From Croceicoccus pelagius (GTDB lineage: Bacteria > Pseudomonadota > Alphaproteobacteria > Sphingomonadales > Sphingomonadaceae), in the NCBI RefSeq assembly GCF_001661915.1, contig NZ_LYWY01000006.1, forward strand, positions 124,001 to 188,000: a DNA stretch of 64,000 nt, read 5' to 3'. The translations under genes were made by a program, and so were the position numbers. A model generated the notes under the pieces. That model did no database searches and was not told the DNA's origin. It worked only from the letters and a program-made list of their open reading frames with translations. Positions 1-64,000 of the stretch are shown in pieces (positions within the stretch are counted from its first letter, which is position 1; each line of letters opens with the position of its first letter).

Positions 1-1
1 G

Positions 2-124
2 CTGGGCGTTCATTGGCCCAGCGATGCCATCGCAGGCTGGCTGGGCGGTGCGGCCTGGGCCTTTACCGCCGCCGCGCTGCTGCAACGACCTGCGGACAGG
101 GCTGCGGACGCCTACTCAAAGTAA
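2..124 (+). CDS. PAP2-family phosphatase, C-terminal fragment (cut by window edge)
   Basis: Only the last 40 residues are present, reading open from the left edge to a TAA. The segment LGVHWPSDAIAGWLGG matches the last conserved motif of type 2 phosphatidic acid phosphatases (HxxxD, with His as the catalytic base), and it is followed by an Ala/Leu-rich membrane stretch. Such enzymes dephosphorylate lipid phosphates at the membrane. The gene ends inside the 3' end of the oppositely transcribed membrane-protein gene, with a 13-bp tail-to-tail overlap. Family assignment rests on one motif; substrate is unknown. Confidence 0.7.
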   Translation: MGVHWPSDAIAGWLGGAAWAFTAAALLQRPADRAADAYSK

Positions 125-1062
125 CACTCCTCCGCCTCTGCGGGCACATCGACCTCGACCTCGAAACGGCCATCAAAGCGCGCATCTTTCAGCACATCGA
201 CCATGCGCCCGTCGCGATCTTCCCGCTCCACATAGGGCGCACGCGACCAGAACAGGAACGCACGCACCTCTGCGTCATCGTGCGCGAACATCGGCAGTTG
301 CAGCGGGTGGATACAGGCGGGCTGATCGGTGAGGAGGGTATAATCGTCCGACAACCCCTGCCCCAGCGTCCAGCGCTGCTTCGCCTTGCCGCGATAGATC
401 GGGCCGTCGACCTCGATGATCATGTCGCGGGCCCAGAATGCCAGCGGCACGGGGCTGGCGATCGCCTCGGCCTGCGGCGTCTGCGCGCGGGCGGTGGCGG
501 TCACTACCATGTTGAAGTTGATATAGCCCAGCACCGCGACCAGCCCCAGTAGAGCGGGCCTGCGCCAGTTTCCGGTACCGCGCTTTTCGATCCGGCGAGA
601 GAACACGAAGGCGAAGATCATCGCCGCCCAGATCCACACATCGATGATGAACAGCGTGTCGCCATAGAACCAGCGGCTTGAAAACGGCTCCAGCAAGCGA
701 ATGCCGTAGGAATTCATCCAATCGAGCGCAGGGTGCGACAGGCAGCCGACGAAGGCCAGCAGGTAAAGCCAGCCGAAATGCACCGGCAGCCTGTCTTCGG
801 GCCGCGTGCGGCGGGTCGCCTGCCAGCGGTCGAACCACCACAGGAAGCCCGCAAGAAGCAGCGGCAGCAGCACCCACGCAATCGGCCCGTGCGTCAGACC
901 GCGCCGCATGGCGAGGCTTTCAATGCCATAGACGACGCAGCCAGCGTCGATGTCGGGCAGGTTGGCCCCGAAGATCAGTGCGGGCATGGCAAGGCCGGTG
1001 CGGCGTTTCAGTCCCGCCTGGCCAAGAAGTGCTCCGACGAGGCTATGCGTAAGATTGTCCAT
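112..1062 (-). CDS. YdjM/DUF457-type membrane-bound metal-dependent hydrolase
   Basis: The protein has 316 residues. The N-terminus MDNLTHS, the NLPDID motif (34-39), RGLTHG (54-59) and SHPALDWMNSYG (109-120) are the conserved His/Asp blocks of the YdjM-like (LexA-regulated, DUF457) inner-membrane hydrolase family. Membrane segments are visible at about 60-76, 97-110, 135-155 and 165-190. The C-terminal ~120 residues form a soluble domain. Enzymatic activity of this family is predicted from the metal-ligand pattern and not firmly known. It converges on the PAP2 gene with overlapping ends. No operon partner is on its own strand, and the OYE terminator lies upstream. Confidence 0.8.
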   Translation of the reverse strand: MDNLTHSLVGALLGQAGLKRRTGLAMPALIFGANLPDIDAGCVVYGIESLAMRRGLTHGPIAWVLLPLLLAGFLWWFDRWQATRRTRPEDRLPVHFGWLYLLAFVGCLSHPALDWMNSYGIRLLEPFSSRWFYGDTLFIIDVWIWAAMIFAFVFSRRIEKRGTGNWRRPALLGLVAVLGYINFNMVVTATARAQTPQAEAIASPVPLAFWARDMIIEVDGPIYRGKAKQRWTLGQGLSDDYTLLTDQPACIHPLQLPMFAHDDAEVRAFLFWSRAPYVEREDRDGRMVDVLKDARFDGRFEVEVDVPAEAEECYFE

Positions 1063-1105
1063 TGGCCCGCCTCATGCAGACAAAGCAGGCGCGCGGCAAC
1101 GGATA

Positions 1106-1140
1106 AGAAAAAGGGGAGCCGGCGCGTCGCAGGCTCCCCT
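1106..1140 (-). terminator. Rho-independent terminator after the korA-korB-OYE operon
   Basis: GGGGAGCC (1113-1120) pairs perfectly with GGCTCCCC (1132-1139) around an 11-nt loop. Read on the minus strand the stem is followed by TTTTT. It lies 23 bp past the OYE stop codon. Confidence 0.85.
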
Positions 1141-1162
1141 ATTTCTTACGTAGGCGGACGGA

Positions 1163-2269
1163 TCAGACGAGTTCGCCCAGCATATCGGTCTTGTAACCGT
1201 CGAGCTTGCCGATCTCGCCTTCACGTACACGTTTGACCCAGTCAGGGTTCGCGATCAGCGCGCGGCCAACGGCGATGAGGTCGAATTCCTCGCGGTCCAG
1301 CCTTTCTTCCAGATCGCCCAGATCGCTTGTCGCATCGGTTTCCTGTCCGGCAAAGGCGCCAAAGAAGTCCTGCGACAGGCTGACCGAGCCAACCGAGATC
1401 GTCGGCACGCCCGTCAGCTTCTTGACCCAGCCTGCGAAGTTCAGGCCCTTATCGCCGTCAATCTCGGGGAACTCGGGCTCCCAGAACCGGCGCTGCGAAC
1501 AGTGCAGCATGTCCGCGCCTGCATCGACCAGCGGCTGTGTCCACGCGGCCAGTTCGTCAGGCGTGGTGGCAAGGCGGCGGGTATAGTCCTGCTGGCTCCA
1601 CTGGCTGATGCGCAGGAACAACGGCGTATCGCCGATCGCCTTGCGTACGGCGGAAACGACATCGGTGGCGAACCTGTTGCGGTCGACCAGCGTCGCGCCG
1701 CCCCATTCGTCGTCGCGCTGGTTGGTGCCGTCCCAGAAGAACTGGTCGATCAGGTAACCGTGCGCGCCATGCAGTTCGATGGCGTCGCATCCGATTTCCA
1801 CCGCCGCGCGGCAGGCATCGACATAAGCGTCGATGGTGTCGATGACGTCATTGCGGGTCATCGCCTGCCCATAGGGCTCGCCCGGCATGTAGAGGCCCGA
1901 AGGGCCTTCGGGCGTGCCGGGCCGCGGCTTGTCGGGGAACTGGCCGCGGACAAGGCCGGTATGCCAGATCTGCGGTGCGAACAGGCCGCCGGCGTCGTGG
2001 ACGGTGTCCACCACGTTCTTCCAGCCCGCCAGCGCCGCTTCGCCGTGGAAATAGGGGATGCCCGGATCGTTGCGCGCCTCGGGCCGGTCGATCACCGTGC
2101 CTTCGGACAGGATCAGCCCGACCTCGCCTTCGGCGCGCTTGCGATAGTATTCCGCCATTTCGGCGGTAGGCACGCCGTCGTCGGAAAAGTTGCGGGTCAT
2201 CGGGGCCATGACGATGCGGTTCGGCAGTGTCAGGCCCCGAATGGTGAACGGGGAGAAGAGTGTGCTCAT
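1163..2269 (-). CDS. NADH:flavin oxidoreductase, Old Yellow Enzyme family
   Basis: A 368-residue FMN TIM-barrel enzyme. It carries PNRIVMAPMTR near the N-terminus, QIWHTG (100-105, flavin-binding Gln) and HGAHGYLIDQFF (167-178), which holds the His/His substrate-binding pair, then NQRDDEWGG. OYEs reduce activated C=C bonds (enones, nitro compounds) with NAD(P)H. The start codon is 6 nt after the korB stop, so it is the third gene of a korA-korB-OYE operon. This suggests a link to 2-oxoacid or ferredoxin metabolism, but the natural substrate is unknown. Confidence 0.92.
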   Translation of the reverse strand: MSTLFSPFTIRGLTLPNRIVMAPMTRNFSDDGVPTAEMAEYYRKRAEGEVGLILSEGTVIDRPEARNDPGIPYFHGEAALAGWKNVVDTVHDAGGLFAPQIWHTGLVRGQFPDKPRPGTPEGPSGLYMPGEPYGQAMTRNDVIDTIDAYVDACRAAVEIGCDAIELHGAHGYLIDQFFWDGTNQRDDEWGGATLVDRNRFATDVVSAVRKAIGDTPLFLRISQWSQQDYTRRLATTPDELAAWTQPLVDAGADMLHCSQRRFWEPEFPEIDGDKGLNFAGWVKKLTGVPTISVGSVSLSQDFFGAFAGQETDATSDLGDLEERLDREEFDLIAVGRALIANPDWVKRVREGEIGKLDGYKTDMLGELV

Positions 2270-2275
2270 GCCCCG

Positions 2276-3310
2276 TCAGATGGGGTCTTGCGCAGTCCCG
2301 TCAACCGTCCAGGTCTGACCCTTGGAAAGCAGCGCACCGAGGTTGCTGGCCTTGGCCGAGCGGGCCTTCGACATTTCCTCTGCGACAACAGCGTCATAGG
2401 CCGGACGCGGATCGTCATAGATGACGCCGAGCGCCATCGGGAACGGGCCAAAGGGCAGTTCCACCAGCATGTGGGCCAGCGTGCGGTTCTTCACGTCATG
2501 AACCATGACGCCCGCGCCTTCCCAGTCGCCGTCGACAACGTCGACCACCTTCAGGGTCATGTTCTCGACATCGCGGGCAAGGCCCTTGGTGCCTTTGGCG
2601 AAAAGCATCGGCTGTCCGTCTTCGAGCCAGAGCTGCTGATCCTCCGCGCCCTTGGGCGCGGCGAAGTCGTTGAAGACGTCCTTGTTGTAGACGATGCAGT
2701 TCTGGAAGATCTCGACAAAGGCCGCGCCCTTGTGGGCATGCGCTGCCTTCAGCACTTCGGGCAGGTTTTTCGACACGTCGAAGCCGCGCGCCACGAAACG
2801 CGCGCCCGAACCCAGCGCGAAGGCGCAGGGCTGTGCCGGGCGGTCGATCGATCCGCCGGGGGCCGACGGGCTCTTCGTGCCCTGGCGGCTGGTCGGCGAA
2901 TACTGGCCCTTGGTAAGGCCGTAGATCTCGTTGTTGAACAGCAGGATCTGCACGTCGATGTTACGGCGCAGGATGTGCATCGTGTGGTTGCCGCCGATGG
3001 ACATGCCATCGCCGTCGCCCGTCACCATCCAGACGTCGAGTTCCGGGTTCGCAAGCTTGATGCCGGTAACAAACGCGGGCGCGCGGCCGTGGATCGTGTG
3101 GAAGCCGTAGCTTTCGACGTAATAAGGAAAGCGGCTGGAGCAGCCGATGCCCGACACGAAGACGGTCTTGGCCGGATCGGCGTTCAGCTGCGGCAGGGTG
3201 CGCTGCACCGCCTTCAGGATCGCGTAGTCACCGCAACCGGGGCACCAGCGTACCTCCTGGTCGGTTTCCCAGTCCTTGAGCGTGGTCTGCACGGGAGTCA
3301 TGTCGTTCAT
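2276..3310 (-). CDS. korB: 2-oxoacid:ferredoxin oxidoreductase, beta subunit
   Basis: A 344-residue TPP-binding subunit. WCPGCGDY supplies cluster cysteines 23 and 26, GIGCSSR gives Cys57, and GDGD (98-101) with the following MSIGGNH is the TPP/Mg site. KorAB oxidatively decarboxylates 2-oxoglutarate (or another 2-oxoacid) to the acyl-CoA, passing electrons to ferredoxin. It starts 12 nt after the korA stop. Substrate choice (2-oxoglutarate rather than branched-chain 2-oxoacids) is inferred from overall resemblance to alphaproteobacterial KorB. Confidence 0.93.
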   Translation of the reverse strand: MNDMTPVQTTLKDWETDQEVRWCPGCGDYAILKAVQRTLPQLNADPAKTVFVSGIGCSSRFPYYVESYGFHTIHGRAPAFVTGIKLANPELDVWMVTGDGDGMSIGGNHTMHILRRNIDVQILLFNNEIYGLTKGQYSPTSRQGTKSPSAPGGSIDRPAQPCAFALGSGARFVARGFDVSKNLPEVLKAAHAHKGAAFVEIFQNCIVYNKDVFNDFAAPKGAEDQQLWLEDGQPMLFAKGTKGLARDVENMTLKVVDVVDGDWEGAGVMVHDVKNRTLAHMLVELPFGPFPMALGVIYDDPRPAYDAVVAEEMSKARSAKASNLGALLSKGQTWTVDGTAQDPI

Positions 3311-3322
3311 TGTTCGCGGACC

Positions 3323-5263
3323 TTAAGGATTGGCCGCTTCCGGGCTCGGAAGCTGGGTTTCGTTGACTTCGACTTCGCCGCCGATCTGGCTGGGGCGCGG
3401 CTCGCCAAGGGCGTCGCAGATCGCGTCCTCAAGCTCGGCGATGGCGAACGGCTGACCGCTGGTCTTGGTCAGCGGCTGTGCATCGACGAGATACTGGTCG
3501 CGCAGGACGGTCTTGAACTGGCCCGTGTTCATTTCGGGGACCAGCACCTTGTCAAAGCCCTTGAGCAATTCGCCTAGATTCTTCGGCAGCGGCCAGACAT
3601 TGCGGACATGAACGTGGCTGACGTCCAGACCACGCTTACGCGAACGGCGTACGGCCTGATGGATCGGTCCGTAAGTCGAACCCCAGCCGACAAGGACGAG
3701 CTTACCACTCTCGTTGCCGAGGCAGACGTCCTGATCGGGGATCGAGTTCGCAATGCCGTCGACCTTCGCCTTACGGGCGTCGGTCATCGCCTGGTGGTTG
3801 GCGGGCGAGTAGTCGATGTGGCCGGTACCTTGCGCCTTCTCGATCCCGCCGATGCGGTGCATCAGGCCCGGCGTGCCCGGCTTGATCCAGGGGCGTGCGC
3901 CCTTTTCGTCGCGGGCGAAGGGAAGCAGTTCGTCCTCGTCGTCGGCATTCTTGGCGTTCTTTTCGGTCAGGAACTTCGCCGGGAACGGCTTGTAGTCGGC
4001 AGGGTTCGGCACCTTCCACGGCTCTGCCGCGTTGGCGATGTAGCCGTCGGTCAGCAGCATGACAGGGGTCATGTACTCGACCGCGATGCGGCAGGCTTCG
4101 ATCGCGCATTCGAACGCGTCGGCAGGGCTGCGCGCGGCGATTACGGGCATCGGCGCGTCGCCGTTGCGGCCATAGATCGCCTGGTAAAGGTCCGACTGCT
4201 CGGTCTTGGTCGGCAGGCCCGTCGAGGGGCCGCCGCGCTGCGAGTTCACGATGACGAGCGGAAGCTCGGTCATGATCGCAAGGCCCATCGCCTCACCCTT
4301 GAGCGCAATGCCCGGGCCCGACGAAGAGGTAACGCCAAGCTGTCCGGCATAAGACGCGCCGATCGCCGAACAGATCGCGGCGATCTCGTCCTCTGCCTGG
4401 AAGGTCTGCACGTCGAACTCCTTCAGGCGCGCAAGATGATGCAGGATCGCGGATGCGGGCGTGATCGGATAGCCACCGAAGAACATCGGCAGTTCGGCAA
4501 GCTGGGCACCTGCGACAAGGCCGAGGCTGATCGATTCTGCACCGGTGATCGTCCGGTAGAGGCCCGGTTCCGATGCGACGGGATCGACATGGACCTGCTT
4601 GAGCGGGCCCGAAATCTCCGCCGTCTCGCCATAGGCGTGGCCAGCGTCGAGCGCGGCGATGTTCGCTTCGGCCAGTTCGGGCGCCTTGGCGAACTTCTGC
4701 TTAAGCCAGTCGTGGATCGGTTCGCGCGGACGGTCGAACATCCAGAGCGCAAGGCCCAGCGTCCACATGTTCTTGCAGCGCAGTGCCTCCTTCTTGCCGA
4801 GGCCGAAGGGCTTCACCGCTTCCAACGTCAGTTCGCTGATGTCGAAGGCCAGGACGTCCCACTTGGCAAGGCCGTCGCCTTCAAGCGGATTGGCATCGTA
4901 CTTTGCCTTGTCGAGGTTGCGCTTCGTGAATTCGCCCGTGTCGGCAATAATCAGCCCACCCGGCTTCAGCGCAGCAAGGTTCACCTTCAGCGCCGCCGGG
5001 TTCATCGCGACCAGAACGTCGGGCGCGTCGCCCGCGGTTTCGATGGCGGTCGACCCGAAGTTGATCTGGAAGGCCGAAACACCGAACAATGTGCCCTGCG
5101 GCGCGCGGATTTCCGCCGGGAAGTCGGGGAACGTCGCCAGATCGTTACCGGCCAGCGCGGTCGACAGCGTGAACTGTCCCCCCGTCAGCTGCATCCCGTC
5201 GCCTGAGTCGCCCGCGAAACGGACGACGACAGCCTCTGCGGCGGTGGTTTTATCGGACGCCAT
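3323..5263 (-). CDS. korA: 2-oxoacid:ferredoxin oxidoreductase, fused gamma-alpha subunit
   Basis: 646 residues. The N-terminal ~190 residues are the gamma domain (GDSGDGMQ at 18-25). The pyrimidine-binding alpha domain follows, with the SSSGPGIALKGEAMG and NSQRGGPSTGLPTKTEQSD blocks typical of KorA. The two-subunit KorAB arrangement with a gamma-alpha fusion is usual in aerobic bacteria. It is first in the operon; the SD-like AAGGATAAGTGA precedes the ATG. The complex works in the cytoplasm beside or instead of the 2-oxoglutarate dehydrogenase complex. No ferredoxin gene is adjacent. Confidence 0.93.
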   Translation of the reverse strand: MASDKTTAAEAVVVRFAGDSGDGMQLTGGQFTLSTALAGNDLATFPDFPAEIRAPQGTLFGVSAFQINFGSTAIETAGDAPDVLVAMNPAALKVNLAALKPGGLIIADTGEFTKRNLDKAKYDANPLEGDGLAKWDVLAFDISELTLEAVKPFGLGKKEALRCKNMWTLGLALWMFDRPREPIHDWLKQKFAKAPELAEANIAALDAGHAYGETAEISGPLKQVHVDPVASEPGLYRTITGAESISLGLVAGAQLAELPMFFGGYPITPASAILHHLARLKEFDVQTFQAEDEIAAICSAIGASYAGQLGVTSSSGPGIALKGEAMGLAIMTELPLVIVNSQRGGPSTGLPTKTEQSDLYQAIYGRNGDAPMPVIAARSPADAFECAIEACRIAVEYMTPVMLLTDGYIANAAEPWKVPNPADYKPFPAKFLTEKNAKNADDEDELLPFARDEKGARPWIKPGTPGLMHRIGGIEKAQGTGHIDYSPANHQAMTDARKAKVDGIANSIPDQDVCLGNESGKLVLVGWGSTYGPIHQAVRRSRKRGLDVSHVHVRNVWPLPKNLGELLKGFDKVLVPEMNTGQFKTVLRDQYLVDAQPLTKTSGQPFAIAELEDAICDALGEPRPSQIGGEVEVNETQLPSPEAANP

Positions 5264-5448
5264 TCACTTATCCTTGCAGTGGCTTTCGTTCACGAATAGC
5301 CGAAAATCGTTGGGCGGACCTAGGCCTCCAACTTGCGCGTTTCAATTCAGAAAAACTATGACCCCTGATATGGCGGCATCGCATGACGATGTTTTTCACC
5401 AGCAATCTTGTCCAAAAGCCTCGCCCAGCCATCTTCCAAGGAACCCCG

Positions 5449-5931
5449 ATGTCGAAACCCGATCCCGCCCTTTACCGCCCCTGCGCCGGCCTGATGATCG
5501 TGAACGAGCAGAGCCGCGTTTTCGTGGGCAAGCGGATCGACACGAAGGAAGGTGATTGGTGGCAGATGCCGCAGGGCGGCGTCGATCCGGGCGAGGATCT
5601 TGTCGAGGCCGCCTACCGCGAACTGCACGAGGAAACGGGCATCGCCCGCGACAAGGCGGAAATCATCGCCCGGACAGAGGAAGAGTTGTTCTACGACCTG
5701 CCGGATGAGCTGAAGGGCAAGTTGTGGAAGGGCAAGTATATCGGGCAGCGCCAGTCGTGGTTCCTGATGCGCTTTACCGGCACGGAAAGCGACATCGACC
5801 TGGCCGTCCACGATCCGGCCGAATTCAACGACTATCGCTGGACCGAACCCGATCTGCTGCCGGAACTCATCATCCCGTTCAAGCGGGACGTCTATGCACG
5901 AGTGCTGGAGCTGTTCCGTCCTCACCTTTGA
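5449..5931 (+). CDS. rppH: RNA pyrophosphohydrolase (Nudix)
   Basis: A 160-residue Nudix hydrolase. The Nudix box occupies residues 43-65 (G43, E49, RELHEE) and is preceded by WWQMPQGG (37-44), the pattern of the RppH group. RppH removes pyrophosphate from the 5' triphosphate of mRNAs to start decay. I chose the ATG at 5449 rather than the in-frame one at 5383. AAGGAA lies 5 nt before it, and the resulting N-terminus (MSKPDPALYRPCAG) fits the family; the extra 22 residues upstream do not. It converges on the TPR gene, 15 bp apart. Confidence 0.93.
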   Translation: MSKPDPALYRPCAGLMIVNEQSRVFVGKRIDTKEGDWWQMPQGGVDPGEDLVEAAYRELHEETGIARDKAEIIARTEEELFYDLPDELKGKLWKGKYIGQRQSWFLMRFTGTESDIDLAVHDPAEFNDYRWTEPDLLPELIIPFKRDVYARVLELFRPHL

Positions 5932-5946
5932 GGGCGCTTCCACCGC

Positions 5947-6456
5947 TCAATTACGGGCAGCGGGTTCCGAAGTGGTCGCTGTTGCTTCGGCCGATTTCAC
6001 CTTCGGCAGCGGCCCGCGCGCGATCACGCTGGCAAGTTCAGCCGCCTCTGAGCAATTAGTGCCGCACATCGACTGCAACTTGGCAAGGTTGCCTTCGGCC
6101 TGCGTGACGGCGCCCTTTTCGGCCATCGCCGCGCCCTCACCCGAAATCGCGGCGAGGTTTCCGGGATCGCGTTCCTGCGCCTCGCGGTAATACTTGATCG
6201 CCTGACCCTGCATCCCCTTGGCGCGGGAAACTTCGGCGAGCTGCAGGTACGCCTGCGTGCTGGAAGGTTCGATGGCGAGAGCCGCCTCGAACCGGTCCGT
6301 CGCACCATCCAGGTCGCCAGCGGCAAGCGCTGTGCGGCCGGAATCGATAAGCTCTGCGACGTGAGGATTTGTTGTTACCGGCGCCTGACCGAAACTGCTG
6401 CTCGCACTCACGGCGACAAAAAGGGAAATCGCGGCGGCGATCGGCGTATAGCGCAT
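5947..6456 (-). CDS. Exported tetratricopeptide-repeat protein
   Basis: 169 residues with a Sec-type signal (MRYTPIAAAISLFVAVSA, cut near Gln24). Tandem TPR motifs cover about residues 35-105 (AALAAGDLDGATDRFEAAL, AYLQLAEVSRAKGMQGQAIKYY), then a helical Ala-rich C-terminus. The start at 6456 is chosen because AGGGAG precedes it by 6 nt and it begins exactly with the signal peptide; an in-frame ATG 20 codons upstream would hide the signal. Probably a periplasmic scaffold; partner unknown. Confidence 0.8.
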   Translation of the reverse strand: MRYTPIAAAISLFVAVSASSSFGQAPVTTNPHVAELIDSGRTALAAGDLDGATDRFEAALAIEPSSTQAYLQLAEVSRAKGMQGQAIKYYREAQERDPGNLAAISGEGAAMAEKGAVTQAEGNLAKLQSMCGTNCSEAAELASVIARGPLPKVKSAEATATTSEPAARN

Positions 6457-6528
6457 CAGCAGCTCCCTGGTCCGTTCAGAACTGGCAGCGGAATATCGTT
6501 GGTTAACAACTGCCATCGTGCGCTTAAC

Positions 6529-7710
6529 CTACCAGACCAAATCTATACGCGCGATGAAAAATCCGTCAGTGGCATCGTCATAAGGTGCAAGACGCCAGCC
6601 CTTGCCGCGCGGCGAACCGGCGGAAAGCTTGACATTACCTGCTGAAAATCGCGGATTTCGCGCAAGAAAAAGATCCAGGACCTGCGCCCCTTCGGCATCC
6701 AGCAGGGAGCAGGTGACGAAGACAATCCGCCCGCCGGGACGCACGAGTGAGGCCGCGATCTCGATGATTCGCAGCTGCGTCGTGGCGTATTTCGCCACGT
6801 CCGTTTCGCTCAGCCGCCAGCGCGCTTCGGGATTGCGGCGCCATGTGCCGGTGCCCGAACAGGGCGCGTCGACCAGCACGGCGTCGGCCTTTCCTTCCCA
6901 CGGCGCCAGCGCTTCCATCTCGCGGCTCGGATCGAGCAGCACCGTATGCGCGATCTCTGCGCCCGCACGTTCGGCCCGCGGGGCAAGACGCGACAGGCGG
7001 TCGCGGTTGGTGTCCGCCGCGATCAGCGTTCCGCCATTCGACATCTGCGCGGCAAGTGCGAGAGTCTTGCCCCCGGACCCGGCGCAAAGGTCGATCACCG
7101 TCTCGCCCGCTTTCGCCTCGACGACCGAGCAGGCAAGCTGGCTTCCGCCGTCCTGCACCTCGATCTCGCCGCTGGCAAAGGCATCCCAGCTTTCGACCGG
7201 CGTGCCGACGGGAAAGCGCAAGCCTTGCGGCGCGACAAGCGGTTCGCCCTGTTCCGGCAATTCGATCGTATCGCGATCGGCCTTCAGCGTGTTGACACGG
7301 ATATCCAGCGGCGCGCGTTCCAGCAGCGCGCTGGCCGCCCCGCCCGCAATGCCACTGTCAGCCAGTGCTTGTTCCAGCCATTCGGGCGCGATGCCGCCCT
7401 TGGCGACAGGCTCGCCGTTTACGATTGCGGCGGGGCCATAGTCCGACCCGTCGAACAGGTCCGCGATTTCCGGCTCCACCTCGGCAAGCCGCAGTATCGC
7501 AGCGCGACCCGTTTCGGGGACGGGTCCGCAAGCGCGGATCGCGGCGTAGATGTGTTCGCGGACGGCGCGGCGGTCTTTCGAACCGGCATAGCGGCGCGCT
7601 TTCAGCCCTTCGGCGACGATACGGTCCGCGCTCGCCCCGTTGTTGCGCGCGGCGGCGATGATGTCGTCGAGGATCTCGATCGCGGCCTGGACGCGGGCTG
7701 CGGGGCGCAT
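6529..7710 (-). CDS. rsmB: RsmB/NOP2-family RNA (cytosine-5) methyltransferase
   Basis: 393 residues. The N-terminal ~130 residues form the NusB-like RNA-binding region. The SAM motif is DLCAGSGGKT (207-216). The two catalytic cysteines of the RCMT family are in DAPCSGTG (Cys284) and VTCS (Cys334). It likely makes m5C in 16S rRNA (position 967 in E. coli for RsmB). It sits 4 nt after a small unknown gene that itself overlaps guaB, so the three form an operon. Exact target nucleotide is inferred from the family. Confidence 0.88.
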   Translation of the reverse strand: MRPAARVQAAIEILDDIIAAARNNGASADRIVAEGLKARRYAGSKDRRAVREHIYAAIRACGPVPETGRAAILRLAEVEPEIADLFDGSDYGPAAIVNGEPVAKGGIAPEWLEQALADSGIAGGAASALLERAPLDIRVNTLKADRDTIELPEQGEPLVAPQGLRFPVGTPVESWDAFASGEIEVQDGGSQLACSVVEAKAGETVIDLCAGSGGKTLALAAQMSNGGTLIAADTNRDRLSRLAPRAERAGAEIAHTVLLDPSREMEALAPWEGKADAVLVDAPCSGTGTWRRNPEARWRLSETDVAKYATTQLRIIEIAASLVRPGGRIVFVTCSLLDAEGAQVLDLFLARNPRFSAGNVKLSAGSPRGKGWRLAPYDDATDGFFIARIDLVW

Positions 7711-7714
7711 GGCG

Positions 7715-8007
7715 CTACTTGCCCTTTGAAAGGCGGCGGCGGTTCGCGGTCACCTTGCGGCCGACGTGTTCGATCGTGCGTTCGACCGCCTTGTCGCCAA
7801 CGCCCAGCGAACCGGTCATCGCCATGAACGACAGTTCGGCAGCGGCGCGCACCTTTTCGGCTACCATGAGGTTCGCCTCGCGCTGGGCGCGCGGGTCGCC
7901 GGCCATGATCATCCAGCTACGCATGGCGATCACGTACCAGCTTTCTGCCCAGAGCCACATGGCATCGGTGGCAAGCTTTGCCGGGTCCGACCCGGACTTG
8001 CGCGCCA

Positions 8008-8008
<1 letters not shown>
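7715..8008 (-). CDS. Conserved-looking hypothetical protein, 97 aa
   Basis: I do not recognise a family. The protein is Trp/Met-rich in the first half (AMWLWAESWYVIAMRSWMIM) with an Ala-rich helical centre and a basic C-terminus (KVTANRRRLSKGK). It could be an amphipathic helical protein. Its ATG overlaps the guaB stop by one base (TGATG), and rsmB begins 4 nt after it, so it is translationally coupled inside a guaB operon. That position and clean coupling argue it is a real gene. Confidence 0.75.
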
Positions 8009-10609
<2,601 letters not shown>

Positions 10610-10620
10610 CGCGGTCCGGT

Positions 10621-10660
10621 CTTGTCTCTTACTGGCCGTTCTTGTTTCTTACTGGGCGGT
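10621..10660. repeat. 20-bp imperfect tandem duplication at the end of bdhA
   Basis: Positions 10621-10640 and 10641-10660 are identical at 17 of 20 bases. The right copy contains the last codons and TAA of the dehydrogenase gene (minus strand), so the left copy is a duplicated gene end, including a second TAA. Confidence 0.75.
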
Positions 10661-11434
10661 CCAGCCGCCATCGGCGGAGATATTCGCACCGGTGATGTTG
10701 TCGGCAACGTCGCGGCACAGGAACAGGGCGAGCGCGGCCAGATCGTCGGGCTGCGTGAATTTCTTCGTCGGCTCGCGTTCCAGCAGGACTTCGTTGATCA
10801 CTTCATCGCGGGTCATGCCCCGCGCCTTCATCGTATCGGGGATCTGGTCCTCGACCAGCGGCGTCCAGACATAACCTGGCGACAGGCAGTTCACCGTGAT
10901 GTTATCCTGCGCCAGTTCGAGCGCGAGCGTCTTGGTCAGGCCCGCAAGACCGTGCTTGGCCGAAACATAGGCCGCCTTGAACGGCGATGCCGTCAGCGAG
11001 TGGGCGCTGGCCGTCATTATGATGCGCCCCCAACCCTTTTCCTTCATTTTCGGCACGGCCAGTCGGCAGGTGTGGAACGAGGAACCAAGGTTCAGCGCGA
11101 TGATCTTGTTCCACTTGTCGACCGGGAATTCCTCGATCGGGGCGACGTGCTGCATTCCAGCGTTGTTGATCAGGATGTCGACCGCGCCGAACTTGTCGAA
11201 CGCACCCTGCATAAGCTCTTCGCAGCCTTCGGCAGTGGTGAGATCGGTGTTGATGTAGATCGCTTGGGCCCCGCTCTTTGCGGCGAGATCCTTCCTCTCC
11301 GTTTCGATCTCGTCAGCATCACCGAAACCGTTGATGACGACGTTCGCGCCTTCAGCCGCGAGCGCCTTGGCATAGGCAAGGCCGATGCCGGAGGTTGAGC
11401 CGGTGATAAGGGCGGTTTTACCGGAAAGGAACAT
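10649..11434 (-). CDS. bdhA: 3-hydroxybutyrate dehydrogenase (SDR)
   Basis: 261 residues. The cofactor motif is TGSTSGIG (11-18), NNAG is at 89-92, and the catalytic Ser142, Tyr155 and Lys159 are in ASAHSLTASPFKAAYVSAK. The segment around the active site and the DQIPDTMKARGMTRDEVI lid are typical of BdhA. It interconverts 3-hydroxybutyrate and acetoacetate with NAD(H), in ketone-body or PHB turnover. The start at 11434 has AAGGAG 6 nt upstream; the ATG six codons earlier does not. A PhaZ-like hydrolase gene lies elsewhere in the window. Confidence 0.9.
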   Translation of the reverse strand: MFLSGKTALITGSTSGIGLAYAKALAAEGANVVINGFGDADEIETERKDLAAKSGAQAIYINTDLTTAEGCEELMQGAFDKFGAVDILINNAGMQHVAPIEEFPVDKWNKIIALNLGSSFHTCRLAVPKMKEKGWGRIIMTASAHSLTASPFKAAYVSAKHGLAGLTKTLALELAQDNITVNCLSPGYVWTPLVEDQIPDTMKARGMTRDEVINEVLLEREPTKKFTQPDDLAALALFLCRDVADNITGANISADGGWTAQ

Positions 11435-11495
11435 TCGCGTCTCCTTGCGCATTGTCAGGACGGGGCCCTAATGCCCGCTATATGGAGGGCAAACG

Positions 11496-12341
11496 ATGCG
11501 GCTCAACGATTTTTCCAAGAATATTCGCGTGCGCGATCAGCGCGGCATGGGTGGCACCGGCGGAAAGCTGGGCTGCGGCGCGGTAGTTATCGCAATTCTG
11601 GGTGCGGTCGTGTTCGGAATTGACCCGATGACGACCTTGGGCGTGGTGGACCAGGTCCAGCAAACGCAGGGCGGTTCGCCGCAGGCCAGCGGCCGATCGG
11701 TCGAGGAAAGCTGCAGCGTCAACGCCTACAGCCGGGAGACATGTTCGGCACTTTCCTCGCTTGACGAGACATGGGCACCGCTGTTCTCGCAGGCCGGTAT
11801 CCGTTTCGAACAGCCGACGCTCAACTTCTATGACGGTCGCGGCCAGTCGGGCTGCGGTGCGGCGCAGGCGGCAATGGGGCCGTTCTACTGCCCGACCGAC
11901 CAGGGCATCTACATCGACACCAGCTTCTACGACCAGCTCGACCAGCAGCTTGGCGCAGGCGGCGACTTTGCGCGTGCCTATGTCATCGGGCACGAATACG
12001 GGCACCACATCCAGACGCTGACCGGAACGTCGAAGATGGTGCGCCAGCTTCAGCAGCAGAACCCGCCGCAGGCAAACCAGCTGCAGGTTCGCATGGAGCT
12101 TCAGGCCGATTGCTATGCCGGGGTCTGGGCGGCGAAGAACCCGCAGCTGATCGAACCCGGCGATATCGAGGAAGGCCTGCAGGCCGCCAGTGCCATCGGC
12201 GACGATGCCCTGACCAAGGGCCGTGTCTCGCCCGACAATTTCACCCATGGCACCAGCCAGCAGCGTATGCAGTGGCTGCAGAAGGGCCTGAGGACCGGAG
12301 ACGAAGACCAGTGCGACACATTCGCCGACTTGCGGGGCTAA
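11496..12341 (+). CDS. ypfJ: YpfJ-type neutral zinc metallopeptidase
   Basis: 281 residues. One N-terminal membrane helix (about 27-45) follows a short basic cytoplasmic part (MRLNDFSKNIRVRDQRG), which is the family signature. The zinc site is HEYGH (166-170), followed by QADCYAGVWA, which holds the third ligand region. The family is predicted to be periplasmic and membrane-anchored; its substrates are unknown. Its last 31 bases overlap the likely start of the next gene on the same strand. Confidence 0.9.
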   Translation: MRLNDFSKNIRVRDQRGMGGTGGKLGCGAVVIAILGAVVFGIDPMTTLGVVDQVQQTQGGSPQASGRSVEESCSVNAYSRETCSALSSLDETWAPLFSQAGIRFEQPTLNFYDGRGQSGCGAAQAAMGPFYCPTDQGIYIDTSFYDQLDQQLGAGGDFARAYVIGHEYGHHIQTLTGTSKMVRQLQQQNPPQANQLQVRMELQADCYAGVWAAKNPQLIEPGDIEEGLQAASAIGDDALTKGRVSPDNFTHGTSQQRMQWLQKGLRTGDEDQCDTFADLRG

Positions 12342-12973
12342 GCGCCCTTTCGCTCGCGCTTGCGCCCCTTGCCGGGGCACAGGCGCAAAGCCCGGTCGAT
12401 CCCAACGTCAAGGCAGAGGACATCCCGATGCAGCCGCTTCGGGACCTTAACCTTGCCGGTGAAGACCTGCCGCCATTGCTGCTCGATATCGGGGCTGACC
12501 CTTATTCGACAGGCGGTTTGACTTCGTGCCAGCACATCGAGCGGGCGATCGCCGATATCGATCTCCTGCTGGGTGCGGACATCGACGACCCGAATGAACG
12601 GTCCGACTTGCAGAAAGGCGTGAACAGCGCCGGCCGCATTGCCGGATCGCTCCTCGGCGGACTGATCCCGTTTCGCGGGGTCGTGCGGGAGATTTCGGGG
12701 GCGAAGGCGGAACAGCGCCGTCTGCGCGTGCTGGTCAACGCCGCGATGGTCCGGCGCGGGTTTTTGAAAGGCATCGGGCTCGCCCGCGAATGCCCATGGC
12801 CCGCCCGCCCGATCGTCGACGTCGATACCGGCAAGGCGAGCGCGAATCTTCCAACCTTCCCCGAACCAGGCACCTATGAAGCGCCTTTCGCGAACGAGAA
12901 AGTGCCGGAGGGACAGACGCCCCCCGGCACCCCCAAGTTCAAGTCGACGCCGGTCGTGCAGGACGTCGATTAA
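12311..12973 (+). CDS. Exported hypothetical protein, 220 aa, overlapping start
   Basis: I do not recognise a domain. With a GTG start at 12311 the protein opens with a clean signal peptide (VRHIRRLAGLSALSLALAPLAGAQAQ) and then a ~195-residue periplasmic domain. The longer ORF from 12110 would begin with out-of-frame ypfJ sequence, rich in Arg and Pro, so I reject that start. A GGAG lies about 10 nt upstream. A Gly-rich segment (AGRIAGSLLGGLIPFRG) resembles a membrane-inserting or glycine-zipper stretch. The 31-nt overlap with ypfJ implies co-translation. Confidence 0.75.
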   Translation: MRHIRRLAGLSALSLALAPLAGAQAQSPVDPNVKAEDIPMQPLRDLNLAGEDLPPLLLDIGADPYSTGGLTSCQHIERAIADIDLLLGADIDDPNERSDLQKGVNSAGRIAGSLLGGLIPFRGVVREISGAKAEQRRLRVLVNAAMVRRGFLKGIGLARECPWPARPIVDVDTGKASANLPTFPEPGTYEAPFANEKVPEGQTPPGTPKFKSTPVVQDVD

Positions 12974-12991
12974 GAAGCCCTGCGCGCTCCA

Positions 12992-14389
12992 TCAGGGGCG
13001 GAACTCTTCGCCCGTGGTGCGCCCGATGCCCTGCCAGTCGACATTGCGCGTCGCGTACATCGTCCCGGCCAGTGCGAAGAACAGCAGGACCGAACCGATC
13101 AGCAGGCTGAGCGCTTCTAGGCTGAGCAATACGAAGAGCAGCGCGTAGAGCCCGACGAGCAGCGCGCCGATGAACTTCGCCCGCTTCCAGCTTTTCAGCA
13201 CCGCGGCGCTGTAGGCGGTGACAAGGCCGATGATCGCGATGCTGGCCACCGCATAGGCCGCGGCGAATCCGATCACTTCGGCAAAGGCCAGCAGCAGCAC
13301 GAAGAACAGCACCAGCCCTGCACCCGTCAGCAGATATTCGGGCGCGGAAACGCTGGCCCCTGCGACGATGTCGAACATCAGGAAGGCGAGGAAGGTAAAG
13401 CCGATGATCAGGAAGCCGTACTTCACCGACCGGTCGATCTGGCTGTAGAGGTCGACCGGTTCGACCAGTCCGACCGAGGCCGCCATGCTGGGCCCGACGC
13501 CGCCGCGTTCGTAGACCGGCACGATGTCGGGGCCGCCGATCAGAGGCGCGCCTGGATTGCTGTTGGACAGCAGGTCTTCGCCCAGCGCAAGATCGCTGAC
13601 CGCGAACGTCGCGGTAAAGCCGTCGTCGCGCACGTCGCTGCTGGCAGGCAGGAAGCTTCCCGAAAAGCTCGGATGCGGCCAGGGCGAGGTCACGGTCCAC
13701 TCGGTATCCGCGCCGCGCGGGACAAGGCTCAGCGTCTCGCTGCCTCGAAGGCCATAGGACCAGTCGACGTCAAGCGTGCCGGTGCCGTCCCAGTCGACGA
13801 AAGTGAAGAAACCCGAATTGCCGCTGGCCTGAAGCCCCGCACCCGGTTTCGTCGTCAGCGGCTTGCCGTTGGCGACAACGCGGCTGTCGTTCTGAAGGCC
13901 GCGCGCATCGGAAATGCCGAAGTGCAGTTCGGCGCGATCAAACTTCATGTTCTCGACCTCGATCCCGCGCCGGTCGAGGTCGTCGGGCATCGCAAAGCTC
14001 GCCTTGCCCGACAGGCTGGCGGCGTAGATCACCGATTCGTAGATCGACTTCTTCTTGCGCTCCGGCTCGATCGCGGTGGCGACGTCGTGGCTCTTGGGCG
14101 AAAGGTAGAGGTTACGCGTCACGCGCTTGACCTGGCGTACTTCCTGCCCGTTGGTCACCGTCGTCTCGACGCTGTTCTCTTCATAGGGGATGACCAGCAC
14201 CGGCCCGGTCACGATCTGCGACCCGCCCCACCCCTGCGTTATCGTCGCGCGCGCGGTGCGGGACTGGTCCTGCCGGTCCCAGACCAGCGCATAGACCATG
14301 AACAAGGGCACCGCGAGCGCCGCGGCCAGCAGCACGGTGCCCAGAAACTTGATTCCAGGCGATCTTTGTCGCCTGACCGGATTTTCCAT
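12992..14389 (-). CDS. creD: Inner-membrane protein CreD
   Basis: 465 residues. An N-terminal membrane helix (17-36) precedes a large periplasmic domain with ITQGWGGSQIVTGPVLVIPY and the repeated KSIYESVIYAASLSGKASF-type blocks typical of CreD. Five or so closely spaced helices end the protein (about 330-455). CreD is induced by the CreBC system in enterobacteria and tied to beta-lactam and cell-envelope responses in Aeromonas and Pseudomonas. Here it follows a BlaI/M56 gene pair instead of creBC, 80 nt after the peptidase stop. Confidence 0.93.
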   Translation of the reverse strand: MENPVRRQRSPGIKFLGTVLLAAALAVPLFMVYALVWDRQDQSRTARATITQGWGGSQIVTGPVLVIPYEENSVETTVTNGQEVRQVKRVTRNLYLSPKSHDVATAIEPERKKKSIYESVIYAASLSGKASFAMPDDLDRRGIEVENMKFDRAELHFGISDARGLQNDSRVVANGKPLTTKPGAGLQASGNSGFFTFVDWDGTGTLDVDWSYGLRGSETLSLVPRGADTEWTVTSPWPHPSFSGSFLPASSDVRDDGFTATFAVSDLALGEDLLSNSNPGAPLIGGPDIVPVYERGGVGPSMAASVGLVEPVDLYSQIDRSVKYGFLIIGFTFLAFLMFDIVAGASVSAPEYLLTGAGLVLFFVLLLAFAEVIGFAAAYAVASIAIIGLVTAYSAAVLKSWKRAKFIGALLVGLYALLFVLLSLEALSLLIGSVLLFFALAGTMYATRNVDWQGIGRTTGEEFRP

Positions 14390-14401
14390 GATGTAACTCC
14401 C

Positions 14402-14445
14402 CAGTTCAACACTGCGACGAACCGTGTCTTCGCAGCGATGAACTG
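14402..14445. repeat. Nested inverted repeat between the M56 gene and creD
   Basis: CAGTTC (14402-14407) pairs with GAACTG (14440-14445) and, inside, CTGCGA (14412-14417) with TCGCAG (14430-14435), around a 12-nt loop and a symmetrical 4x4 internal loop. An alternative pairing AACACT (14408-14413) / AGTGTT (14446-14451) is also possible. No T-run follows, so it is not a standard terminator. It may be a creD leader structure or an operator. Confidence 0.5.
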
Positions 14446-14469
14446 AGTGTTAATTGAAGCGAGAAAGCC

Positions 14470-16110
14470 TCAACCCTTGCGGCGGGCGGCTTTCATTTCG
14501 GCGATCTCGGCATCGATTTCCGACAGCGCCTCTGCCTTCTCTTCCTTGCTCATATCGGTGGAGGACGCGATGACCGAACGCACCTGTGTCAGCGTGTTGA
14601 CGATCATGTCGTGCGGCACGCCAGTGCAGATGTGGCTGACGTTTTCGCCCTTGTTACGGTTTTCTCCGACCTCGCAGCTGCTGTCGATCACCATCTTGCG
14701 AACGACCCGCTTCTTCGTCTTTCCGTCGCCTTCGACCTGGCTCATGCGGATCACGTGGACCTTGCCGTTCTTGGACACCTCGTGCTCGACCTGGGGCATG
14801 TCCTTCATCACCATCGCGTGTACGCGGCGCTCGGTCTCGGCGGCATTGCGCTCGACTTCGGCGGCGTCGCGTTCGACTTCGGCCATCTTGCGCTCGATCT
14901 CGATCTCCATGCGCTCACTTTCGCGCTCGGCACGTTGTGCTTCGAGCTCGGCCATTTCGACCTCGCGCTCGATCTCCGCTTCCATCTGGGCAAGCTCTTC
15001 CTCGGTCATGTCCTCGTCGGTTTCGACTTCGATCTGGCCGTCCTCGTCCTTGACGACCCAGACGCGGTTCTGGACATCGGGGTCTTCCATCGCGTTCGAC
15101 GCGGGGACTTCGGTCGTCCCGACCGTGCTCTCGCCCTCGGCATAGGAAACGGACGCGGTCAGCGGCAGGGCGACGAGGCCTGCGGCCCCGACAAGCAGGA
15201 GACCGGTACGATGGCGGCGGGTCGTCGTATTCATGCCGAGGCTCCTCAGGCGGTGGACAATGGCTTTTTCTCCCAGCACCGGTCCGATTTCGCGGAATCC
15301 GGCCATTGGGGCAGCAAGAGCAAGGTTCTGGTCGCGGCTGCAGGCGGCGATGACTTCGCCGTAACGGGCGCGGTCTTCCTGCGGGCGGCCGGTCATGACG
15401 CGGGCATCGCACGCCGCTTCCTGGTCACGGCGCATCGCACGCCAGCCCAACCATGCGACGGGATTGAACCAGTGGAGCGCCAGCACCGGTTGCGCGGCAA
15501 GGTTCGCCAGCAGGTCGTGGCCCCGGTGGTGAGCCAGTTCATGCGCGATCGCGAGGTCGCGGGCGGTAACGTCCTCGTTCGCCATGAAGCCCGGCGGCAG
15601 GGCAATCACACGCTCACGCACGCCGAAGGCGACGGGCGCGGCAACGGCGGCGGTTTCGACAAGACGGACCGGACCGGCATCGCCCACAGGCACCGCGCTT
15701 TCCAGCAAGTGCCGCGTCATCGCGCGATAGCACCCGATGCGCCACGCAAGAAACGCAGCCGCCCCGATCATCCAGAATGCGATTCCGACGTTGAGCAGGA
15801 GGTCATAGGGAATAGCCGAAGTCGCGATGTCAGGCGCGCTTTCGACGACGGTACCTTCGACTGTTTCGAACACCATAGGCGTGCCCTCAATAGCGGGAGC
15901 AGCCTCGACCGGCTTCATCCACGCGGGCAGCACGACCGGCGGCAGCACGAAGCGCGCCAGAGGCAGAAGCCAAAGGGCATAGGCGATTCGCGGCCCGAAC
16001 GCCTTGGCCACCGGCCTGCGCAAGATCAGGACCGCCGCGATCAACACTCCCGTATAAAGAAAGGTATCGACAGCCCAGGAAATGACCGTCCCCGTCACGT
16101 CCCCCATCAT
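14470..16110 (-). CDS. M56 (BlaR1-like) membrane metallopeptidase
   Basis: 546 residues. Membrane helices lie at about 9-30, 42-62, 104-124 and 302-320. The zinc motif is HELAH (190-194), and EAACDARV supplies Glu231 of the M56 family. The C-terminal part, where BlaR1/MecR1 carry a penicillin-binding sensor, instead has an acidic, heptad-rich coiled coil (about 369-431) and no SxxK/KTG motifs, so the signal sensed is not obviously a beta-lactam. Its ATGATG start overlaps the repressor stop (ATGA), so the pair is translationally coupled. Confidence 0.9.
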   Translation of the reverse strand: MMGDVTGTVISWAVDTFLYTGVLIAAVLILRRPVAKAFGPRIAYALWLLPLARFVLPPVVLPAWMKPVEAAPAIEGTPMVFETVEGTVVESAPDIATSAIPYDLLLNVGIAFWMIGAAAFLAWRIGCYRAMTRHLLESAVPVGDAGPVRLVETAAVAAPVAFGVRERVIALPPGFMANEDVTARDLAIAHELAHHRGHDLLANLAAQPVLALHWFNPVAWLGWRAMRRDQEAACDARVMTGRPQEDRARYGEVIAACSRDQNLALAAPMAGFREIGPVLGEKAIVHRLRSLGMNTTTRRHRTGLLLVGAAGLVALPLTASVSYAEGESTVGTTEVPASNAMEDPDVQNRVWVVKDEDGQIEVETDEDMTEEELAQMEAEIEREVEMAELEAQRAERESERMEIEIERKMAEVERDAAEVERNAAETERRVHAMVMKDMPQVEHEVSKNGKVHVIRMSQVEGDGKTKKRVVRKMVIDSSCEVGENRNKGENVSHICTGVPHDMIVNTLTQVRSVIASSTDMSKEEKAEALSEIDAEIAEMKAARRKG

Positions 16111-16493
16111 TTTCTAAGCTCCCTCAGCAGAACTTCGATTTCCTCGATATCATCATCGCTCAGCGCCTCGGCCTCGGCCAGATGCGCGAAGAGCGAGGCC
16201 GCCTTGCCGCCGAACAGGCGATCGACCAGGCGGCGCGATTCATGGCCGACGAAATCGGCCCGCGCGATCACCGGCGAATAGAGAAAGCGGCGGCCATCAG
16301 GCTCTGCCGCGATGGCGTTCTTGCCCACAAGCCGCGACAGCAGTGTCTTGACCGTCGCAAGGCTCCACCCCCGCTCCTCGCCCACGCTGTCGGCCACTTC
16401 GGCGGCAGTCAGCGGCGAGCGCGTCCACAGCGCTTCCATCACGGCCTGTTCGGCGTCGGAGATGCGGTCGGGATTGGCGGCTTGCTTCGTCAT
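16107..16493 (-). CDS. BlaI/MecI/CopY-family transcriptional repressor
   Basis: 128 residues. It has the winged-helix core of the family: ISDAEQAVMEALW, a helix-turn-helix around TAAEVADSV, SLATVKTLLSRLVGKNAI and RRFLYSPVI, then a C-terminal dimerisation region rich in acidic residues. The partner M56 protease would cleave it to release its own operon. The start at 16493 (MTKQAANPDRIS) fits family length; longer in-frame starts add 115 residues antisense to the cyclophilin gene. Two operator-like boxes lie just upstream. Confidence 0.92.
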   Translation of the reverse strand: MTKQAANPDRISDAEQAVMEALWTRSPLTAAEVADSVGEERGWSLATVKTLLSRLVGKNAIAAEPDGRRFLYSPVIARADFVGHESRRLVDRLFGGKAASLFAHLAEAEALSDDDIEEIEVLLRELRK

Positions 16494-16521
16494 GTCTCGC
16501 GTTTGTTCGATCTCGATTGCG

Positions 16522-16556
16522 ATTACAGGCGTAGTCGATACGATTACGAGTGTAAA
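16522..16556. promoter_or_regulatory. Two BlaI-type operator boxes
   Basis: Box 1 is ATTACAGGCGTAGT (16522-16535) and box 2 is ATTACGAGTGTAAA (16543-16556). Each has the form TTAC-N4-GTA(A/G), like the TACA/TGTA dyad bound by BlaI/MecI. Their centres are 21 bp apart, two helical turns. They lie 29-63 bp upstream of the repressor start, in the divergent gap shared with the cyclophilin gene; a TTTACA hexamer on the minus strand overlaps box 2. Confidence 0.6.
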
Positions 16557-16635
16557 CATTGGTGCTATCCCGTTCGACGAACGACATACCGACACCGACG
16601 AATGACGTTCAGGATTGTGGGTGTAAGGTGCGGGC

Positions 16636-17304
16636 ATGAAACGTCGATTCGTCATCCGCTCGCTCTGGACGGCACCCGTGGCCGCCCTCGCCCTGACCGC
16701 CCTTCCCGCCTTCGCGCAGGAGGCTGCCGAACCGGCAGCGCCCGAAGTGGCCGAAACGTTCGCGACGACGACAGTCGCGATGGAGACTACCGCAGGCACG
16801 ATCGTGCTGGCGCTCGAGACCGAGCGCGCGCCGATCACCAGCGCGAATTTCTTGAAATATGCCGACGAGGGCCGCTTCGACGGAACGGTGTTCTACCGCA
16901 CGATGCGGCTGGATTGGGGCGACAAGGTCGCGGGGCTTATTCAGGGCGGCACGCAGTATGATCCCAAGCGGATTCTGCCGCCGATCGCCCATGAAGCGAC
17001 GAGCGAAACCGGCCTTTCGCACACCAAGGGCGCTATCTCGATGGCGCGTTACGAACCGGGCAGCGCGACTGGCGATTTCTCGATCATGGCGACGGACATG
17101 ACCGGCCTCGACGCCAAACCCGACAGCGAAAATGCCGACCAGAAGGCGGGCTTCGCGGTCTTTGGCCATGTCGTCGAAGGCATGGACGTGGTGAAGGCAA
17201 TCCACGCCGCCGAAGTAGATCCGGACAAGGGCGAAGGCTTCCTCAAAGGCCAGATGCTGGCCGATCCCGTCAAGATCGTCAGCGTAAAGCGGATAGCCGA
17301 ATAG
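16636..17304 (+). CDS. Periplasmic cyclophilin-type peptidyl-prolyl isomerase
   Basis: 222 residues with a signal peptide cut near AFA-QEA (residue 28). The cyclophilin fold is shown by VAMETTAGTIVLALETERAP, ANFLKYADEGRFDGTVFYRTM, a long loop, FSIMATDM and FGHVVEGMDVVKAI. The usual QGGDPT segment appears as IQGGTQYD, so catalytic strength is uncertain. It should assist folding of envelope proteins. It is divergent from the BlaI-type repressor, and its promoter region contains the two operator boxes. Confidence 0.85.
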   Translation: MKRRFVIRSLWTAPVAALALTALPAFAQEAAEPAAPEVAETFATTTVAMETTAGTIVLALETERAPITSANFLKYADEGRFDGTVFYRTMRLDWGDKVAGLIQGGTQYDPKRILPPIAHEATSETGLSHTKGAISMARYEPGSATGDFSIMATDMTGLDAKPDSENADQKAGFAVFGHVVEGMDVVKAIHAAEVDPDKGEGFLKGQMLADPVKIVSVKRIAE

Positions 17305-17313
17305 CGTTTAAGC

Positions 17314-17826
17314 TCAGGCAGCCGCGACCCGGCTCTCGATCTGGGCGCACAAGGCGCGGAAATCGCCCTTGTGCGGGAACACGTGGCCCGACAGCTGAAG
17401 CTTCCTGCCAGACTTAGCCCTAATCGTGATCGCATCGTCATGCATGATGCGAAACCGCTTCACGCTCTCGATCTCGTCCCAGCGCATCGCCGTATCGCCC
17501 CGCATCGCAAACCCTGCGACGACTAGGCGCTGCGTCTCCAGCCGGACATGCGGCTGGTTGCCCCGTACGAGGCCGAGCAGGATGAACAGCCCCACCCCGA
17601 ACGCGACGATCGACCCGGCGAGAAAACCAGCGCGCCAAAGCCAGATCGGCAGGTCATAGCCGGTATCATAGCCTTTCACGACAAGGCCCGTCTCTTCCGA
17701 ATAAATGAGGCCGTAGAGGAAAAACCCGCCGATCCCGAAGGCCACGAGGATGACGACAATGACCTGGTAAAGCGGCTGGTGCATGGCCAGCTTCAACGAA
17801 CCGTCGGGACGCTGTTCGAACGGCAT
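17314..17826 (-). CDS. Two-helix membrane protein, 170 aa
   Basis: I recognise no named family. Two strong membrane helices (about 20-42 and 65-88) are joined by a loop with GLVVKGYDTGYDLPIW, followed by a ~75-residue cytoplasmic domain (VRLETQRLVVAGFAMRGDTAMRWDEIESVKRF...) that resembles bacterial PH-like (bPH) folds. The start at 17826 has GGGGGAGAG upstream; the longer ORF runs into the terminator hairpin. It lies 41 nt after the sdh terminator hairpin and converges on the cyclophilin gene. Confidence 0.75.
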   Translation of the reverse strand: MPFEQRPDGSLKLAMHQPLYQVIVVILVAFGIGGFFLYGLIYSEETGLVVKGYDTGYDLPIWLWRAGFLAGSIVAFGVGLFILLGLVRGNQPHVRLETQRLVVAGFAMRGDTAMRWDEIESVKRFRIMHDDAITIRAKSGRKLQLSGHVFPHKGDFRALCAQIESRVAAA

Positions 17827-17861
17827 TCCTGCTCTCCCCCAATCGAGCAATCGGCACAAAC

Positions 17862-17890
17862 AAAAAGGCCCGGCTGCAATCAGCCGGGCC
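17862..17890 (-). terminator. Rho-independent terminator of the sdhCDA operon
   Basis: GGCCCGGCTG (17867-17876) and CAGCCGGGCC (17881-17890) form a perfect 10-bp stem with a 4-nt loop. On the minus strand it is followed by TTTTTG, 27 bp beyond the sdhA stop. Confidence 0.9.
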
Positions 17891-17917
17891 CCTTTGTAAC
17901 ACCTTTCGGGTGAAAAC

Positions 17918-19738
17918 TTAGTACACGCGCTTCTTCGGCTTGATGTACTCGACATCGTCGGTGAGCGTGAACTCGTGGACCGGGCGATAATCGATCTTCA
18001 CCGAACCGCCCTTGCCGCCCCAGCCTTCGAACCAGGTCGCGGTGTGCTTCATCCACTCGGCATCGTTGCGCTCGGGGAAATCCTCGTGCGCGTGGGCGCC
18101 GCGGCTTTCCTTACGGTTATGGGCCGAATGCATGGTGACCGTCGCCTGGCTGATCAGGTTGTCCAGTTCCAGCGTCTCGATCAGGTCCGAGTTCCAGATC
18201 AGCGACTTGTCGGCAACCGAGATGTCTTCCATCCGGGCATAGACGTTGGTCAGCTTTTCCTTGCCTTCGGCCATCGATTCGTCGGTGCGGAACACGGCGG
18301 CATGGGCGGACATCGTGCGCTGCATCTCGGTCCGGATTTCCGCCGTAGGCGAGCCGCCCTTCGAGTGGCGGAAGTGATCGAGACGCGACAGGGCGAAGTC
18401 CGCGCTGTCCTTGGGCAGGTTGTCGTGCGCCGTGCCGGGCTTGATGTTTTCCTTGAGGTGGTGGCCGGTTGCGCGGCCGAACACGACAAGGTCGATCAGC
18501 GAGTTGGAGCCGAGGCGGTTCGCGCCGTGAACCGACACGCAGGCCGCTTCGCCGACTGCATAGAGACCCGGGACGACCGTTTCCGGGTTCCCGTCGGCAC
18601 CGATGGTGACGACTTGACCGTGGTAGTTACAGGGGATGCCGCCCATGTTGTAGTGGACCGTCGGAACCACCGGCAGCGGCTGACGGGTAAGGTCGACACC
18701 TGCGAAGATCTTGCCGCTTTCCGTGATGCCGGGAAGACGTTCTGCAAGAACTTTCGGGTCGATGTGGTCGAGGTGCAGGAAGATGTGGTCGCTTTCCGCG
18801 CCCACGCCGCGACCTTCGCGGATTTCCAGCGCCATCGAGCGCGAGACGACGTCGCGCGAGGCGAGGTCCTTGGCCGACGGGGCATAGCGTTCCATGAAAC
18901 GCTCACCTTCCGAGTTGGTGAGATAGCCGCCTTCGCCGCGCGCACCTTCGGTGATGAGAACGCCGGCGCCATAGATGCCGGTCGGGTGGAACTGCACGAA
19001 TTCCATGTCCTGCAGCGGCAGACCTGCGCGAAGCACCATGCCGCCACCGTCGCCAGTGCAGGTGTGGGCCGAAGTCGCAGTGTAGTAGCAACGGCCATAG
19101 CCGCCGGTTGCCAGCACGACCGAGTGTGCGCGGAAGCGGTGGATCGAACCGTCGTCGAGGCAGATGGCGATGACGCCCTTGCACTCGCCGTTCACCATGA
19201 TGAGGTCGATGGCGAAGTATTCGATGTAGAAGTCCGCGTCGTACTTCAGCGACTGCTGGTACAGCGCGTGAAGCATCGCGTGGCCGGTACGGTCGGCGGC
19301 GGCGCAAGTGCGCTGCACCGGCGGGCCTTCGCCCATGTTCTGCATGTGGCCGCCGAAGGGACGCTGGTAGATCGTGCCTTCGGGGTTACGGCTGAACGGA
19401 ACGCCTGCGTGTTCCAGCTCGATCACGGCCTGCGGCGCTTCGCGAACCATGTATTCGATCGCGTCCTGGTCGCCCAGCCAGTCCGACCCCTTCACGGTGT
19501 CGTACATGTGCCAGGTCCAGTGGTCGGGCGTGTTGTTGCCGAGCGAGGCGGCGATGCCGCCCTGTGCCGCCACGGTGTGCGAACGCGTCGGGAAAACCTT
19601 GGTGATGCAGGCCGTCTTCAGACCTGCTTCGGCGCTGCCCATCGTGGCGCGCAGGCCCGAACCGCCGGCACCCACGACGACGGTGTCATAGGTGTGGTCG
19701 ATGATCTTGTAGGCGGGTTGGGTCGATGCTTCGGCCAT
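17918..19738 (-). CDS. sdhA: Succinate dehydrogenase flavoprotein subunit
   Basis: 606 residues. The FAD Rossmann motif is GAGGSG (23-28), and the covalently flavinylated His is His54 in [10 protein letters not shown]. The dicarboxylate site [21 protein letters not shown] and the C-terminal REDFPERND-type segment ([16 protein letters not shown]) are present. It oxidises succinate to fumarate in complex II. The start at 19738 ([15 protein letters not shown]) is 4 nt after the sdhD stop. No sdhB follows; a strong terminator does. Confidence 0.97.
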
Positions 19739-19742
19739 CAGT

Positions 19743-20120
19743 TCAGGCTCCCAGCGCGATGCGAATGACAGAAACGACGCCGAAGACACCGGCGGCGATG
19801 AAAACGAGGTTCAGCAGCACGATCGCGGCAAAGCGGTTGGCGCCGTGGACGTAGTCCTCGATCATGACCTGCATGCCGAGGCGCGCATGCCAGAAGGTGG
19901 AGATGATCATCAGGACCATCGCGGTCGCGGCAAAGGGTGCCGCAAGCCAGGTCTTCACCGTCGAGAAGGTGTAGTCGGGCAGCATGACAAGGCTGAACAC
20001 GAACCACAGGACGAGGACGAGGTTGCCGATCGCGGTGAAGCGCTGGACCAGCCAGTGATGCGCGCCATGCTTGGCCGAGCCGAGGCCGCGGACCTGTCCG
20101 ATACGAGTACCGTTACCCAT
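19743..20120 (-). CDS. sdhD: Succinate dehydrogenase membrane anchor subunit
   Basis: 125 residues with three membrane helices (about 30-50, 60-80 and 95-120). The N-terminal [23 protein letters not shown] and the [16 protein letters not shown] block are the quinone/haem-proximal signatures of alphaproteobacterial SdhD. It anchors SdhAB to the inner membrane and helps bind ubiquinone. It sits between sdhC (12-nt gap) and sdhA (4-nt gap). Confidence 0.93.
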
Positions 20121-20132
20121 TTGAGTCTCTCC

Positions 20133-20522
20133 TCAGACCAGCAGGATCACGGCCCAGAAGGCCGCCGTCAGCAGAATGCCGACAAGGATCGAGATGATCG
20201 ACCAGGAATTGTTGCGCTCCACCTCGAAGCCCGCGCCGGCATCCAGCACGAGGTGGCGAATGCCACTCGACAGGTGGTTGAAGAAGGCCCACGAAATGCC
20301 GATCAGCACGATCATGCCGTACCATGTATCCGCGTGGCGCATGAAGGAAACGTAGCTTTCCGGCCCGCCGGCAATCGCGCCGAGGAACCAGAGCAGGACC
20401 AGCAGGCCCGCGACCGCAAGGCCATTACCAGAAACGCGATGCAGAATGGAGACGGCCATGGCCGGACCCCATTTCCAGATCGAGAGGTGCGGAGAGAGAG
20501 GCCTGTTCGCTGCCTTCGCCAT
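20133..20522 (-). CDS. sdhC: Succinate dehydrogenase cytochrome b556 subunit
   Basis: 129 residues. RPLSPHLSIWKWG is the SdhC N-terminal signature. HRVSG (His28) and LSSGIRHLVLDAG (His90) mark the quinone- and haem-binding region, and there are three membrane helices. I chose the ATG at 20522 (MAKAANRPLSPHLS) because upstream in-frame residues do not match the family. It is the first gene of sdhC-sdhD-sdhA. Confidence 0.93.
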   Translation of the reverse strand: MAKAANRPLSPHLSIWKWGPAMAVSILHRVSGNGLAVAGLLVLLWFLGAIAGGPESYVSFMRHADTWYGMIVLIGISWAFFNHLSSGIRHLVLDAGAGFEVERNNSWSIISILVGILLTAAFWAVILLV

Positions 20523-20711
20523 ATTATGTGTCCCCGTAGTCTTCTTGCCGTCAGCGACCGATACAAGAGGGCCGGTCGCAAAAGGCGTGCTGCGGGCGCG
20601 AATGGCAGGCAGCGCGCCGAAGGGCAAGAGGGCATTTACAGTCTTTTTGTCTAGGTATGGTGCCTGTCCCCCGCTTGCGGCGCCCTCTCCCCCGCCTTAA
20701 TCGAGCCGCTT

Positions 20712-20921
20712 ATGAACAAGGATGCATCAGGCGGGCGCACGGCGCTTATCATCGGAAGCATGGCGCCGCGCGGCGGGCCTTCCCTGCTGGCCGACATTCT
20801 GCTGGGCCGCGTGGCGGAGCCGGAAGAGATCGGCCGGATCGCCGCTTTCCGCGCGCTCGAGGCGCCTGCCAGCATGACCGGTGCGGTGATCGATGCGATT
20901 GGAGCGAGCTTTGTCCGCTAA
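20712..20921 (+). CDS. Short-chain dehydrogenase-like mini-protein, probably an internally deleted SDR remnant
   Basis: 69 residues. The first part (RTALIIGS) looks like the opening strand of an SDR Rossmann fold. It then jumps to LLGRVAEPEEIGRIAAFRALEAPASMTGAVIDAIGA, which matches the SDR C-terminus (GRxxxPEEIAxxxxFLxSxxASxxTGxxIxVDGG) with the final GG changed. The central ~170 residues including the NNAG, Ser, Tyr and Lys motifs are absent, so it cannot be a working SDR. The reading frame remains open, and its end overlaps the next gene's start, so it may still act as a translated leader. Confidence 0.45.
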   Translation: MNKDASGGRTALIIGSMAPRGGPSLLADILLGRVAEPEEIGRIAAFRALEAPASMTGAVIDAIGASFVR

Positions 20922-21804
20922 GACCTTCCTGCATGCACTGCCCGCGCTGGCTGTCGCGTCTTGCGCCGCGACAACCGTCGCACCCGTCCCCGAGTCCCCG
21001 CCCGCGTCCGAATGGGTGGCCGCCTGCGAGGACTGGGACGAATGGGACAAACCCGGCCCGCCCTTTCGAATCCACGGCGACACCTATTATGTCGGCACTT
21101 GCGGCATCTCTGCGATTCTCGTCACTGGTGATGACGGGCACGTGCTGATCGACACCGGAACGGTCGCGGGCACGGCGCACGTTCTGGATAACATCCGCAC
21201 GCTGGGCTTCGACCCTGCCGAAATCGCACTGTTGCTGGTCAGCCACGAACATTTCGATCACGTCGCCGGAACCGCGATGGTTCAGGAATTGAGCGGCGCG
21301 CGCCTTGTGGCGACCGGTCCTGCCGCCGAGGTGCTTGCGACCGCCCTGCCTGCCGAAAACGACCCGCAGTTCGGCGTGACCGATGCTTTCCCCGCCGCCC
21401 GCGTCGACGAGACCATCGGCGCGGTAGAGTTCGTGAAGCAGGGCAACTTGTCCTTCAGGCAGATGCCCACCCCCGGCCATACGCCGGGCGCATCATCGTG
21501 GCAGTGGATTTCGTGCGAAGACGGCGAGTGCGTCACCATTGTCTATGCCGATTCCATGTCGCCCATCAGCGCGGACGGCTACAAGTTCTCCGACCACCGC
21601 GAACTGCTGGACAACTATCGCCGCGGCATCGATTATCTCGCCGACAGCGACTGCGACATGCTGCTCACCCCGCACCCTTCGGCAAGCTGGATGCGCAAGC
21701 GGCTGGAAAGTGGCAGTCTTCTGGATAAAGTCGCCTGCCGGACATATGCCGAAGCAATCGGCGAGCGCCTCGATGCGCGGCTTGCCAAGGAGGCTGCCGA
21801 GTGA
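20911..21804 (+). CDS. Subclass B3 metallo-beta-lactamase, lipoprotein-type signal
   Basis: 297 residues from a TTG start at 20911, chosen because GGAG lies 6 nt upstream; an ATG at 20893 lacks a ribosome site and adds six residues. The signal peptide has a lipobox VASC (Cys18). All subclass B3 zinc ligands are present: His112-His114-Asp116-His117 (HEHFDH), His190 (TPGHTPG) and His255 (TPHP). YYVGTCGISAILVTGDDGHVLIDTG and KFSDH are B3 signatures. Predicted periplasmic beta-lactam hydrolysis; quorum-lactone or other hydrolysis cannot be excluded. The stop overlaps the prmA start (GTGA). Confidence 0.88.
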   Translation: MSAKTFLHALPALAVASCAATTVAPVPESPPASEWVAACEDWDEWDKPGPPFRIHGDTYYVGTCGISAILVTGDDGHVLIDTGTVAGTAHVLDNIRTLGFDPAEIALLLVSHEHFDHVAGTAMVQELSGARLVATGPAAEVLATALPAENDPQFGVTDAFPAARVDETIGAVEFVKQGNLSFRQMPTPGHTPGASSWQWISCEDGECVTIVYADSMSPISADGYKFSDHRELLDNYRRGIDYLADSDCDMLLTPHPSASWMRKRLESGSLLDKVACRTYAEAIGERLDARLAKEAAE

Positions 21805-22706
21805 GCTGGAAGATCGTCGCCCATGGATCGAAAGGAATGATTCAGGCCGCACTTGTCGCGCACGAGGACGTGCTGGACTGGGACTACGAAGTCGTGCTGA
21901 CCGGCAGCGAGATCGCCGAGGACAAGCCCGACGACTGGGTGCTGGAGGCTTATTATCCGCGCAAGCCGACGAGGGCCGACAAGCAGGCGCTGGCCGACTT
22001 GTTCACAGGCGGCGCGCCAGACCTGAAGTCGGAGAAGCTACCCGATGCCGACTGGGTCAGCCTGTCGCAAGCCGACGTCACCCCGATCCGCGCAGGCCGT
22101 TTCCACGTCCATACACCCGACTTCCCCGCCGATAACAGCGCGGGCGTGACCGACTTCTGCATCCCGGCGAGCCAGGCGTTCGGCACTGGACAGCATGAAA
22201 CCACGGCAGGCTGCCTTGCCATGCTGACCCAGATGAAGGCGCAAGGCATCGTCGTGCGCAACCACGCCGACATCGGTACCGGCACCGGCCTCCTTGCCTT
22301 TGCCGCGCGCGATCTCTGGCCGCAGGCGCAGGGCATCGCCAGCGACATCGATCCGGTCTGCGTCGGCGTGGTGGAGGACAACGCCGCGATGAACGGCATT
22401 CCGCTGGGCGACGGGCCGGGCCGGATTGTCATGACCGTGGCGGCGGGGACCGACAATCCGCTGATCCGGCACCGCGCGCCTTATGACCTGCTGATTGCCA
22501 ACATCCTTGCAGGGCCGCTGGTCGAACTCGCGCCCGATTTCGCCAAGGCCGTGGCGCCGGGTGGCAACCTGCTACTGGCCGGTCTTCTGACGACGCAGGA
22601 AGAAGCGGTTCGCCGCGCCCACTTCCGCGCCGGTTTCCGCCTTGCCCGCCGCATGACGAACGGCGACTGGTCGATCCTGTGGCTACGCCGGCGAAACGCG
22701 CGTTGA
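21801..22706 (+). CDS. prmA: Ribosomal protein L11 methyltransferase
   Basis: 301 residues from a GTG start that overlaps the upstream stop (GTGA), with AAGGAGG 8 nt before. FGTGQHETT and the SAM motif ADIGTGTGLLAFAA, followed by NxxAxxxxxxxNAAMNG and LLIANILAGPLVELAPD, are diagnostic of PrmA. It trimethylates amino groups of L11. The N-terminal substrate domain (1-~100) is present. The 3' end overlaps the next gene by 28 bp. Confidence 0.93.
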   Translation: MSWKIVAHGSKGMIQAALVAHEDVLDWDYEVVLTGSEIAEDKPDDWVLEAYYPRKPTRADKQALADLFTGGAPDLKSEKLPDADWVSLSQADVTPIRAGRFHVHTPDFPADNSAGVTDFCIPASQAFGTGQHETTAGCLAMLTQMKAQGIVVRNHADIGTGTGLLAFAARDLWPQAQGIASDIDPVCVGVVEDNAAMNGIPLGDGPGRIVMTVAAGTDNPLIRHRAPYDLLIANILAGPLVELAPDFAKAVAPGGNLLLAGLLTTQEEAVRRAHFRAGFRLARRMTNGDWSILWLRRRNAR

Positions 22707-23398
22707 AACTGGCGAGAGCAGTCTTCGGCTGGCTGGGGCTGGCCGTAGGCTGCTATTTCCTTGCCGGATGGGTGGGCTCGTCGATCCCCTCGCAACCTTA
22801 TTATAACGAGCCGCGACCGGGGGATGACGCAGTAGAAATCATAATCGCCACCAATGGCGTGCACACCTCGATCGCGGTCCCGCTGCGGAGCGCGGACATG
22901 GACTGGACCCGCGTCTTCCCGCCGTCAGATACGGCCAATCCGTTTCGCCTCTATACCCACGTCGCGATAAGCTGGGGCGAGCGAGCAGTCTTTCTCGACA
23001 CGCCGACATGGGGCGATCTCTCGCCGCTCACGGTCCTGCGCGTCATGAGCGTCGGCGGCGACGCGCTTTATCACGTAGAACACTGGGTCCGGCCCGCCCC
23101 CTCGCCCGATTTCCGAACGATCCGCATCTCTCACAGACAGTACCGCGCCCTCGTCCGCGCCCTGTTGCGCGACTTGCCCGAACGCACGCCGGACCGCGCG
23201 GTCTATGCTGGATATACCGATCAGGACGTCTTCTACGACGCGCTCGGGACTTACACGGTCTACAAGACCTGCAACGAATGGACGGGCGAAACGCTGCGCA
23301 TGGCGGGGATCGAGACCGGCGCGTGGACGCCCTTTGCCGGAAGCGTGATGAAGTGGGTTCCGCCTTATCGCGCGCACGGTTCACCGCCTATTCAATAA
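22679..23398 (+). CDS. DUF2459 / TIGR02117-family protein
   Basis: 239 residues. One N-terminal membrane helix (about 12-33) is followed by a periplasmic domain with IIIATNGVHTSIAVPL, HVAISWGERAVFLDTPTWGDL, EHWVRPAPSP and YTVYKTCNEWTGETLRMAG. The conserved His and Cys in TNGVHT and KTCN suggest a papain-like/NlpC-type active site, but function is not established. A GTG at 22679 overlaps prmA by 28 nt; a TTG at 22703 would be the alternative start. Confidence 0.8.
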   Translation: MATPAKRALKLARAVFGWLGLAVGCYFLAGWVGSSIPSQPYYNEPRPGDDAVEIIIATNGVHTSIAVPLRSADMDWTRVFPPSDTANPFRLYTHVAISWGERAVFLDTPTWGDLSPLTVLRVMSVGGDALYHVEHWVRPAPSPDFRTIRISHRQYRALVRALLRDLPERTPDRAVYAGYTDQDVFYDALGTYTVYKTCNEWTGETLRMAGIETGAWTPFAGSVMKWVPPYRAHGSPPIQ

Positions 23399-23418
23399 GT
23401 TGAGCCGAATATCCTTCC

Positions 23419-23751
23419 ATGCGCTACGCCCTTATCCCGATTTTCGCCCTTCTCGCCATCCCTGCCGCCGCGCAGGAAGAGCCGATGCACGATCATGAGG
23501 CACCGCGCGATTGCGTTCTGCCGCAGCAGATCGCGCCGTCCTTCAACAACACGCCGGCCGCGATGGAGCAGTCGCGCATCGCCGCCAACACCGTCCGCAA
23601 TGCCCACCGCGCCCGTGGCGGCGCGCTGCCGCCGATCTGCGGCAGCGAACACGATCCGCGCTCGCTCGAGGTGGTGGAGCAGGAAGACATGCTGGTCAGC
23701 GAAGAACCAATGGCGCCCGACGCTCCCGAAGCGGACAGCGCCGAGACCTGA
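23419..23751 (+). CDS. Small exported hypothetical protein, 110 aa
   Basis: The signal peptide MRYALIPIFALLAIPAAAQ is followed by ~90 mature residues: a His/Asp-rich start (EEPMHDHEAPRDC), an Asn/Ala helix region, two cysteines (DCVLPQQ and PPICGSE) that could form a disulfide, and an acidic tail. No family recognised. It follows the DUF2459 gene by 20 nt on the same strand and is likely co-transcribed. Confidence 0.65.
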   Translation: MRYALIPIFALLAIPAAAQEEPMHDHEAPRDCVLPQQIAPSFNNTPAAMEQSRIAANTVRNAHRARGGALPPICGSEHDPRSLEVVEQEDMLVSEEPMAPDAPEADSAET

Positions 23752-23755
23752 CCGC

Positions 23756-24331
23756 CTAAAGCGCCAGCCGCACAAGGTTCTGGTATTCGCTGAAATCGCC
23801 CGCTATCTCGAAGCCGTGCTTCAGGTACATCGACAGCGGCCCGTGATAATTGCTGGCCGCGGTTTCGGGCGACTTGGCAGGCTTTGCCTCTACCCATGAC
23901 AGGCCCTGCGCGCGGAAACCTTCCAGCGCGGTCTCCAGCAATTGGCGCGCAACGCCCTTGCCCCGCGCACTCGGCGCGACAAGGAAGCAGGTAATGATGC
24001 CTGTCGCATCACCCGCCTTGCCAGGCACATCATCCCCGCGAAACGCGCGGTAACCGTCCTTGCGTCCGGCATTGAGCCAGCCTACCGGCCGCTGGCCCTC
24101 CAGCGCGATCCAGCCGCGCATCGTACCGTCCGCGATTAGGTGGCACGCGTCCGTACGGTTGTCCGCGGCAGGTTCGTTCTCCCAGTCCCCGCACTGGTGG
24201 TCGTAGTGGTAGAACCGGCAATAACACCCGCTCCACCCCGGATTGTCGGCAAAGCCTTCACCGTCGAACAGTTCGAAGAACAGGTGCGCCCTGTCAGGCG
24301 TCAGCGGTACGATTTCGACCGTCATGGGCAT
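23756..24331 (-). CDS. GNAT-family N-acetyltransferase
   Basis: 191 residues. The acetyl-CoA pyrophosphate loop is in CFLVAPSARGKGVARQLLETAL (motif A, R/Q-x-x-G-x-G/A at about 122-130). The N-terminal NPGWSGCYCRFYHYD block is seen in a subgroup of uncharacterised GNATs. SMYLKHGFEIAG closes the fold. The start at 24331 has AAGGAG just upstream. Substrate unknown. It converges on the small exported gene with a 4-nt gap. Confidence 0.82.
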   Translation of the reverse strand: MPMTVEIVPLTPDRAHLFFELFDGEGFADNPGWSGCYCRFYHYDHQCGDWENEPAADNRTDACHLIADGTMRGWIALEGQRPVGWLNAGRKDGYRAFRGDDVPGKAGDATGIITCFLVAPSARGKGVARQLLETALEGFRAQGLSWVEAKPAKSPETAASNYHGPLSMYLKHGFEIAGDFSEYQNLVRLAL

Positions 24332-24374
24332 CGCTCTCCTTGAACGGAAATCGGCGATGCCCATCCGGCCCGCT

Positions 24375-25187
24375 TCAGTCCGCGCCGATGCGGTACAGCA
24401 CCTGTACGCCAGCGCCAACGTCGGGGCTGCCCTCGCTGAAGCCGGTGTAGCCATAGCCTTGAAGCAGCAGCGACGGATTGACCCTGAACGTCGCCGAAGC
24501 CGTCGCCTCGCTACGGTCGGGCGAAGTATCGAGCGCGCCCTCGCGCCACTCGTATCCAAGGCCCAGCGTCAGGCCCTCACCCGCAACGGCATAAACGCCG
24601 CCGCCTGCCAGCCAGACATCATCTAGCTGGTAGAGATCGTTTGACCCGTTGAACCGGCGCCCACCGTTCAGCGCGACCGAGACGTTGCCGAAGCTGTGGA
24701 GCACCTCGCCCATCGCGGTGAAGTCGGTCGTGCCGGTGCCGAGGTACTTGGCCTCCGACGCGGTGGGCAGCTTGACCTTTCCGATGACATCGAACCACGT
24801 CCGGTCGCCGATTGGCAGGGTATAGCCAGCAGACAAGTTGACGTCGCCGATGCCGCTGCGCGTATCGGTGACGACCGTATCGCCGGTACCACCGCCCGCA
24901 TTACCGTTGCCGTTGCCGCGCGTAACGCCGCCGTCGCCGGGAATGACTCCGTCGGGGCCGGTGACACGCACGTAAGGCACGGAGGCGCGCGCCCAGAAGC
25001 CGTCGCCCTGATACTTCACGCCGATCGGCACGGCCAGCATGTCGGTATCGACCACATCGCCGTAATCACCGGTCGAATAGTCGGCACCAAGGCTGAACTG
25101 CCAGTATTCGTCCGCGCTCGCTTGCACGGAGCATAGCGAGACCGCCAGCGCCGCAGAAGCCGCGGCACGCTTGAGAAAGACCTTCAT
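24375..25187 (-). CDS. Outer-membrane beta-barrel protein (transporter-like)
   Basis: 270 residues with a signal peptide ending near QASA-DEY (residue 25). The rest alternates in beta-strand fashion (YWQFSLGADYSTGDYGD, LAVPIGVKYQGDGFWARASVPYVRV, DVNLSAGYTLPIGDRTWFDVIGKVKLPTA), as in the MetA-pathway/phenol-degradation-type transporter family. A Gly/Asn-rich loop at about 92-106 is likely extracellular. The terminal residue is Asp rather than an aromatic. Role unknown. Confidence 0.7.
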   Translation of the reverse strand: MKVFLKRAAASAALAVSLCSVQASADEYWQFSLGADYSTGDYGDVVDTDMLAVPIGVKYQGDGFWARASVPYVRVTGPDGVIPGDGGVTRGNGNGNAGGGTGDTVVTDTRSGIGDVNLSAGYTLPIGDRTWFDVIGKVKLPTASEAKYLGTGTTDFTAMGEVLHSFGNVSVALNGGRRFNGSNDLYQLDDVWLAGGGVYAVAGEGLTLGLGYEWREGALDTSPDRSEATASATFRVNPSLLLQGYGYTGFSEGSPDVGAGVQVLYRIGAD

Positions 25188-25288
25188 GGATCCCCTCTTT
25201 CAGATTGTCTGATGACCACACGAGGGAAAGGAATACGACCGCCTATGGCAGCCGCGCCCCTCCCCCCTCGTGAGCAAATTGCGGTCGC

Positions 25289-25756
25289 TCAGGGACGACC
25301 GGGCTTTTCCGGCTTTTCCGGCTTCTCGGGCTTTTCGGGCCGCTCAGGACGCTCGGGCTTTTCGGCCTTGGCGATGCGCTCCGCCTTTTCGGGACGGACA
25401 TGCTCGACTGTGGTGGTCTTGTTGCCGTCCAAATCTACCGTCTTGGTCAGCGTGTGAACATTGCCGCTCGGCGTCGTGACCGTCTGGGTATAGGCCGAGC
25501 CGACGACGTTCATGACCGGATCGCCGTTTTCGTCGGTCATCGGCTCACCGTTTTCGTCGATAGCCTGCTCAAGGATGTCACCCTCTTCGCGAAGCACCTG
25601 CGCACCGTTGCCACCGGCGGTCGGTTCCATCGGCTTGCCGGCTTCCTCGACTTCGACGTCTTCGGGCGCGTCGCCGCTTTCGGCATCCTGTGCATAGGCC
25701 GTCATGGCCGATACGGCCAGGATCGCGGATGCGCCCGCGAGCATGATCTTTTTCAT
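25289..25756 (-). CDS. Exported protein with Lys-Pro-Glu repeat tail, 155 aa
   Basis: A signal peptide (MKKIMLAGASAILAVSAMTAYAQ) precedes an acidic linker, a compact central part (YTQTVTTPSGNVHTLTKTVDLDGNKTTTVEHVRP) and a low-complexity C-terminus built of EKPE/ERPE units (about 127-155). The start at 25756 is set by the signal peptide; an ATG 8 codons upstream is in frame. A perfect CtrA-type site and a short palindrome lie upstream. Function unknown; the tail might bind cell wall or other polyanions. Confidence 0.7.
   Translation of the reverse strand: MKKIMLAGASAILAVSAMTAYAQDAESGDAPEDVEVEEAGKPMEPTAGGNGAQVLREEGDILEQAIDENGEPMTDENGDPVMNVVGSAYTQTVTTPSGNVHTLTKTVDLDGNKTTTVEHVRPEKAERIAKAEKPERPERPEKPEKPEKPEKPGRP
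25299..25366. repeat. Short tandem repeats coding the KPE tail
   Basis: Imperfect 9-base units of the type GGCTTTTCC / GGCTTTTCG are repeated about seven times and encode (on the minus strand) Glu-Lys-Pro and Glu-Arg-Pro triplets. Such an array is prone to copy-number change without frameshift. Confidence 0.8.
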
Positions 25757-25776
25757 GATTATGTCCTCATGTCCCC

Positions 25777-25792
25777 GCACGTCAGCACGTGC
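25777..25792. promoter_or_regulatory. Palindrome upstream of the KPE-tail gene
   Basis: GCACGT (25777-25782) and ACGTGC (25787-25792) flank CAGC. It lies 21-36 bp upstream of the start codon, so it could be an operator or a leader hairpin. Confidence 0.4.
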
Positions 25793-25833
25793 GCTATTGT
25801 TCCCCTGATGAGGTCAGGGTGGGTGCCCACGCA

Positions 25834-25848
25834 TTAATCCCTTATTAA
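25834..25848. promoter_or_regulatory. Perfect CtrA-type site TTAA-N7-TTAA
   Basis: TTAA at 25834-25837 and TTAA at 25845-25848 are separated by exactly 7 bp, the full CtrA recognition form in alphaproteobacteria. It is 78-92 bp upstream of the KPE-tail gene start, a normal promoter distance, and also upstream of the ligA stop on the same strand. I found no other perfect copy in the window by eye. Confidence 0.55.
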
Positions 25849-25922
25849 AGCCGGGCCTTAACGCGGAATTCACCACGAGTTCAGCGACGGGCCGTGCCGC
25901 CGCTGCCGTGGGCGGAGAGCGG

Positions 25923-28022
<2,100 letters not shown>

Positions 28023-28069
28023 TCATGGTATCTAGCCGCCGGGGCGCGGAAATACAGGGGGACTGGTGA

Positions 28070-28555
28070 ATGACCGACAGGATTCTGAAGGCGATGGTCA
28101 GCGCCGTGGTGGGGCTGATGGCGCTGCTGTATGTGGCGCACAACATCGCAAACGTCGGCGCGGCCTACGATTTCTTCGTCTACACGACGAGCCACGCGGG
28201 ACAGGAAGCCTATCCGGTCACGCTTTTACCCGTGCCGCCATCGATCCTGATCGTCGTCGCCATGGTGCTGGTCTTCGCACTGGAGGCAGCCGCAGGCGTG
28301 CTGGGCCTCTATGGCGCATGGGTGCTGTTCAGCCTGCGCCGCCACGATGCGGCGAAGTTCGAAGCGGGCAAGAAATGGTCGAAGATCGCGATGGGCTGCG
28401 CGGTGCTCAACTGGTGGGGCCTGTTCCAGGGTGTTGCGGTAGCGGGATACCAGCTCTGGCAAATGGAACTGGGCGGCGGGCCGGACCACGGATCGTGGGT
28501 CTTCGGCGCGATCGCAATGATGAGCCTGATCTACATCTCGATGCGCGAGGAGTAG
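28070..28555 (+). CDS. DUF2165-family small integral membrane protein
   Basis: 161 residues with four membrane helices (about 7-25, 58-82, 107-127 and 140-156). MALLYVAHNIANVGAAYDFF and the WWGLFQGVAVAGYQLWQM block match the DUF2165 family. Function unknown. It converges on the S41 peptidase gene with a 1-bp gap between stop codons. Confidence 0.8.
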   Translation: MTDRILKAMVSAVVGLMALLYVAHNIANVGAAYDFFVYTTSHAGQEAYPVTLLPVPPSILIVVAMVLVFALEAAAGVLGLYGAWVLFSLRRHDAAKFEAGKKWSKIAMGCAVLNWWGLFQGVAVAGYQLWQMELGGGPDHGSWVFGAIAMMSLIYISMREE

Positions 28556-28556
28556 A

Positions 28557-29987
28557 TCATTCGTGCGCGGTCATGGCGACGACCGCCTCGACCGCGCGCC
28601 AATGCCCCGCGACAGGATCCTCATCCGGATAGACCGCGATATCGACCTGCGGCGGCAGGCCGGTTTCTTCATAAACGGTGCCGTCGGGCGCGGCGAAAAT
28701 CTCGTTGGACAGTTCCAGCAGCCAGCCATTCGGGAGCCTTTTTGCAAGCGGGGTGGAAAACGCACCGCGCGTCGTCTTGCCGATCTGGATAACATTCGGA
28801 TTCTGGCGAAGGGCAAGTGTCGCAAGCTCGCCGCCACTCACGGTCACATCGCTGGTGAGAACATAGACGGGCCCGGAAAAGCGCGGCCCGTCTGCGGGTT
28901 CGATCCGGTGTGGATAGGGCGCGCGACCGGAACCGCGCGCGCGGGTGGTAAAGCCGGTATAGGCACGGTCGGTGACTCGCCCCGGCAGGGCCTTGGCGAT
29001 CCGGTCCCAGCCTCCGCGATTGTTGGAAAGATCGATGATGACGGCATCGGCGTCCTGAAACGCGGAAAACGCCTCGTCCATGATCCTGTCGAATTCCGCC
29101 ATTTCCGCCTCGGCCCAGGCATCGCTGCCAAAGTCCTCCCGATCCGTGAATCCGCCCATCTGGAAGATCTGCAAATAGCCGACCCGTCCGTCGATCGTGC
29201 CCCAGACGATGCGATCGCGCCCCGTGTGATGCGCCGTATCGCCAAGCTTTTGCGTCGCCTGCTCGATCAGGCCGACAAGCCAGGCACTCTCACCCCCTTT
29301 GCGCGCCCGTTCCCTCGGCAGGGTTTCGCCCTGCCCGTCCTGAATGCGGCGACGTTCTCCATCGATCTCGCCGATCAGCTTGGTGTGGCTGTCGGAAAGC
29401 CCATCCATGTAGAGCGCCAACGCATCCCAAAGCGCGTCATCGTCCATCCCCGGACGCATCGCATCGCGCAGCTTTGCCGCACGCGTGTCGTGATCGGGCG
29501 GCCTGCGATCAAAGAACGCGTAATGGCGCTCGAAGGCATCGAGTAAAGCCGCAGCCACCGCCTTGGGCCCGGTGTCCGGTTCATCGCGGCATTGGGCTGG
29601 AAGTTCGGCAATCCGGTCGAACAGGACCATCGTATCGCCGCGAAGAAGCTGAAAAATCGCGCTGTCGCCATCCGGCATCATGCGAAAGAATCGATAGCCG
29701 ATCGAGTCCATTTCGCTCTGCGCGTCTTCGCTCGGCGGCAGGTAGCATGTGTCGCCGATCTCGTACTGCGTCACGCCTTGCGCATCGATGGCGAGCAAGC
29801 GGCCATAGCCGCGACTTTGCCACACGCCGCGCACTTGCGGTGCGCTGGTTCCGTCCGGCTGCTGAATCGCGCGAACCTCTCCGGCATCGATCCAGGGGCG
29901 TGAAAGGCCGCTGCCTTGCGGGGTGGCTGCACAAGAAGACAGCAGGAACGCGAATAGAGGGGCTGCAACTCGGGGCGTGATCCGCAT
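28557..29987 (-). CDS. S41-family (tail-specific) peptidase, lipoprotein
   Basis: 476 residues with lipobox LSSC (about Cys19). The catalytic domain is in the C-terminal half: GRVGYLQIFQMGGF, ADAVIIDLSNNRGGWD, then VYVLTSDVTVSGGELATLAL, where Ser of SGGE would be the nucleophile, and IGKTTRGAFSTP. There is no clear PDZ domain. The start at 29987 (MRITPRVAAPLFAFLLSSC) is chosen over an in-frame ATG 26 codons upstream because it begins the lipoprotein signal. Substrate unknown. Confidence 0.85.
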   Translation of the reverse strand: MRITPRVAAPLFAFLLSSCAATPQGSGLSRPWIDAGEVRAIQQPDGTSAPQVRGVWQSRGYGRLLAIDAQGVTQYEIGDTCYLPPSEDAQSEMDSIGYRFFRMMPDGDSAIFQLLRGDTMVLFDRIAELPAQCRDEPDTGPKAVAAALLDAFERHYAFFDRRPPDHDTRAAKLRDAMRPGMDDDALWDALALYMDGLSDSHTKLIGEIDGERRRIQDGQGETLPRERARKGGESAWLVGLIEQATQKLGDTAHHTGRDRIVWGTIDGRVGYLQIFQMGGFTDREDFGSDAWAEAEMAEFDRIMDEAFSAFQDADAVIIDLSNNRGGWDRIAKALPGRVTDRAYTGFTTRARGSGRAPYPHRIEPADGPRFSGPVYVLTSDVTVSGGELATLALRQNPNVIQIGKTTRGAFSTPLAKRLPNGWLLELSNEIFAAPDGTVYEETGLPPQVDIAVYPDEDPVAGHWRAVEAVVAMTAHE

Positions 29988-30081
29988 GGCCCAGGTTCTA
30001 CCGCAGTCAAAATCATTGGCAACAGGCACGGTGGAAGATGCACGGGAGGGGCCTTTCACCGCCACCCGTGCACCCCGTTCT

Positions 30082-30303
30082 TCACGCCGCCTGCTTCTGC
30101 ATCGCGTGAATGTCGGCAGCTGCCAGCGACTGGCCGCCGATGGCCCAGTGGCCGCCTTCGACTTCGAGAACGCGGACCCAGGTCACGCCGCGCATCACTT
30201 CGCCTTCGATGGCGACGATGGCGTCGGTCACGTCCTTGATCATCTGCTGCTTCTGTTCGCCGTCGAAAACGCCGTCGATCAGGTGGATATCAACGAGAGG
30301 CAT
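30082..30303 (-). CDS. 4-oxalocrotonate tautomerase-family enzyme
   Basis: 73 residues. The ATG at 30303 gives MPLVDIHLIDG, so Met removal exposes the catalytic Pro1 that defines the family. The ATG two codons upstream would bury it and sits only 1 nt from the AAGGAA ribosome site, while the chosen one is 7 nt away. It is slightly longer than classic 62-residue tautomerases, with GVTWVRVLEVEGGHWAIGGQ in place of the usual strand. Divergent from a winged-helix regulator. Confidence 0.85.
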   Translation of the reverse strand: MPLVDIHLIDGVFDGEQKQQMIKDVTDAIVAIEGEVMRGVTWVRVLEVEGGHWAIGGQSLAAADIHAMQKQAA

Positions 30304-30384
30304 ATTCATTTCCTTTCCAGTCTTGGTGTGTGGCGCCGATCATCCGGCGACAACAACTGGATACCCCGCCCTTCCCACCCCTGC

Positions 30385-30435
30385 TTGGAGCCTGTGTGGA
30401 GATTGCGTGGAGATTTGCCCCCCAACGTGGAGAAA
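30385..30435. promoter_or_regulatory. Direct-repeat array (GTGGAGATT type), probable regulator binding site
   Basis: Repeats begin at 30385 (TTGGAGCCT), 30396 (GTGGAGATT), 30407 (GTGGAGATT) and 30427 (GTGGAGAAA), with spacings of 11, 11 and 20 bp. Tandem half-sites one helical turn apart are how OmpR/PhoB-type winged helices bind. The array lies between the tautomerase gene and the regulator gene. Confidence 0.6.
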
Positions 30436-30498
30436 CGCGCCTCTCGACGTTCCGGCGCATCGCGATTAAACTTCGTGCCATTGCGGGGGCCCCATGCG

Positions 30499-32064
30499 AT
30501 GACGGTCTATGCCTTTGACGGGTTCGAAGTGGACGCCGCGCAGTTCGAGCTGCGCGCAAATGGCGTGCCCGTGCCGATGGAGCCGCAGGTCTTCCGCATC
30601 CTCCTGTTCCTGATCGAGGCGCGCGACAGGCTGGTCACCCGCGACGACCTGTTCGAAACGATCTGGAAGGGGCGCATCGTGTCGGACACTGCGCTGTCCA
30701 GCCGGATCAAGTCGGTCCGCAAGGCACTGGGCGATGACGGCGCGAACCAGCGATACGTGCGCACGATGCGCGGCGAAGGCTTCCGCTTCGTCGGCCAGGT
30801 CGAACAGAGCGCGCCCGTCCCTGCGCCCGTGGAGCCGGTGACGACGACGGTCTCGACCGTCATGTCGCGGCCCCTTGTCGGCGTCTTCCCGTTCAGTTGC
30901 GATCACGAGGAAGCCGAATACCTCGTTGACGGCCTTGCCGAGACGCTGATCGCCGAACTGGCCGCGTGGCGCTGGTTTCCCGTACTCTCGCGCCATGCCT
31001 CTTTCGCGATGGGCCGCGCGGGCGGCGATCTCCTGCAGCAGGCCCGCGCGCTGAACGTGCGTTATGCGGTGTGCGGGTCGGTCGCCGGCAAGGACGGCAA
31101 GGCGCGGCTTGCCATCGACCTGCTCGACGTGCCGAGCGGTGAGACATTGTTGACCGAACTGTTCGAGGACGATCTCACCAGCCTGCTCGCCGTCCAGCCC
31201 GAGATCGCGGCGCGCATCCTCCACCTCATCGCGCCCGAGGTCGAAGGCGCCGAACGCCGCCGCATCGTTCGCGCCCCGCCATCGGACCTGTCGGCTTGGG
31301 ACCTCACGCTGAAGGCGCTCTGGGCGCTGAACCGCCCTTCCCCCGATACGCTGGCCCATGCCCTGAAGGACATCGAAAACTCGATCCGGCTGGACCCCGG
31401 CTCGGCCATGCCGTGGAGCCTGAAGGCGCAGGCCTATTTCGAGATGGGGCTGAACGGCTGGCTGGTCGGCAACGTCACGATGGCGCGTGGCTGTTTCAAC
31501 GAAATGCTGGACGCGGCGCGCAATTCGATCGACCTCGACCCGCGCGGCTGGATGGGCCACTCGCTGGCAAGCGCGGGCGAACTCTTCGCGGCCGGCGCGT
31601 ATGTCCCTGCCCGCCGCCATGCGGACGAGGCGTTGCGTCTCAACCCCAGTGCAGGGATGGCGCACCACTTTTCCGGCTGCATCGTCGGGTTCGGCGGCGA
31701 CCCGGCAGAGGCCATCGCGATCCAGGAACTTGTCTATTCGGTCGACCCGTCATATCGCCACGCCACCGTGATCGAGGCGGACCTCGGTCTCTGGCGCTTC
31801 CTGCTGGGCGATTACGAACAGGCGCTCGCGCACCTCGACACCTCGCTCGCTCACAACCCCGCGAACCAGCGCGCCTTGCAGCGGCGGGTTGCCGTCCGGT
31901 CGAGCCTTGGTGACGTGGCGGGCGCGCGAGACGATGCGGCGAAACTGGCACAAGTCGGCGCGACACCAACGCGCGAACAAGTTCGGGCAAGCTATCCTTT
32001 CCAGGACAGCGCACATGGCGACAAGCTGGTCGAAGCGCTGTTTGCCAACGCCTTCGCGGACTGA
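30499..32064 (+). CDS. CadC-like winged-helix transcriptional regulator with TPR region
   Basis: 521 residues. Residues 1-100 form an OmpR-type winged helix (FEVDAAQFELRANGVPVPMEPQVFRILLFLIE ... SDTALSSRIKSVRKALGDDG ... RTMRGEGFRFVG). Residues ~125-270 resemble the TolB-like region found in such proteins (VGVFPFSCDHEEAEYLVDGLAETLIAELA). TPR-like helices follow. No membrane helix is visible, so it is a cytoplasmic one-component sensor. The start at 30499 places the wHTH at the N-terminus; the much longer open frame upstream is antisense to other genes. Confidence 0.85.
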   Translation: MTVYAFDGFEVDAAQFELRANGVPVPMEPQVFRILLFLIEARDRLVTRDDLFETIWKGRIVSDTALSSRIKSVRKALGDDGANQRYVRTMRGEGFRFVGQVEQSAPVPAPVEPVTTTVSTVMSRPLVGVFPFSCDHEEAEYLVDGLAETLIAELAAWRWFPVLSRHASFAMGRAGGDLLQQARALNVRYAVCGSVAGKDGKARLAIDLLDVPSGETLLTELFEDDLTSLLAVQPEIAARILHLIAPEVEGAERRRIVRAPPSDLSAWDLTLKALWALNRPSPDTLAHALKDIENSIRLDPGSAMPWSLKAQAYFEMGLNGWLVGNVTMARGCFNEMLDAARNSIDLDPRGWMGHSLASAGELFAAGAYVPARRHADEALRLNPSAGMAHHFSGCIVGFGGDPAEAIAIQELVYSVDPSYRHATVIEADLGLWRFLLGDYEQALAHLDTSLAHNPANQRALQRRVAVRSSLGDVAGARDDAAKLAQVGATPTREQVRASYPFQDSAHGDKLVEALFANAFAD

Positions 32065-32067
32065 GGG

Positions 32068-33744
32068 TCAGACCCCTTCAAGTAGCCTTTCGGCCTGCGC
32101 CCGCGCCTCGGGCGTGATTTCCGCGCCCGACAGCATGCGGGCGATCTCTTCCTGACGGCCACCCGCGTCCAATTGGCCGACCGAAGTGCGGGTCACCGTA
32201 CCCTCGCTGGACTTGGCGATCATGAAATGGATGTTTCCGCGCGCCGCGACTTGCGGGCTGTGCGTGACGGCCAGAAGTTGTCCGTTTTCGCCATTAGCGC
32301 TGGCAAGCCGCGCAAGGCGTTCGCCGATGGCGCTGGCCACCGCACCGCCGACGCCGCGGTCGATCTCGTCGAAGATGATGACGGCTGCCCCGCCCTCTTC
32401 CGCCAGTGCGACTTTTAGGGCGAGGATGAAGCGCGAAAGTTCGCCGCCCGACGCGATCTTGGCAAGCGGGGCAAACGGCGCACCGGGGTTGGTCGAGATC
32501 ACGAACTCGACCGCGTCCATGCCGTGCGGACCCCACTTGTCCTCGTCCGTACGAGTGACCAGCGTCTTGAACTTCGCCGCGTCCAATTTGAGCGGCGCAA
32601 GTTCCGCCGCCACCGCCTTGTCTAGACGCTTCGCCGCCTCCACCCGCTGCGCCGAAAGCGTTTCGGCCAGCGCGCGATAGTGCGATCCCTTTTCGAAAGC
32701 ATCGGCCTGCAGCGCCTTGATACGCCCTTCGCCGCCCTCGATCGCGTCGAGCTTGCCGCGCAGTTCGGCCAGTTTTGCGGGCAGATCATCGACCTGGCAG
32801 CCATGCTTGCGCGCTTCAGCCCGAAGGTCGAACAGGCGGGTTTCTACCTCGTCCAGCCGCGCCGGATCGAAGCTCAGCGCCTCAAGCGCGCGATCAACCG
32901 CCGCCTCGGCCTCGCTACCTTCGATCAGGCAGCGGTCCAGCGCGGATAGCGCATCGCCCAGCGCCTCGTGCTCGGGCGCGATACGGTCCAGCCTGCGCGC
33001 CGCGGCGCGAAGCTGCGCCAATGCGCTGTCAGACCCTGCAAAAAGGTGCTGCAGGCTGGCAAGGTCCTCGGAAAGCCGCTCGCCCTTCTGCATGTCGGCA
33101 CGCTGTCCGGCGAGATCTTCTTCCTCGCCCTCTTGCGGGGCGAGCCGTTCGAGTTCGGCCAGGTGCGCCTCGACCAATTCACGCTCCGCCGCCGCGTTTT
33201 CCGCAGCCTCGCGGGCTTCGGCCAAGGCGGCCTCCGATGCTTGCCACTTGCGCCATGCGCTGGTGACGCCCGCCTCGTCTGCCGCGGCATAGCGCGTCAG
33301 CAGCGCTCTGTGCCCGCGCGGGTTCACAAGGCCCCGATCGTCGTGCTGCCCGTGCAGTTCGACCAGCCAGGGCGCCAGAGCCCGCAAAGTCGCGACGCCC
33401 ACCGGCTGCCCGTTCACGAACGCCTTGGACCCGCCATCGGCCTTCAACTGACGGCGGATGACAAGAGCTTCGCCCGCCTCCATCTCGACACCCGCATCGT
33501 CCAGTACCTCGATGATGCCCGCCGGCATTTCGGGAAATTCGAAAGTCGCTGTCGCGCTGGCCTTGTCCTCGCCCGCGCGGACCAGACCGCTGTCGGCACG
33601 GTTGCCCAGCACCAGCCCCAGCGCGTCGAGCAGGATCGACTTGCCCGCTCCCGTCTCACCCGTCAGCACGCCCAGCCCGCGCGCGAACGCGAGGTCGAGA
33701 GCCTCGATCAGCACGATGTTCCGGATGGACAGGTTGGTCAGCAT
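32068..33744 (-). CDS. recN: DNA repair ATPase RecN
   Basis: 558 residues, an SMC-like ATPase. The Walker A motif is GETGAGKS (29-36), long coiled coils run from about 150 to 380, SGGELSRFILALK is the ABC signature, and VIIFDEIDRGVGGAVA is Walker B. It acts in double-strand-break repair. A LexA-like half-perfect site touches its start codon. It converges on the regulator gene with a 3-nt gap. Confidence 0.95.
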   Translation of the reverse strand: MLTNLSIRNIVLIEALDLAFARGLGVLTGETGAGKSILLDALGLVLGNRADSGLVRAGEDKASATATFEFPEMPAGIIEVLDDAGVEMEAGEALVIRRQLKADGGSKAFVNGQPVGVATLRALAPWLVELHGQHDDRGLVNPRGHRALLTRYAAADEAGVTSAWRKWQASEAALAEAREAAENAAAERELVEAHLAELERLAPQEGEEEDLAGQRADMQKGERLSEDLASLQHLFAGSDSALAQLRAAARRLDRIAPEHEALGDALSALDRCLIEGSEAEAAVDRALEALSFDPARLDEVETRLFDLRAEARKHGCQVDDLPAKLAELRGKLDAIEGGEGRIKALQADAFEKGSHYRALAETLSAQRVEAAKRLDKAVAAELAPLKLDAAKFKTLVTRTDEDKWGPHGMDAVEFVISTNPGAPFAPLAKIASGGELSRFILALKVALAEEGGAAVIIFDEIDRGVGGAVASAIGERLARLASANGENGQLLAVTHSPQVAARGNIHFMIAKSSEGTVTRTSVGQLDAGGRQEEIARMLSGAEITPEARAQAERLLEGV

Positions 33745-33759
33745 GTTCGCTCTATGTCC
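33745..33759 (-). promoter_or_regulatory. LexA-like box at the recN start
   Basis: GTTC-N7-GTCC on the plus strand differs by one base from the alphaproteobacterial SOS box GTTC-N7-GTTC. It directly abuts the recN ATG and lies between it and an AGGA ribosome site, an unusual place for a LexA site. Confidence 0.35.
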
Positions 33760-33943
33760 TACTTGGCCGCGCCGCGCCAGTCAGCCCCGCGCGACATTTC
33801 GCCCACAGAAGCGCACAGCCCTTCCCCGCCTTATCCACAGACTTGCACACCGGCTTGTAACCAGCCCGTCACACGGACGCCGAACCGAAACACGCACCTG
33901 CGAAAAGAAAGACGACACAGGGCAGGAATTGGGGGTTTGAGCA

Positions 33944-34876
33944 ATGAAAGTCGATCCCGTGAAGAACTTGATGTTCACGCATTTAGGCCAGGAAACCGCG
34001 GCTTTCGCGGTGCCCGGACGGGTCCCGGAATGGCTCGACCTTCCCGAACCGCGCGGATTCGTTCCCAAACGCAAATTTCGCACCGTATTCATCTCCGACA
34101 CGCATCTCGGCACCAGGGGCTGCAATGCTGAGATGCTGCTCGACTTTCTCCACTCGATCGAGTGCGACACGCTCTACCTCGTGGGCGACATCGTCGATGG
34201 CTGGCGGCTAAAGAAGGGCTGGTATTGGCCCGACGCGCACAGCGAAGTCGTCCGCCGCATCCTCAAGATGGCGCACCGCGGCACGCGGGTCATCCTTGTC
34301 GCCGGCAATCATGACGAAATGCTGCGATCCTATGCCGGAATGCACTTCGGCGGGATCGAGATCGCGTTCGAGGCGATTCACGTCACCGCCGACGGTCGCC
34401 GCCTGCTGGTCACGCACGGCGATGCCTTCGACAGCGTCGTGCTCTATCACCGCTGGCTCGCCTTCCTGGGCGACCAGGCATACGAGCTGCTGCTGCGTGC
34501 GAACATCTGGTTCAACAAGGCTCGCAAGGCGTTCAAGCTGCCCTACTGGTCGCTGTCAGCCTACCTGAAACACCGCGTCAAGAACGTCGTCCAGTTCGTC
34601 TGCGACTTCGAGGAAGCCGTCGCCCATGCCGCGCGCGATCGCGGGGTCGAGGGCGTCGTCTGCGGCCACATCCACTGCGCGGAAATTCGCCGGATCGGCC
34701 AGATCGAATACATGAACGACGGCGACTGGGTCGAAAGCTGCACGGCCCTGACAGAGGACGCCTGCGGCAATTTCAAGATCCTGCACTGGGCCGACGAAAT
34801 GCGTCAGCGCGAGGGCAAGGACACGTTCGAACCGGCGGAAGTTGCCGCCCCCGCCCCTGCGAAGCAACCGGCCTGA
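33944..34876 (+). CDS. LpxH-like metallophosphoesterase (UDP-2,3-diacylglucosamine diphosphatase family)
   Basis: 310 residues. Metallophosphoesterase motifs are FISDTHLG (Asp52, His54), GDIVDGW (81-87), GNHDE (121-125), VTHGDAFD and CGHIH. GDIVDGWRLKKGWYWPD and the LAFLGDQAYELLL helices match the UDP-diacylglucosamine-hydrolase-like group common in sphingomonads. It has an Ala/Pro-rich tail. It is followed after 10 nt by a GT4 glycosyltransferase, so the pair likely works on a membrane glycolipid. True substrate uncertain. Confidence 0.85.
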   Translation: MKVDPVKNLMFTHLGQETAAFAVPGRVPEWLDLPEPRGFVPKRKFRTVFISDTHLGTRGCNAEMLLDFLHSIECDTLYLVGDIVDGWRLKKGWYWPDAHSEVVRRILKMAHRGTRVILVAGNHDEMLRSYAGMHFGGIEIAFEAIHVTADGRRLLVTHGDAFDSVVLYHRWLAFLGDQAYELLLRANIWFNKARKAFKLPYWSLSAYLKHRVKNVVQFVCDFEEAVAHAARDRGVEGVVCGHIHCAEIRRIGQIEYMNDGDWVESCTALTEDACGNFKILHWADEMRQREGKDTFEPAEVAAPAPAKQPA

Positions 34877-34886
34877 GGGATACGCG

Positions 34887-35972
34887 ATGTTCGAGAGTAC
34901 CGCGTTCCCGCGCCGCATCTGCATAGCAAGCGACGCCTGGAAGCCGCAGCTTAACGGCGTCGTCCGCACGCTGGCCGAAACCCTGTCACGTCTGACCGCG
35001 CGTGGCCATGCGGTCGAGATGATAACGCCGGACCAGTTCACCAGCCTGCCGATGCCGTTCTACGGCGAAATCAGGCTGGCACTGGCGCCTCATCGCGGAG
35101 TGACGAAAAAGCTGTCGCGGTTCGGCCCCGACATCGTCCACATCGCCACCGAAGGGCCGATCGGCTGGGCCACGCGCCGGTGGTGCCTGAAGCACGGCGT
35201 GCCCTTTACCACCGCGTTCCACACACGCTTTCCCGATTATGTCGCGGTCCGCACCGGCCTTTCGGCAGAGCGGTTCTGGCCGTTGATGCAGCGCTTCCAC
35301 GCGCCCAGCCGCGCGGTTCTCGCCGCAACGCCAAGCCTGCGGCACGAACTTGTCGGGCGCGGTATCGGCCCCGTCGTTCCGTGGTCGCGCGGGATCGACA
35401 GCGGCACTTTCCGCTCCGACGCAGTGCCGGACGAACGGATTGCCGCCCTTCCCGGTCCGATCCTGTTATACGTAGGACGCGTCGCGCCCGAAAAAGGCCT
35501 CGACGATTTCCTCTCCTGCAACCATCCGGGCAGCAAGGTCGTCGTCGGCGACGGCCCTGCGCTTTCGGCGCTGAAGTCACGCTATCCGCAGGCGCATTTC
35601 CTCGGTCGCATCACCGGAAGTGCGCTTGCCAGCGCATATGCCGCTGCCGACTGCTTCGTCTTTCCCAGCCGCAGCGACACTTTCGGGCTCGTCATGGTAG
35701 AGGCGCTGGCATGCGGCGTTCCGGTGGCCGGTTATCCCGTGCAGGGGCCGATCGACATCGTCGGCCCCGTAGGGCGCGGAGGATCGAACGAGTTGCTCGA
35801 CACCGTGGGCGCAGTTGACGAAAACCTGTCCGACGCCATCGCCCGCGCGCTTACCGCCCGCCGCGTCGACTGCGCGCGATACGGCGCGGAATACAGCTGG
35901 GACGCGGCGACCGACCAGTTCGTATCGGCGCTGGCCGGCGCGCTTGAAGATGAGGCTGCCAACGCCGCCTGA
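34887..35972 (+). CDS. GT4-family glycosyltransferase (alpha-mannosyltransferase-like)
   Basis: 361 residues. The GT-B fold is shown by SDAWKPQLNGVVRTL at the N-terminus, HIATEGPIGWATRRWC, VPWSRGIDSGTF, LLYVGRVAPEKGLDDF and the donor-binding FVFPSRSDTFGLVMVEALACGVPV (E-x7-E). It resembles GDP-mannose-dependent mannosyltransferases acting on lipids (MgtA/SqdX group). The start at 34887 has GAGGGA 6 nt upstream. Probably co-translated with the phosphoesterase; a role in glycosphingolipid or other glycolipid assembly is inferred. Confidence 0.85.
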   Translation: MFESTAFPRRICIASDAWKPQLNGVVRTLAETLSRLTARGHAVEMITPDQFTSLPMPFYGEIRLALAPHRGVTKKLSRFGPDIVHIATEGPIGWATRRWCLKHGVPFTTAFHTRFPDYVAVRTGLSAERFWPLMQRFHAPSRAVLAATPSLRHELVGRGIGPVVPWSRGIDSGTFRSDAVPDERIAALPGPILLYVGRVAPEKGLDDFLSCNHPGSKVVVGDGPALSALKSRYPQAHFLGRITGSALASAYAAADCFVFPSRSDTFGLVMVEALACGVPVAGYPVQGPIDIVGPVGRGGSNELLDTVGAVDENLSDAIARALTARRVDCARYGAEYSWDAATDQFVSALAGALEDEAANAA

Positions 35973-35982
35973 TGGGCAAGCC

Positions 35983-36774
35983 TTACGCGGGCTTGCGGAA
36001 TTTCAGCACGAACTGGTCCGTTTGGCCCTTGATCGCCTCGTCATAGACATTGACGTCGCGCGTGTCGTCGGGATTGGCGAGAACATCGCTTTCGCTGACG
36101 AATTCGAAGCCGGCCTTTTCTATCTCCGCCTTCACGAATTCGCCGTCGATGCGGTGCGTCGTGTCCGTCGCGCTCGCGCCGCTGCCGACAGGTGCGGAAT
36201 GGTCGAGCACGATATACGTACCGCCCGGCTTCAGCAGGTCCATCACCATCGCGTTGTAAGTTGCGGGGTCGAAGTCGAGCAGGTTGTGGAAGTCGTGGTA
36301 ATTGCGCGACGTCCATACCAGGTCGAACGTGCCAGCCATCGCTTCGGGCACCGGCCCGGCAACCGGGAAATGCGTCGCGGTAATGCGCGGATCGCCTATT
36401 TCGGCGGCCAGTTTCTCGGCCCCTTCGATCGGCTTCCACGGCTTGTCCGCCATCTCGTCGGGCGCATAGAGCACGACTTTGCCATCCGGCCCCGTCGCCA
36501 GAGCGAAGATGCGCGTAAAATATCCGCCGCCCGGCAGCATCTCGAAGACCGTCTGGCCCGAAGTCAGGCCCGCGAATTCCAGCATGTCGGCAGGCTTGCG
36601 CAACGCGTCGGCGGCGCGGTCGTCATCGGTGCGGGAGGCATCGTCGAGAAACGCGTAGTCGCTGACCGCCTCGGTCGTGGCCACAGCTTCGGGCGCGCTC
36701 TGGTCAGCAGATCCGCAGGCGGCGAGCGACAGGGCAAGAACGGAGGCGAGGGAAAGGGCGGCGCTTTTCATCAA
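35983..36774 (-). CDS. Exported lipoprotein with methyltransferase-like fold
   Basis: 263 residues. A lipobox LAAC (Cys20) follows a clear signal peptide. The mature part reads as a class I SAM-methyltransferase: TVFEMLPGGGYFTRIFAL for motif I, DLVWTSRNYHDFHNLL, then MVMDLLKPGGTYIVLDHS and DGEFVKAEIEKAGFEFV. COG4798-type proteins of this kind are known in proteobacteria, but SAM is not expected outside the cytoplasm, so activity is doubtful or unusual. It converges on the glycosyltransferase gene with a 10-bp gap. Confidence 0.8.
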   Translation of the reverse strand: MMKSAALSLASVLALSLAACGSADQSAPEAVATTEAVSDYAFLDDASRTDDDRAADALRKPADMLEFAGLTSGQTVFEMLPGGGYFTRIFALATGPDGKVVLYAPDEMADKPWKPIEGAEKLAAEIGDPRITATHFPVAGPVPEAMAGTFDLVWTSRNYHDFHNLLDFDPATYNAMVMDLLKPGGTYIVLDHSAPVGSGASATDTTHRIDGEFVKAEIEKAGFEFVSESDVLANPDDTRDVNVYDEAIKGQTDQFVLKFRKPA

Positions 36775-36837
36775 GACTTCTCCCGGAGACTTCGAGGAAG
36801 AACTCTGACGGCCTCACCGGCCCTTTTCAACCGCCTT

Positions 36838-38046
36838 TCAGGACCAGAGCAGGTGGAGTTCGGTAAAAGCCCCGACATTGCCGCCGCGCATCTTTGCGGG
36901 CTTGTCCGGGTTCAGCCGGAACGGGGGGATGGCTGACAACCACTCTTCAAGGAAGATGATCGCCTCCATCCGCGCAAGTCCTGCGCCGACACAGCGATGC
37001 GGGCCATTGCCCATTGTCGTGTGGCGGATCGGCGGGAGCTTGCGTTCGAAATCGACAATCTCGGGATTGTCGAAACTTTTCGGATCGAGATTGTGCAGCA
37101 CGCTGGGCAGATAAATCAAATCGCCCTTGCGTAGCGTCACTCCGTCCGCCTCGACATCGGTAAGAAGGTTTCGCGTCACCGACACAGTGGGATAGCGGCG
37201 CATGAGTTCATCGGCAGCCTGCGGGATCAGGTCGGGATTGTCGCGCAATGCCTGCTGGTCTTCGGGGAAGCGGGCAAGATGCGCGGCGATGCTGCCGAAC
37301 ATGGCGACCACCGTGTCGAGCCCGCCGAACAGAAGGTTGCGGCACATTCGCTGCGCTTCTTCGAACGTCCACGGCCGGCCTTCGATGGGGACCGAAAGGA
37401 TCCGGCTGAACAGGTCTTCACCCGGATTTGCCAAACGCGCCTCGACATAGGGGCGCAGATATTCGTCGGCTGCATCGCGTAGCTGTTCCACCGTCATCGA
37501 ACCGTCGGGCCGCGTCAGTTGCGCACCCAGCGGACGCAGTTTCGCGCGGTCTTCGGTAGGCACGTCGATCAGGGTCAGGAATACGTGAATCGGCACGATC
37601 TCGGCAAAGGACTGCATGAATTCGCAGCCGTCCCGTTCCTTGAGATCGGCGATAAGCTGGCGCGTCACGTCGCGCACCAGCGGAGTCAGCGCGACGATGT
37701 GGGAATTGGCAAAACCGCGCATGACGGCATTGCGGAACGGCTTGTGTTCGGGCGGGTCCTGCTGAAGCGGGATGAATTCCATCACTTCGCCAAGCCCCGG
37801 CGTTACGGCCAGCGCCTCGTTCGAGAAATTTTCTGCATCGCCCCACATATCGCGGATGAGATCGCCTTGCGTAGCGATCCAGTGGCCGCCATTCGCCGTC
37901 GTCCACGCCAGCGCGGGAACGCCCGGTGCCTGCAGCGTCTGCCAGGCGGCGAAGTAGTCATCTTCAATCCCCGGCGGGGCGAAGATGTCGAAATCGATGA
38001 TGCGATCGGCCGGAACGTTGTCCGGACGGATTGCGGCGGTTGCCAT
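36838..38046 (-). CDS. Cytochrome P450, CYP101-like
   Basis: 402 residues. The haem ligand is Cys352 in TMGNGPHRCVGAG, where Met345 replaces the usual Phe of FxxGxxxC. The I-helix GGLDTVV (241-247) resembles P450cam. The ExxR motif is Glu280-Arg283, and QQDPPEHKPFR is the C-helix. Class I P450s need a ferredoxin and reductase; none is adjacent, though an FprA-type reductase gene lies 10 kb away. The start at 38046 has GAGAG upstream; the in-frame ATG ten codons earlier is unlikely. Likely terpenoid or aromatic hydroxylation. Confidence 0.92.
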   Translation of the reverse strand: MATAAIRPDNVPADRIIDFDIFAPPGIEDDYFAAWQTLQAPGVPALAWTTANGGHWIATQGDLIRDMWGDAENFSNEALAVTPGLGEVMEFIPLQQDPPEHKPFRNAVMRGFANSHIVALTPLVRDVTRQLIADLKERDGCEFMQSFAEIVPIHVFLTLIDVPTEDRAKLRPLGAQLTRPDGSMTVEQLRDAADEYLRPYVEARLANPGEDLFSRILSVPIEGRPWTFEEAQRMCRNLLFGGLDTVVAMFGSIAAHLARFPEDQQALRDNPDLIPQAADELMRRYPTVSVTRNLLTDVEADGVTLRKGDLIYLPSVLHNLDPKSFDNPEIVDFERKLPPIRHTTMGNGPHRCVGAGLARMEAIIFLEEWLSAIPPFRLNPDKPAKMRGGNVGAFTELHLLWS

Positions 38047-38142
38047 TGCGCTCTCTCCCAAAAGCTTTGGGAGCAAGACTAGGGTTGCATCTCAGCCCCT
38101 ACACCTGTCGAATATGCCAATGCGCGAAAGCGCCTCGCGCGA

Positions 38143-38949
38143 TCAGCTCGCGAATTCGGGCGCCTTCTTCTGCATCAGGTCAAAGGCCTTCTCGTACCAC
38201 TCGCTACCCGGATAGTTCGCGCCGAGAACGGCCGCGCTCTTCTTCGCTTCCTCGGGGATGCCGAGCGCGAGGTAGGTTTCGGTCAGGCGGTACAGCGCCT
38301 CTGCCGTGTGGCTGGTGGTCTGGTATTCGTCGACGACCTTGCGGAAGCGCATCGTCGCGGCCAGCCATTTGCCGGTGTCTTCGTAGAACCGGCCGATGGT
38401 CATTTCCTTGCCCGCGAGGTGATCGTTGACGAGGTCGAGCTTCAGCTTGGCATCGGCGGCATAGCTGCTTTCCGGATAGCGGCGCACGACTTCGGTCAGC
38501 GCGGTCTTGGCCAGAAGCGTCGTCTGCTGATCGCGCTGAACGTCACTGATCTGTTCGTAGTAGGAAAGCGCGATCAGGTAGCTGGCGTAGGGCGCGTCCT
38601 TGTTGCCCGGGTGGATCGACAGGAAGCGCTGGGCCGACTGGATCGCCTGCGGGTAGTTCTTGCCGACGTAGTATGAAAACGCGCTCATCAGCTGGGCGCG
38701 GCGGGCCCAAGGCGAATAGGGGTGCTGACGCTCGACTTCGTCGAAGAGGGCGGCGGCCATCTTCACCTGTCCGCGGTCAAGACGTTCCTTCGCCGCGAAG
38801 TAGAGCGATTCCACATCGCGCGCGACATAGGCCGTGTCATCGGGGCGACCGCCCCCGCCTGCACAGGCGGCGGTCAGCAACATGGACCCCGAAGCGAGGG
38901 CAAGGGCAAGGGTGCGAACGGGGCGGCTGGCCGACGAAGCTGCGATCAT
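38143..38949 (-). CDS. bamD: Outer membrane assembly lipoprotein BamD
   Basis: 268 residues with lipobox LTAAC (Cys29). Five TPR-like repeats run from about 45 to 250 (LYFAAKERLDRGQVKMAAALFDEVERQHPYSPWARRAQLM, SYYVGKNYPQAIQSAQRFLSIHPG). The family block HPYSPWA is present. It is part of the BAM complex that inserts outer-membrane barrels. It is a single gene in this window; recN, often next to bamD, lies 4 kb to the left. Confidence 0.93.
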   Translation of the reverse strand: MIAASSASRPVRTLALALASGSMLLTAACAGGGGRPDDTAYVARDVESLYFAAKERLDRGQVKMAAALFDEVERQHPYSPWARRAQLMSAFSYYVGKNYPQAIQSAQRFLSIHPGNKDAPYASYLIALSYYEQISDVQRDQQTTLLAKTALTEVVRRYPESSYAADAKLKLDLVNDHLAGKEMTIGRFYEDTGKWLAATMRFRKVVDEYQTTSHTAEALYRLTETYLALGIPEEAKKSAAVLGANYPGSEWYEKAFDLMQKKAPEFAS

Positions 38950-39040
38950 GACCGGAGCCTATAGCCTCGCCCATACTGAACGCCAAGTGAAGCTTGCGGC
39001 TCTGTCCACGAAACGCGGCAGTGCCGGTTTCGCGGGCTGA

Positions 39041-39079
39041 AACAACGAAAACGGGGCGGCCTGCATAAGACCGCCCCGT
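39041..39079 (-). terminator. Terminator of the GTPase/LC7 operon
   Basis: ACGGGGCGG (39051-39059) pairs with CCGCCCCGT (39071-39079) over an 11-nt loop. On the minus strand the stem runs into TTTTCGTTGTTTC. It is 60 bp past the last LC7 stop codon. Confidence 0.8.
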
Positions 39080-39138
39080 CGTTCGGGCGAACCGGAGGTT
39101 CGGGTTCGTGCGGCCCCGCCGCGGCTTTCACGATACGA

Positions 39139-39501
39139 TCAGAGCGTCATGTTCGATTCGCACTCGGCCGTCTTGATGCGGGCGAGCGCCAGGTTTGACT
39201 TGCTCTTGTCGAGGACGAGATAGATGAACACAGCCGGGCGCGCAGCCATCGGACGGATGATGTGGTACTGCGACGACAGCGTGATGAGGATGTCGTCGAT
39301 CGCGTCCTTGGTGAGGCCGAGAGCCTTCATCGTCTTCAGCTTGGCACGGACTACTTCGGTGTTGCCGGCGCCGGCAACGTCGAGATCGATGCCGCCACCG
39401 ATCTTGCCCAGGACCATCCCTGAGTCAGAATCGACAACCGCAGCGGCCTTCGCGCCGTCGATGGTCATCAGGTCTTCCATAGCTTCATTGATGCTAGCCA
39501 T
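39139..39501 (-). CDS. Roadblock/LC7-domain protein (second copy, last gene of module)
   Basis: 120 residues, a single Roadblock/LC7 domain: MASINEAMEDLMTIDGAKAAAVVDSDSGMVLG, a mid helix KLKTMKALGLTKDAIDDILITLSSQYHIIRPM and the strand FIYLVLDKSKSNLALARIKT. LC7 proteins of the MglB type regulate small GTPases, often as homodimeric GAPs. The start at 39501 is chosen over a Lys/Arg-rich upstream extension. It follows the first LC7 gene with a 66-nt gap. Exact partner inferred from the operon. Confidence 0.85.
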   Translation of the reverse strand: MASINEAMEDLMTIDGAKAAAVVDSDSGMVLGKIGGGIDLDVAGAGNTEVVRAKLKTMKALGLTKDAIDDILITLSSQYHIIRPMAARPAVFIYLVLDKSKSNLALARIKTAECESNMTL

Positions 39502-39567
39502 TCTTCTTTTCCTTTTCATGAGCGGTTTATCTGTGTCGGTCTCCGTCCCGCCAAATTCGGTGACCCT

Positions 39568-39981
39568 TTACGCTGCCTTGTCCCGGACAAGTGTTCGCAT
39601 GTTGGAGGCGGCGAGCCGCACGACCGAGAGCGCCTTGCCCACCGTTTCAGCCGCGTCGAAATGCGCGGCCAGCACCATCGCATGCTCGGGCACCCGCATC
39701 TGGATCACGTAACCGGTTTCCGCCGCGATGATGATGTACTCGGCGCCCCCGATCCTGAGGTCCTTGGCGACTGCATCGCCCAGGGCCTGCATCGAGCTGG
39801 CCATGGAGGCGACGCGCCGATTCTGTTTTTCATCGCCCGCAATGCTGGCGACTTCGAAGCCGTCGTCCGTCAGGAACGTCGCATAACGCAGCGACCTGCA
39901 GACGTCGGAAAATCCATCCAGAACCTCGTTCGCGAACGCGATCACGACGGGGTCCTTATGTGCGCTAACTTGCTCGGTCAT
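39568..39981 (-). CDS. Roadblock/LC7-domain protein (first copy)
   Basis: 137 residues. It shows the LC7 pattern: CRSLRYATFLTDDGFEVASIAG, VASMASSMQALGDAVAKDL, EYIIIAAETGYVIQMRVPE and AHFDAAETVGKALSVVRLAASNM. It differs enough from the other copy that a heterodimer is possible. The ATG overlaps the GTPase stop (ATGA), a sign of fixed stoichiometry with the GTPase. MglB/CvnB-like role as GTPase regulator is inferred. Confidence 0.85.
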   Translation of the reverse strand: MTEQVSAHKDPVVIAFANEVLDGFSDVCRSLRYATFLTDDGFEVASIAGDEKQNRRVASMASSMQALGDAVAKDLRIGGAEYIIIAAETGYVIQMRVPEHAMVLAAHFDAAETVGKALSVVRLAASNMRTLVRDKAA

Positions 39982-40544
39982 GCCGCGCGCTCCTGATTAC
40001 CGGCGATCATCGCCGTCATTTCGATGTTTGCGATCAGGCTCATGAGTGCGGTGCGCATCTGATCGGCGTTGCGGGCATCGGCGGTGAAGACGGGGATCAT
40101 GCGTCCCGGCATCACTTCGCGAATGCGTTCGGCGTACTTGTCGAGATACGGCGTCGGCGCGACGTCGCTGCGCGTCACGCACACGACGATGCCGCCCTTT
40201 TCGTGAAGTTCGCCAAATTCTTCCAGAAACGCATCCAGTTCCTCGATCGGGTCGGCCGCGTCATTGTTGACCAGCAGGATGAGCCCGACGGCACGTTCCT
40301 TCAGAATGGTCCACATGAAGTTGAAGCGGCGCTGGCCGGGCACGCCGTAAAGACGCACCTTGTCCTCATCGCTCACCGTGATCTCGCCGTAATCGAGCGC
40401 GACCGTGGTCGTGTCCTTGTCGGCGGTTTCGCGGTCGGTGTTGGTCGCCTCGGTGCGGATCGTCTCGATCTCCGACAGGCTTTCGATCGCCGTCGTCTTG
40501 CCCGCCCCCATGGGGCCCGCGAAAAGTATGACGTGTTCAGCCAT
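39978..40544 (-). CDS. Arf/MglA-like small GTPase (COG2229 type)
   Basis: 188 residues. The P-loop is GPMGAGKT (10-17). The G3 region is LYGVPGQ, with Gly67 where small GTPases usually have Asp but with Gln71 kept. G4 is TRSD (124-127) in place of NKxD. These variants are seen in the bacterial COG2229 GTPases that sit next to LC7 proteins. Switch cycling could control cell polarity or a surface process. It starts 3 nt after the 401-aa gene and overlaps the next gene. Confidence 0.88.
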   Translation of the reverse strand: MAEHVILFAGPMGAGKTTAIESLSEIETIRTEATNTDRETADKDTTTVALDYGEITVSDEDKVRLYGVPGQRRFNFMWTILKERAVGLILLVNNDAADPIEELDAFLEEFGELHEKGGIVVCVTRSDVAPTPYLDKYAERIREVMPGRMIPVFTADARNADQMRTALMSLIANIEMTAMIAGNQERAA

Positions 40545-40547
40545 CGA

Positions 40548-41753
40548 TCAGAGCCCCAGCTTGGTGCGTAATTTGGAGAAGAGACCGCCGCCGCCTTCCT
40601 TCTGCGCCGGCGGCTTGAAGGTTGCGGGCGCTGCCGTCTTGTCGGTCTGGATCTCGAGGAGACCCATCAGCGAATAGGCGTTGAGCGTGCGTGTCGCGCT
40701 CTCCACAGAGATCCCCGCTGCCGAAGCGAGTTCGGCGGCATTGAGGAAGCAGTTACCGATGGCTGCCGCAGCGCGCATGTCGGCGACCGCGTGGTTCAGC
40801 TCGGTAAAGTTGGGCCAGCGGCGCAGGCGATAGCGATCCTCCGGCTTCAGCCAGGGCGCGCCGGTGCCGTGGAAAGCCTGACTGCCGATGAACCAGAACA
40901 GCTTGTCCAGCGATTCACCCGGCAGGTTGACGATGGGCGGGCGAAACGCCTCCACCAGTGTGGAACGGATTGCGATGCGGCTGCCGTTGGCGGCCACCTG
41001 TTCCAGCGGAATGCGCGAGTTGTAGGCCCGGAAGCGGAAATCGATGCGGATCATATCGAGGTTCTCGACACGGATTTCGGCAACCGCGGGGGCGGAGTTC
41101 TGCACGATGGAATAGAGCGCGACCGCGATCTGGTCCCATGCGGCGGAAAATTCGTGGGCGTCGCCGTGGCTGGCATTGGCGGTCACTGGCTGCGGCGGGG
41201 CAACCGGATGCGGCTGCTGCACCGGCGCGTGCATCGCGCTGGGCTGCGTTGCCGGATGCGGACTGCCGTCGGCAGTGACCGGCCAGGCCTCGGTCTTGAG
41301 GGCTGCCGAACCGTTGGTCATGTGGTGCGGGGTCGGCGTGCCGAAGCCAGCCGGCACGTGGTGGCGATCGTTGGCCGGGACCGCGCCCCAGTCTTCCATC
41401 TTCACCTTCATCGGCGCGACGTCATTCGAACGCGACCGCGTCGAGAGGTTGTCCTGCGCCTTCTTGAGGATATTTATCAGTTCCGCCGCGCTGAGCGGGG
41501 TGGTGATGCACAGTTCACCGTCAATCGGCTGGTTACCGAAGCGCACGAGCCTGATGAGAACCTGGTAGGGATCGGCGCTGAATTCGACGTCCGAGGGGAC
41601 GATCAGCGCGTCGCAGCTATCGGAGTGGAGGACCAGCCACGGGCAACCGGCATCTTCGGCCTCGCTCTCGATGAATGTCGCGATCTTCGCGCATTCGATC
41701 GGAGAGAGACCGACGAGCCCCAGACTGTGCCGCGCTTTGGTCACAAAACCCAT
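40548..41753 (-). CDS. 401-aa unknown protein, first gene of the GTPase/LC7 module
   Basis: No family recognised with confidence. An N-terminal ~100-residue alpha/beta domain (LSPIECAKIATFIESEAEDAGCPWLVLHSDSCDALIVP) is joined by a His/Pro-rich linker (about 130-205) to a C-terminal domain. Residues 338-369 read as a winged-helix-like segment (NAAELASAAGISVESATRTLNAYSLMGLLEIQ), reminiscent of DUF742/CvnC proteins. A Gly-rich basic tail follows. The start at 41753 (MGFVTKARHS) is preferred; the extension to 41834 is Trp/Cys-rich and poorly supported. It may be the effector or scaffold of the module. Confidence 0.8.
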   Translation of the reverse strand: MGFVTKARHSLGLVGLSPIECAKIATFIESEAEDAGCPWLVLHSDSCDALIVPSDVEFSADPYQVLIRLVRFGNQPIDGELCITTPLSAAELINILKKAQDNLSTRSRSNDVAPMKVKMEDWGAVPANDRHHVPAGFGTPTPHHMTNGSAALKTEAWPVTADGSPHPATQPSAMHAPVQQPHPVAPPQPVTANASHGDAHEFSAAWDQIAVALYSIVQNSAPAVAEIRVENLDMIRIDFRFRAYNSRIPLEQVAANGSRIAIRSTLVEAFRPPIVNLPGESLDKLFWFIGSQAFHGTGAPWLKPEDRYRLRRWPNFTELNHAVADMRAAAAIGNCFLNAAELASAAGISVESATRTLNAYSLMGLLEIQTDKTAAPATFKPPAQKEGGGGLFSKLRTKLGL

Positions 41754-41978
41754 TGCCCCGCCGCTCCACCACAGCCGCTCCAACACACGGCACGACCAGA
41801 TCGGGATGATTTGGATCGCGCCGCCCAGGAACACTCACTAAGGCTGGCCCGACTAATCAAGGGTTAAACCGGGTACTTTCGAAAATATTAACTGACCTAA
41901 AATCGCATACATCTGCGCGTAAATAGCCCGCATTATCAGGTTAATTAACGATCAAGCGCGACACATGCAAATAACTGC

Positions 41979-41994
41979 TATGTACAAATACATA
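41979..41994. promoter_or_regulatory. Perfect palindrome upstream of the GTPase module
   Basis: TATGTA and TACATA flank CAAA, giving a 16-bp dyad in an AT-rich promoter-like stretch, 226-241 bp upstream of the 401-aa gene start. It is a candidate operator; the protein that would bind is unknown. Confidence 0.4.
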
Positions 41995-42042
41995 AAATAT
42001 GCTCATTTATATGAATTTCAGTCTGCACTATGCATATTTGGT

Positions 42043-42066
42043 CGCGGCGGGATGCCTGCCGCCGCG
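42043..42066. repeat. GC-rich inverted repeat
   Basis: CGCGGCGG (42043-42050) and CCGCCGCG (42059-42066) form a perfect 8-bp stem with an 8-nt loop. No T-run follows on either strand, so it is not a clear terminator. Confidence 0.5.
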
Positions 42067-42288
42067 TACGTCCGGGCGTTCAGCCTCGTGGATTTGGAGT
42101 TAAGGTGCCACGCAATCCGGCATAAGGGATATCCATGATCCGCACGGCAGGTTCTGCAGCCTTTAGCGACATGCAACAAAGTTGATCGCGTGCCTGGTTT
42201 GTCAGGCCGGTTTTCGGCGCTAAAGAGAACCCGGATCCGAATTCCCGCGCGTTTGTTAACCGAATGCCCCCTATTTGCGGACGAATGA

Positions 42289-44319
42289 ATGGGCACGCAG
42301 CCTTTAAAAGATAACCGTTACGCCGATGCGGCTGGCCGGGGTTACAATGTTGTTCGCGGCTGGCCGTTCTGGTTCCAGGGGCTTCTCGCCGCACTGGTCC
42401 TGTTCGTCGGGTGGGAAATATATGCCGCCCCGCCATGGAAGCTGGGCGGCCCTCCCCCGCCGCAGGGCATCGATTTTCTTGCCACCGACGGTACGGTAAT
42501 CGCCCATCGCGGCCCCAAATCCGCCGTGCCCGTCAATGCGGAGGAACTGCCCGACCACGTGGTTCAGGCCTTCCTCGCGATCGAGGACAGGCGGTTTTAC
42601 GAACACGGTGGGGTCGATTTCCGCGGTCTTGCCCGCGCGACTGTCACGAACCTGAAGGCCGGCGGCGTGGTTCAGGGCGGCTCTACCATCACGCAGCAAT
42701 ACGTGAAGAACGCCTTCCTTACGCAGGACCGAACGTTCGTGCGCAAGGGCAAGGAAATGCTTCTGGCCGACTGGGCCGAAATGTGGATGAGCAAGAACGA
42801 GATCCTCTCGCGCTATCTCGAACTCTGTTACTTCGGTGAAGGGCAATACGGCCTTGTCGCGGCATCGCATCACTATTTCGACCGTTCGCCCGAAGACCTG
42901 ACGCTTGGCCAAGCCGCACTTTTGGCAGGCATGGTGAAGGCCCCTTCCCGCCTCTCGCCGCTGGAAAACCGCGAAGCATCGTTCGAACGCATGCGCGTCG
43001 TGCTGGGCGCAATGGCATATGCCGGCTTCATCACCGAGGATGAAGCGAAGGAAGAACCCGACCCCAAGGTAACGCCGGGTGCCGAAGACGACGAAGGCCC
43101 CAGCGGCACGTGGTTCGTCGACTGGCTCATGCCGCAACTGCCCGAAGGTTTCTCCGGATCGGTACAGACCACTCTGGAGCCTGACGCGCAGGCCCGCGCC
43201 GAACGCGTCGTGCGCAACGCGCGGCTTGGCGGGGCGGAAGTGGCGCTGATCGCGATGCGACCCAATGGCGCAATCGCGGCGATGGTCGGCGGCAAGAAAT
43301 GGACGCCCGAGGCGTTCAACCGCGCGACGACCGCCAAGCGCCAGCCGGGTTCGACCTTCAAGCTGTTCGACTATTTCGCGGCGATCCGCGACGGCGCGAC
43401 GGCGGATACGCTGATCGAGGACGGCCCGATCGAAATCGACGGGTGGCAGCCGAAAAATGCCTATTCCGGCTATTACGGCCAGATCCCGCTATCGCGTGCC
43501 TTTGCGATTTCCAGCAATACCGCCGCGATCCGCATCGCACAGGACGTCGGGCCAGACGAGGTAATCGACACCGCCCGAGATCTCGGCGTCGAATCCGAGA
43601 TACCCGAAACGCCCAGTATGGCGCTGGGCACGGGAAGCCTGACGCTGAAGGAACTGGCCGCTGCCTATGCCGCCTTCGCCTTGGGCAAGTATCCGGTGGA
43701 GCCATACGGCCTTGCCGAAGAGGCCGCGACGCCTTGGCGCAGCCTCGACGCGAAGCGCGAGTGGGTGCCAATGCTGAAACTCCTCTACGGAGCCGCAAAC
43801 AGCGGCACGGGCCGCGCCGCCGTGATCAATGGCCAGCCGACATTTGGCAAGACCGGAACGACCCAGGAAGGTCGCGACGCGCTTTTCGTGGGCTTTGCCG
43901 GCAACATGGTGACGGCCGTGTGGGTGGGCCGCGACGACAACAAGCCGATCCCCGGCAACCATGGCGGCGGCAATCCGGCGCAGATCTGGAAGCAATTCAT
44001 GAGCGGGGTAAAGCTGGAACCGCTGCGGCTTCCGCTCAAGGTCAATCAGATCAAGCGCCCTGCCCCGCGCCGCACGATGAGCGCCGAAGACGCGGACATG
44101 AGCACGATCGAGATAGGCGACATGGACGAGGGCGATTTCGATATCATGGTGCCCGAAGGCATCCCCGACCTGCCTGAAGGCCTGGGTCAGCCCGCACCGA
44201 TCGGCGCGGAAGGCGATGAGCCGAGCGTGCCGCAGACCGATATCCGCGTACCGGCAACCCCGCCGCAGGCAGAGCCTGCCCAGCCTTCCGCAAACGGGCC
44301 CGGCCCCGCGCCCGAATAA
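42289..44319 (+). CDS. Class A penicillin-binding protein (GT51 + transpeptidase)
   Basis: 676 residues. A membrane helix lies at 28-46. The GT51 domain has the catalytic Glu99 in EDRRFYEHGGVDFRG and GGSTITQQ (130-137). The transpeptidase has STFK (Ser355-Lys358), SSN (408-410) and KTGT (521-524). An acidic, Pro-rich tail of about 90 residues follows. It polymerises and crosslinks peptidoglycan in the periplasm and is a likely beta-lactam target. Shorter than E. coli PBP1A and closer to PBP1C/2-type sizes, so no symbol is given. Confidence 0.95.
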   Translation: MGTQPLKDNRYADAAGRGYNVVRGWPFWFQGLLAALVLFVGWEIYAAPPWKLGGPPPPQGIDFLATDGTVIAHRGPKSAVPVNAEELPDHVVQAFLAIEDRRFYEHGGVDFRGLARATVTNLKAGGVVQGGSTITQQYVKNAFLTQDRTFVRKGKEMLLADWAEMWMSKNEILSRYLELCYFGEGQYGLVAASHHYFDRSPEDLTLGQAALLAGMVKAPSRLSPLENREASFERMRVVLGAMAYAGFITEDEAKEEPDPKVTPGAEDDEGPSGTWFVDWLMPQLPEGFSGSVQTTLEPDAQARAERVVRNARLGGAEVALIAMRPNGAIAAMVGGKKWTPEAFNRATTAKRQPGSTFKLFDYFAAIRDGATADTLIEDGPIEIDGWQPKNAYSGYYGQIPLSRAFAISSNTAAIRIAQDVGPDEVIDTARDLGVESEIPETPSMALGTGSLTLKELAAAYAAFALGKYPVEPYGLAEEAATPWRSLDAKREWVPMLKLLYGAANSGTGRAAVINGQPTFGKTGTTQEGRDALFVGFAGNMVTAVWVGRDDNKPIPGNHGGGNPAQIWKQFMSGVKLEPLRLPLKVNQIKRPAPRRTMSAEDADMSTIEIGDMDEGDFDIMVPEGIPDLPEGLGQPAPIGAEGDEPSVPQTDIRVPATPPQAEPAQPSANGPGPAPE

Positions 44320-44339
44320 CATCGGGCACGCTTCAGGGC

Positions 44340-44693
44340 ATGAAACGGTATTTCTATCTGGCTGGCGGCTACCTGTCGCTGACGCTGGGCGGCATCGGCA
44401 TTTTGCTGCCCCTGCTGCCGACGGTGCCTTTCATGATCCTTGCCGCGTTTTGCTTTGCACGGTCGAGCCCGCGGCTTGAGGCATGGCTGGTCGAACACAG
44501 GCATTTCGGCCCGCACATCACGGCGTGGCGCGAAAAGGGCGCGATCAGCCGCCGCGGCAAGACTGCCGCGCTGGCCGCCTTTGCCGCCAGCGTCGTCCTG
44601 TCCTTCGCCTTTGCGCCGATGCCGGCACCGCTGATCTCGCTAACGGCGGCAGTACTGGGCGGAAGCTGGATCTGGTCCCGCCCGGAAAGCTAG
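44340..44693 (+). CDS. ybaN: YbaN-family (DUF454) membrane protein
   Basis: 117 residues. The family block GGYLSLTLGGIGILLPLLPTVPFMILAAFCFARSSPRLEAWL is complete, followed by HRHFGPHITAWREKGAISRRGK and two more membrane helices. Inner-membrane protein of unknown function. It starts 20 nt after the PBP stop and is probably co-transcribed. Confidence 0.9.
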   Translation: MKRYFYLAGGYLSLTLGGIGILLPLLPTVPFMILAAFCFARSSPRLEAWLVEHRHFGPHITAWREKGAISRRGKTAALAAFAASVVLSFAFAPMPAPLISLTAAVLGGSWIWSRPES

Positions 44694-44697
44694 GCGC

Positions 44698-44886
44698 TCA
44701 GCGCATCGGACAAGTGTTGAAACCCACTATGCGGTAGAGCGGGCAGAACCCGACGAGCCCGGTTATCAGCGGGATCAGGCCAAGCCAGCCCCACGATGTC
44801 TGTGGCCCCACGAATACGAGCGCGATGACCAGCAGGCCCACGACGACGCGCAGGATGCGATCCCATTTTCCTTCGTTGACGGGCAT
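44698..44886 (-). CDS. DUF2892-family small membrane protein, 62 aa
   Basis: MPVNEGKWDRILRVVVGLLVIALVF begins the typical DUF2892 (YgaP transmembrane-like) sequence, with two helices and the CPLYRIVGFNTCP motif whose two cysteines are conserved in the family. The start at 44886 has AAGGAG 9 nt upstream; the longer ORF overlaps rluE and is rejected. It converges on ybaN with a 4-nt gap. Confidence 0.85.
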   Translation of the reverse strand: MPVNEGKWDRILRVVVGLLVIALVFVGPQTSWGWLGLIPLITGLVGFCPLYRIVGFNTCPMR

Positions 44887-44956
44887 TGTTACCGACTCCT
44901 TGTCCTCCAGGAGCTTCAAGAATCGCACGGCGCACGGCGCAGCTAAATGATCCCGA

Positions 44957-45505
44957 TCAAACGCGCAGTTCGCGCCATTCGCCAAGGCCCAGCCCTTCGA
45001 CGGTCCAGTCCCCGATGCTCCACCGCACCAGCCTCAGGGTCGGGTGCCCGATGGCGGCGGTCATGCGGCGGACCTGCCGGTTACGGCCCTCGTTAATGGT
45101 CAGTTCGATCCACGTATCGGGCACAGATTTGCGGTAACGGATCGGCGGGTCGCGGTCCCACAATTGGGGCGGATCTATCACGCGCGCCCGCGCGGGTGCG
45201 GTCATTCCATCCTTCAACCGCACGCCCTTGCAAAGTGCCGAGATCGCCGCTCCGTCCGGTTCGCCCTCGACTTGCGCAAGATAGGTCTTGGGCATCTTGT
45301 GGCGCGGTTCGGCGATGCGGGACTGCAAACGGCCATCGTCGGTCAGCAGCAGCAGACCCTCGCTGTCGCGGTCGAGCCGCCCGGCGGGATAGACGCCGGG
45401 AACTTTCACGTATTCCGACAGCGTCGGGTGCGGGTTTTCATCGCGTCCGGCGCTGAATTGCGACAGGACGCCAAAGGGCTTGTTCAGCAGGATAAGGCGC
45501 GACAC
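44957..45505 (-). CDS. rluE: Large-subunit rRNA pseudouridine synthase E-type
   Basis: 182 residues. The catalytic Asp45 is in AGRLDRDSEGLLLLT. NEGRNRQVRRM and IGHPTLRLVRWSIG are RluB/RluE-group motifs, and there is no S4 domain, as in RluE (Psi2457 of 23S rRNA in E. coli). It starts 14 nt after the lepA stop, so the two translation-related genes likely form an operon. Confidence 0.9.
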   Translation of the reverse strand: MSRLILLNKPFGVLSQFSAGRDENPHPTLSEYVKVPGVYPAGRLDRDSEGLLLLTDDGRLQSRIAEPRHKMPKTYLAQVEGEPDGAAISALCKGVRLKDGMTAPARARVIDPPQLWDRDPPIRYRKSVPDTWIELTINEGRNRQVRRMTAAIGHPTLRLVRWSIGDWTVEGLGLGEWRELRV

Positions 45506-45519
45506 AGGGGTGCCCCGCC

Positions 45520-47337
45520 TTATTCCTCACCCATGCGAAGTGCGGCGATGAAGGCTTCCTGCGGGATCGAGACGTTGCCGTACTCACGCATGCGGGCCTT
45601 GCCCTTCTTCTGCTTTTCCAGAAGCTTCTTCTTGCGCGTGATGTCGCCGCCATAACACTTGGCGGTCACATCCTTGCGCATGGCGCTGATCGTTTCGCGT
45701 GCGATGACCTTGCCGCCGATGGCCGCCTGAATCGGGATCTTGAACAGGTGGCGCGGGATGAGGTCCTTCAGCCGTTCGCACATGCCGCGTCCGCGTTCTT
45801 CGGCAACACCACGATGAACGATCATCGAAAGCGCGTCGACCGGCTCGTTGTTGACGAGGATGGACATCTTCACGAGATCGCCTTCGCGCAGGCCGATCTG
45901 TTCATAATCGAAGCTGGCATAGCCGCGGCTGATCGACTTCAGACGGTCGTAGAAGTCGAAGACCACTTCGTTGAGCGGCAGTTCATAGGTCACCTGAGCA
46001 CGCCCGCCGACGTAAGTCAGGTCGACCTGAATGCCGCGACGGTCCTGACACAGCTTCAGGATCGAGCCGAGGTATTCGTCGGGCGTGTAGATCGTCGCCT
46101 TGATCCACGGCTCCTCGATGACCTTGATGCGGTTCTGGTCGGGATAGTCCGCCGGGTTGTGCAGGTAGATCTCGCGCGCCTCGTCGGTGCGGCTGGCAGC
46201 AAGGTCGATGCGATAGACGACCGACGGGGCCGTGGTGATGAGGTCGAGGTCGTATTCGCGGCTCAGGCGTTCCTGGATGATCTCAAGGTGCAACAAGCCA
46301 AGGAAACCGCAGCGGAAGCCGAAGCCCAGCGCCGCGCTCGATTCCATTTCGAACGAGAAGCTGGCGTCGTTCAAACGCAGCTTGGCGATCGATTCGCGCA
46401 GCTTGTCGAAGTCGTTCGCGTCGACCGGAAACAGGCCGCAGAAGACGACCGGCTGAACTTCCTTGTAGCCTGGCAGCGCCTTGGTCGCGCCGTTCTTTAC
46501 CGTCGTAATCGTGTCGCCGACCTTGGCCTGTTCGACTTCCTTGATTTGCGCGGTGATGAAGCCGATTTCGCCCGGCCCCAATTCGGAAAGGTCGGTACGC
46601 TTGGGCGTGAAGCAGCCGACACGGTCGATCAGGTGCTCGGTCTGCCCTTGCATGAACTTGACGTTCAGGCCCTTCTTGATGACCCCGTCCATGACGCGAA
46701 CCAGAATGACGACGCCGAGGTAGGGATCGTACCACGAATCGACCAGCATGGCCTTAAGCGGTGCGTCGCGGTCGCCGGCAGGCGACGGGATCTTTTCGAC
46801 GATCTGTTCAAGGATTTCCTCGATGCCGATGCCCGACTTCGCGCTGGCCAGCACCGCATCGCTAGCGTCGATGCCGATGATGTCCTCAATCTCGGTCTTC
46901 ACTTTTTCCGGCTCGGCGGCGGGAAGGTCGATCTTGTTGATGACGGGCACGATCTCGTGGTCATGCTCGATCGACTGGTAAACGTTGGCCAGCGTCTGCG
47001 CCTCGACCCCCTGCGCCGCGTCCACGACCAGCAACGCGCCCTCGCAGGCGGCAAGGCTGCGCGACACTTCGTAGGCGAAGTCGACGTGGCCCGGCGTGTC
47101 CATGAGGTTCAGCTCATAGGTCTCGCCGTTTTTCGCGGTATAGTTGAGGCGCACGGTCTGCGCCTTGATGGTAATACCGCGCTCTTTCTCGATGTCCATG
47201 TTATCAAGGACTTGCGCGCTCATCTCGCGCTCTGTCAGGCCGCCGGTGAACTGGATCAGGCGGTCGGCCAGCGTCGATTTGCCATGGTCGATATGGGCAA
47301 TGATGCTAAAATTGCGGATGTTCGCGAGTTCGGTCAT
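45520..47337 (-). CDS. lepA: Elongation factor 4 (back-translocating GTPase)
   Basis: 605 residues. The GTP-binding domain begins with [22 protein letters not shown] (P-loop 14-21), with DTPGHVDF and NKIDLP for G3 and G4. LepA-specific [14 protein letters not shown] and the C-terminal [24 protein letters not shown] are present. The start at 47337 gives the family N-terminus MTELANIRN; the 27-residue extension overlaps the divergent hydrolase leader. It acts on stalled ribosomes. Confidence 0.97.
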
Positions 47338-47465
47338 GTGCGCGCCATTAGCGATTGCCTGTGCCCATGTCAGCAAGGAACACGCATCGGGCGTCGCAAG
47401 ACGCGCGGACCAGACCAATAGTCGGCTATTCCATCGAGCCGGAACCTGCTAGCGCGGCAGGCCTC

Positions 47466-48281
47466 ATGCCATTCACTTTTCGCAAATCCACGATCGAAGG
47501 CCTGACTCTTCGGATCGGATACAAGGGGTCGGATTCGTCGCCCGACGCGGTTCCCCTGCTCATGCTGAACGGCATCGGCTTCAATGCGGAACTGATGGAT
47601 GACCTGTCGCGCGCGTTCCCCGGCCGTCCGGTCCTGTGCCCCGAAATGCCGGGAAGCGGAAAGTCGCCGGATCCCGTGTTGCCATACACCATGCAGCGCA
47701 TGGCACGCTGCATGGTCAGCCTGATGGAACGCGAATTCCCCGGCAGGCCGTTCGCGGCGCTTGGCTTTTCGTGGGGCGGCGCACTGGCACAGCAGATCGC
47801 GGTATCCGCGCCGCGCAAGGTGGAAAGGCTGGCCCTGGTGGCGACGACATCGGGCCTGCCGCTGCCGATCGCCAATCCCGAAGTCCTGCGCCGCATTCTC
47901 GATCCGACCGAATATATCGACCCGTCCCTCTTGGCCGAAAACTTCCGCGCCCTGCTGCACGAAGGCGGGGCGAGCGCGGGGCTGATGCGCCGTTTCAAGA
48001 CACCTACACCCGCAGGTGTGGGCTGCCAGGTCGCCGCCCTTGCCAGCTGGTCGGCCGCGCCGATGCTGCCGTTCCTGCGCATGCCGGTGCTGCTGGCCGG
48101 GATGGCAGAGGATGCCATCGTGCCGATCGCGCATCAACGCGCCCTGGCCTGCCTGATCCCGCAGGCCGAAACGTTCGAAGTGCGGACCGGCGGCCATCTC
48201 CTCCCACTTGCGGTACCGGATCGTATCGCCCCGCGCCTTGCCGAGTTCCTCGACGGCAAGGAAGCGCTTGTGAACTGCTAA
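47466..48281 (+). CDS. Alpha/beta hydrolase, PhaZ (PHA depolymerase)-like
   Basis: 271 residues. The nucleophile is Ser102 in GFSWGG; the acid is in AGMAEDAIVP and the base His in GGHLLPL. NGIGFNAELMDDLSRAFPGRPVLCPEMPGSGKS and SWGGALAQQIA resemble intracellular medium-chain PHA depolymerases of Pseudomonas. No PHA synthase or phasin is nearby, so the true substrate may be another ester. The start at 47466 avoids a 37-residue extension overlapping lepA. Divergent from lepA. Confidence 0.75.
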   Translation: MPFTFRKSTIEGLTLRIGYKGSDSSPDAVPLLMLNGIGFNAELMDDLSRAFPGRPVLCPEMPGSGKSPDPVLPYTMQRMARCMVSLMEREFPGRPFAALGFSWGGALAQQIAVSAPRKVERLALVATTSGLPLPIANPEVLRRILDPTEYIDPSLLAENFRALLHEGGASAGLMRRFKTPTPAGVGCQVAALASWSAAPMLPFLRMPVLLAGMAEDAIVPIAHQRALACLIPQAETFEVRTGGHLLPLAVPDRIAPRLAEFLDGKEALVNC

Positions 48282-48359
48282 GGTACGCAAGCCTCTTCCC
48301 TTTTTCATCGCGTTCGATAGCCTGCCTCGACAAGACAACCAGCTTGCGGGGGACAACAG

Positions 48360-49679
48360 TTGCGCCATATCGCGGTGATCGGTTCGGGTCCGGCCGGATA
48401 CTACACGGCAGAAGCGGCCCTGAAGCATTGGGGTGACGACGTCCGCGTCGACGTGTTCGACCGTCTTCCCGTACCATACGGCCTGATCCGCACCGGCGTT
48501 GCGCCCGATCACCAGACGATCAAGGCGGTTTCCGGTCGGTACGAGAAGACGGCACTGACCGAAAACGTTCGCTTCGTCGGCAATATCTCGGTCGGCAAGG
48601 ACATCTCGGTAGAGGAACTGCGCAGCCTGTACGACGCGGTCGTCATCGCGACCGGCGCCCCGCACGATCGGAAACTGGGCATCGAGGGCGAGGAGCAGGC
48701 CGGCGTCTATGGCAGCGCCGCTTTCGTCGGCTGGTACAATTCGCACCCCCAGTTCCGCAATCTGGATCCTGACCTGTCGGGCGAAACCGCAGTCGTCATC
48801 GGCATGGGCAACGTCGCGCTCGACGTATCGCGCATCCTTTCCAAGACCGAGGCCGAGTTCGAAGGATCGGACATCGCCGCCCACGCCCTCGACATCCTGA
48901 AAGGTTCGAACATCTCGCGCATCGTGCTGCTGGGACGGCGTGGCCCGCACCAGATCATGATGACGCCCAAGGAACTTTCCGAACTGATGAAGCTCGACCG
49001 CGCCAGTCCGCACGTCGACAGCGCGGACCTTCCGCCCGAAGTCGACGACGCCATGCTGGAGCCGGGCCTGCGCAAGTCGGTGAACCACTTGCGCAGCTTT
49101 GCCGCGATCCCCGAACACATCCACGCCGAAAAACCGATCGAGATCGAGTTCGACTTTTTCGCCAGCCCCAAGGCGATCCTTGGCGACGGCAGCAAGGTGA
49201 CCGGCATCGAAGTCGAGCGGACCGAAGTAAAGACCGGCCGCGCCGTCGGTACGGGTGAGACCTACACTATTCCCTGCGGCCTGGTGGTCAGCTGCATCGG
49301 CTATCACACCGCCAATATCCCCGGCGTGCCGTTCGACGAACGCCTTGGCCGCTTCGCCAACGACGACGGCCGCATCCTTACCGGGCTGTACTGCGTCGGC
49401 TGGGCGCGGCGCGGCCCTTCGGGAACGATCGGCACGAACAAGCCCGACGGCTTCGCCATCGTCGACAAGATCGCCGAAGACATCGATGCGGGCCTGCTCG
49501 GCAACGGCAGCAAGAAAGGCCGCCCCGGTTTCGACGAACTGGCAGCCGCGCGAGGGCTCGACATCGTGACCTTCCGCGACTGGAAGAAGATCGAGGAAGC
49601 CGAAGCCTCGGCCGCCCGCGACGGCGCCCCGCGAGAGAAGTTCGCCGATATCGAGGCGATGATCCGGGCGGCGCAGTGA
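48360..49679 (+). CDS. fprA: Ferredoxin-NADP+ reductase, adrenodoxin-reductase (FprA) type
   Basis: 439 residues from a TTG start (LRHIAVIGSGPAGYY) with GGGGGA upstream. FAD motif GSGPAG is at 8-13, VPYGLIRTGVAPDH is the family signature, and the NADP motif is VVIGMGNVALDVSRIL. GWARRGPSGTIGTNKPD is at the C-terminal FAD site. It moves electrons between NADPH and ferredoxin. It could serve KorAB, the P450 or the Rieske oxygenases in this window, all of which lack adjacent reductases. That link is an inference. Confidence 0.93.
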   Translation: MRHIAVIGSGPAGYYTAEAALKHWGDDVRVDVFDRLPVPYGLIRTGVAPDHQTIKAVSGRYEKTALTENVRFVGNISVGKDISVEELRSLYDAVVIATGAPHDRKLGIEGEEQAGVYGSAAFVGWYNSHPQFRNLDPDLSGETAVVIGMGNVALDVSRILSKTEAEFEGSDIAAHALDILKGSNISRIVLLGRRGPHQIMMTPKELSELMKLDRASPHVDSADLPPEVDDAMLEPGLRKSVNHLRSFAAIPEHIHAEKPIEIEFDFFASPKAILGDGSKVTGIEVERTEVKTGRAVGTGETYTIPCGLVVSCIGYHTANIPGVPFDERLGRFANDDGRILTGLYCVGWARRGPSGTIGTNKPDGFAIVDKIAEDIDAGLLGNGSKKGRPGFDELAAARGLDIVTFRDWKKIEEAEASAARDGAPREKFADIEAMIRAAQ

Positions 49680-50251
49680 ACCCTTTCAAGCGTCGCAACA
49701 AAGCGGTCAAAGCCTTCGAGAAGCAGTTCGAACCCGATGGCGATGGCTACATCTACCGTAAGTACGGGACGGGCTCTGCATATAGGATAACGTCGGCAGA
49801 GCGTGACGAGTTTATTGCCGACTTCCGGCACGCAATGCGTTGGTCACTGATTGGCGTCATTGCGGCAATCCTGGTCTTCGCCGCCGCGCTCTCCGCTCTT
49901 GATATTGGCGAAAAAAGCCTTGTTTTCTTCGGGTTCGGCGTCGTGATCTGCTTGCCGTTATTTCTTGCGATCAAGCAAATGTACGCGGCGCCCGAGTTCC
50001 GGCTGCAGCATCGAAAAACGGCCATGCGGGGCATGCCCGTTGACGAGCGGAAACGATACGCCTTGGCGCAGATCAGCTACTGGCAACTTGCCGTCCTGCC
50101 GCTACTCGGATTGCTGGTTCTGGGCTGGATCGCCGAGGTAGTGGACGTGAAAAGCGGATGGGGACTAACCGCGTGGCTCATCCCCATCTCTTTCGCTTTA
50201 ATCGCGGCGGTTCAGGGCTGGCGCAAGTTCCGCGTCAGCCGCGAGGGCTGA
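49676..50251 (+). CDS. Four-helix membrane protein, 191 aa, unknown
   Basis: No family recognised. A basic N-terminus (MNPFKRRNKAVKAFEKQF) and the short soluble part DGDGYIYRKYGTGSAYRITSAERDEFIADF precede two membrane helices (about 55-98), a cytoplasmic loop and two more helices (about 133-183). The GTG start overlaps the fprA stop (GTGA). Its stop and that of the convergent next gene abut exactly as TGATCA. Confidence 0.75.
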   Translation: MNPFKRRNKAVKAFEKQFEPDGDGYIYRKYGTGSAYRITSAERDEFIADFRHAMRWSLIGVIAAILVFAAALSALDIGEKSLVFFGFGVVICLPLFLAIKQMYAAPEFRLQHRKTAMRGMPVDERKRYALAQISYWQLAVLPLLGLLVLGWIAEVVDVKSGWGLTAWLIPISFALIAAVQGWRKFRVSREG

Positions 50252-50638
50252 TCAGCGCCCCTCGCCAGCCTGTTCGTTGGCCGGTGCCGGCGGCTGCAGG
50301 CCGTTGATCGTCTGGCCAAGGCGCGCGCCGAAGCTTTGTGCAAGCGGGGCGCAGGTCTCGTTCGCTTTCTCGACATTGCCGAGCAGGCTTTCCACGGTCT
50401 GCGGGTTGATCTTCGTCTCGATCTTGCCGCCAGTGCGCGCTTCGTAGCGGCCCATGAAATAGCTCATCATGAAGCCCAGACCACGCTTGCGACCCTCGTC
50501 CTGTTCCTGCGAACCGGCGACAAGCGCCCATGTCGCGCAGCGCAGGTCCGGATCGGGCGCGGCGTCCTGCGCGGCGGCAGGCAGCGCGGACAGGCCGAGC
50601 GCGGCGGCAGCGGCGATGGATGCGTACTTGGCAATCAT
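50252..50638 (-). CDS. Small exported protein, 128 aa
   Basis: The signal peptide MIAKYASIAAAAALGLSALPAAAQ is followed by a ~104-residue mature domain with two cysteines (DLRCATW, NETCAPL) that could pair. The pattern CATWALVAGSQEQD...GLGFMMSYFMGRYEARTG recurs in small sphingomonad secreted proteins of unknown role as I recall. The start at 50638 is set by the signal peptide and GGGAG upstream. Confidence 0.75.
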   Translation of the reverse strand: MIAKYASIAAAAALGLSALPAAAQDAAPDPDLRCATWALVAGSQEQDEGRKRGLGFMMSYFMGRYEARTGGKIETKINPQTVESLLGNVEKANETCAPLAQSFGARLGQTINGLQPPAPANEQAGEGR

Positions 50639-50754
50639 GAAAAATACTCCCGTTTGGGCGGCCCCTAACGCGCAAGGCACGCAAAGGCCAACCCATCGCT
50701 CGCCGCGATGGACGAAGCGGGCTTGCTGCAAGCTGAAGGGAGCATTCGTGGCGA

Positions 50755-51669
50755 TCAGTCAGCGGGCAGCGGATTCCGGCGCGCCCATTGCTCTATCCCG
50801 GTCAGCCTTGCGGGAAGAAGCTTCAGGACCGCTTCCATGTCGACGCGAAAAGGCTTCTCGGGGCTTTGGTTGTACCATTCGTAGATGCGGCGCAGTTCGG
50901 ACATCAAACGCTCTGCCTCAAGGCTGGCGATGCCGTCGAAGGCGCGGCGCATGCCATCGCAAAATTCCGGAATGGGCTGACTGCGCCACGTGAGTTCGCG
51001 GCCCCACCCTTGCGATAGCCTTGCGGTCAGTTCTGGAAGACGGACGGTTTCAGGACCGCCGACCGGGATAGAACGTCCCGCAAGATCCGATCGCCCGATC
51101 GCCGCGATCATCAGGCGCGCGAGATCTTCGTGGCAAATCCAGCTGACTTCGAGATCGGGCGCGTGCGGATAACTGACGACGCCGCGTTCCACGATCGAGG
51201 GCCACGCCCAGCGCTGACGCAAGTTGTCGAGATAGACGACCGGCTCGATGCTTACACTATCGACTCCACTGGCAAAGAGCCGCGCGCGCATTTCGTGGCG
51301 AGCGTCCTGTGCGGCGAACCCGCGCTTTTCGGCGGGCACCGGCATGGACGTGTTGAACACGATCTGCGTCACGCCAGCTGTCTTTGCCGCGCGGCCGATG
51401 CGCGATGCCGCCTCGATCAGACCCGATGCCTCCTGAAAAGAGGTCGAGGGCAGGTTCACGAAGACGGTAGCGCAGCCTTCGAACGCGTTGGAAAGTCGCG
51501 TTTCGTCGCCAAGGTCTATCGCAGTTCCTGCGATCGGACCTGAAGGTGTCGCAACCTCGCCGCCCGATCGGCTGAGAGCGACAACCAGGAATCCCGCCAC
51601 GACCAGCTCGCGGACTTGCGCAGCGCCTTGCACCCCGGTGGCACCGATGACGGCGATCGTTGCGGGCAT
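50755..51669 (-). CDS. NmrA-like NAD(P)-binding protein
   Basis: 304 residues. The dinucleotide motif GATGVQG (9-15) is the NmrA/HSCARG form, followed by VVALSRSGGEVA, TVFVNLPSTSFQEASGLIEAA and VFNTSMPVPAEKRG. The usual catalytic Tyr-xxx-Lys of SDR enzymes is not evident, so it may be a redox sensor or an atypical reductase. Its ATG overlaps the TetR stop (TGATG), making it the third gene of a flavoprotein-TetR-NmrA operon. Confidence 0.82.
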   Translation of the reverse strand: MPATIAVIGATGVQGAAQVRELVVAGFLVVALSRSGGEVATPSGPIAGTAIDLGDETRLSNAFEGCATVFVNLPSTSFQEASGLIEAASRIGRAAKTAGVTQIVFNTSMPVPAEKRGFAAQDARHEMRARLFASGVDSVSIEPVVYLDNLRQRWAWPSIVERGVVSYPHAPDLEVSWICHEDLARLMIAAIGRSDLAGRSIPVGGPETVRLPELTARLSQGWGRELTWRSQPIPEFCDGMRRAFDGIASLEAERLMSELRRIYEWYNQSPEKPFRVDMEAVLKLLPARLTGIEQWARRNPLPAD

Positions 51670-52397
51670 CAGGGCTTGCCGGCCTTCGCCAACAGAGCCT
51701 CCAGCCGATCGATCTGCGCGCCGAGCCTTTCTTCCTGGTCCGAGCGGGCCTCTGCGCCGGTGCCGGGAATGCGAATGCCGCCGAGCAGGAGATCTACATA
51801 CGCGGCCACTTCGCCTGCAACGTCGAGCGGGCGTCCCGCGAATATCGTACGCATCGCGATATGCTCCAGCCCGCCAAACAGGGCATCGCGGACCATCGCG
51901 GCATTGATCTCGGGCCGTACTTCGCCCCGGTCGATCCCCCCTTGCACCGCATCGACGACGGTCTGCGCGAAGTCGTGATTGATCTTGTGCAGCGGGGTCC
52001 CACGATAGTCGTTCCAGCGGATCTCGCGATAGAAGATTGCGTGAAGCCGCGGCGTGGATTGGATCCCGCGCAGGAAGCGCAGCCCAATGGTCACCAACTG
52101 GGCATGCAGGTCCGCGATTGAAGGCAGGTCCTCGTTCAGCCGGGCGACGAAGGGCTTTGCCCACTGTGCAAAGACTTCGCTGAGGAGCGCCTGCTTGCTT
52201 TCGAAATACTTGTAGATCGTCGCTTCTGACACGCCCGCCCGCTTCGCGATCTGGGCCATGGCAAGGTCGGCGGTCCCTGCCTCTTCCAGAAGCTCGGTCG
52301 CCGCATCGAGAATTTCTTGCGGGCGCGCGCTTTTGCGCCGGTGCCATGCGGCGCGGGGCTTGGCGTCAGGTTCGCGCGGGTCTGGTGTCTTGCTCAT
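51669..52397 (-). CDS. TetR/AcrR-family transcriptional regulator
   Basis: 242 residues. The N-terminal helix-turn-helix is ILDAATELLEEAG...MAQIAKRAGVSEATIYKYFESKQALLSEVF (about 30-75). A ligand-binding helical domain follows, and a C-terminal heptad-like helix (QIDRLEALLAKA) may aid dimerisation. The start at 52397 (MSKTPDPREPD) avoids an extension overlapping the flavoprotein gene. It likely controls the neighbouring flavoprotein and possibly the TonB receptor. Confidence 0.88.
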   Translation of the reverse strand: MSKTPDPREPDAKPRAAWHRRKSARPQEILDAATELLEEAGTADLAMAQIAKRAGVSEATIYKYFESKQALLSEVFAQWAKPFVARLNEDLPSIADLHAQLVTIGLRFLRGIQSTPRLHAIFYREIRWNDYRGTPLHKINHDFAQTVVDAVQGGIDRGEVRPEINAAMVRDALFGGLEHIAMRTIFAGRPLDVAGEVAAYVDLLLGGIRIPGTGAEARSDQEERLGAQIDRLEALLAKAGKP

Positions 52398-52473
52398 AGG
52401 TCCGGAACCGGTCTGAAATCTGGGGGTGAAATAATCAAGTCGTCCCTGCGATTGTTGCCGGATCCGCCCACCA

Positions 52474-54174
52474 TCAGGCCGGCACGCCCGCTGCATGACG
52501 CCCTGCCACGAAGCCGAAAGTCATAGCCGGACCCAAGGTTGCACCGGCGCCCGGATAAGCCCCTGCAAAGACGCTCTTCTGGTCATTGCCGACAGCATAG
52601 AGCCCTTCGATCGGCGAACCGTCGGCACGAACGACCCGCGCGTGGATATCGGTGTTGAGACCCGCGAATGTCCCGATAAGGCCGCTTTCGATCTTCACGG
52701 CATAGAACGGCCCCTTGTCGAGCGGGCCGAGGCAGTTGTTGGGTCCGTGTTCGGGGTCGCCCTGATAGCGGTCGTATTCACGGGCACCGCGCCCGAATTC
52801 GGGATCGACTCCGTTGCGTGCGTTGCGGTTGAAGTTGTCGACAGTCTCCTCCAGCGCGGTGGCATCGATGCCGCACCTTGCAGCCAGCTCGCGCAAGGTG
52901 TCTGCGCGGTTCAAATAACCGCTGCGGATGTGCTGTCCGTGCGGGATCGGGAACGGGCGCGCCATGCCGATGCCCCATTTCCTGACCGCCGCGGCATCGC
53001 CGATCAGCCATGCCTCGGCCCGCGACTTGCCTTCGCAGGCCTTGATCAGGCGCGGCACAAAATCGTGATAGGCGCTGCTTTCGTCGCAAAAGCGTTTGCC
53101 ATCGGCGGTGACCGAAATGAAGCCCGGCTTCTGGCGATCGATCAGGTGCGGCCAGACTCCGGTGAAATCGTCGCTGTCGGGAAGGATTGAGACCGGCATC
53201 CAGGCCGCAGGGTGTGCGACCTCGTTGCTGAACACGCCGCCCGCGCTTTCGGCCAGCCGCGTCCCGTCGCCGGTATTGCCGGGCGCCGCGGGGTTACGGT
53301 GGTCGACGTTTCCGGCAGGTGCGGGAAAAGCCTCGGCGCGGCGCTCGGCATCCTGCGGGAAACCGCCGCAGGCCAGCACCACGCCCTTGCGGACGTTGAC
53401 GCGCACGGGTCCCTCACCCGTTTCCACTTCGGCGGCGGAGATGCGCCCGTCCTCTCCGATTAAGCGCTTGATCGGCGAATTGAGCCAAATCGGCGTATCC
53501 AAGTCGAACAGCGTGCGCGACAGCCGCGCAACAAGCGCGCGTCCACGCACCACCTGCTGGCCTTCGCCGAAACGCAGGACATCGAGAAAGTGCTTCGCCA
53601 GTTTTCGCGCCACGAAACCGGCCGCCCTGATCGAGCGGCCCGCTTTCATGAACTCGATCATTTCCACACCCGACCCGACCGCGAAGCCGAGAAACAGCGT
53701 TTGCGGCAGCTGGTTCTTGAGGGTGGACAGATGGTCACCCATGCGCTGCGCCTGGTAGTCGACCGTCCCGATCGAGCGGACGCACGACGAATGCTCGCTC
53801 TCCGAGTGATAGTCGGGATAGTCCATCCCGTAGAACTTCACTTCGGTTTCGTCCTCGAGGAAGCGGACCATGCGCGGCGCGACGTCGAGATAGGTCTCAA
53901 GCCGGTCGCGGTCGATATAGTTACCCGTCTCCTCGATCAGGTAGGCGCGGGCATTGTCGATCGAATCGGGCCGCCCCAGTGCCTCCTGCACGGCGACCGA
54001 ATGATGGTTGCCCGGCACCCAGAGGACGCCGCCCGATGTCGCGGTCGTCCCGCCGAACACAGCTTCCTTTTCAACAACAAGGACATCCAGACCCGCCTTT
54101 CGCGCCGTCACCGCAGCGGTGAGCCCGCTCGCCCCCGTGCCCGCGACCAGCAGGTCGACAGTCAATTCCCTCAT
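52474..54174 (-). CDS. FAD-dependent oxidoreductase, 3-ketosteroid-delta1-dehydrogenase-like
   Basis: 566 residues. The FAD-binding fold begins GTGASGLTAAVTARKAGLDVLVVEK (12-36), then FGGTTATSGGVLWVPGN. The C-terminus GNDQKSVFAGAYPGAGATLGPAMTFGFVAGRHA is the signature of KstD and related flavin dehydrogenases. It would introduce C=C bonds into a cyclic ketone or similar substrate. First gene of a three-gene operon, with GGGAGAGAAGG before its ATG. Steroid specificity is not proven. Confidence 0.88.
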   Translation of the reverse strand: MRELTVDLLVAGTGASGLTAAVTARKAGLDVLVVEKEAVFGGTTATSGGVLWVPGNHHSVAVQEALGRPDSIDNARAYLIEETGNYIDRDRLETYLDVAPRMVRFLEDETEVKFYGMDYPDYHSESEHSSCVRSIGTVDYQAQRMGDHLSTLKNQLPQTLFLGFAVGSGVEMIEFMKAGRSIRAAGFVARKLAKHFLDVLRFGEGQQVVRGRALVARLSRTLFDLDTPIWLNSPIKRLIGEDGRISAAEVETGEGPVRVNVRKGVVLACGGFPQDAERRAEAFPAPAGNVDHRNPAAPGNTGDGTRLAESAGGVFSNEVAHPAAWMPVSILPDSDDFTGVWPHLIDRQKPGFISVTADGKRFCDESSAYHDFVPRLIKACEGKSRAEAWLIGDAAAVRKWGIGMARPFPIPHGQHIRSGYLNRADTLRELAARCGIDATALEETVDNFNRNARNGVDPEFGRGAREYDRYQGDPEHGPNNCLGPLDKGPFYAVKIESGLIGTFAGLNTDIHARVVRADGSPIEGLYAVGNDQKSVFAGAYPGAGATLGPAMTFGFVAGRHAAGVPA

Positions 54175-54499
54175 GCCTTCTCTCCCTCGCCCGCACTCAT
54201 GCCGTCAGTTTAATGACCAGCACTCACTATTTGCGGGATAACGTATTTCTCCGGCTCAGCGCATCATGACCTGAAACCGGCACAAGGCCAAACAAAAAGT
54301 CATTCATGAATGTTTTGCTTGCCATTCGACCGAAAGAGGATCACAAGCCAATCCGCCAAATATGGGGCGGTCGGCGGCCACGCAGATGACATCCGACTGA
54401 CAATATCGAGGATTTGATACGAGACTCGTCATCCTGGGAATACAGGAAATGAGGCTTGCTTATGAATGCGGACATATCCGCAAGGGAGAGGGGAGAAAA
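54175..54499. other. Divergent intergenic region, flavoprotein operon / TonB receptor
   Basis: 325 bp without a gene. It carries three short palindromes: CATTCATGAATG (54301-54312), ACGAG-A-CTCGT (54419-54429) and TGCGGA-CATA-TCCGCA (54467-54482). The last is in the receptor leader, 17 bp before its ATG. Local AT content rises around 54290-54330. Confidence 0.7.
54301..54312. promoter_or_regulatory. 12-bp palindrome, candidate TetR operator
   Basis: CATTCATGAATG is perfectly self-complementary, in the region between two oppositely transcribed genes and close to a TetR gene. Binding is a guess. Confidence 0.4.
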
Positions 54500-56938
54500 A
54501 TGAGTTCCAATCACTGGAAAACCGTGTCGCGCGCTGCACTGGTGGCATCGATTTCGGCAATCGCGTTCGCCGCGCCTGCCCACGCGCAGGATGCATCGGG
54601 TGAACCCGCAGGGGTCGAACGTGAGGGCGGTCTGACCGAAATAATCGTGACGGCACGCAAGCGACAGGAATCGGCACAGGACATTCCCGTCGCCGTCACC
54701 GCCTTCGCGCCCGAGCAGATCGAGCGTTATGATATTTCGAGCGTGGAGCGCATCGCGGCATCCACCCCGAACCTGCAGGTCGGCAAGGCGACCACCGGTT
54801 CCGGCGCCCAGATCACGCTGCGCGGCATCGGCACCCCGGCCAGCGCGCTTGGCATCGAAAGTTCGACCGCGGTCATCGTCGACGGCGTCTATTACGGCAA
54901 CGGCCGCATCCTCAACGAAGGCTTCTTCGACCTTGCCCGCATCGAGGTTCTGAAAGGTCCGCAGGCGCTGTTCTTCGGGAAGAACGCGACGGCAGGCGTC
55001 ATCTCGATCACGACGGCCGATCCCACCGACTATTTCGAAGGCTCGACCCGCGTCGGATATGAAATCAAGGGCAAGCGCGCCTTTATCGAACAGATCATTT
55101 CCGGGCCGCTTAGCGACACGCTCTCGGCCCGTGTCGCGCTACGCGGTGCGAAGATGTGGGGTGGCTATACCCGCAACTACGCAACCGACCTGCCGCTGAC
55201 TTTCACCGATCTCGACACCGGCACGACTTTCAACACCGTGGCAACGGCAGTTGCCGACAAAACGCCGCAGGAAAAGGAACTGCTGGGCCGCGCTTCGCTG
55301 AAGTGGGAACCGACAAGCGACCTGACCAGCGTGACCAAGATGTCGATGGGTTGGAACCGCGCGAACGATCCGGGATGGAACAACATCATCTTCGCCTGCG
55401 ACGGCGGCAATTCGACGCTGATGCCCGATGTGCCGTGCGAGCGTAAGTGGTATTCCTATCACAACAACGCGCCCGAAGAAGTCGGCGCCGTGTTCCCCTA
55501 CGCCTACGAAGGCGGCAACGTCGGCGCGACCTACAAGTCGTTCCAGGTTACCAACAACACCAACTACGATCTTGGCGACGTCGTGCTGACAGCGGTTCTG
55601 AACTATCAGAACCAGCGCAACCGCTGGTTCTCGGACTCCGACTACCAGCAGCGCGTGACGCAGATCTTCGTGGGCAGCTACGAGAAGTGGAAGGCCTTCA
55701 GCGGCGAATTCCGCGCCCAGACGCAGTACGATGGTCCGCTAAACGCCATGGTTGGCGTGCTCTACCAGGATTCCAAGCTGCTGGCCGACCAGAACGTGTT
55801 TTTCGGCAACGTCCAGAAGAGCAACGAGGACCCGATCAACCAGTTCATGGCGTTCAGCAAGTATTCCACCACCGATGGCGAGACTATCTCTCCCTTCGCG
55901 CAGGTGGTCTGGAACGTCGTGCCCTCGGTCGAGCTTTCGGGCGGCGTTCGCTATACGCACGAAACCAAGGACAGCTACTTCATCCATCCGTTCATCCGGC
56001 CAGGGATTGCCTATCGTGAGAACGATCCGATCAACACGAAGCAGACGTTCACCGACTGGACCCCGGAAGTCACCGTGGCTTACAAGCCGTCGCGCGCGCT
56101 CAACATCTATGCGGGCTACAAGGCCGGTTACAAGTCGGGCGGCTTCTCGAACGAGAGCACCTATACCAACGCCAGCGTTGCGGGCGATCTGGACTTCGAG
56201 CCGGAACGCGCCAAGGGGTTCGAGGGCGGCATCAAGTCCACGCTGGCCGACAACCAGCTGCGTCTCGACCTTGCGCTCTACAGCTACAAGTACATCAACC
56301 TGCAGGTCGACTTCTTCGAAGCGCAGTCCTTCCGTTTCGTGACGACCAATGCCGGTTCGGCACGCACCAAGGGTGTCGAACTGTCGGGCGAATTCGCTCC
56401 GCACGCGGCGCCGGGCCTGTCAGTGCGCGGGTCGATCAACTACAACGACGCGCACTACATCGACTTCATCGCCCCATGCGTTACCGGCCAGACCCCGGCA
56501 CAGGGCTGCAACCTCACCAGCAACCCGTTCGGTGGCCTTCTCGGCCAGGATCTGGGCGGCGTGACGATGGCGATGGCACCCAAGTGGACCGGATCGCTCG
56601 GCTTTGCCTACAAGACCGATGTGTCCGACGGCATGTCGGTCGGCATCAGCAGCGATGCCCGCTACTCCAGCTCGTATAACGCATCGCCTTTCGCCAATCC
56701 GATCGCGACGCAGGGCGAATACGTCAATCTCGACGCCAGCCTGTTCCTGAAGAGCGACGCGGGTTGGGAACTGGGCCTGATCGGCAAGAACCTGACTAAC
56801 CAGTTCGTCGTTTCGGGCGCGCTTGACGCACCTTCGACGGGTTCGGGCACTGGCACGGATGCCGGCCGGCTTGCCGACCAGCGCGGCTATGCCAATACGC
56901 CGCGCACGGTGCAGCTGCAGCTGACCTATCGTTACTGA
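54500..56938 (+). CDS. TonB-dependent outer-membrane receptor
   Basis: 812 residues. The signal peptide ends near PAHA-QDA (about residue 30). The TonB box region and plug begin at GLTEIIVTARKRQESAQDIPVAVTAF, and ITLRGIGTPASALGIESSTAVIVDGVYYGNGRILNEGFFDLARIEVLKGPQALFFGKNATAGVI is the plug core. A 22-strand barrel follows, ending LQLTYRY with a terminal aromatic. It belongs to the large sphingomonad group taking up organic substrates rather than siderophores. It probably imports the substrate of the neighbouring oxygenases. GGGAGA precedes the start. Confidence 0.95.
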   Translation: MSSNHWKTVSRAALVASISAIAFAAPAHAQDASGEPAGVEREGGLTEIIVTARKRQESAQDIPVAVTAFAPEQIERYDISSVERIAASTPNLQVGKATTGSGAQITLRGIGTPASALGIESSTAVIVDGVYYGNGRILNEGFFDLARIEVLKGPQALFFGKNATAGVISITTADPTDYFEGSTRVGYEIKGKRAFIEQIISGPLSDTLSARVALRGAKMWGGYTRNYATDLPLTFTDLDTGTTFNTVATAVADKTPQEKELLGRASLKWEPTSDLTSVTKMSMGWNRANDPGWNNIIFACDGGNSTLMPDVPCERKWYSYHNNAPEEVGAVFPYAYEGGNVGATYKSFQVTNNTNYDLGDVVLTAVLNYQNQRNRWFSDSDYQQRVTQIFVGSYEKWKAFSGEFRAQTQYDGPLNAMVGVLYQDSKLLADQNVFFGNVQKSNEDPINQFMAFSKYSTTDGETISPFAQVVWNVVPSVELSGGVRYTHETKDSYFIHPFIRPGIAYRENDPINTKQTFTDWTPEVTVAYKPSRALNIYAGYKAGYKSGGFSNESTYTNASVAGDLDFEPERAKGFEGGIKSTLADNQLRLDLALYSYKYINLQVDFFEAQSFRFVTTNAGSARTKGVELSGEFAPHAAPGLSVRGSINYNDAHYIDFIAPCVTGQTPAQGCNLTSNPFGGLLGQDLGGVTMAMAPKWTGSLGFAYKTDVSDGMSVGISSDARYSSSYNASPFANPIATQGEYVNLDASLFLKSDAGWELGLIGKNLTNQFVVSGALDAPSTGSGTGTDAGRLADQRGYANTPRTVQLQLTYRY

Positions 56939-56991
56939 CTTGGGTCGTGACTGACTTGGAGCGCTACTGAGCGTTAGAGCTCCTCACTGTG

Positions 56992-57032
56992 GGGCGCAGG
57001 TGTTTCCAATCCGCCTGCGCCCTGCCTTTTTT
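56992..57032 (+). terminator. Terminator of the TonB receptor gene
   Basis: GGGCGCAGG (56992-57000) and CCTGCGCCC (57014-57022) form a perfect 9-bp stem with a 13-nt loop, followed by TGCC and six T residues, 54 bp past the stop codon. Confidence 0.88.
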
Positions 57033-57044
57033 CCCAGCAGACCG

Positions 57045-58391
57045 TCAGGAACGCCCGGGCAACCGACCGTCCAGATAGGCATCGAGCGTTGCGTGAAAAT
57101 GCCGGATGCGGCTTTCCATGTAGGTCGCAAGCTGAACCGTCCCGGTGCCCGAAGCTTTCAGGCCGGTCTGCACGTGCGGCATGTTCGCCATGTCCTGATC
57201 GATCACGGGGCCAAGCGCTGGCAGTTCGGTCGCGTTCGACCACGGCTCGTCCTCGCCCAGCCAGTGGACGGGCACACCGCGTGGGCGGGTCTCGCCTTTC
57301 TTCACCGGCTTAAGGATCATCACTTCCATGATGCAGCTGTCGACATCGCGCCCGTTCGGCCGCCAGCGATAGACGATGTTCGGCACAAAGCCGCCCCACG
57401 GCGCGAAGTTGGGAAATACGTTGTAGACGATGGCGTCGAGCATTTCGGCATCGGTCGCCTCATCCAGGTCGCTTCGCGTCGCGCGCGCCATGCTGCTGCG
57501 CGCAGTCTCGCCCAGAATCGCACGCGGGGGCAGCGCGTCCGCGTCCACGCCTTCGGGCACGTCCCTGCCCCACAGGCCGAACATCCCTTCCAGCACTTCC
57601 CCGTCGCTCGGCCTCTCGCGCAAGTGCGGGCTCGGCTCGCCGAAGGCGGCAAGGTTGCGGTTCACGTGGGGGCCATAGATGTCGTATTCCGACCCCACAT
57701 CCGAAAAGAACGGCAGGATCTGAGGATGGGTCGCAATGACGTGATAGCTTTCCATGAAAGCTTCCTGCGCCACTTTCCAGTTGCACGGGATAACCCGCGC
57801 GACGTGCGCGGCCTTCCAACGGCTCTCCAGCCCCCATCGCTCGAAGTGGTCGGGCAGGACGCCGAGGTATTCCTCCAGAGACGGTGCATCCGCATCGAAA
57901 TTCACGAAGACGAACCCGCCCCAGCGCCCGATGCGGATGACCGGCAGGTGCAGGTCGTCATCGGACAGTGCGGCGAATTCCTGACGGCACGGCACCGACC
58001 GGATCGAGCCGTCCAAGTTCCAGCTCCACCCGTGAAAGCCGCAGCGCATGTTCTCCACCCGCCCGCTTTCGTCCATCAGCTTGCGCCCGCGGTGAAGGCA
58101 GGAATTGGGGAACGCCTCGATCGTGTCGGGCCCGCTGCGCACGACAAGGACCGAGCGGTCGATGATGTCATAGACGTGGACGTCGCCGACTTCGGGAATG
58201 TCCTCTTCACGGCAGGCCATCTGCCAGACTTTGGACCACATCATCTCGGCTTCGCGGTCAAAGAAGGCCCGGTCGATGTAACGTTCCGCCCCGATCGGCG
58301 CGCTGCCGAAATCATGGCGATGTTCGTCGCGCAGAACGTCGGGTGCGGCGCGGCTGTCGGTATCGAGCAGCTGGCGATAGGTGGTGACCAT
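57045..58391 (-). CDS. Rieske ring-hydroxylating oxygenase alpha subunit (second gene)
   Basis: 448 residues. The Rieske [2Fe-2S] site is Cys98-x-His100 and Cys117-x2-His120 (CLHRG, CGFHG). The mononuclear iron site is His217-x4-His222 in ESYHVIATHP. The C-terminal catalytic domain is longer than in its neighbour. Such proteins oxygenate or demethylate aromatic, steroid or quaternary-amine substrates. It follows the other alpha subunit by 12 nt with GGAG before its ATG. No beta subunit, ferredoxin or reductase gene is adjacent. Confidence 0.93.
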   Translation of the reverse strand: MVTTYRQLLDTDSRAAPDVLRDEHRHDFGSAPIGAERYIDRAFFDREAEMMWSKVWQMACREEDIPEVGDVHVYDIIDRSVLVVRSGPDTIEAFPNSCLHRGRKLMDESGRVENMRCGFHGWSWNLDGSIRSVPCRQEFAALSDDDLHLPVIRIGRWGGFVFVNFDADAPSLEEYLGVLPDHFERWGLESRWKAAHVARVIPCNWKVAQEAFMESYHVIATHPQILPFFSDVGSEYDIYGPHVNRNLAAFGEPSPHLRERPSDGEVLEGMFGLWGRDVPEGVDADALPPRAILGETARSSMARATRSDLDEATDAEMLDAIVYNVFPNFAPWGGFVPNIVYRWRPNGRDVDSCIMEVMILKPVKKGETRPRGVPVHWLGEDEPWSNATELPALGPVIDQDMANMPHVQTGLKASGTGTVQLATYMESRIRHFHATLDAYLDGRLPGRS

Positions 58392-58403
58392 AGCTCGTAC
58401 TCC

Positions 58404-59606
58404 TCAGTGGCTCTCGATCCAGGGGTCGAGCACGCGGTCGAGCTTCAGCCCTTCCGGCACGGCATCGCCCATCAGGCGGTCGAGCTCCATGTGCCAGGCA
58501 TAGATGCGCCGCTCCTGGTACGAGAGGGTCAGCCCTTCGAAACCCTTGGCCTCGACCGATTTCTGGATCGACGGTGCGAACTGGGTGTCTTCTTCGAGGA
58601 TGCGGACGAGGTTCGAAATCCGCGTCGGCCACATCTCGTGCCCTTCCGACCCTTCGGGCCCAAACCAGTGCACGTCGACGATCATCGACCGGTCGTCCGT
58701 CGGCCAGAAGGTGAGGAAGGGCATCCCCGTCGTGGAAGGCGGCGTCACGAGGTTGGGGAAGATGTTGTAGGACGGATTCTGTTCGAAGATGTCCTCGGCC
58801 CCGTCGATCTCGGGCATCCCGCGTGTACCGGGATCGCGCCAGTCGGGATCGCGATGCGCGGTCGTCATCATCGAATGCCCGCGCTCCCACAGGTTCATGA
58901 AAGAGGACCGACTGTCGAGGAAGCGGTCCACGGTGTTCGGGTGGATAGATTTGAGGTGATAGGTTTCGAGAAACGCATCGATCAGGACCTTGACCTGACA
59001 GTCGATGACGAAGCTGTCCGACTGGATGTGGCGCAGGCGGTCGACGCCAAGATTCGACCAGTCGTCGACGATCCCGCCGAGGAAATCCAGGAGCGGCTCG
59101 GCATCGGGATTCTCGTTGACGAAAACCCAGTTGCCCCACGTTTCACAGCGAACCTTCTTCAGCCCGTGGCACGACTTGTCGAAGTCGGGGAAGTCGCGCA
59201 TCTCGCGCACGGCATTAAGGTTGCCGGCAAGGTCGTATGTCCAGCCGTGATAGCGGCAGAAGAAACCCTGCGTCGCGCCTTCCGCCTTTTCGACCAGCGG
59301 CGCGCCGCGGTGGCTGCAGCTGTTGTAAAAGGCGCGAATCTCGTTGCCCTTGCCGCGCACGATGACGATCGGCGAACCCGTCCGGTCCCAAAGGCGATAG
59401 TCGCCCGGGTTCGGAAGTTCGTCGACGTGCAGCGCGTAGAGCCACACGTTCTGCCAGAGATAGGTCTTCTCCAACGCGAGGAAGCCGGGGTCGGTGTAAC
59501 GCGCCGCCGGGATCACCGGCAGGCGCGGAAAAGCCTCCGGCGGGGCCTTGCGCGCCTTCTCGGCGGCCATGCCCTCATAAAGCGTCATCTCGAATGCGGT
59601 GTCCAT
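58404..59606 (-). CDS. Rieske ring-hydroxylating oxygenase alpha subunit (first gene)
   Basis: 400 residues. The Rieske ligands are Cys97-x-His99 and Cys117-x2-His120 (CSHRG, CRYHG). The iron site is His217-x4-His222 in ETYHLKSIHP. It shares ligand spacing but little other sequence with the downstream paralogue, so the two may form a mixed oligomer or act on successive substrates. It is the promoter-proximal gene; GGAGAG precedes the ATG, and a perfect FNR/FixK-type palindrome lies 59 bp upstream. Confidence 0.93.
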   Translation of the reverse strand: MDTAFEMTLYEGMAAEKARKAPPEAFPRLPVIPAARYTDPGFLALEKTYLWQNVWLYALHVDELPNPGDYRLWDRTGSPIVIVRGKGNEIRAFYNSCSHRGAPLVEKAEGATQGFFCRYHGWTYDLAGNLNAVREMRDFPDFDKSCHGLKKVRCETWGNWVFVNENPDAEPLLDFLGGIVDDWSNLGVDRLRHIQSDSFVIDCQVKVLIDAFLETYHLKSIHPNTVDRFLDSRSSFMNLWERGHSMMTTAHRDPDWRDPGTRGMPEIDGAEDIFEQNPSYNIFPNLVTPPSTTGMPFLTFWPTDDRSMIVDVHWFGPEGSEGHEMWPTRISNLVRILEEDTQFAPSIQKSVEAKGFEGLTLSYQERRIYAWHMELDRLMGDAVPEGLKLDRVLDPWIESH

Positions 59607-59663
59607 CGGCTCTCTCCGGTTTCTCGTTACGGCGATTTCCTAGCCGTTCATGGCGCGGCTCGA

Positions 59664-59679
59664 CTTGATCGGCATCAAG
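59664..59679. promoter_or_regulatory. FNR/FixK-type palindrome TTGAT-N4-ATCAA
   Basis: CTTGAT (59664-59669), CGGC, ATCAAG (59674-59679): a perfect match to the Crp/Fnr-family anaerobox TTGAT-N4-ATCAA. It is 59 bp upstream of the Rieske gene start and about 123 bp upstream of the divergent flavoenzyme start. Confidence 0.55.
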
Positions 59680-59801
59680 AAACCTGCAAAAAAACATTCT
59701 TGCCTGCTTTTTATATAAATGACGCAAAATACCGTTGTGTCGGCATCGCCCCGCCTCGTAGAGTAACAAGCGTCTTATAAAAACTTTTTTGGAGAAGATC
59801 G

Positions 59802-61757
59802 ATGAAGCTGCTGGAACCGATTCGCCTCGGCTCGAAGGAAGTCCGCAACCGGGTCGTCTCGACGGCCCATGCAGCATACCTCGATTTCTTCCAGCCCGGA
59901 TCCACCGGCGAACGCTACATGGCCTATCAGGAACGGCGCGCACGGGGCGGGGCCGGAATGATCATCCTGACTGCGATGCACGTTCATGAAAGCAGCGGAC
60001 TGCTCAATCATTTCAACTACGAGGAAAAGGACATTGCGGCCAAGTTCCGCCAGCTGTCCTCGCGCGTGCACGAACACGGCACGACCGCGATCTCGCAGCT
60101 GTTCCACTACGGTATGCAGTCGATCTCTTCCGTGCGGCCCGACCTGCACCCGCTCTGGGGCTGGTCCGCGCGCGTCAATACCGAAGGCGAGATCGGCCAC
60201 GCGATGACCGACGAGGAAGTCGAGCTCGTCATCGATGCTTTCTGCCGGACTGCGCTGATCGCGGTCGAAAACGGGATGGACGGCGTCGAACTTCACGGCA
60301 CGCACGGCTACCTGATCCAGCAAAGCTTTACGCCGATGTTCAACCAGCGCACCGACCGCTGGGGCGACCCGCTGGCCTTCACCACCGAACTTGCGCGCCG
60401 CGTGCGGGCGACCATCGGGCCGGACAAGGTCATGGGTTTTCGCACGTCTGCCGACGATCTCGTGCCGCCGGAAAAGGGCGGTGTCGGGCCGGACAAGTGC
60501 CGCGAATACACGGTCGAATTCGTGAAGACCGGCGCGTTTGACTACCTCAACCATTCCGAAGGCCAGGGCGGATCGCACTATGCGCTTGCGATCGGGTCCT
60601 ATCGCCACAAGTTCGGCGAATGGCTGCCCCTCACCCGCAAACTGCGCGAGGCAATCGGGGCCAGCATCCCCGTGCTGGGCGTGGGCAAGATCCCGACGCC
60701 AGACCTTGCCGAAGGCGCACTGCAGAACGGCGACTGCGACATGGTCGGCATGACCCGCGCGCAGATTTCCGACCCCGACCTCGTCAGGAAACTAATGGAG
60801 GGCAAGGCGTCGAAGATCAGGACCTGCACCGGCGCGAACCAGGGCTGCATCGACCGCGCGCGCTATCCCATCACCTGTTTCCAGAACCCCGAAGTAGGCG
60901 AGGAAAACCGCCTGCGCGAAATGGACGCGGTGGCCACGACACCGAAAAAGCTGCTTGTCGTCGGCGGCGGACCTGCAGGCATGAAAGCCGCCGAAATCGC
61001 CGCGCGTCGCGGCCATAGCGTGACGCTGGCCGAAGCGGGATCGATCCTTGGCGGAAGGCTCAACATGGTCGGCACGATGGGCGCGGCCAGCAACCTGCTT
61101 TCGGCGACCGCGTGGATCGAACAGGAACTGGCCGAGCTTCCCGTCGAAGTGCAGCTTCAAACTTCGGTCGACGAAGCTTACCTGCGCGCCCTTGCCCCCG
61201 AAGCCATCGTGCTCGCGACCGGAAGCATGCCTCAAAGCGCGCTATCATGCGAAGACGATGGTTCGGTCGTCGTGCTTTCCTCTGACGAAGCGGCAAGAGG
61301 CGAGTTCGAGGACCAGAGGTTCGACATGGCCGGAACACGCGCGCTCATGATCGACCTTCGCGGCAATTACGAAAGCGCGCTGGTGCTGGAATCGCTTGTC
61401 GAACGCGGCGTCACAGTCACGGTCGCAACGCCCTTCCAGGTGTTCGGCCCGAACCTTGGCTTTACACACATGAACGACCTGCTCGCCCGCCTGCTGCGCA
61501 AGGGCACAACCCTGTTGCCACTGACCAAGCTGGCGAAAGTTGCCGATGGCGTCGCCACCTTGCGCCACTCGGTTTCGGGACAGCAGAGCAAGGAAGAGTT
61601 CGACTTCATCGTATCGGGCGCACCGCCGCGGGCGAGCGATGATCTGCGTGCGCTGTGCGAAAGCCTTGCCCCGACCTACCTTGCCGGCGACGTCATCTCG
61701 CCGCGATCGGCGCTCGAAGCCATTCGCGAGGGCGACCGCGTCGCGCGCAAGATCTAG
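59802..61757 (+). CDS. OYE/2,4-dienoyl-CoA-reductase-type flavoprotein with FAD/NAD domain
   Basis: 651 residues. The N-terminal FMN TIM barrel (1-~335) has HGTHGYLIQQSFTPMFNQRTDRWG (from 165). The linker that normally binds a 4Fe-4S cluster reads Cys342-x2-Ala345-x3-Cys349-x9-Cys359, so the second cysteine is Ala. The C-terminal FAD/NAD(P) domain begins LLVVGGGPAGMKAAEIAARRGHSVTL. Relatives (FadH, TMADH) reduce dienoyl-CoA or demethylate amines. Here it would reduce a C=C bond of a ring product. GGAG precedes the start. The stop overlaps the convergent TetR gene by 4 bp. Confidence 0.9.
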   Translation: MKLLEPIRLGSKEVRNRVVSTAHAAYLDFFQPGSTGERYMAYQERRARGGAGMIILTAMHVHESSGLLNHFNYEEKDIAAKFRQLSSRVHEHGTTAISQLFHYGMQSISSVRPDLHPLWGWSARVNTEGEIGHAMTDEEVELVIDAFCRTALIAVENGMDGVELHGTHGYLIQQSFTPMFNQRTDRWGDPLAFTTELARRVRATIGPDKVMGFRTSADDLVPPEKGGVGPDKCREYTVEFVKTGAFDYLNHSEGQGGSHYALAIGSYRHKFGEWLPLTRKLREAIGASIPVLGVGKIPTPDLAEGALQNGDCDMVGMTRAQISDPDLVRKLMEGKASKIRTCTGANQGCIDRARYPITCFQNPEVGEENRLREMDAVATTPKKLLVVGGGPAGMKAAEIAARRGHSVTLAEAGSILGGRLNMVGTMGAASNLLSATAWIEQELAELPVEVQLQTSVDEAYLRALAPEAIVLATGSMPQSALSCEDDGSVVVLSSDEAARGEFEDQRFDMAGTRALMIDLRGNYESALVLESLVERGVTVTVATPFQVFGPNLGFTHMNDLLARLLRKGTTLLPLTKLAKVADGVATLRHSVSGQQSKEEFDFIVSGAPPRASDDLRALCESLAPTYLAGDVISPRSALEAIREGDRVARKI

Positions 61758-62338
61758 CGATGATCAGGAATATGGGCCGCAAGCGCCCTGCCCAGCGCGT
61801 CGCGCTGGCTGGCCGCATCCCAGCGCTCGGGGTCGAACACCGCCTGCACCGCGATACCGTAGAGCGAGGCGACGATGCCGCGCGCGATCGCCATCCGGTC
61901 CGCCTCGGCCGTGCCTTCGGGCAGGATATCGGCCATCGCGAGATGCGCATTGACCGCGGCAACAATCTCGCGGTTTCGGGCTTTCTGCTCGGCCTTCAGC
62001 ACCGGGCTGCACAGCGCCTCGGACCAGAACGCGATATAGATCAGCCAGTCGTCCCGCTGCTCGGGATTGAGAGGCAGGATCGCCTCGAGCTGTCCGACGA
62101 AGCCTTCGCCCGCACTCTCTTCGCGCCGGCGCCTGACGCGCGCCACCGAGTGGCGATAGGTCGCCAGCAGAATCTCGGCCTTGTCCTTGAAATAGTGAGT
62201 CACCGCGGTCGTGCTGCAATCCAGCCTTGTAGCCAGCGCCCGGACCGTAACGGCGTCCAGACCGCCTTCGCAGATCAGCGCGTGCGCCGCTTCGGTAACT
62301 TCGCGCATTCTCTCGATAGGATCGACTTCGACCGGCAT
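61754..62338 (-). CDS. TetR/AcrR-family transcriptional regulator (second)
   Basis: 194 residues. Helix-turn-helix at about 13-55 (ALICEGGLDAVTVRALATRLDCSTTAVTHYFKDKAEIL), then a helical ligand domain of the TetR_C type. It is divergent from the MFS gene across 128 bp that contain a long-range 10-bp inverted repeat, and convergent with the flavoenzyme gene. It likely represses the transporter or the oxygenase genes. Confidence 0.88.
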   Translation of the reverse strand: MPVEVDPIERMREVTEAAHALICEGGLDAVTVRALATRLDCSTTAVTHYFKDKAEILLATYRHSVARVRRRREESAGEGFVGQLEAILPLNPEQRDDWLIYIAFWSEALCSPVLKAEQKARNREIVAAVNAHLAMADILPEGTAEADRMAIARGIVASLYGIAVQAVFDPERWDAASQRDALGRALAAHIPDHR

Positions 62339-62343
62339 TTGCC

Positions 62344-62410
62344 CCGTACTTCCCGCAACCGTGATCGGTTCAATATGACTAGGAGCATTTTGGCCCGCGA
62401 GGAAGTACGG
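62344..62410. repeat. 10-bp inverted repeat flanking the TetR/MFS promoter region
   Basis: CCGTACTTCC (62344-62353) recurs as its exact complement GGAAGTACGG (62401-62410), 47 bp apart. One arm is 6 bp from the TetR start, the other 57 bp before the MFS start, so each promoter could have one copy of the same operator. Confidence 0.55.
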
Positions 62411-62466
62411 TGCGCCGCAAATAGCGCCGAAAAGGCGCGAAAACAGAACGACAAAAGGGAGCAGGC

Positions 62467-63789
62467 ATGACCACGCAAGAGCCGGAATACAAGGCGCCAG
62501 TCCAGATACCGCAAAAGGCAGGCTGGGGTGCCTGGGCCATGGTCGTCGTCCTGACCCTTGCCTATACTGTCAGCTTCATCGATCGGCAGGTGCTGAACCT
62601 GCTCGTCGAACCTCTGAAGGCCGAATTCGACCTTTCCGATACTCGGTTGAGCCTGTTACAAGGACTGGCCTTCACCTCGGCCTATATCGTCTTCAGCCCG
62701 ATCTTCGGTCGGATGAGCGACACCTCGAACCGCCGCAACATCGTGCTCGGCGGCGTTGCGGTGTGGAGCATCTTCACAGCCTTGTGCGGACTGGCGCGCA
62801 ACTACTGGCAGATGTTCGGCGCGCGTGTCGGAGTCGGCGCGGCAGAGGCCAGCCTGACGCCTGCCGCATGGTCGATGATCGCGGACCGCTTTCCGCCGCA
62901 CCTCCTGCCGCGGGCGATGTCGATCCTGTTGATGGGCCCCTACATCGGCGGCGGCCTTGCCCTGATCTTTGGCGGACTGCTGCTGGAATTTGCCGAGAAC
63001 AACAGCTTCGGATCGCTCGATGCGTGGCAGGTCGTGTTCATCGCCGCCGCCGTGCCCGGTGTCCTGATCTGCGCGATTCTGCTCCTTATCCGCGAGCCTG
63101 CTCGCAGTGCCGACAAGGACGGAGCCGAAGAAGCCGCAATGCCGCTTGCCGAAGTCTGGCGCGGTTTCAGGGCGCGGGGGAAGTTCTACTTCAATTTCTA
63201 TGCGGGGATGAGCGGGATCGTCATCGCGCTCTACGCCTTTCCGGCTTGGATGCCTGCCGTCCTGATGCGCAAGTTCGGGGCAGAGGCGGCCTCGGTCGGC
63301 CTGCATTACGGCACGCTGGTACTGATCGGTGGGTCGCTCGGCGTTCTTGCCGGACCGACATTGGGCAGGCTGCTGGAAAAGAAGGGGCTCAAGGGCAGCC
63401 TCATGGTCGTCCCGCTGATCGGGGCCAGCGCGATCTTCCTGCTCTCGATAGGGCTTGCGCTGGCAGGTTCCTACGAGGCGGGACTGGTCTTCGGAGGTCT
63501 CGCCAGCTTTGCCTACTCGCTGCCAATGGCCGCAGCATCGGGAGCGCTGCAGATCGTCACCCCGAACCGCATGCGCGGCATGGCGAGCGCGATCTATGTC
63601 TTCATCGTTTCCGTCATCGGCCTTGGTGCCGCGCCGACGATCGTCGCGCTCATCACCGATCTCGTGATCGGAGACGAAGCGCGGGTCGACCAGTCGCTTG
63701 CGATCACTTGTGCAGGAGCTGCTCTGGTCTCACTTTTCCTCCTGGTGCGCGCGCGACGGGCCTATATCGATCTTGCGGCGAACGACTGA
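62467..63789 (+). CDS. MFS transporter
   Basis: 440 residues with 12 predicted membrane helices and a central loop (about 210-235). The first helix has YTVSFIDRQVLNLLVEPLKAEFDLSDTRLSLLQG, the form common in sphingomonad MFS carriers of the aromatic-acid or spinster-like group. FGRMSDTSNRRNIVLGG is the loop 2-3 motif and ARVGVGAAEASLTPAAWSMIADRFPP the helix 4-5 motif. AAAGGGAG precedes the ATG. It may import or export an intermediate of the neighbouring catabolic genes. Confidence 0.93.
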   Translation: MTTQEPEYKAPVQIPQKAGWGAWAMVVVLTLAYTVSFIDRQVLNLLVEPLKAEFDLSDTRLSLLQGLAFTSAYIVFSPIFGRMSDTSNRRNIVLGGVAVWSIFTALCGLARNYWQMFGARVGVGAAEASLTPAAWSMIADRFPPHLLPRAMSILLMGPYIGGGLALIFGGLLLEFAENNSFGSLDAWQVVFIAAAVPGVLICAILLLIREPARSADKDGAEEAAMPLAEVWRGFRARGKFYFNFYAGMSGIVIALYAFPAWMPAVLMRKFGAEAASVGLHYGTLVLIGGSLGVLAGPTLGRLLEKKGLKGSLMVVPLIGASAIFLLSIGLALAGSYEAGLVFGGLASFAYSLPMAAASGALQIVTPNRMRGMASAIYVFIVSVIGLGAAPTIVALITDLVIGDEARVDQSLAITCAGAALVSLFLLVRARRAYIDLAAND

Positions 63790-64000
63790 CGCTTTGTGAT
63801 CGTCGAGGCTGGCACATGCCGACCAGATTCTTACAGCATGGACAGTGCCTCGACGGCTTGGCTGGAGCGGGAGCGGTAGCCAGTTGGCTACTTCGGGGCC
63901 AGAAAGCAGATTTTCAGGTAACGCCCCCAATTACTGCCAGTCATCAAGCGCCTTATTTCTTCGTTTGGTTGTAAACCACCAATGGGATCGCCATCTTAAG
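63790..64000. other. Right-edge region without a supported gene
   Basis: 211 bp after the MFS stop. Reading frames are short on both strands, and composition becomes more AT-rich toward the edge. A small dyad TAGCCA-GT-TGGCTA is present near 63880. It could be the border of a decayed element or just an intergenic space; nothing can be named. Confidence 0.5.

Follow-up and report, generated by a model that had tools for sequence, protein, structure and literature searches.

The nine-gene block at 50755–63789 of a 64,000-nt stretch of Croceicoccus pelagius DNA (the window; all coordinates count from its first letter) shares a DNA control signal with a large degradation pathway encoded on contig C25, and the block therefore probably feeds that pathway. 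It is suggested, with a probability of about two in three, that the block is a mobile front end for uptake and oxidation, wired by a shared operator, the palindrome AAACAnTCATGAnTGTTT, into a conserved sphingomonad CoA pathway. The occurrence of this palindrome in both the island promoters and the C25 cluster is new here. If the reading is true, a mobile catabolic module plugs into a resident pathway by carrying the operator of that pathway, and the regulator, operator and genes named here offer a direct way to find the substrate of the conserved sphingomonad pathway, of which no description was seen, and of an orphan Rieske pair.

Gene content and distribution of the island

The block consists of genes for an NmrA-like protein, a TetR regulator, a KstD-like enzyme, a TonB receptor, two tandem Rieske alpha subunits, an OYE/FadH-like enzyme, a second TetR regulator and an MFS carrier. 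All genes named for it in the first-pass annotation were found again by Pfam and a gene-start check, except that a 530-aa frame (50755–52347) was split into two genes with touching ends, those of the NmrA-like protein and of TetR1. The start of the TonB receptor was chosen by us and is probably 54500. The features are as follows.

50755–51669, minus strand: NmrA-like NAD(P)-binding protein (Pfam PF05368, 66 bits)
51669–52397, minus strand: TetR1 regulator (Pfam TetR_N)
52474–54174, minus strand: KstD-like FAD dehydrogenase (PDB 7p18, 310 bits)
54297–54315, no strand: operator palindrome, KstD/TonB-receptor divergent promoter (pattern match)
54500–56938, plus strand: TonB-dependent receptor (Pfam PF00593, PF07715)
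57045–58391, minus strand: RO1, Rieske oxygenase alpha subunit (Pfam PF00848, PF00355)
58404–59606, minus strand: RO2, Rieske oxygenase alpha subunit (Pfam PF00848, PF00355), 12 nt upstream of RO1
59692–59710, no strand: operator palindrome, RO2/OYE divergent promoter (pattern match)
59802–61757, plus strand: OYE/FadH-like flavoenzyme (Pfam PF00724)
61754–62338, minus strand: TetR2, BetI-type C-terminus (Pfam PF00440, PF13977)
62467–63789, plus strand: MFS transporter (Pfam PF07690)
63790–64000, no strand: remainder of the insertion inside the window; the insertion goes on to ~65468

The island is 14.7 kb long and is inserted before dnaN, with its right end outside the window; comparison of the flanks showed the dnaN-side sequence to start at window-equivalent 65468–65473. 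At the orthologous locus both flanks were 155–687 nt apart with no island between them in eight of 13 genus relatives, while in the other five the right flank was not seen within the stretch compared. All or most of the block was present at other loci in two of the 13 other genus genomes, one of them G013 (C. gelatinilyticus), where 50763–63768 is collinear at 84–86% nucleotide identity. The same three of 14 genus genomes gave island-level matches to RO1, OYE, KstD and the TonB receptor, and in each of these carriers the genes lie together. The empty locus and the collinear copy bear out the first-pass proposal of an accessory, linked set for uptake, oxygenation and dehydrogenation: the grouping of the genes goes beyond chance, and the block is an accessory island in Croceicoccus. 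By its computed gene content, insertion and differing locations it is probably a horizontally moved module. The opposite case considered in that annotation, a scattering of the genes in relatives, is countered by the linkage in all three genus carriers, but next to the Rieske pair of PP1Y (37-kb stretch) and of N. marinum (21-kb stretch) neither KstD nor OYE was matched. The base composition of the island part inside the window does not stand out, and the sole tRNA detected by a scan of the window, at 32808, is far from the island. No integrase was recognised when reading the right border, and no repeat pair was found at the two borders in a repeat search of L113:2600–20000.

The shared palindrome and the C25 cluster

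The palindrome is present in both divergent island promoters and at nine places in a 42-kb CoA-thioester cluster on C25. Both sites detected in the 64-kb window are in the island, compared to a mean of 0.03 in 60 shuffles, and a 60-kb C25 stretch contained nine sites against a mean of 0.0 in 60 shuffles. A pattern search of genome G000 gave 21 strand matches, and none for the reversed pattern; these were merged by us to 15 places, with nine in C25:116–158 kb, two in the island and four elsewhere. The gene for the regulator TetR3 lies at C25:141381–142031, with a second copy at 157226–157858, and in C25, L013 and L091 (Sphingobium RAC03) sites lie directly before the genes of TetR3 relatives, in the last with 0 mismatches. 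The palindrome of the putative TetR3 regulon is present in promoters of both the island and C25. It also precedes RO2 in PP1Y with two mismatches and in N. marinum with one. Against the shared-operator reading, the pSA1 KstD/receptor site has three mismatches, the RO2/OYE site of G004 is degenerate (four mismatches) and no palindrome precedes RO2 in L012 (five mismatches). Nor was one found at ≤2 mismatches in the KstD-like-gene clusters of Paracoccus (L214), N. resinovorum HR1a (L216) and N. aromaticivorans pNL2 (L217).

It should be noted, as evidence against control by TetR3, that the island itself encodes two TetR regulators. Control by TetR1 and TetR2 only, with the palindrome likeness being incidental or a TetR1 site, would agree with the TetR1 homologue that accompanies the gene set in pSA1 and in L012 (54% to the TetR near the Rieske pair of the latter). 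This is nevertheless unlikely. G001 has the C25-type RO2 paralogue and no island, yet nine such places lie in one of its stretches, whereas the counts are 0 in G005 and 1 in G003, two genomes in which the paralogue was not matched at E ≤ 1e-150; the sites are therefore independent of TetR1 and TetR2. The perfect sites at the Sphingobium TetR3 gene, and the near absence of sites from shuffles, also speak against it.

Among the products of the C25 cluster are a thiolase, a ChsH2-type OB-fold protein and a membrane PQQ dehydrogenase of the glucose/quinate/shikimate family, which scored above its own cut-off. The C25-type RO2 paralogue was found in 3/3 island carriers and in 4/11 other genus genomes, a difference that is not significant (p ~0.10, our arithmetic). 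A 46-kb stretch of Novosphingobium resinovorum pSA1, from a record without gene annotation, matched 15 of 28 tested C25 proteins at 62–89% along with KstD (74%), the TonB receptor (66%), MFS (60%) and TetR1 (55%), and its KstD side is divergent from the TonB receptor; its RO1 relative reached only 46%. In Paracoccus pantotrophus, KstD (56%) also lies within a C25-like set. With the remaining C25 set, the PP1Y stretch gave no match to an enoyl-CoA hydratase, a thiolase, an OB-fold protein or a CoA-transferase. The shared operator and the co-localisation on pSA1 suggest that a C25-type CoA-thioester pathway elsewhere in the genome is the downstream part, and the first-pass view of a peripheral route is supported. 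Its statement that CoA-ligase genes are lacking is true of the window copy but not of the G004 copy, which has an AMP-binding (CoA-ligase family) gene. ThuA-domain and TIM-barrel genes were also seen in related clusters, a hint of glycoside or quinate chemistry.

The flavoenzymes and the Rieske pair

In alignments with 4c3x and 7p18 that were inspected by eye, the KstD-like protein retains the Tyr/Tyr/Tyr/Gly catalytic set, numbered Tyr119, Tyr318, Tyr487 and Gly491 in KstD. Its best NCBIfam model was PRK06134 (658 bits of 747 needed), followed by two more unnamed models (559 and 508) and ChcC2 (497); the KstD models gave 432 of 789 and 400 of 788. The OYE-like protein has the OYE barrel and C-terminal nucleotide-binding domains, matched TIGR03997 with 459 bits of 793 needed and had the BaiCD model as its third-best match (279 bits), while the second of its four Fe-S cysteines is Ala in the window and G004 C17 copies. 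Both enzymes fall under every curated NCBIfam cut-off, and no close characterised relative was found.

A monocyclic or terpenoid alicyclic substrate, with a cyclohexanone-type ring processed by the KstD- and OYE-like enzymes and completed by the oxygenases together with the C25 enzymes, is a tentative possibility to which the ChcC2-like score, the PQQ dehydrogenase of C25 and the P450, GMC, OYE and KstD genes of G004 sister clusters point. However, no enzyme diagnostic for any known terpenoid pathway was noticed, and the sister clusters may serve other substrates. Somewhat less probable is a self-contained steroid module, in which OYE and KstD would be the Delta4- and Delta1-3-ketosteroid dehydrogenases and the Rieske pair a ring hydroxylase, with the remaining bile-salt/steroid pathway encoded at other places of the genome. 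Members of the OYE family can serve a sphingomonad as steroid Delta4-dehydrogenases and, in the sections drawn on of the work on Sphingobium Chol11, a strain that lacks a clear KshB, bile acids are a substrate of the OYE-family 5beta-Delta4-KSTD1 and TonB receptors reach a higher abundance on them (PMC8044976, PMC8399759). The retained KstD residues, the BaiCD match and the thiolase and ChsH2-type protein of C25 also agree with it. However, all scores are under the curated cut-offs, KstD is closer to ChcC2 than to the KstD models and closer still to three unnamed models, and the Rieske pair is not KshA-like. OYE lacks one of the four Fe-S cysteines predicted for 5beta-Delta4-KSTD1, and OYE homologues assayed on bile salts were in part inactive, according to the sections consulted (PMC8044976). 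As regards the substrate class of the first-pass annotation, steroid, terpenoid and other alicyclic compounds are still candidates.

Metal ligands and the bridging Glu214 were invariant in 33 aligned RO2 sequences and in 32 of RO1, the latter after L029 and L033 (stop codons) and L041 and L047 (after a check) were dropped and further loci omitted for size. The bridging residue was Glu in 75/75 RO1 rows (those of 80 loci with a long enough match; the Asp of the His-His-Asp site was not reached by the alignment in 13) and in 48/48 RO2 rows (≥38% identity, with the same gene repeated under several locus ids in some). The predicted models had pLDDT values of 91.8 (RO1) and 93.1 (RO2). The pair also occurs in Novosphingobium and gammaproteobacterial MAGs, and the two genes are an older tandem unit. 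Most gammaproteobacterial pairs are without the palindrome and among unrelated genes, so the pair can work outside the regulon; none of their neighbours, read for a clue to the substrate, recurred in most. Amidohydrolase-like genes lie downstream of some of these pairs.

In the comparison with KshA and CntA proposed in the first pass, the pair matched neither KshA nor the quaternary-ammonium group. KshA, considered due to the KstD neighbour, was rejected: no KshA-named chain was among 31 (RO1) and 30 (RO2) PDB sequences at E ≤ 1e-5 or among the 50 listed fold matches of either protein, and its bridging residue is given as Asp in the section cited (PMC6153880). The bridging Glu and His-His-Asp are those of Group V (CntA/GbcA), with GbcA the best NCBIfam model for both proteins and CntA the top fold match of RO2. 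A CntA-like function was considered for the bridging Glu and also rejected, as Tyr203, Cys206 and Cys209 of CntA are Phe, Thr/Ser and Leu/Val in the pair and the Cys pair is missing in all 75 RO1 and 48 RO2 rows; a Cys-X-X-Cys near the iron is ascribed to 'some Group V' in the part of PMC10952381 used. Despite the likeness to CntA and GbcA, action on a quaternary ammonium compound is thus very improbable, and a TonB receptor and KstD would be ill-suited to carnitine-like substrates. It is a speculative, doubtful idea that RO2-RO1 is a mobile two-gene unit of a new alpha-only Rieske kind. Its alpha subunits, unlike each other, both apparently complete and with coupled translation, would form one hetero-oligomeric or obligately sequential oxygenase for a bulky alicyclic compound, and sphingomonads would have recruited the unit by bringing it under a palindrome that belongs to the repressor of a chromosomal CoA pathway.

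Proposed model and comparison with known systems

In the preferred reading of a front end feeding C25, the TonB receptor and MFS carrier, by their predicted transport roles, would import a bulky compound of low solubility that is alicyclic or in part aromatic. The KstD-like enzyme may desaturate a ring beside a keto group, the OYE-like enzyme may act on a neighbouring C=C in either direction, and the closely coupled RO2 and RO1 may hydroxylate the skeleton with electrons from ferredoxins and reductases encoded elsewhere. Products would pass into the conserved CoA-thioester pathway at C25:114–158 kb. In the promoters of C25 and in both divergent island promoters, AAACAnTCATGAnTGTTT is probably the binding site of a TetR3-type repressor of the C25 cluster, so that module and core pathway would be induced together.

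No description of this cluster, Rieske pair or operator was found in literature searches, some of them aimed at CntA or a species name, nor was a paper on the pSA1 stretch seen. N. resinovorum pSA1 combines much of the C25 set with homologues of the island KstD, TonB receptor, MFS and TetR1, with no OYE match. The bile-salt genes of Sphingobium Chol11, as far as described in the sections drawn on (PMC8399759, PMC8044976), share with the island OYE- and KstD-family A-ring dehydrogenases, TonB receptors, Rieske oxygenases without clear KshB and CoA-dependent side-chain enzymes; they differ in that the island Rieske pair is not KshA-like and its OYE and KstD are below cut-off, the former without one Fe-S cysteine. 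CntA and GbcA, in the parts of PMC7948474 and PMC10952381 used, share the alpha-subunit fold, His-His-Asp iron site and bridging Glu with RO1 and RO2, whereas the pair lacks Tyr203 and Cys206/Cys209, has no reductase gene in the island and shows 16–21% identity in fold alignments. In the portion of PMC8700777 consulted, the EdcR estrogen regulon likewise has a TetR-type repressor and a palindrome in sphingomonad catabolic promoters, the palindrome TnnCnnTACnAnTnGTAnnGnnA differing in sequence from AAACAnTCATGAnTGTTT. PheR of phenanthrene catabolism is of the IclR family with a GCAACG core, unlike the TetR-type palindrome here, and is described in the part of PMC13273656 used as one regulator coupling uptake and Rieske catabolism in a sphingomonad, as is proposed for the island.

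Gene content and insertion of the island

All nine genes proposed in the first-pass annotation were found at 50755-63789, with the frame at 50755-52347 resolving into two genes. The features discussed are as follows.

50755-52347, long frame made up of two genes, for the NmrA-like protein and the regulator TetR1
50755-63789, whole island: NmrA-like, TetR1, KstD-like, TonB receptor, RO1, RO2, OYE-like, TetR2 and MFS genes
57045-58391, minus strand, Rieske oxygenase alpha subunit RO1
58404-59606, minus strand, Rieske oxygenase alpha subunit RO2
59802-61757, OYE-like protein
54297 and 59692, palindrome

The view of this block as an accessory island was borne out. At the orthologous locus the left core gene and right flank lie only 155-687 nt apart in eight of 13 genus relatives (G001, G004, G005, G006, G007, G008, G011 and G012), the compared stretch not reaching the right flank in the remaining five, and the block occupies other loci in C. 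gelatinilyticus (G013) and G004. Block 50763-63768 is collinear in G013 at a different locus, while most of the island lies at a third locus in G004, with a PQQ-type dehydrogenase, a second FAD_binding_2 flavoprotein, a GMC oxidoreductase, an AMP-binding enzyme and two proteins that look like MaoC but match no Pfam model interposed; no match to MFS was found in the 30-kb stretch compared there. In the Croceicoccus source genome (G000; 3.30 Mb, 40 contigs) the right flank starts at window-equivalent 65468-65473 and runs into dnaN, assigned by reading of the protein. Together with the short empty sites, this puts the insertion at about 14.7 kb, ending beyond the window. No tRNA lies close to the island within the window and no repeat pair was found at the island borders, nor was an integrase recognised on reading the right border. 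A run of small ORFs, one reading as cold-shock-like, lies between MFS and dnaN (63790-64000 on to about 65468); the empty sites are too small to hold this run, which gave no alignment with the G013 copy.

Among the matches listed in a collection scan, the closest named relative was C. gelatinilyticus 1NDH52 (RO1 96%), followed by C. ponticola GM-16 (RO1 87%). Island-level identity to RO1, OYE, KstD and the TonB receptor was found in the same three of 14 genus genomes. With scoring confined to the 3-4 best candidates of each genome, RO2 was detected at E<=1e-150 in two of 396 genomes of the order (G000 and G055) and at E<=1e-110 in two of 398 of the phylum (G000 and, at 53%, G062), and OYE at E<=1e-120 in G000 alone of the 396 genomes of the order.

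The Rieske pair and the flavoenzymes

RO2 was directly upstream of RO1 on the same strand at 13 of 80 RO1 loci (the best 80 of 200 relatives), all 13 falling among the 16 loci with RO1 identity of at least 56%. These are two Croceicoccus copies, N. marinum, one Sphingomonadales MAG and nine further MAGs labelled Gammaproteobacteria, Steroidobacteraceae, Janthinobacterium or Proteobacteria; the pair is also present on PP1Y plasmid Mpl. The genes are 12 nt apart in the window, and in four of the 13 loci the sole RO1 start found gives a 4-nt overlap with the RO2 stop, an arrangement that is one of two options in a fifth. Neighbours at the gammaproteobacterial pair loci read were mostly unrelated genes. 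In Sinisalibacter aestuarii (L020, 5320-14147) a 58% RO1 relative has no adjacent RO2; the genes around it look like those for hydantoinase subunits and a pair for a molybdenum hydroxylase.

The Rieske and iron ligands were invariant in alignments of RO2 (33 sequences) and RO1 (32 sequences), with a bridging Glu in 75/75 RO1 and 48/48 RO2 rows. At 16-21% identity, the predicted models (pLDDT 93.1 for RO2 and 91.8 for RO1) matched the folds of alpha subunits that include CntA and terephthalate dioxygenase. The bridging Glu is shared with CntA, where it is E205 (PMC7948474), whereas Tyr203 and Cys206/Cys209 of CntA are replaced in both proteins. Neither protein resembles KshA, which does not appear among the PDB sequence matches or the fold matches listed. 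Pfam revealed neither a ferredoxin nor a reductase domain in any of the nine island proteins; elsewhere in G000 there are ten Fer2 matches, and the Rieske alpha catalytic family has 26 matches in that genome.

Aligned with 3-ketosteroid dehydrogenases, the KstD-like protein retains equivalents of Tyr119, Tyr318, Tyr487 and Gly491 in KstD residue numbering. None of its NCBIfam scores reached the cut-off: three unnamed models of FAD-dependent oxidoreductases led (658, 559 and 508), followed by ChcC2 (497) and then the KstD models (432 and 400). The OYE-like protein retains the FadH layout, with the second of the four Fe-S cluster cysteines replaced by Ala, as in its closest paralogue, at 58% in G004. 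That paralogue lies in a second catabolic cluster (G004:C17:38000-72000; L168, L169) flanked by transposase-like ORFs and containing a TetR2-like gene, several Rieske genes, a TonB receptor, a P450 and a GMC-like gene. In Sphingobium Chol11 and R. jostii, OYE-family relatives act as 5beta-Delta4-ketosteroid dehydrogenases, but the study concerned also reports homologues that were inactive on the bile salts assayed (PMC8044976), so family membership gives no substrate by itself.

A shared palindrome and the C25 cluster

A palindrome, AAACANTCNTGANTGNTTT, was first seen by comparing both divergent promoters across three Croceicoccus copies. The window holds two copies at <=2 mismatches, against a mean of 0.03 and a maximum of 1 in 60 dinucleotide shuffles. 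Six genomes were searched with the pattern, strand duplicates being merged by hand.

Places of the palindrome in six genomes
G000: 15 (9 in C25:116-158 kb, 2 island, 4 elsewhere)
G013: 12 (9 cluster, 2 island, 1 elsewhere)
G004: 12 (9 on two contigs, 1 island, 2 elsewhere)
G001, without island: 11 (9 cluster, 0 island, 2 elsewhere)
G005: 0
G003: 1

The reversed pattern gave 0 in five genomes and one forward and one reverse hit in G004, and the nine palindromes in a 60-kb stretch of C25 compare with a mean of 0.0 in shuffles. Because the island, C25 and N. marinum sites served to tune the pattern, they are not independent of it; further test sets were G001, L091, L173, pSA1 and the PP1Y C25 region. 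The palindrome does not accompany all pairs: upstream of RO2 there were 4 mismatches in G004 (RO2|OYE) and 5 in L012, another pair carrier, and L014 and the eight gammaproteobacterial pair loci with upstream sequence had 2-8. Palindrome-like sites with 2 and 3 mismatches lie within about 53 nt before RO2 at two gammaproteobacterial pairs (L019:8705 and L022). A near-identical operator-like site, AAACATnCTTGACTTGTTT, occurs outside the cluster once each in four genomes (G000:C34:6048, with similar sites in G013 C22, G004 C15 and G001 C3).

Pfam assigns to the cluster on C25 (a G000 contig) PQQ dehydrogenases, E1 subunits, an AMP-binding CoA ligase, SDRs, five Rieske oxygenases, a MaoC protein, an acyl-CoA thioesterase, an enoyl-CoA hydratase, a class III CoA transferase, a thiolase with a ChsH2-type OB-fold partner, a TIM-barrel protein and a TetR, to which reading added TonB receptors, SnoaL-like proteins and further TetRs. 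Two related regulators, TetR3 (C25:141381-142031) and TetR3b (157226-157858), have palindromes 75-150 nt upstream; TetR3 relatives in Sphingobium RAC03 (65%) and L013 (63%) are also preceded by palindromes. The C25-type RO2 paralogue was found in seven of 14 genus genomes, including all three island carriers, a co-occurrence that is not significant within the genus.

One 46-kb stretch of Novosphingobium resinovorum pSA1 holds homologues of island TetR1, MFS, KstD and TonB receptor along with 15 of the 28 C25 proteins tested (62-89%). There the KstD side is divergent from the receptor and, as in G004, a second KstD-like gene stands between them; the intervening region also contains an operator-like site (3 mismatches). 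The Rieske pair lies within about 1 kb of a C25-type RO2 paralogue in N. marinum and about 6 kb in L012, among neighbours reading like CoA-pathway genes. A Paracoccus pantotrophus KstD (56%) sits amid an RO2-like gene, enoyl-CoA hydratase, AMP-binding enzymes, CoA transferase, OB-fold protein and thiolase; the palindrome was not found in this cluster. PP1Y Mpl has 17 of 28 tested C25 proteins at 61-90% and five palindromes, far from the Rieske pair. The parts are thus joined in some genomes but split, with a putative operator link, in Croceicoccus and PP1Y.

Proposed role and comparison with known regulators

Judged from sequence, the best reading, to which we give a probability of roughly two in three, is that the island would serve a conserved sphingomonad CoA-thioester pathway as its mobile front end for uptake and oxidation, the two being coupled through a putative TetR-type operator that they share. 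Weighing against this, no match to the enoyl-CoA hydratase, thiolase, OB-fold protein or CoA transferase turned up in the 49-kb C25-like stretch of PP1Y Mpl, and three related clusters (L214, L216 and L217) had no palindrome. The Rieske pairs with poor palindrome matches and the non-significant co-occurrence in the genus count against it as well. L217 (N. aromaticivorans pNL2, 150-190 kb), searched at <=2 mismatches, contains many Rieske genes, GMC, OB-fold/thiolase, E1/E2 and a TonB receptor. TetR1 and TetR2 of the island itself may also exert control. The partial or peripheral route for a hydrophobic cyclic substrate suggested at first is supported in part and refined to such a front end; candidate substrates are steroid-like, terpenoid and simpler alicyclic compounds.

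No description of the operator or pathway was found in a search of the open literature. Among known sphingomonad regulators, EdcR and PheR each have a published motif that differs from the palindrome of the island and C25.
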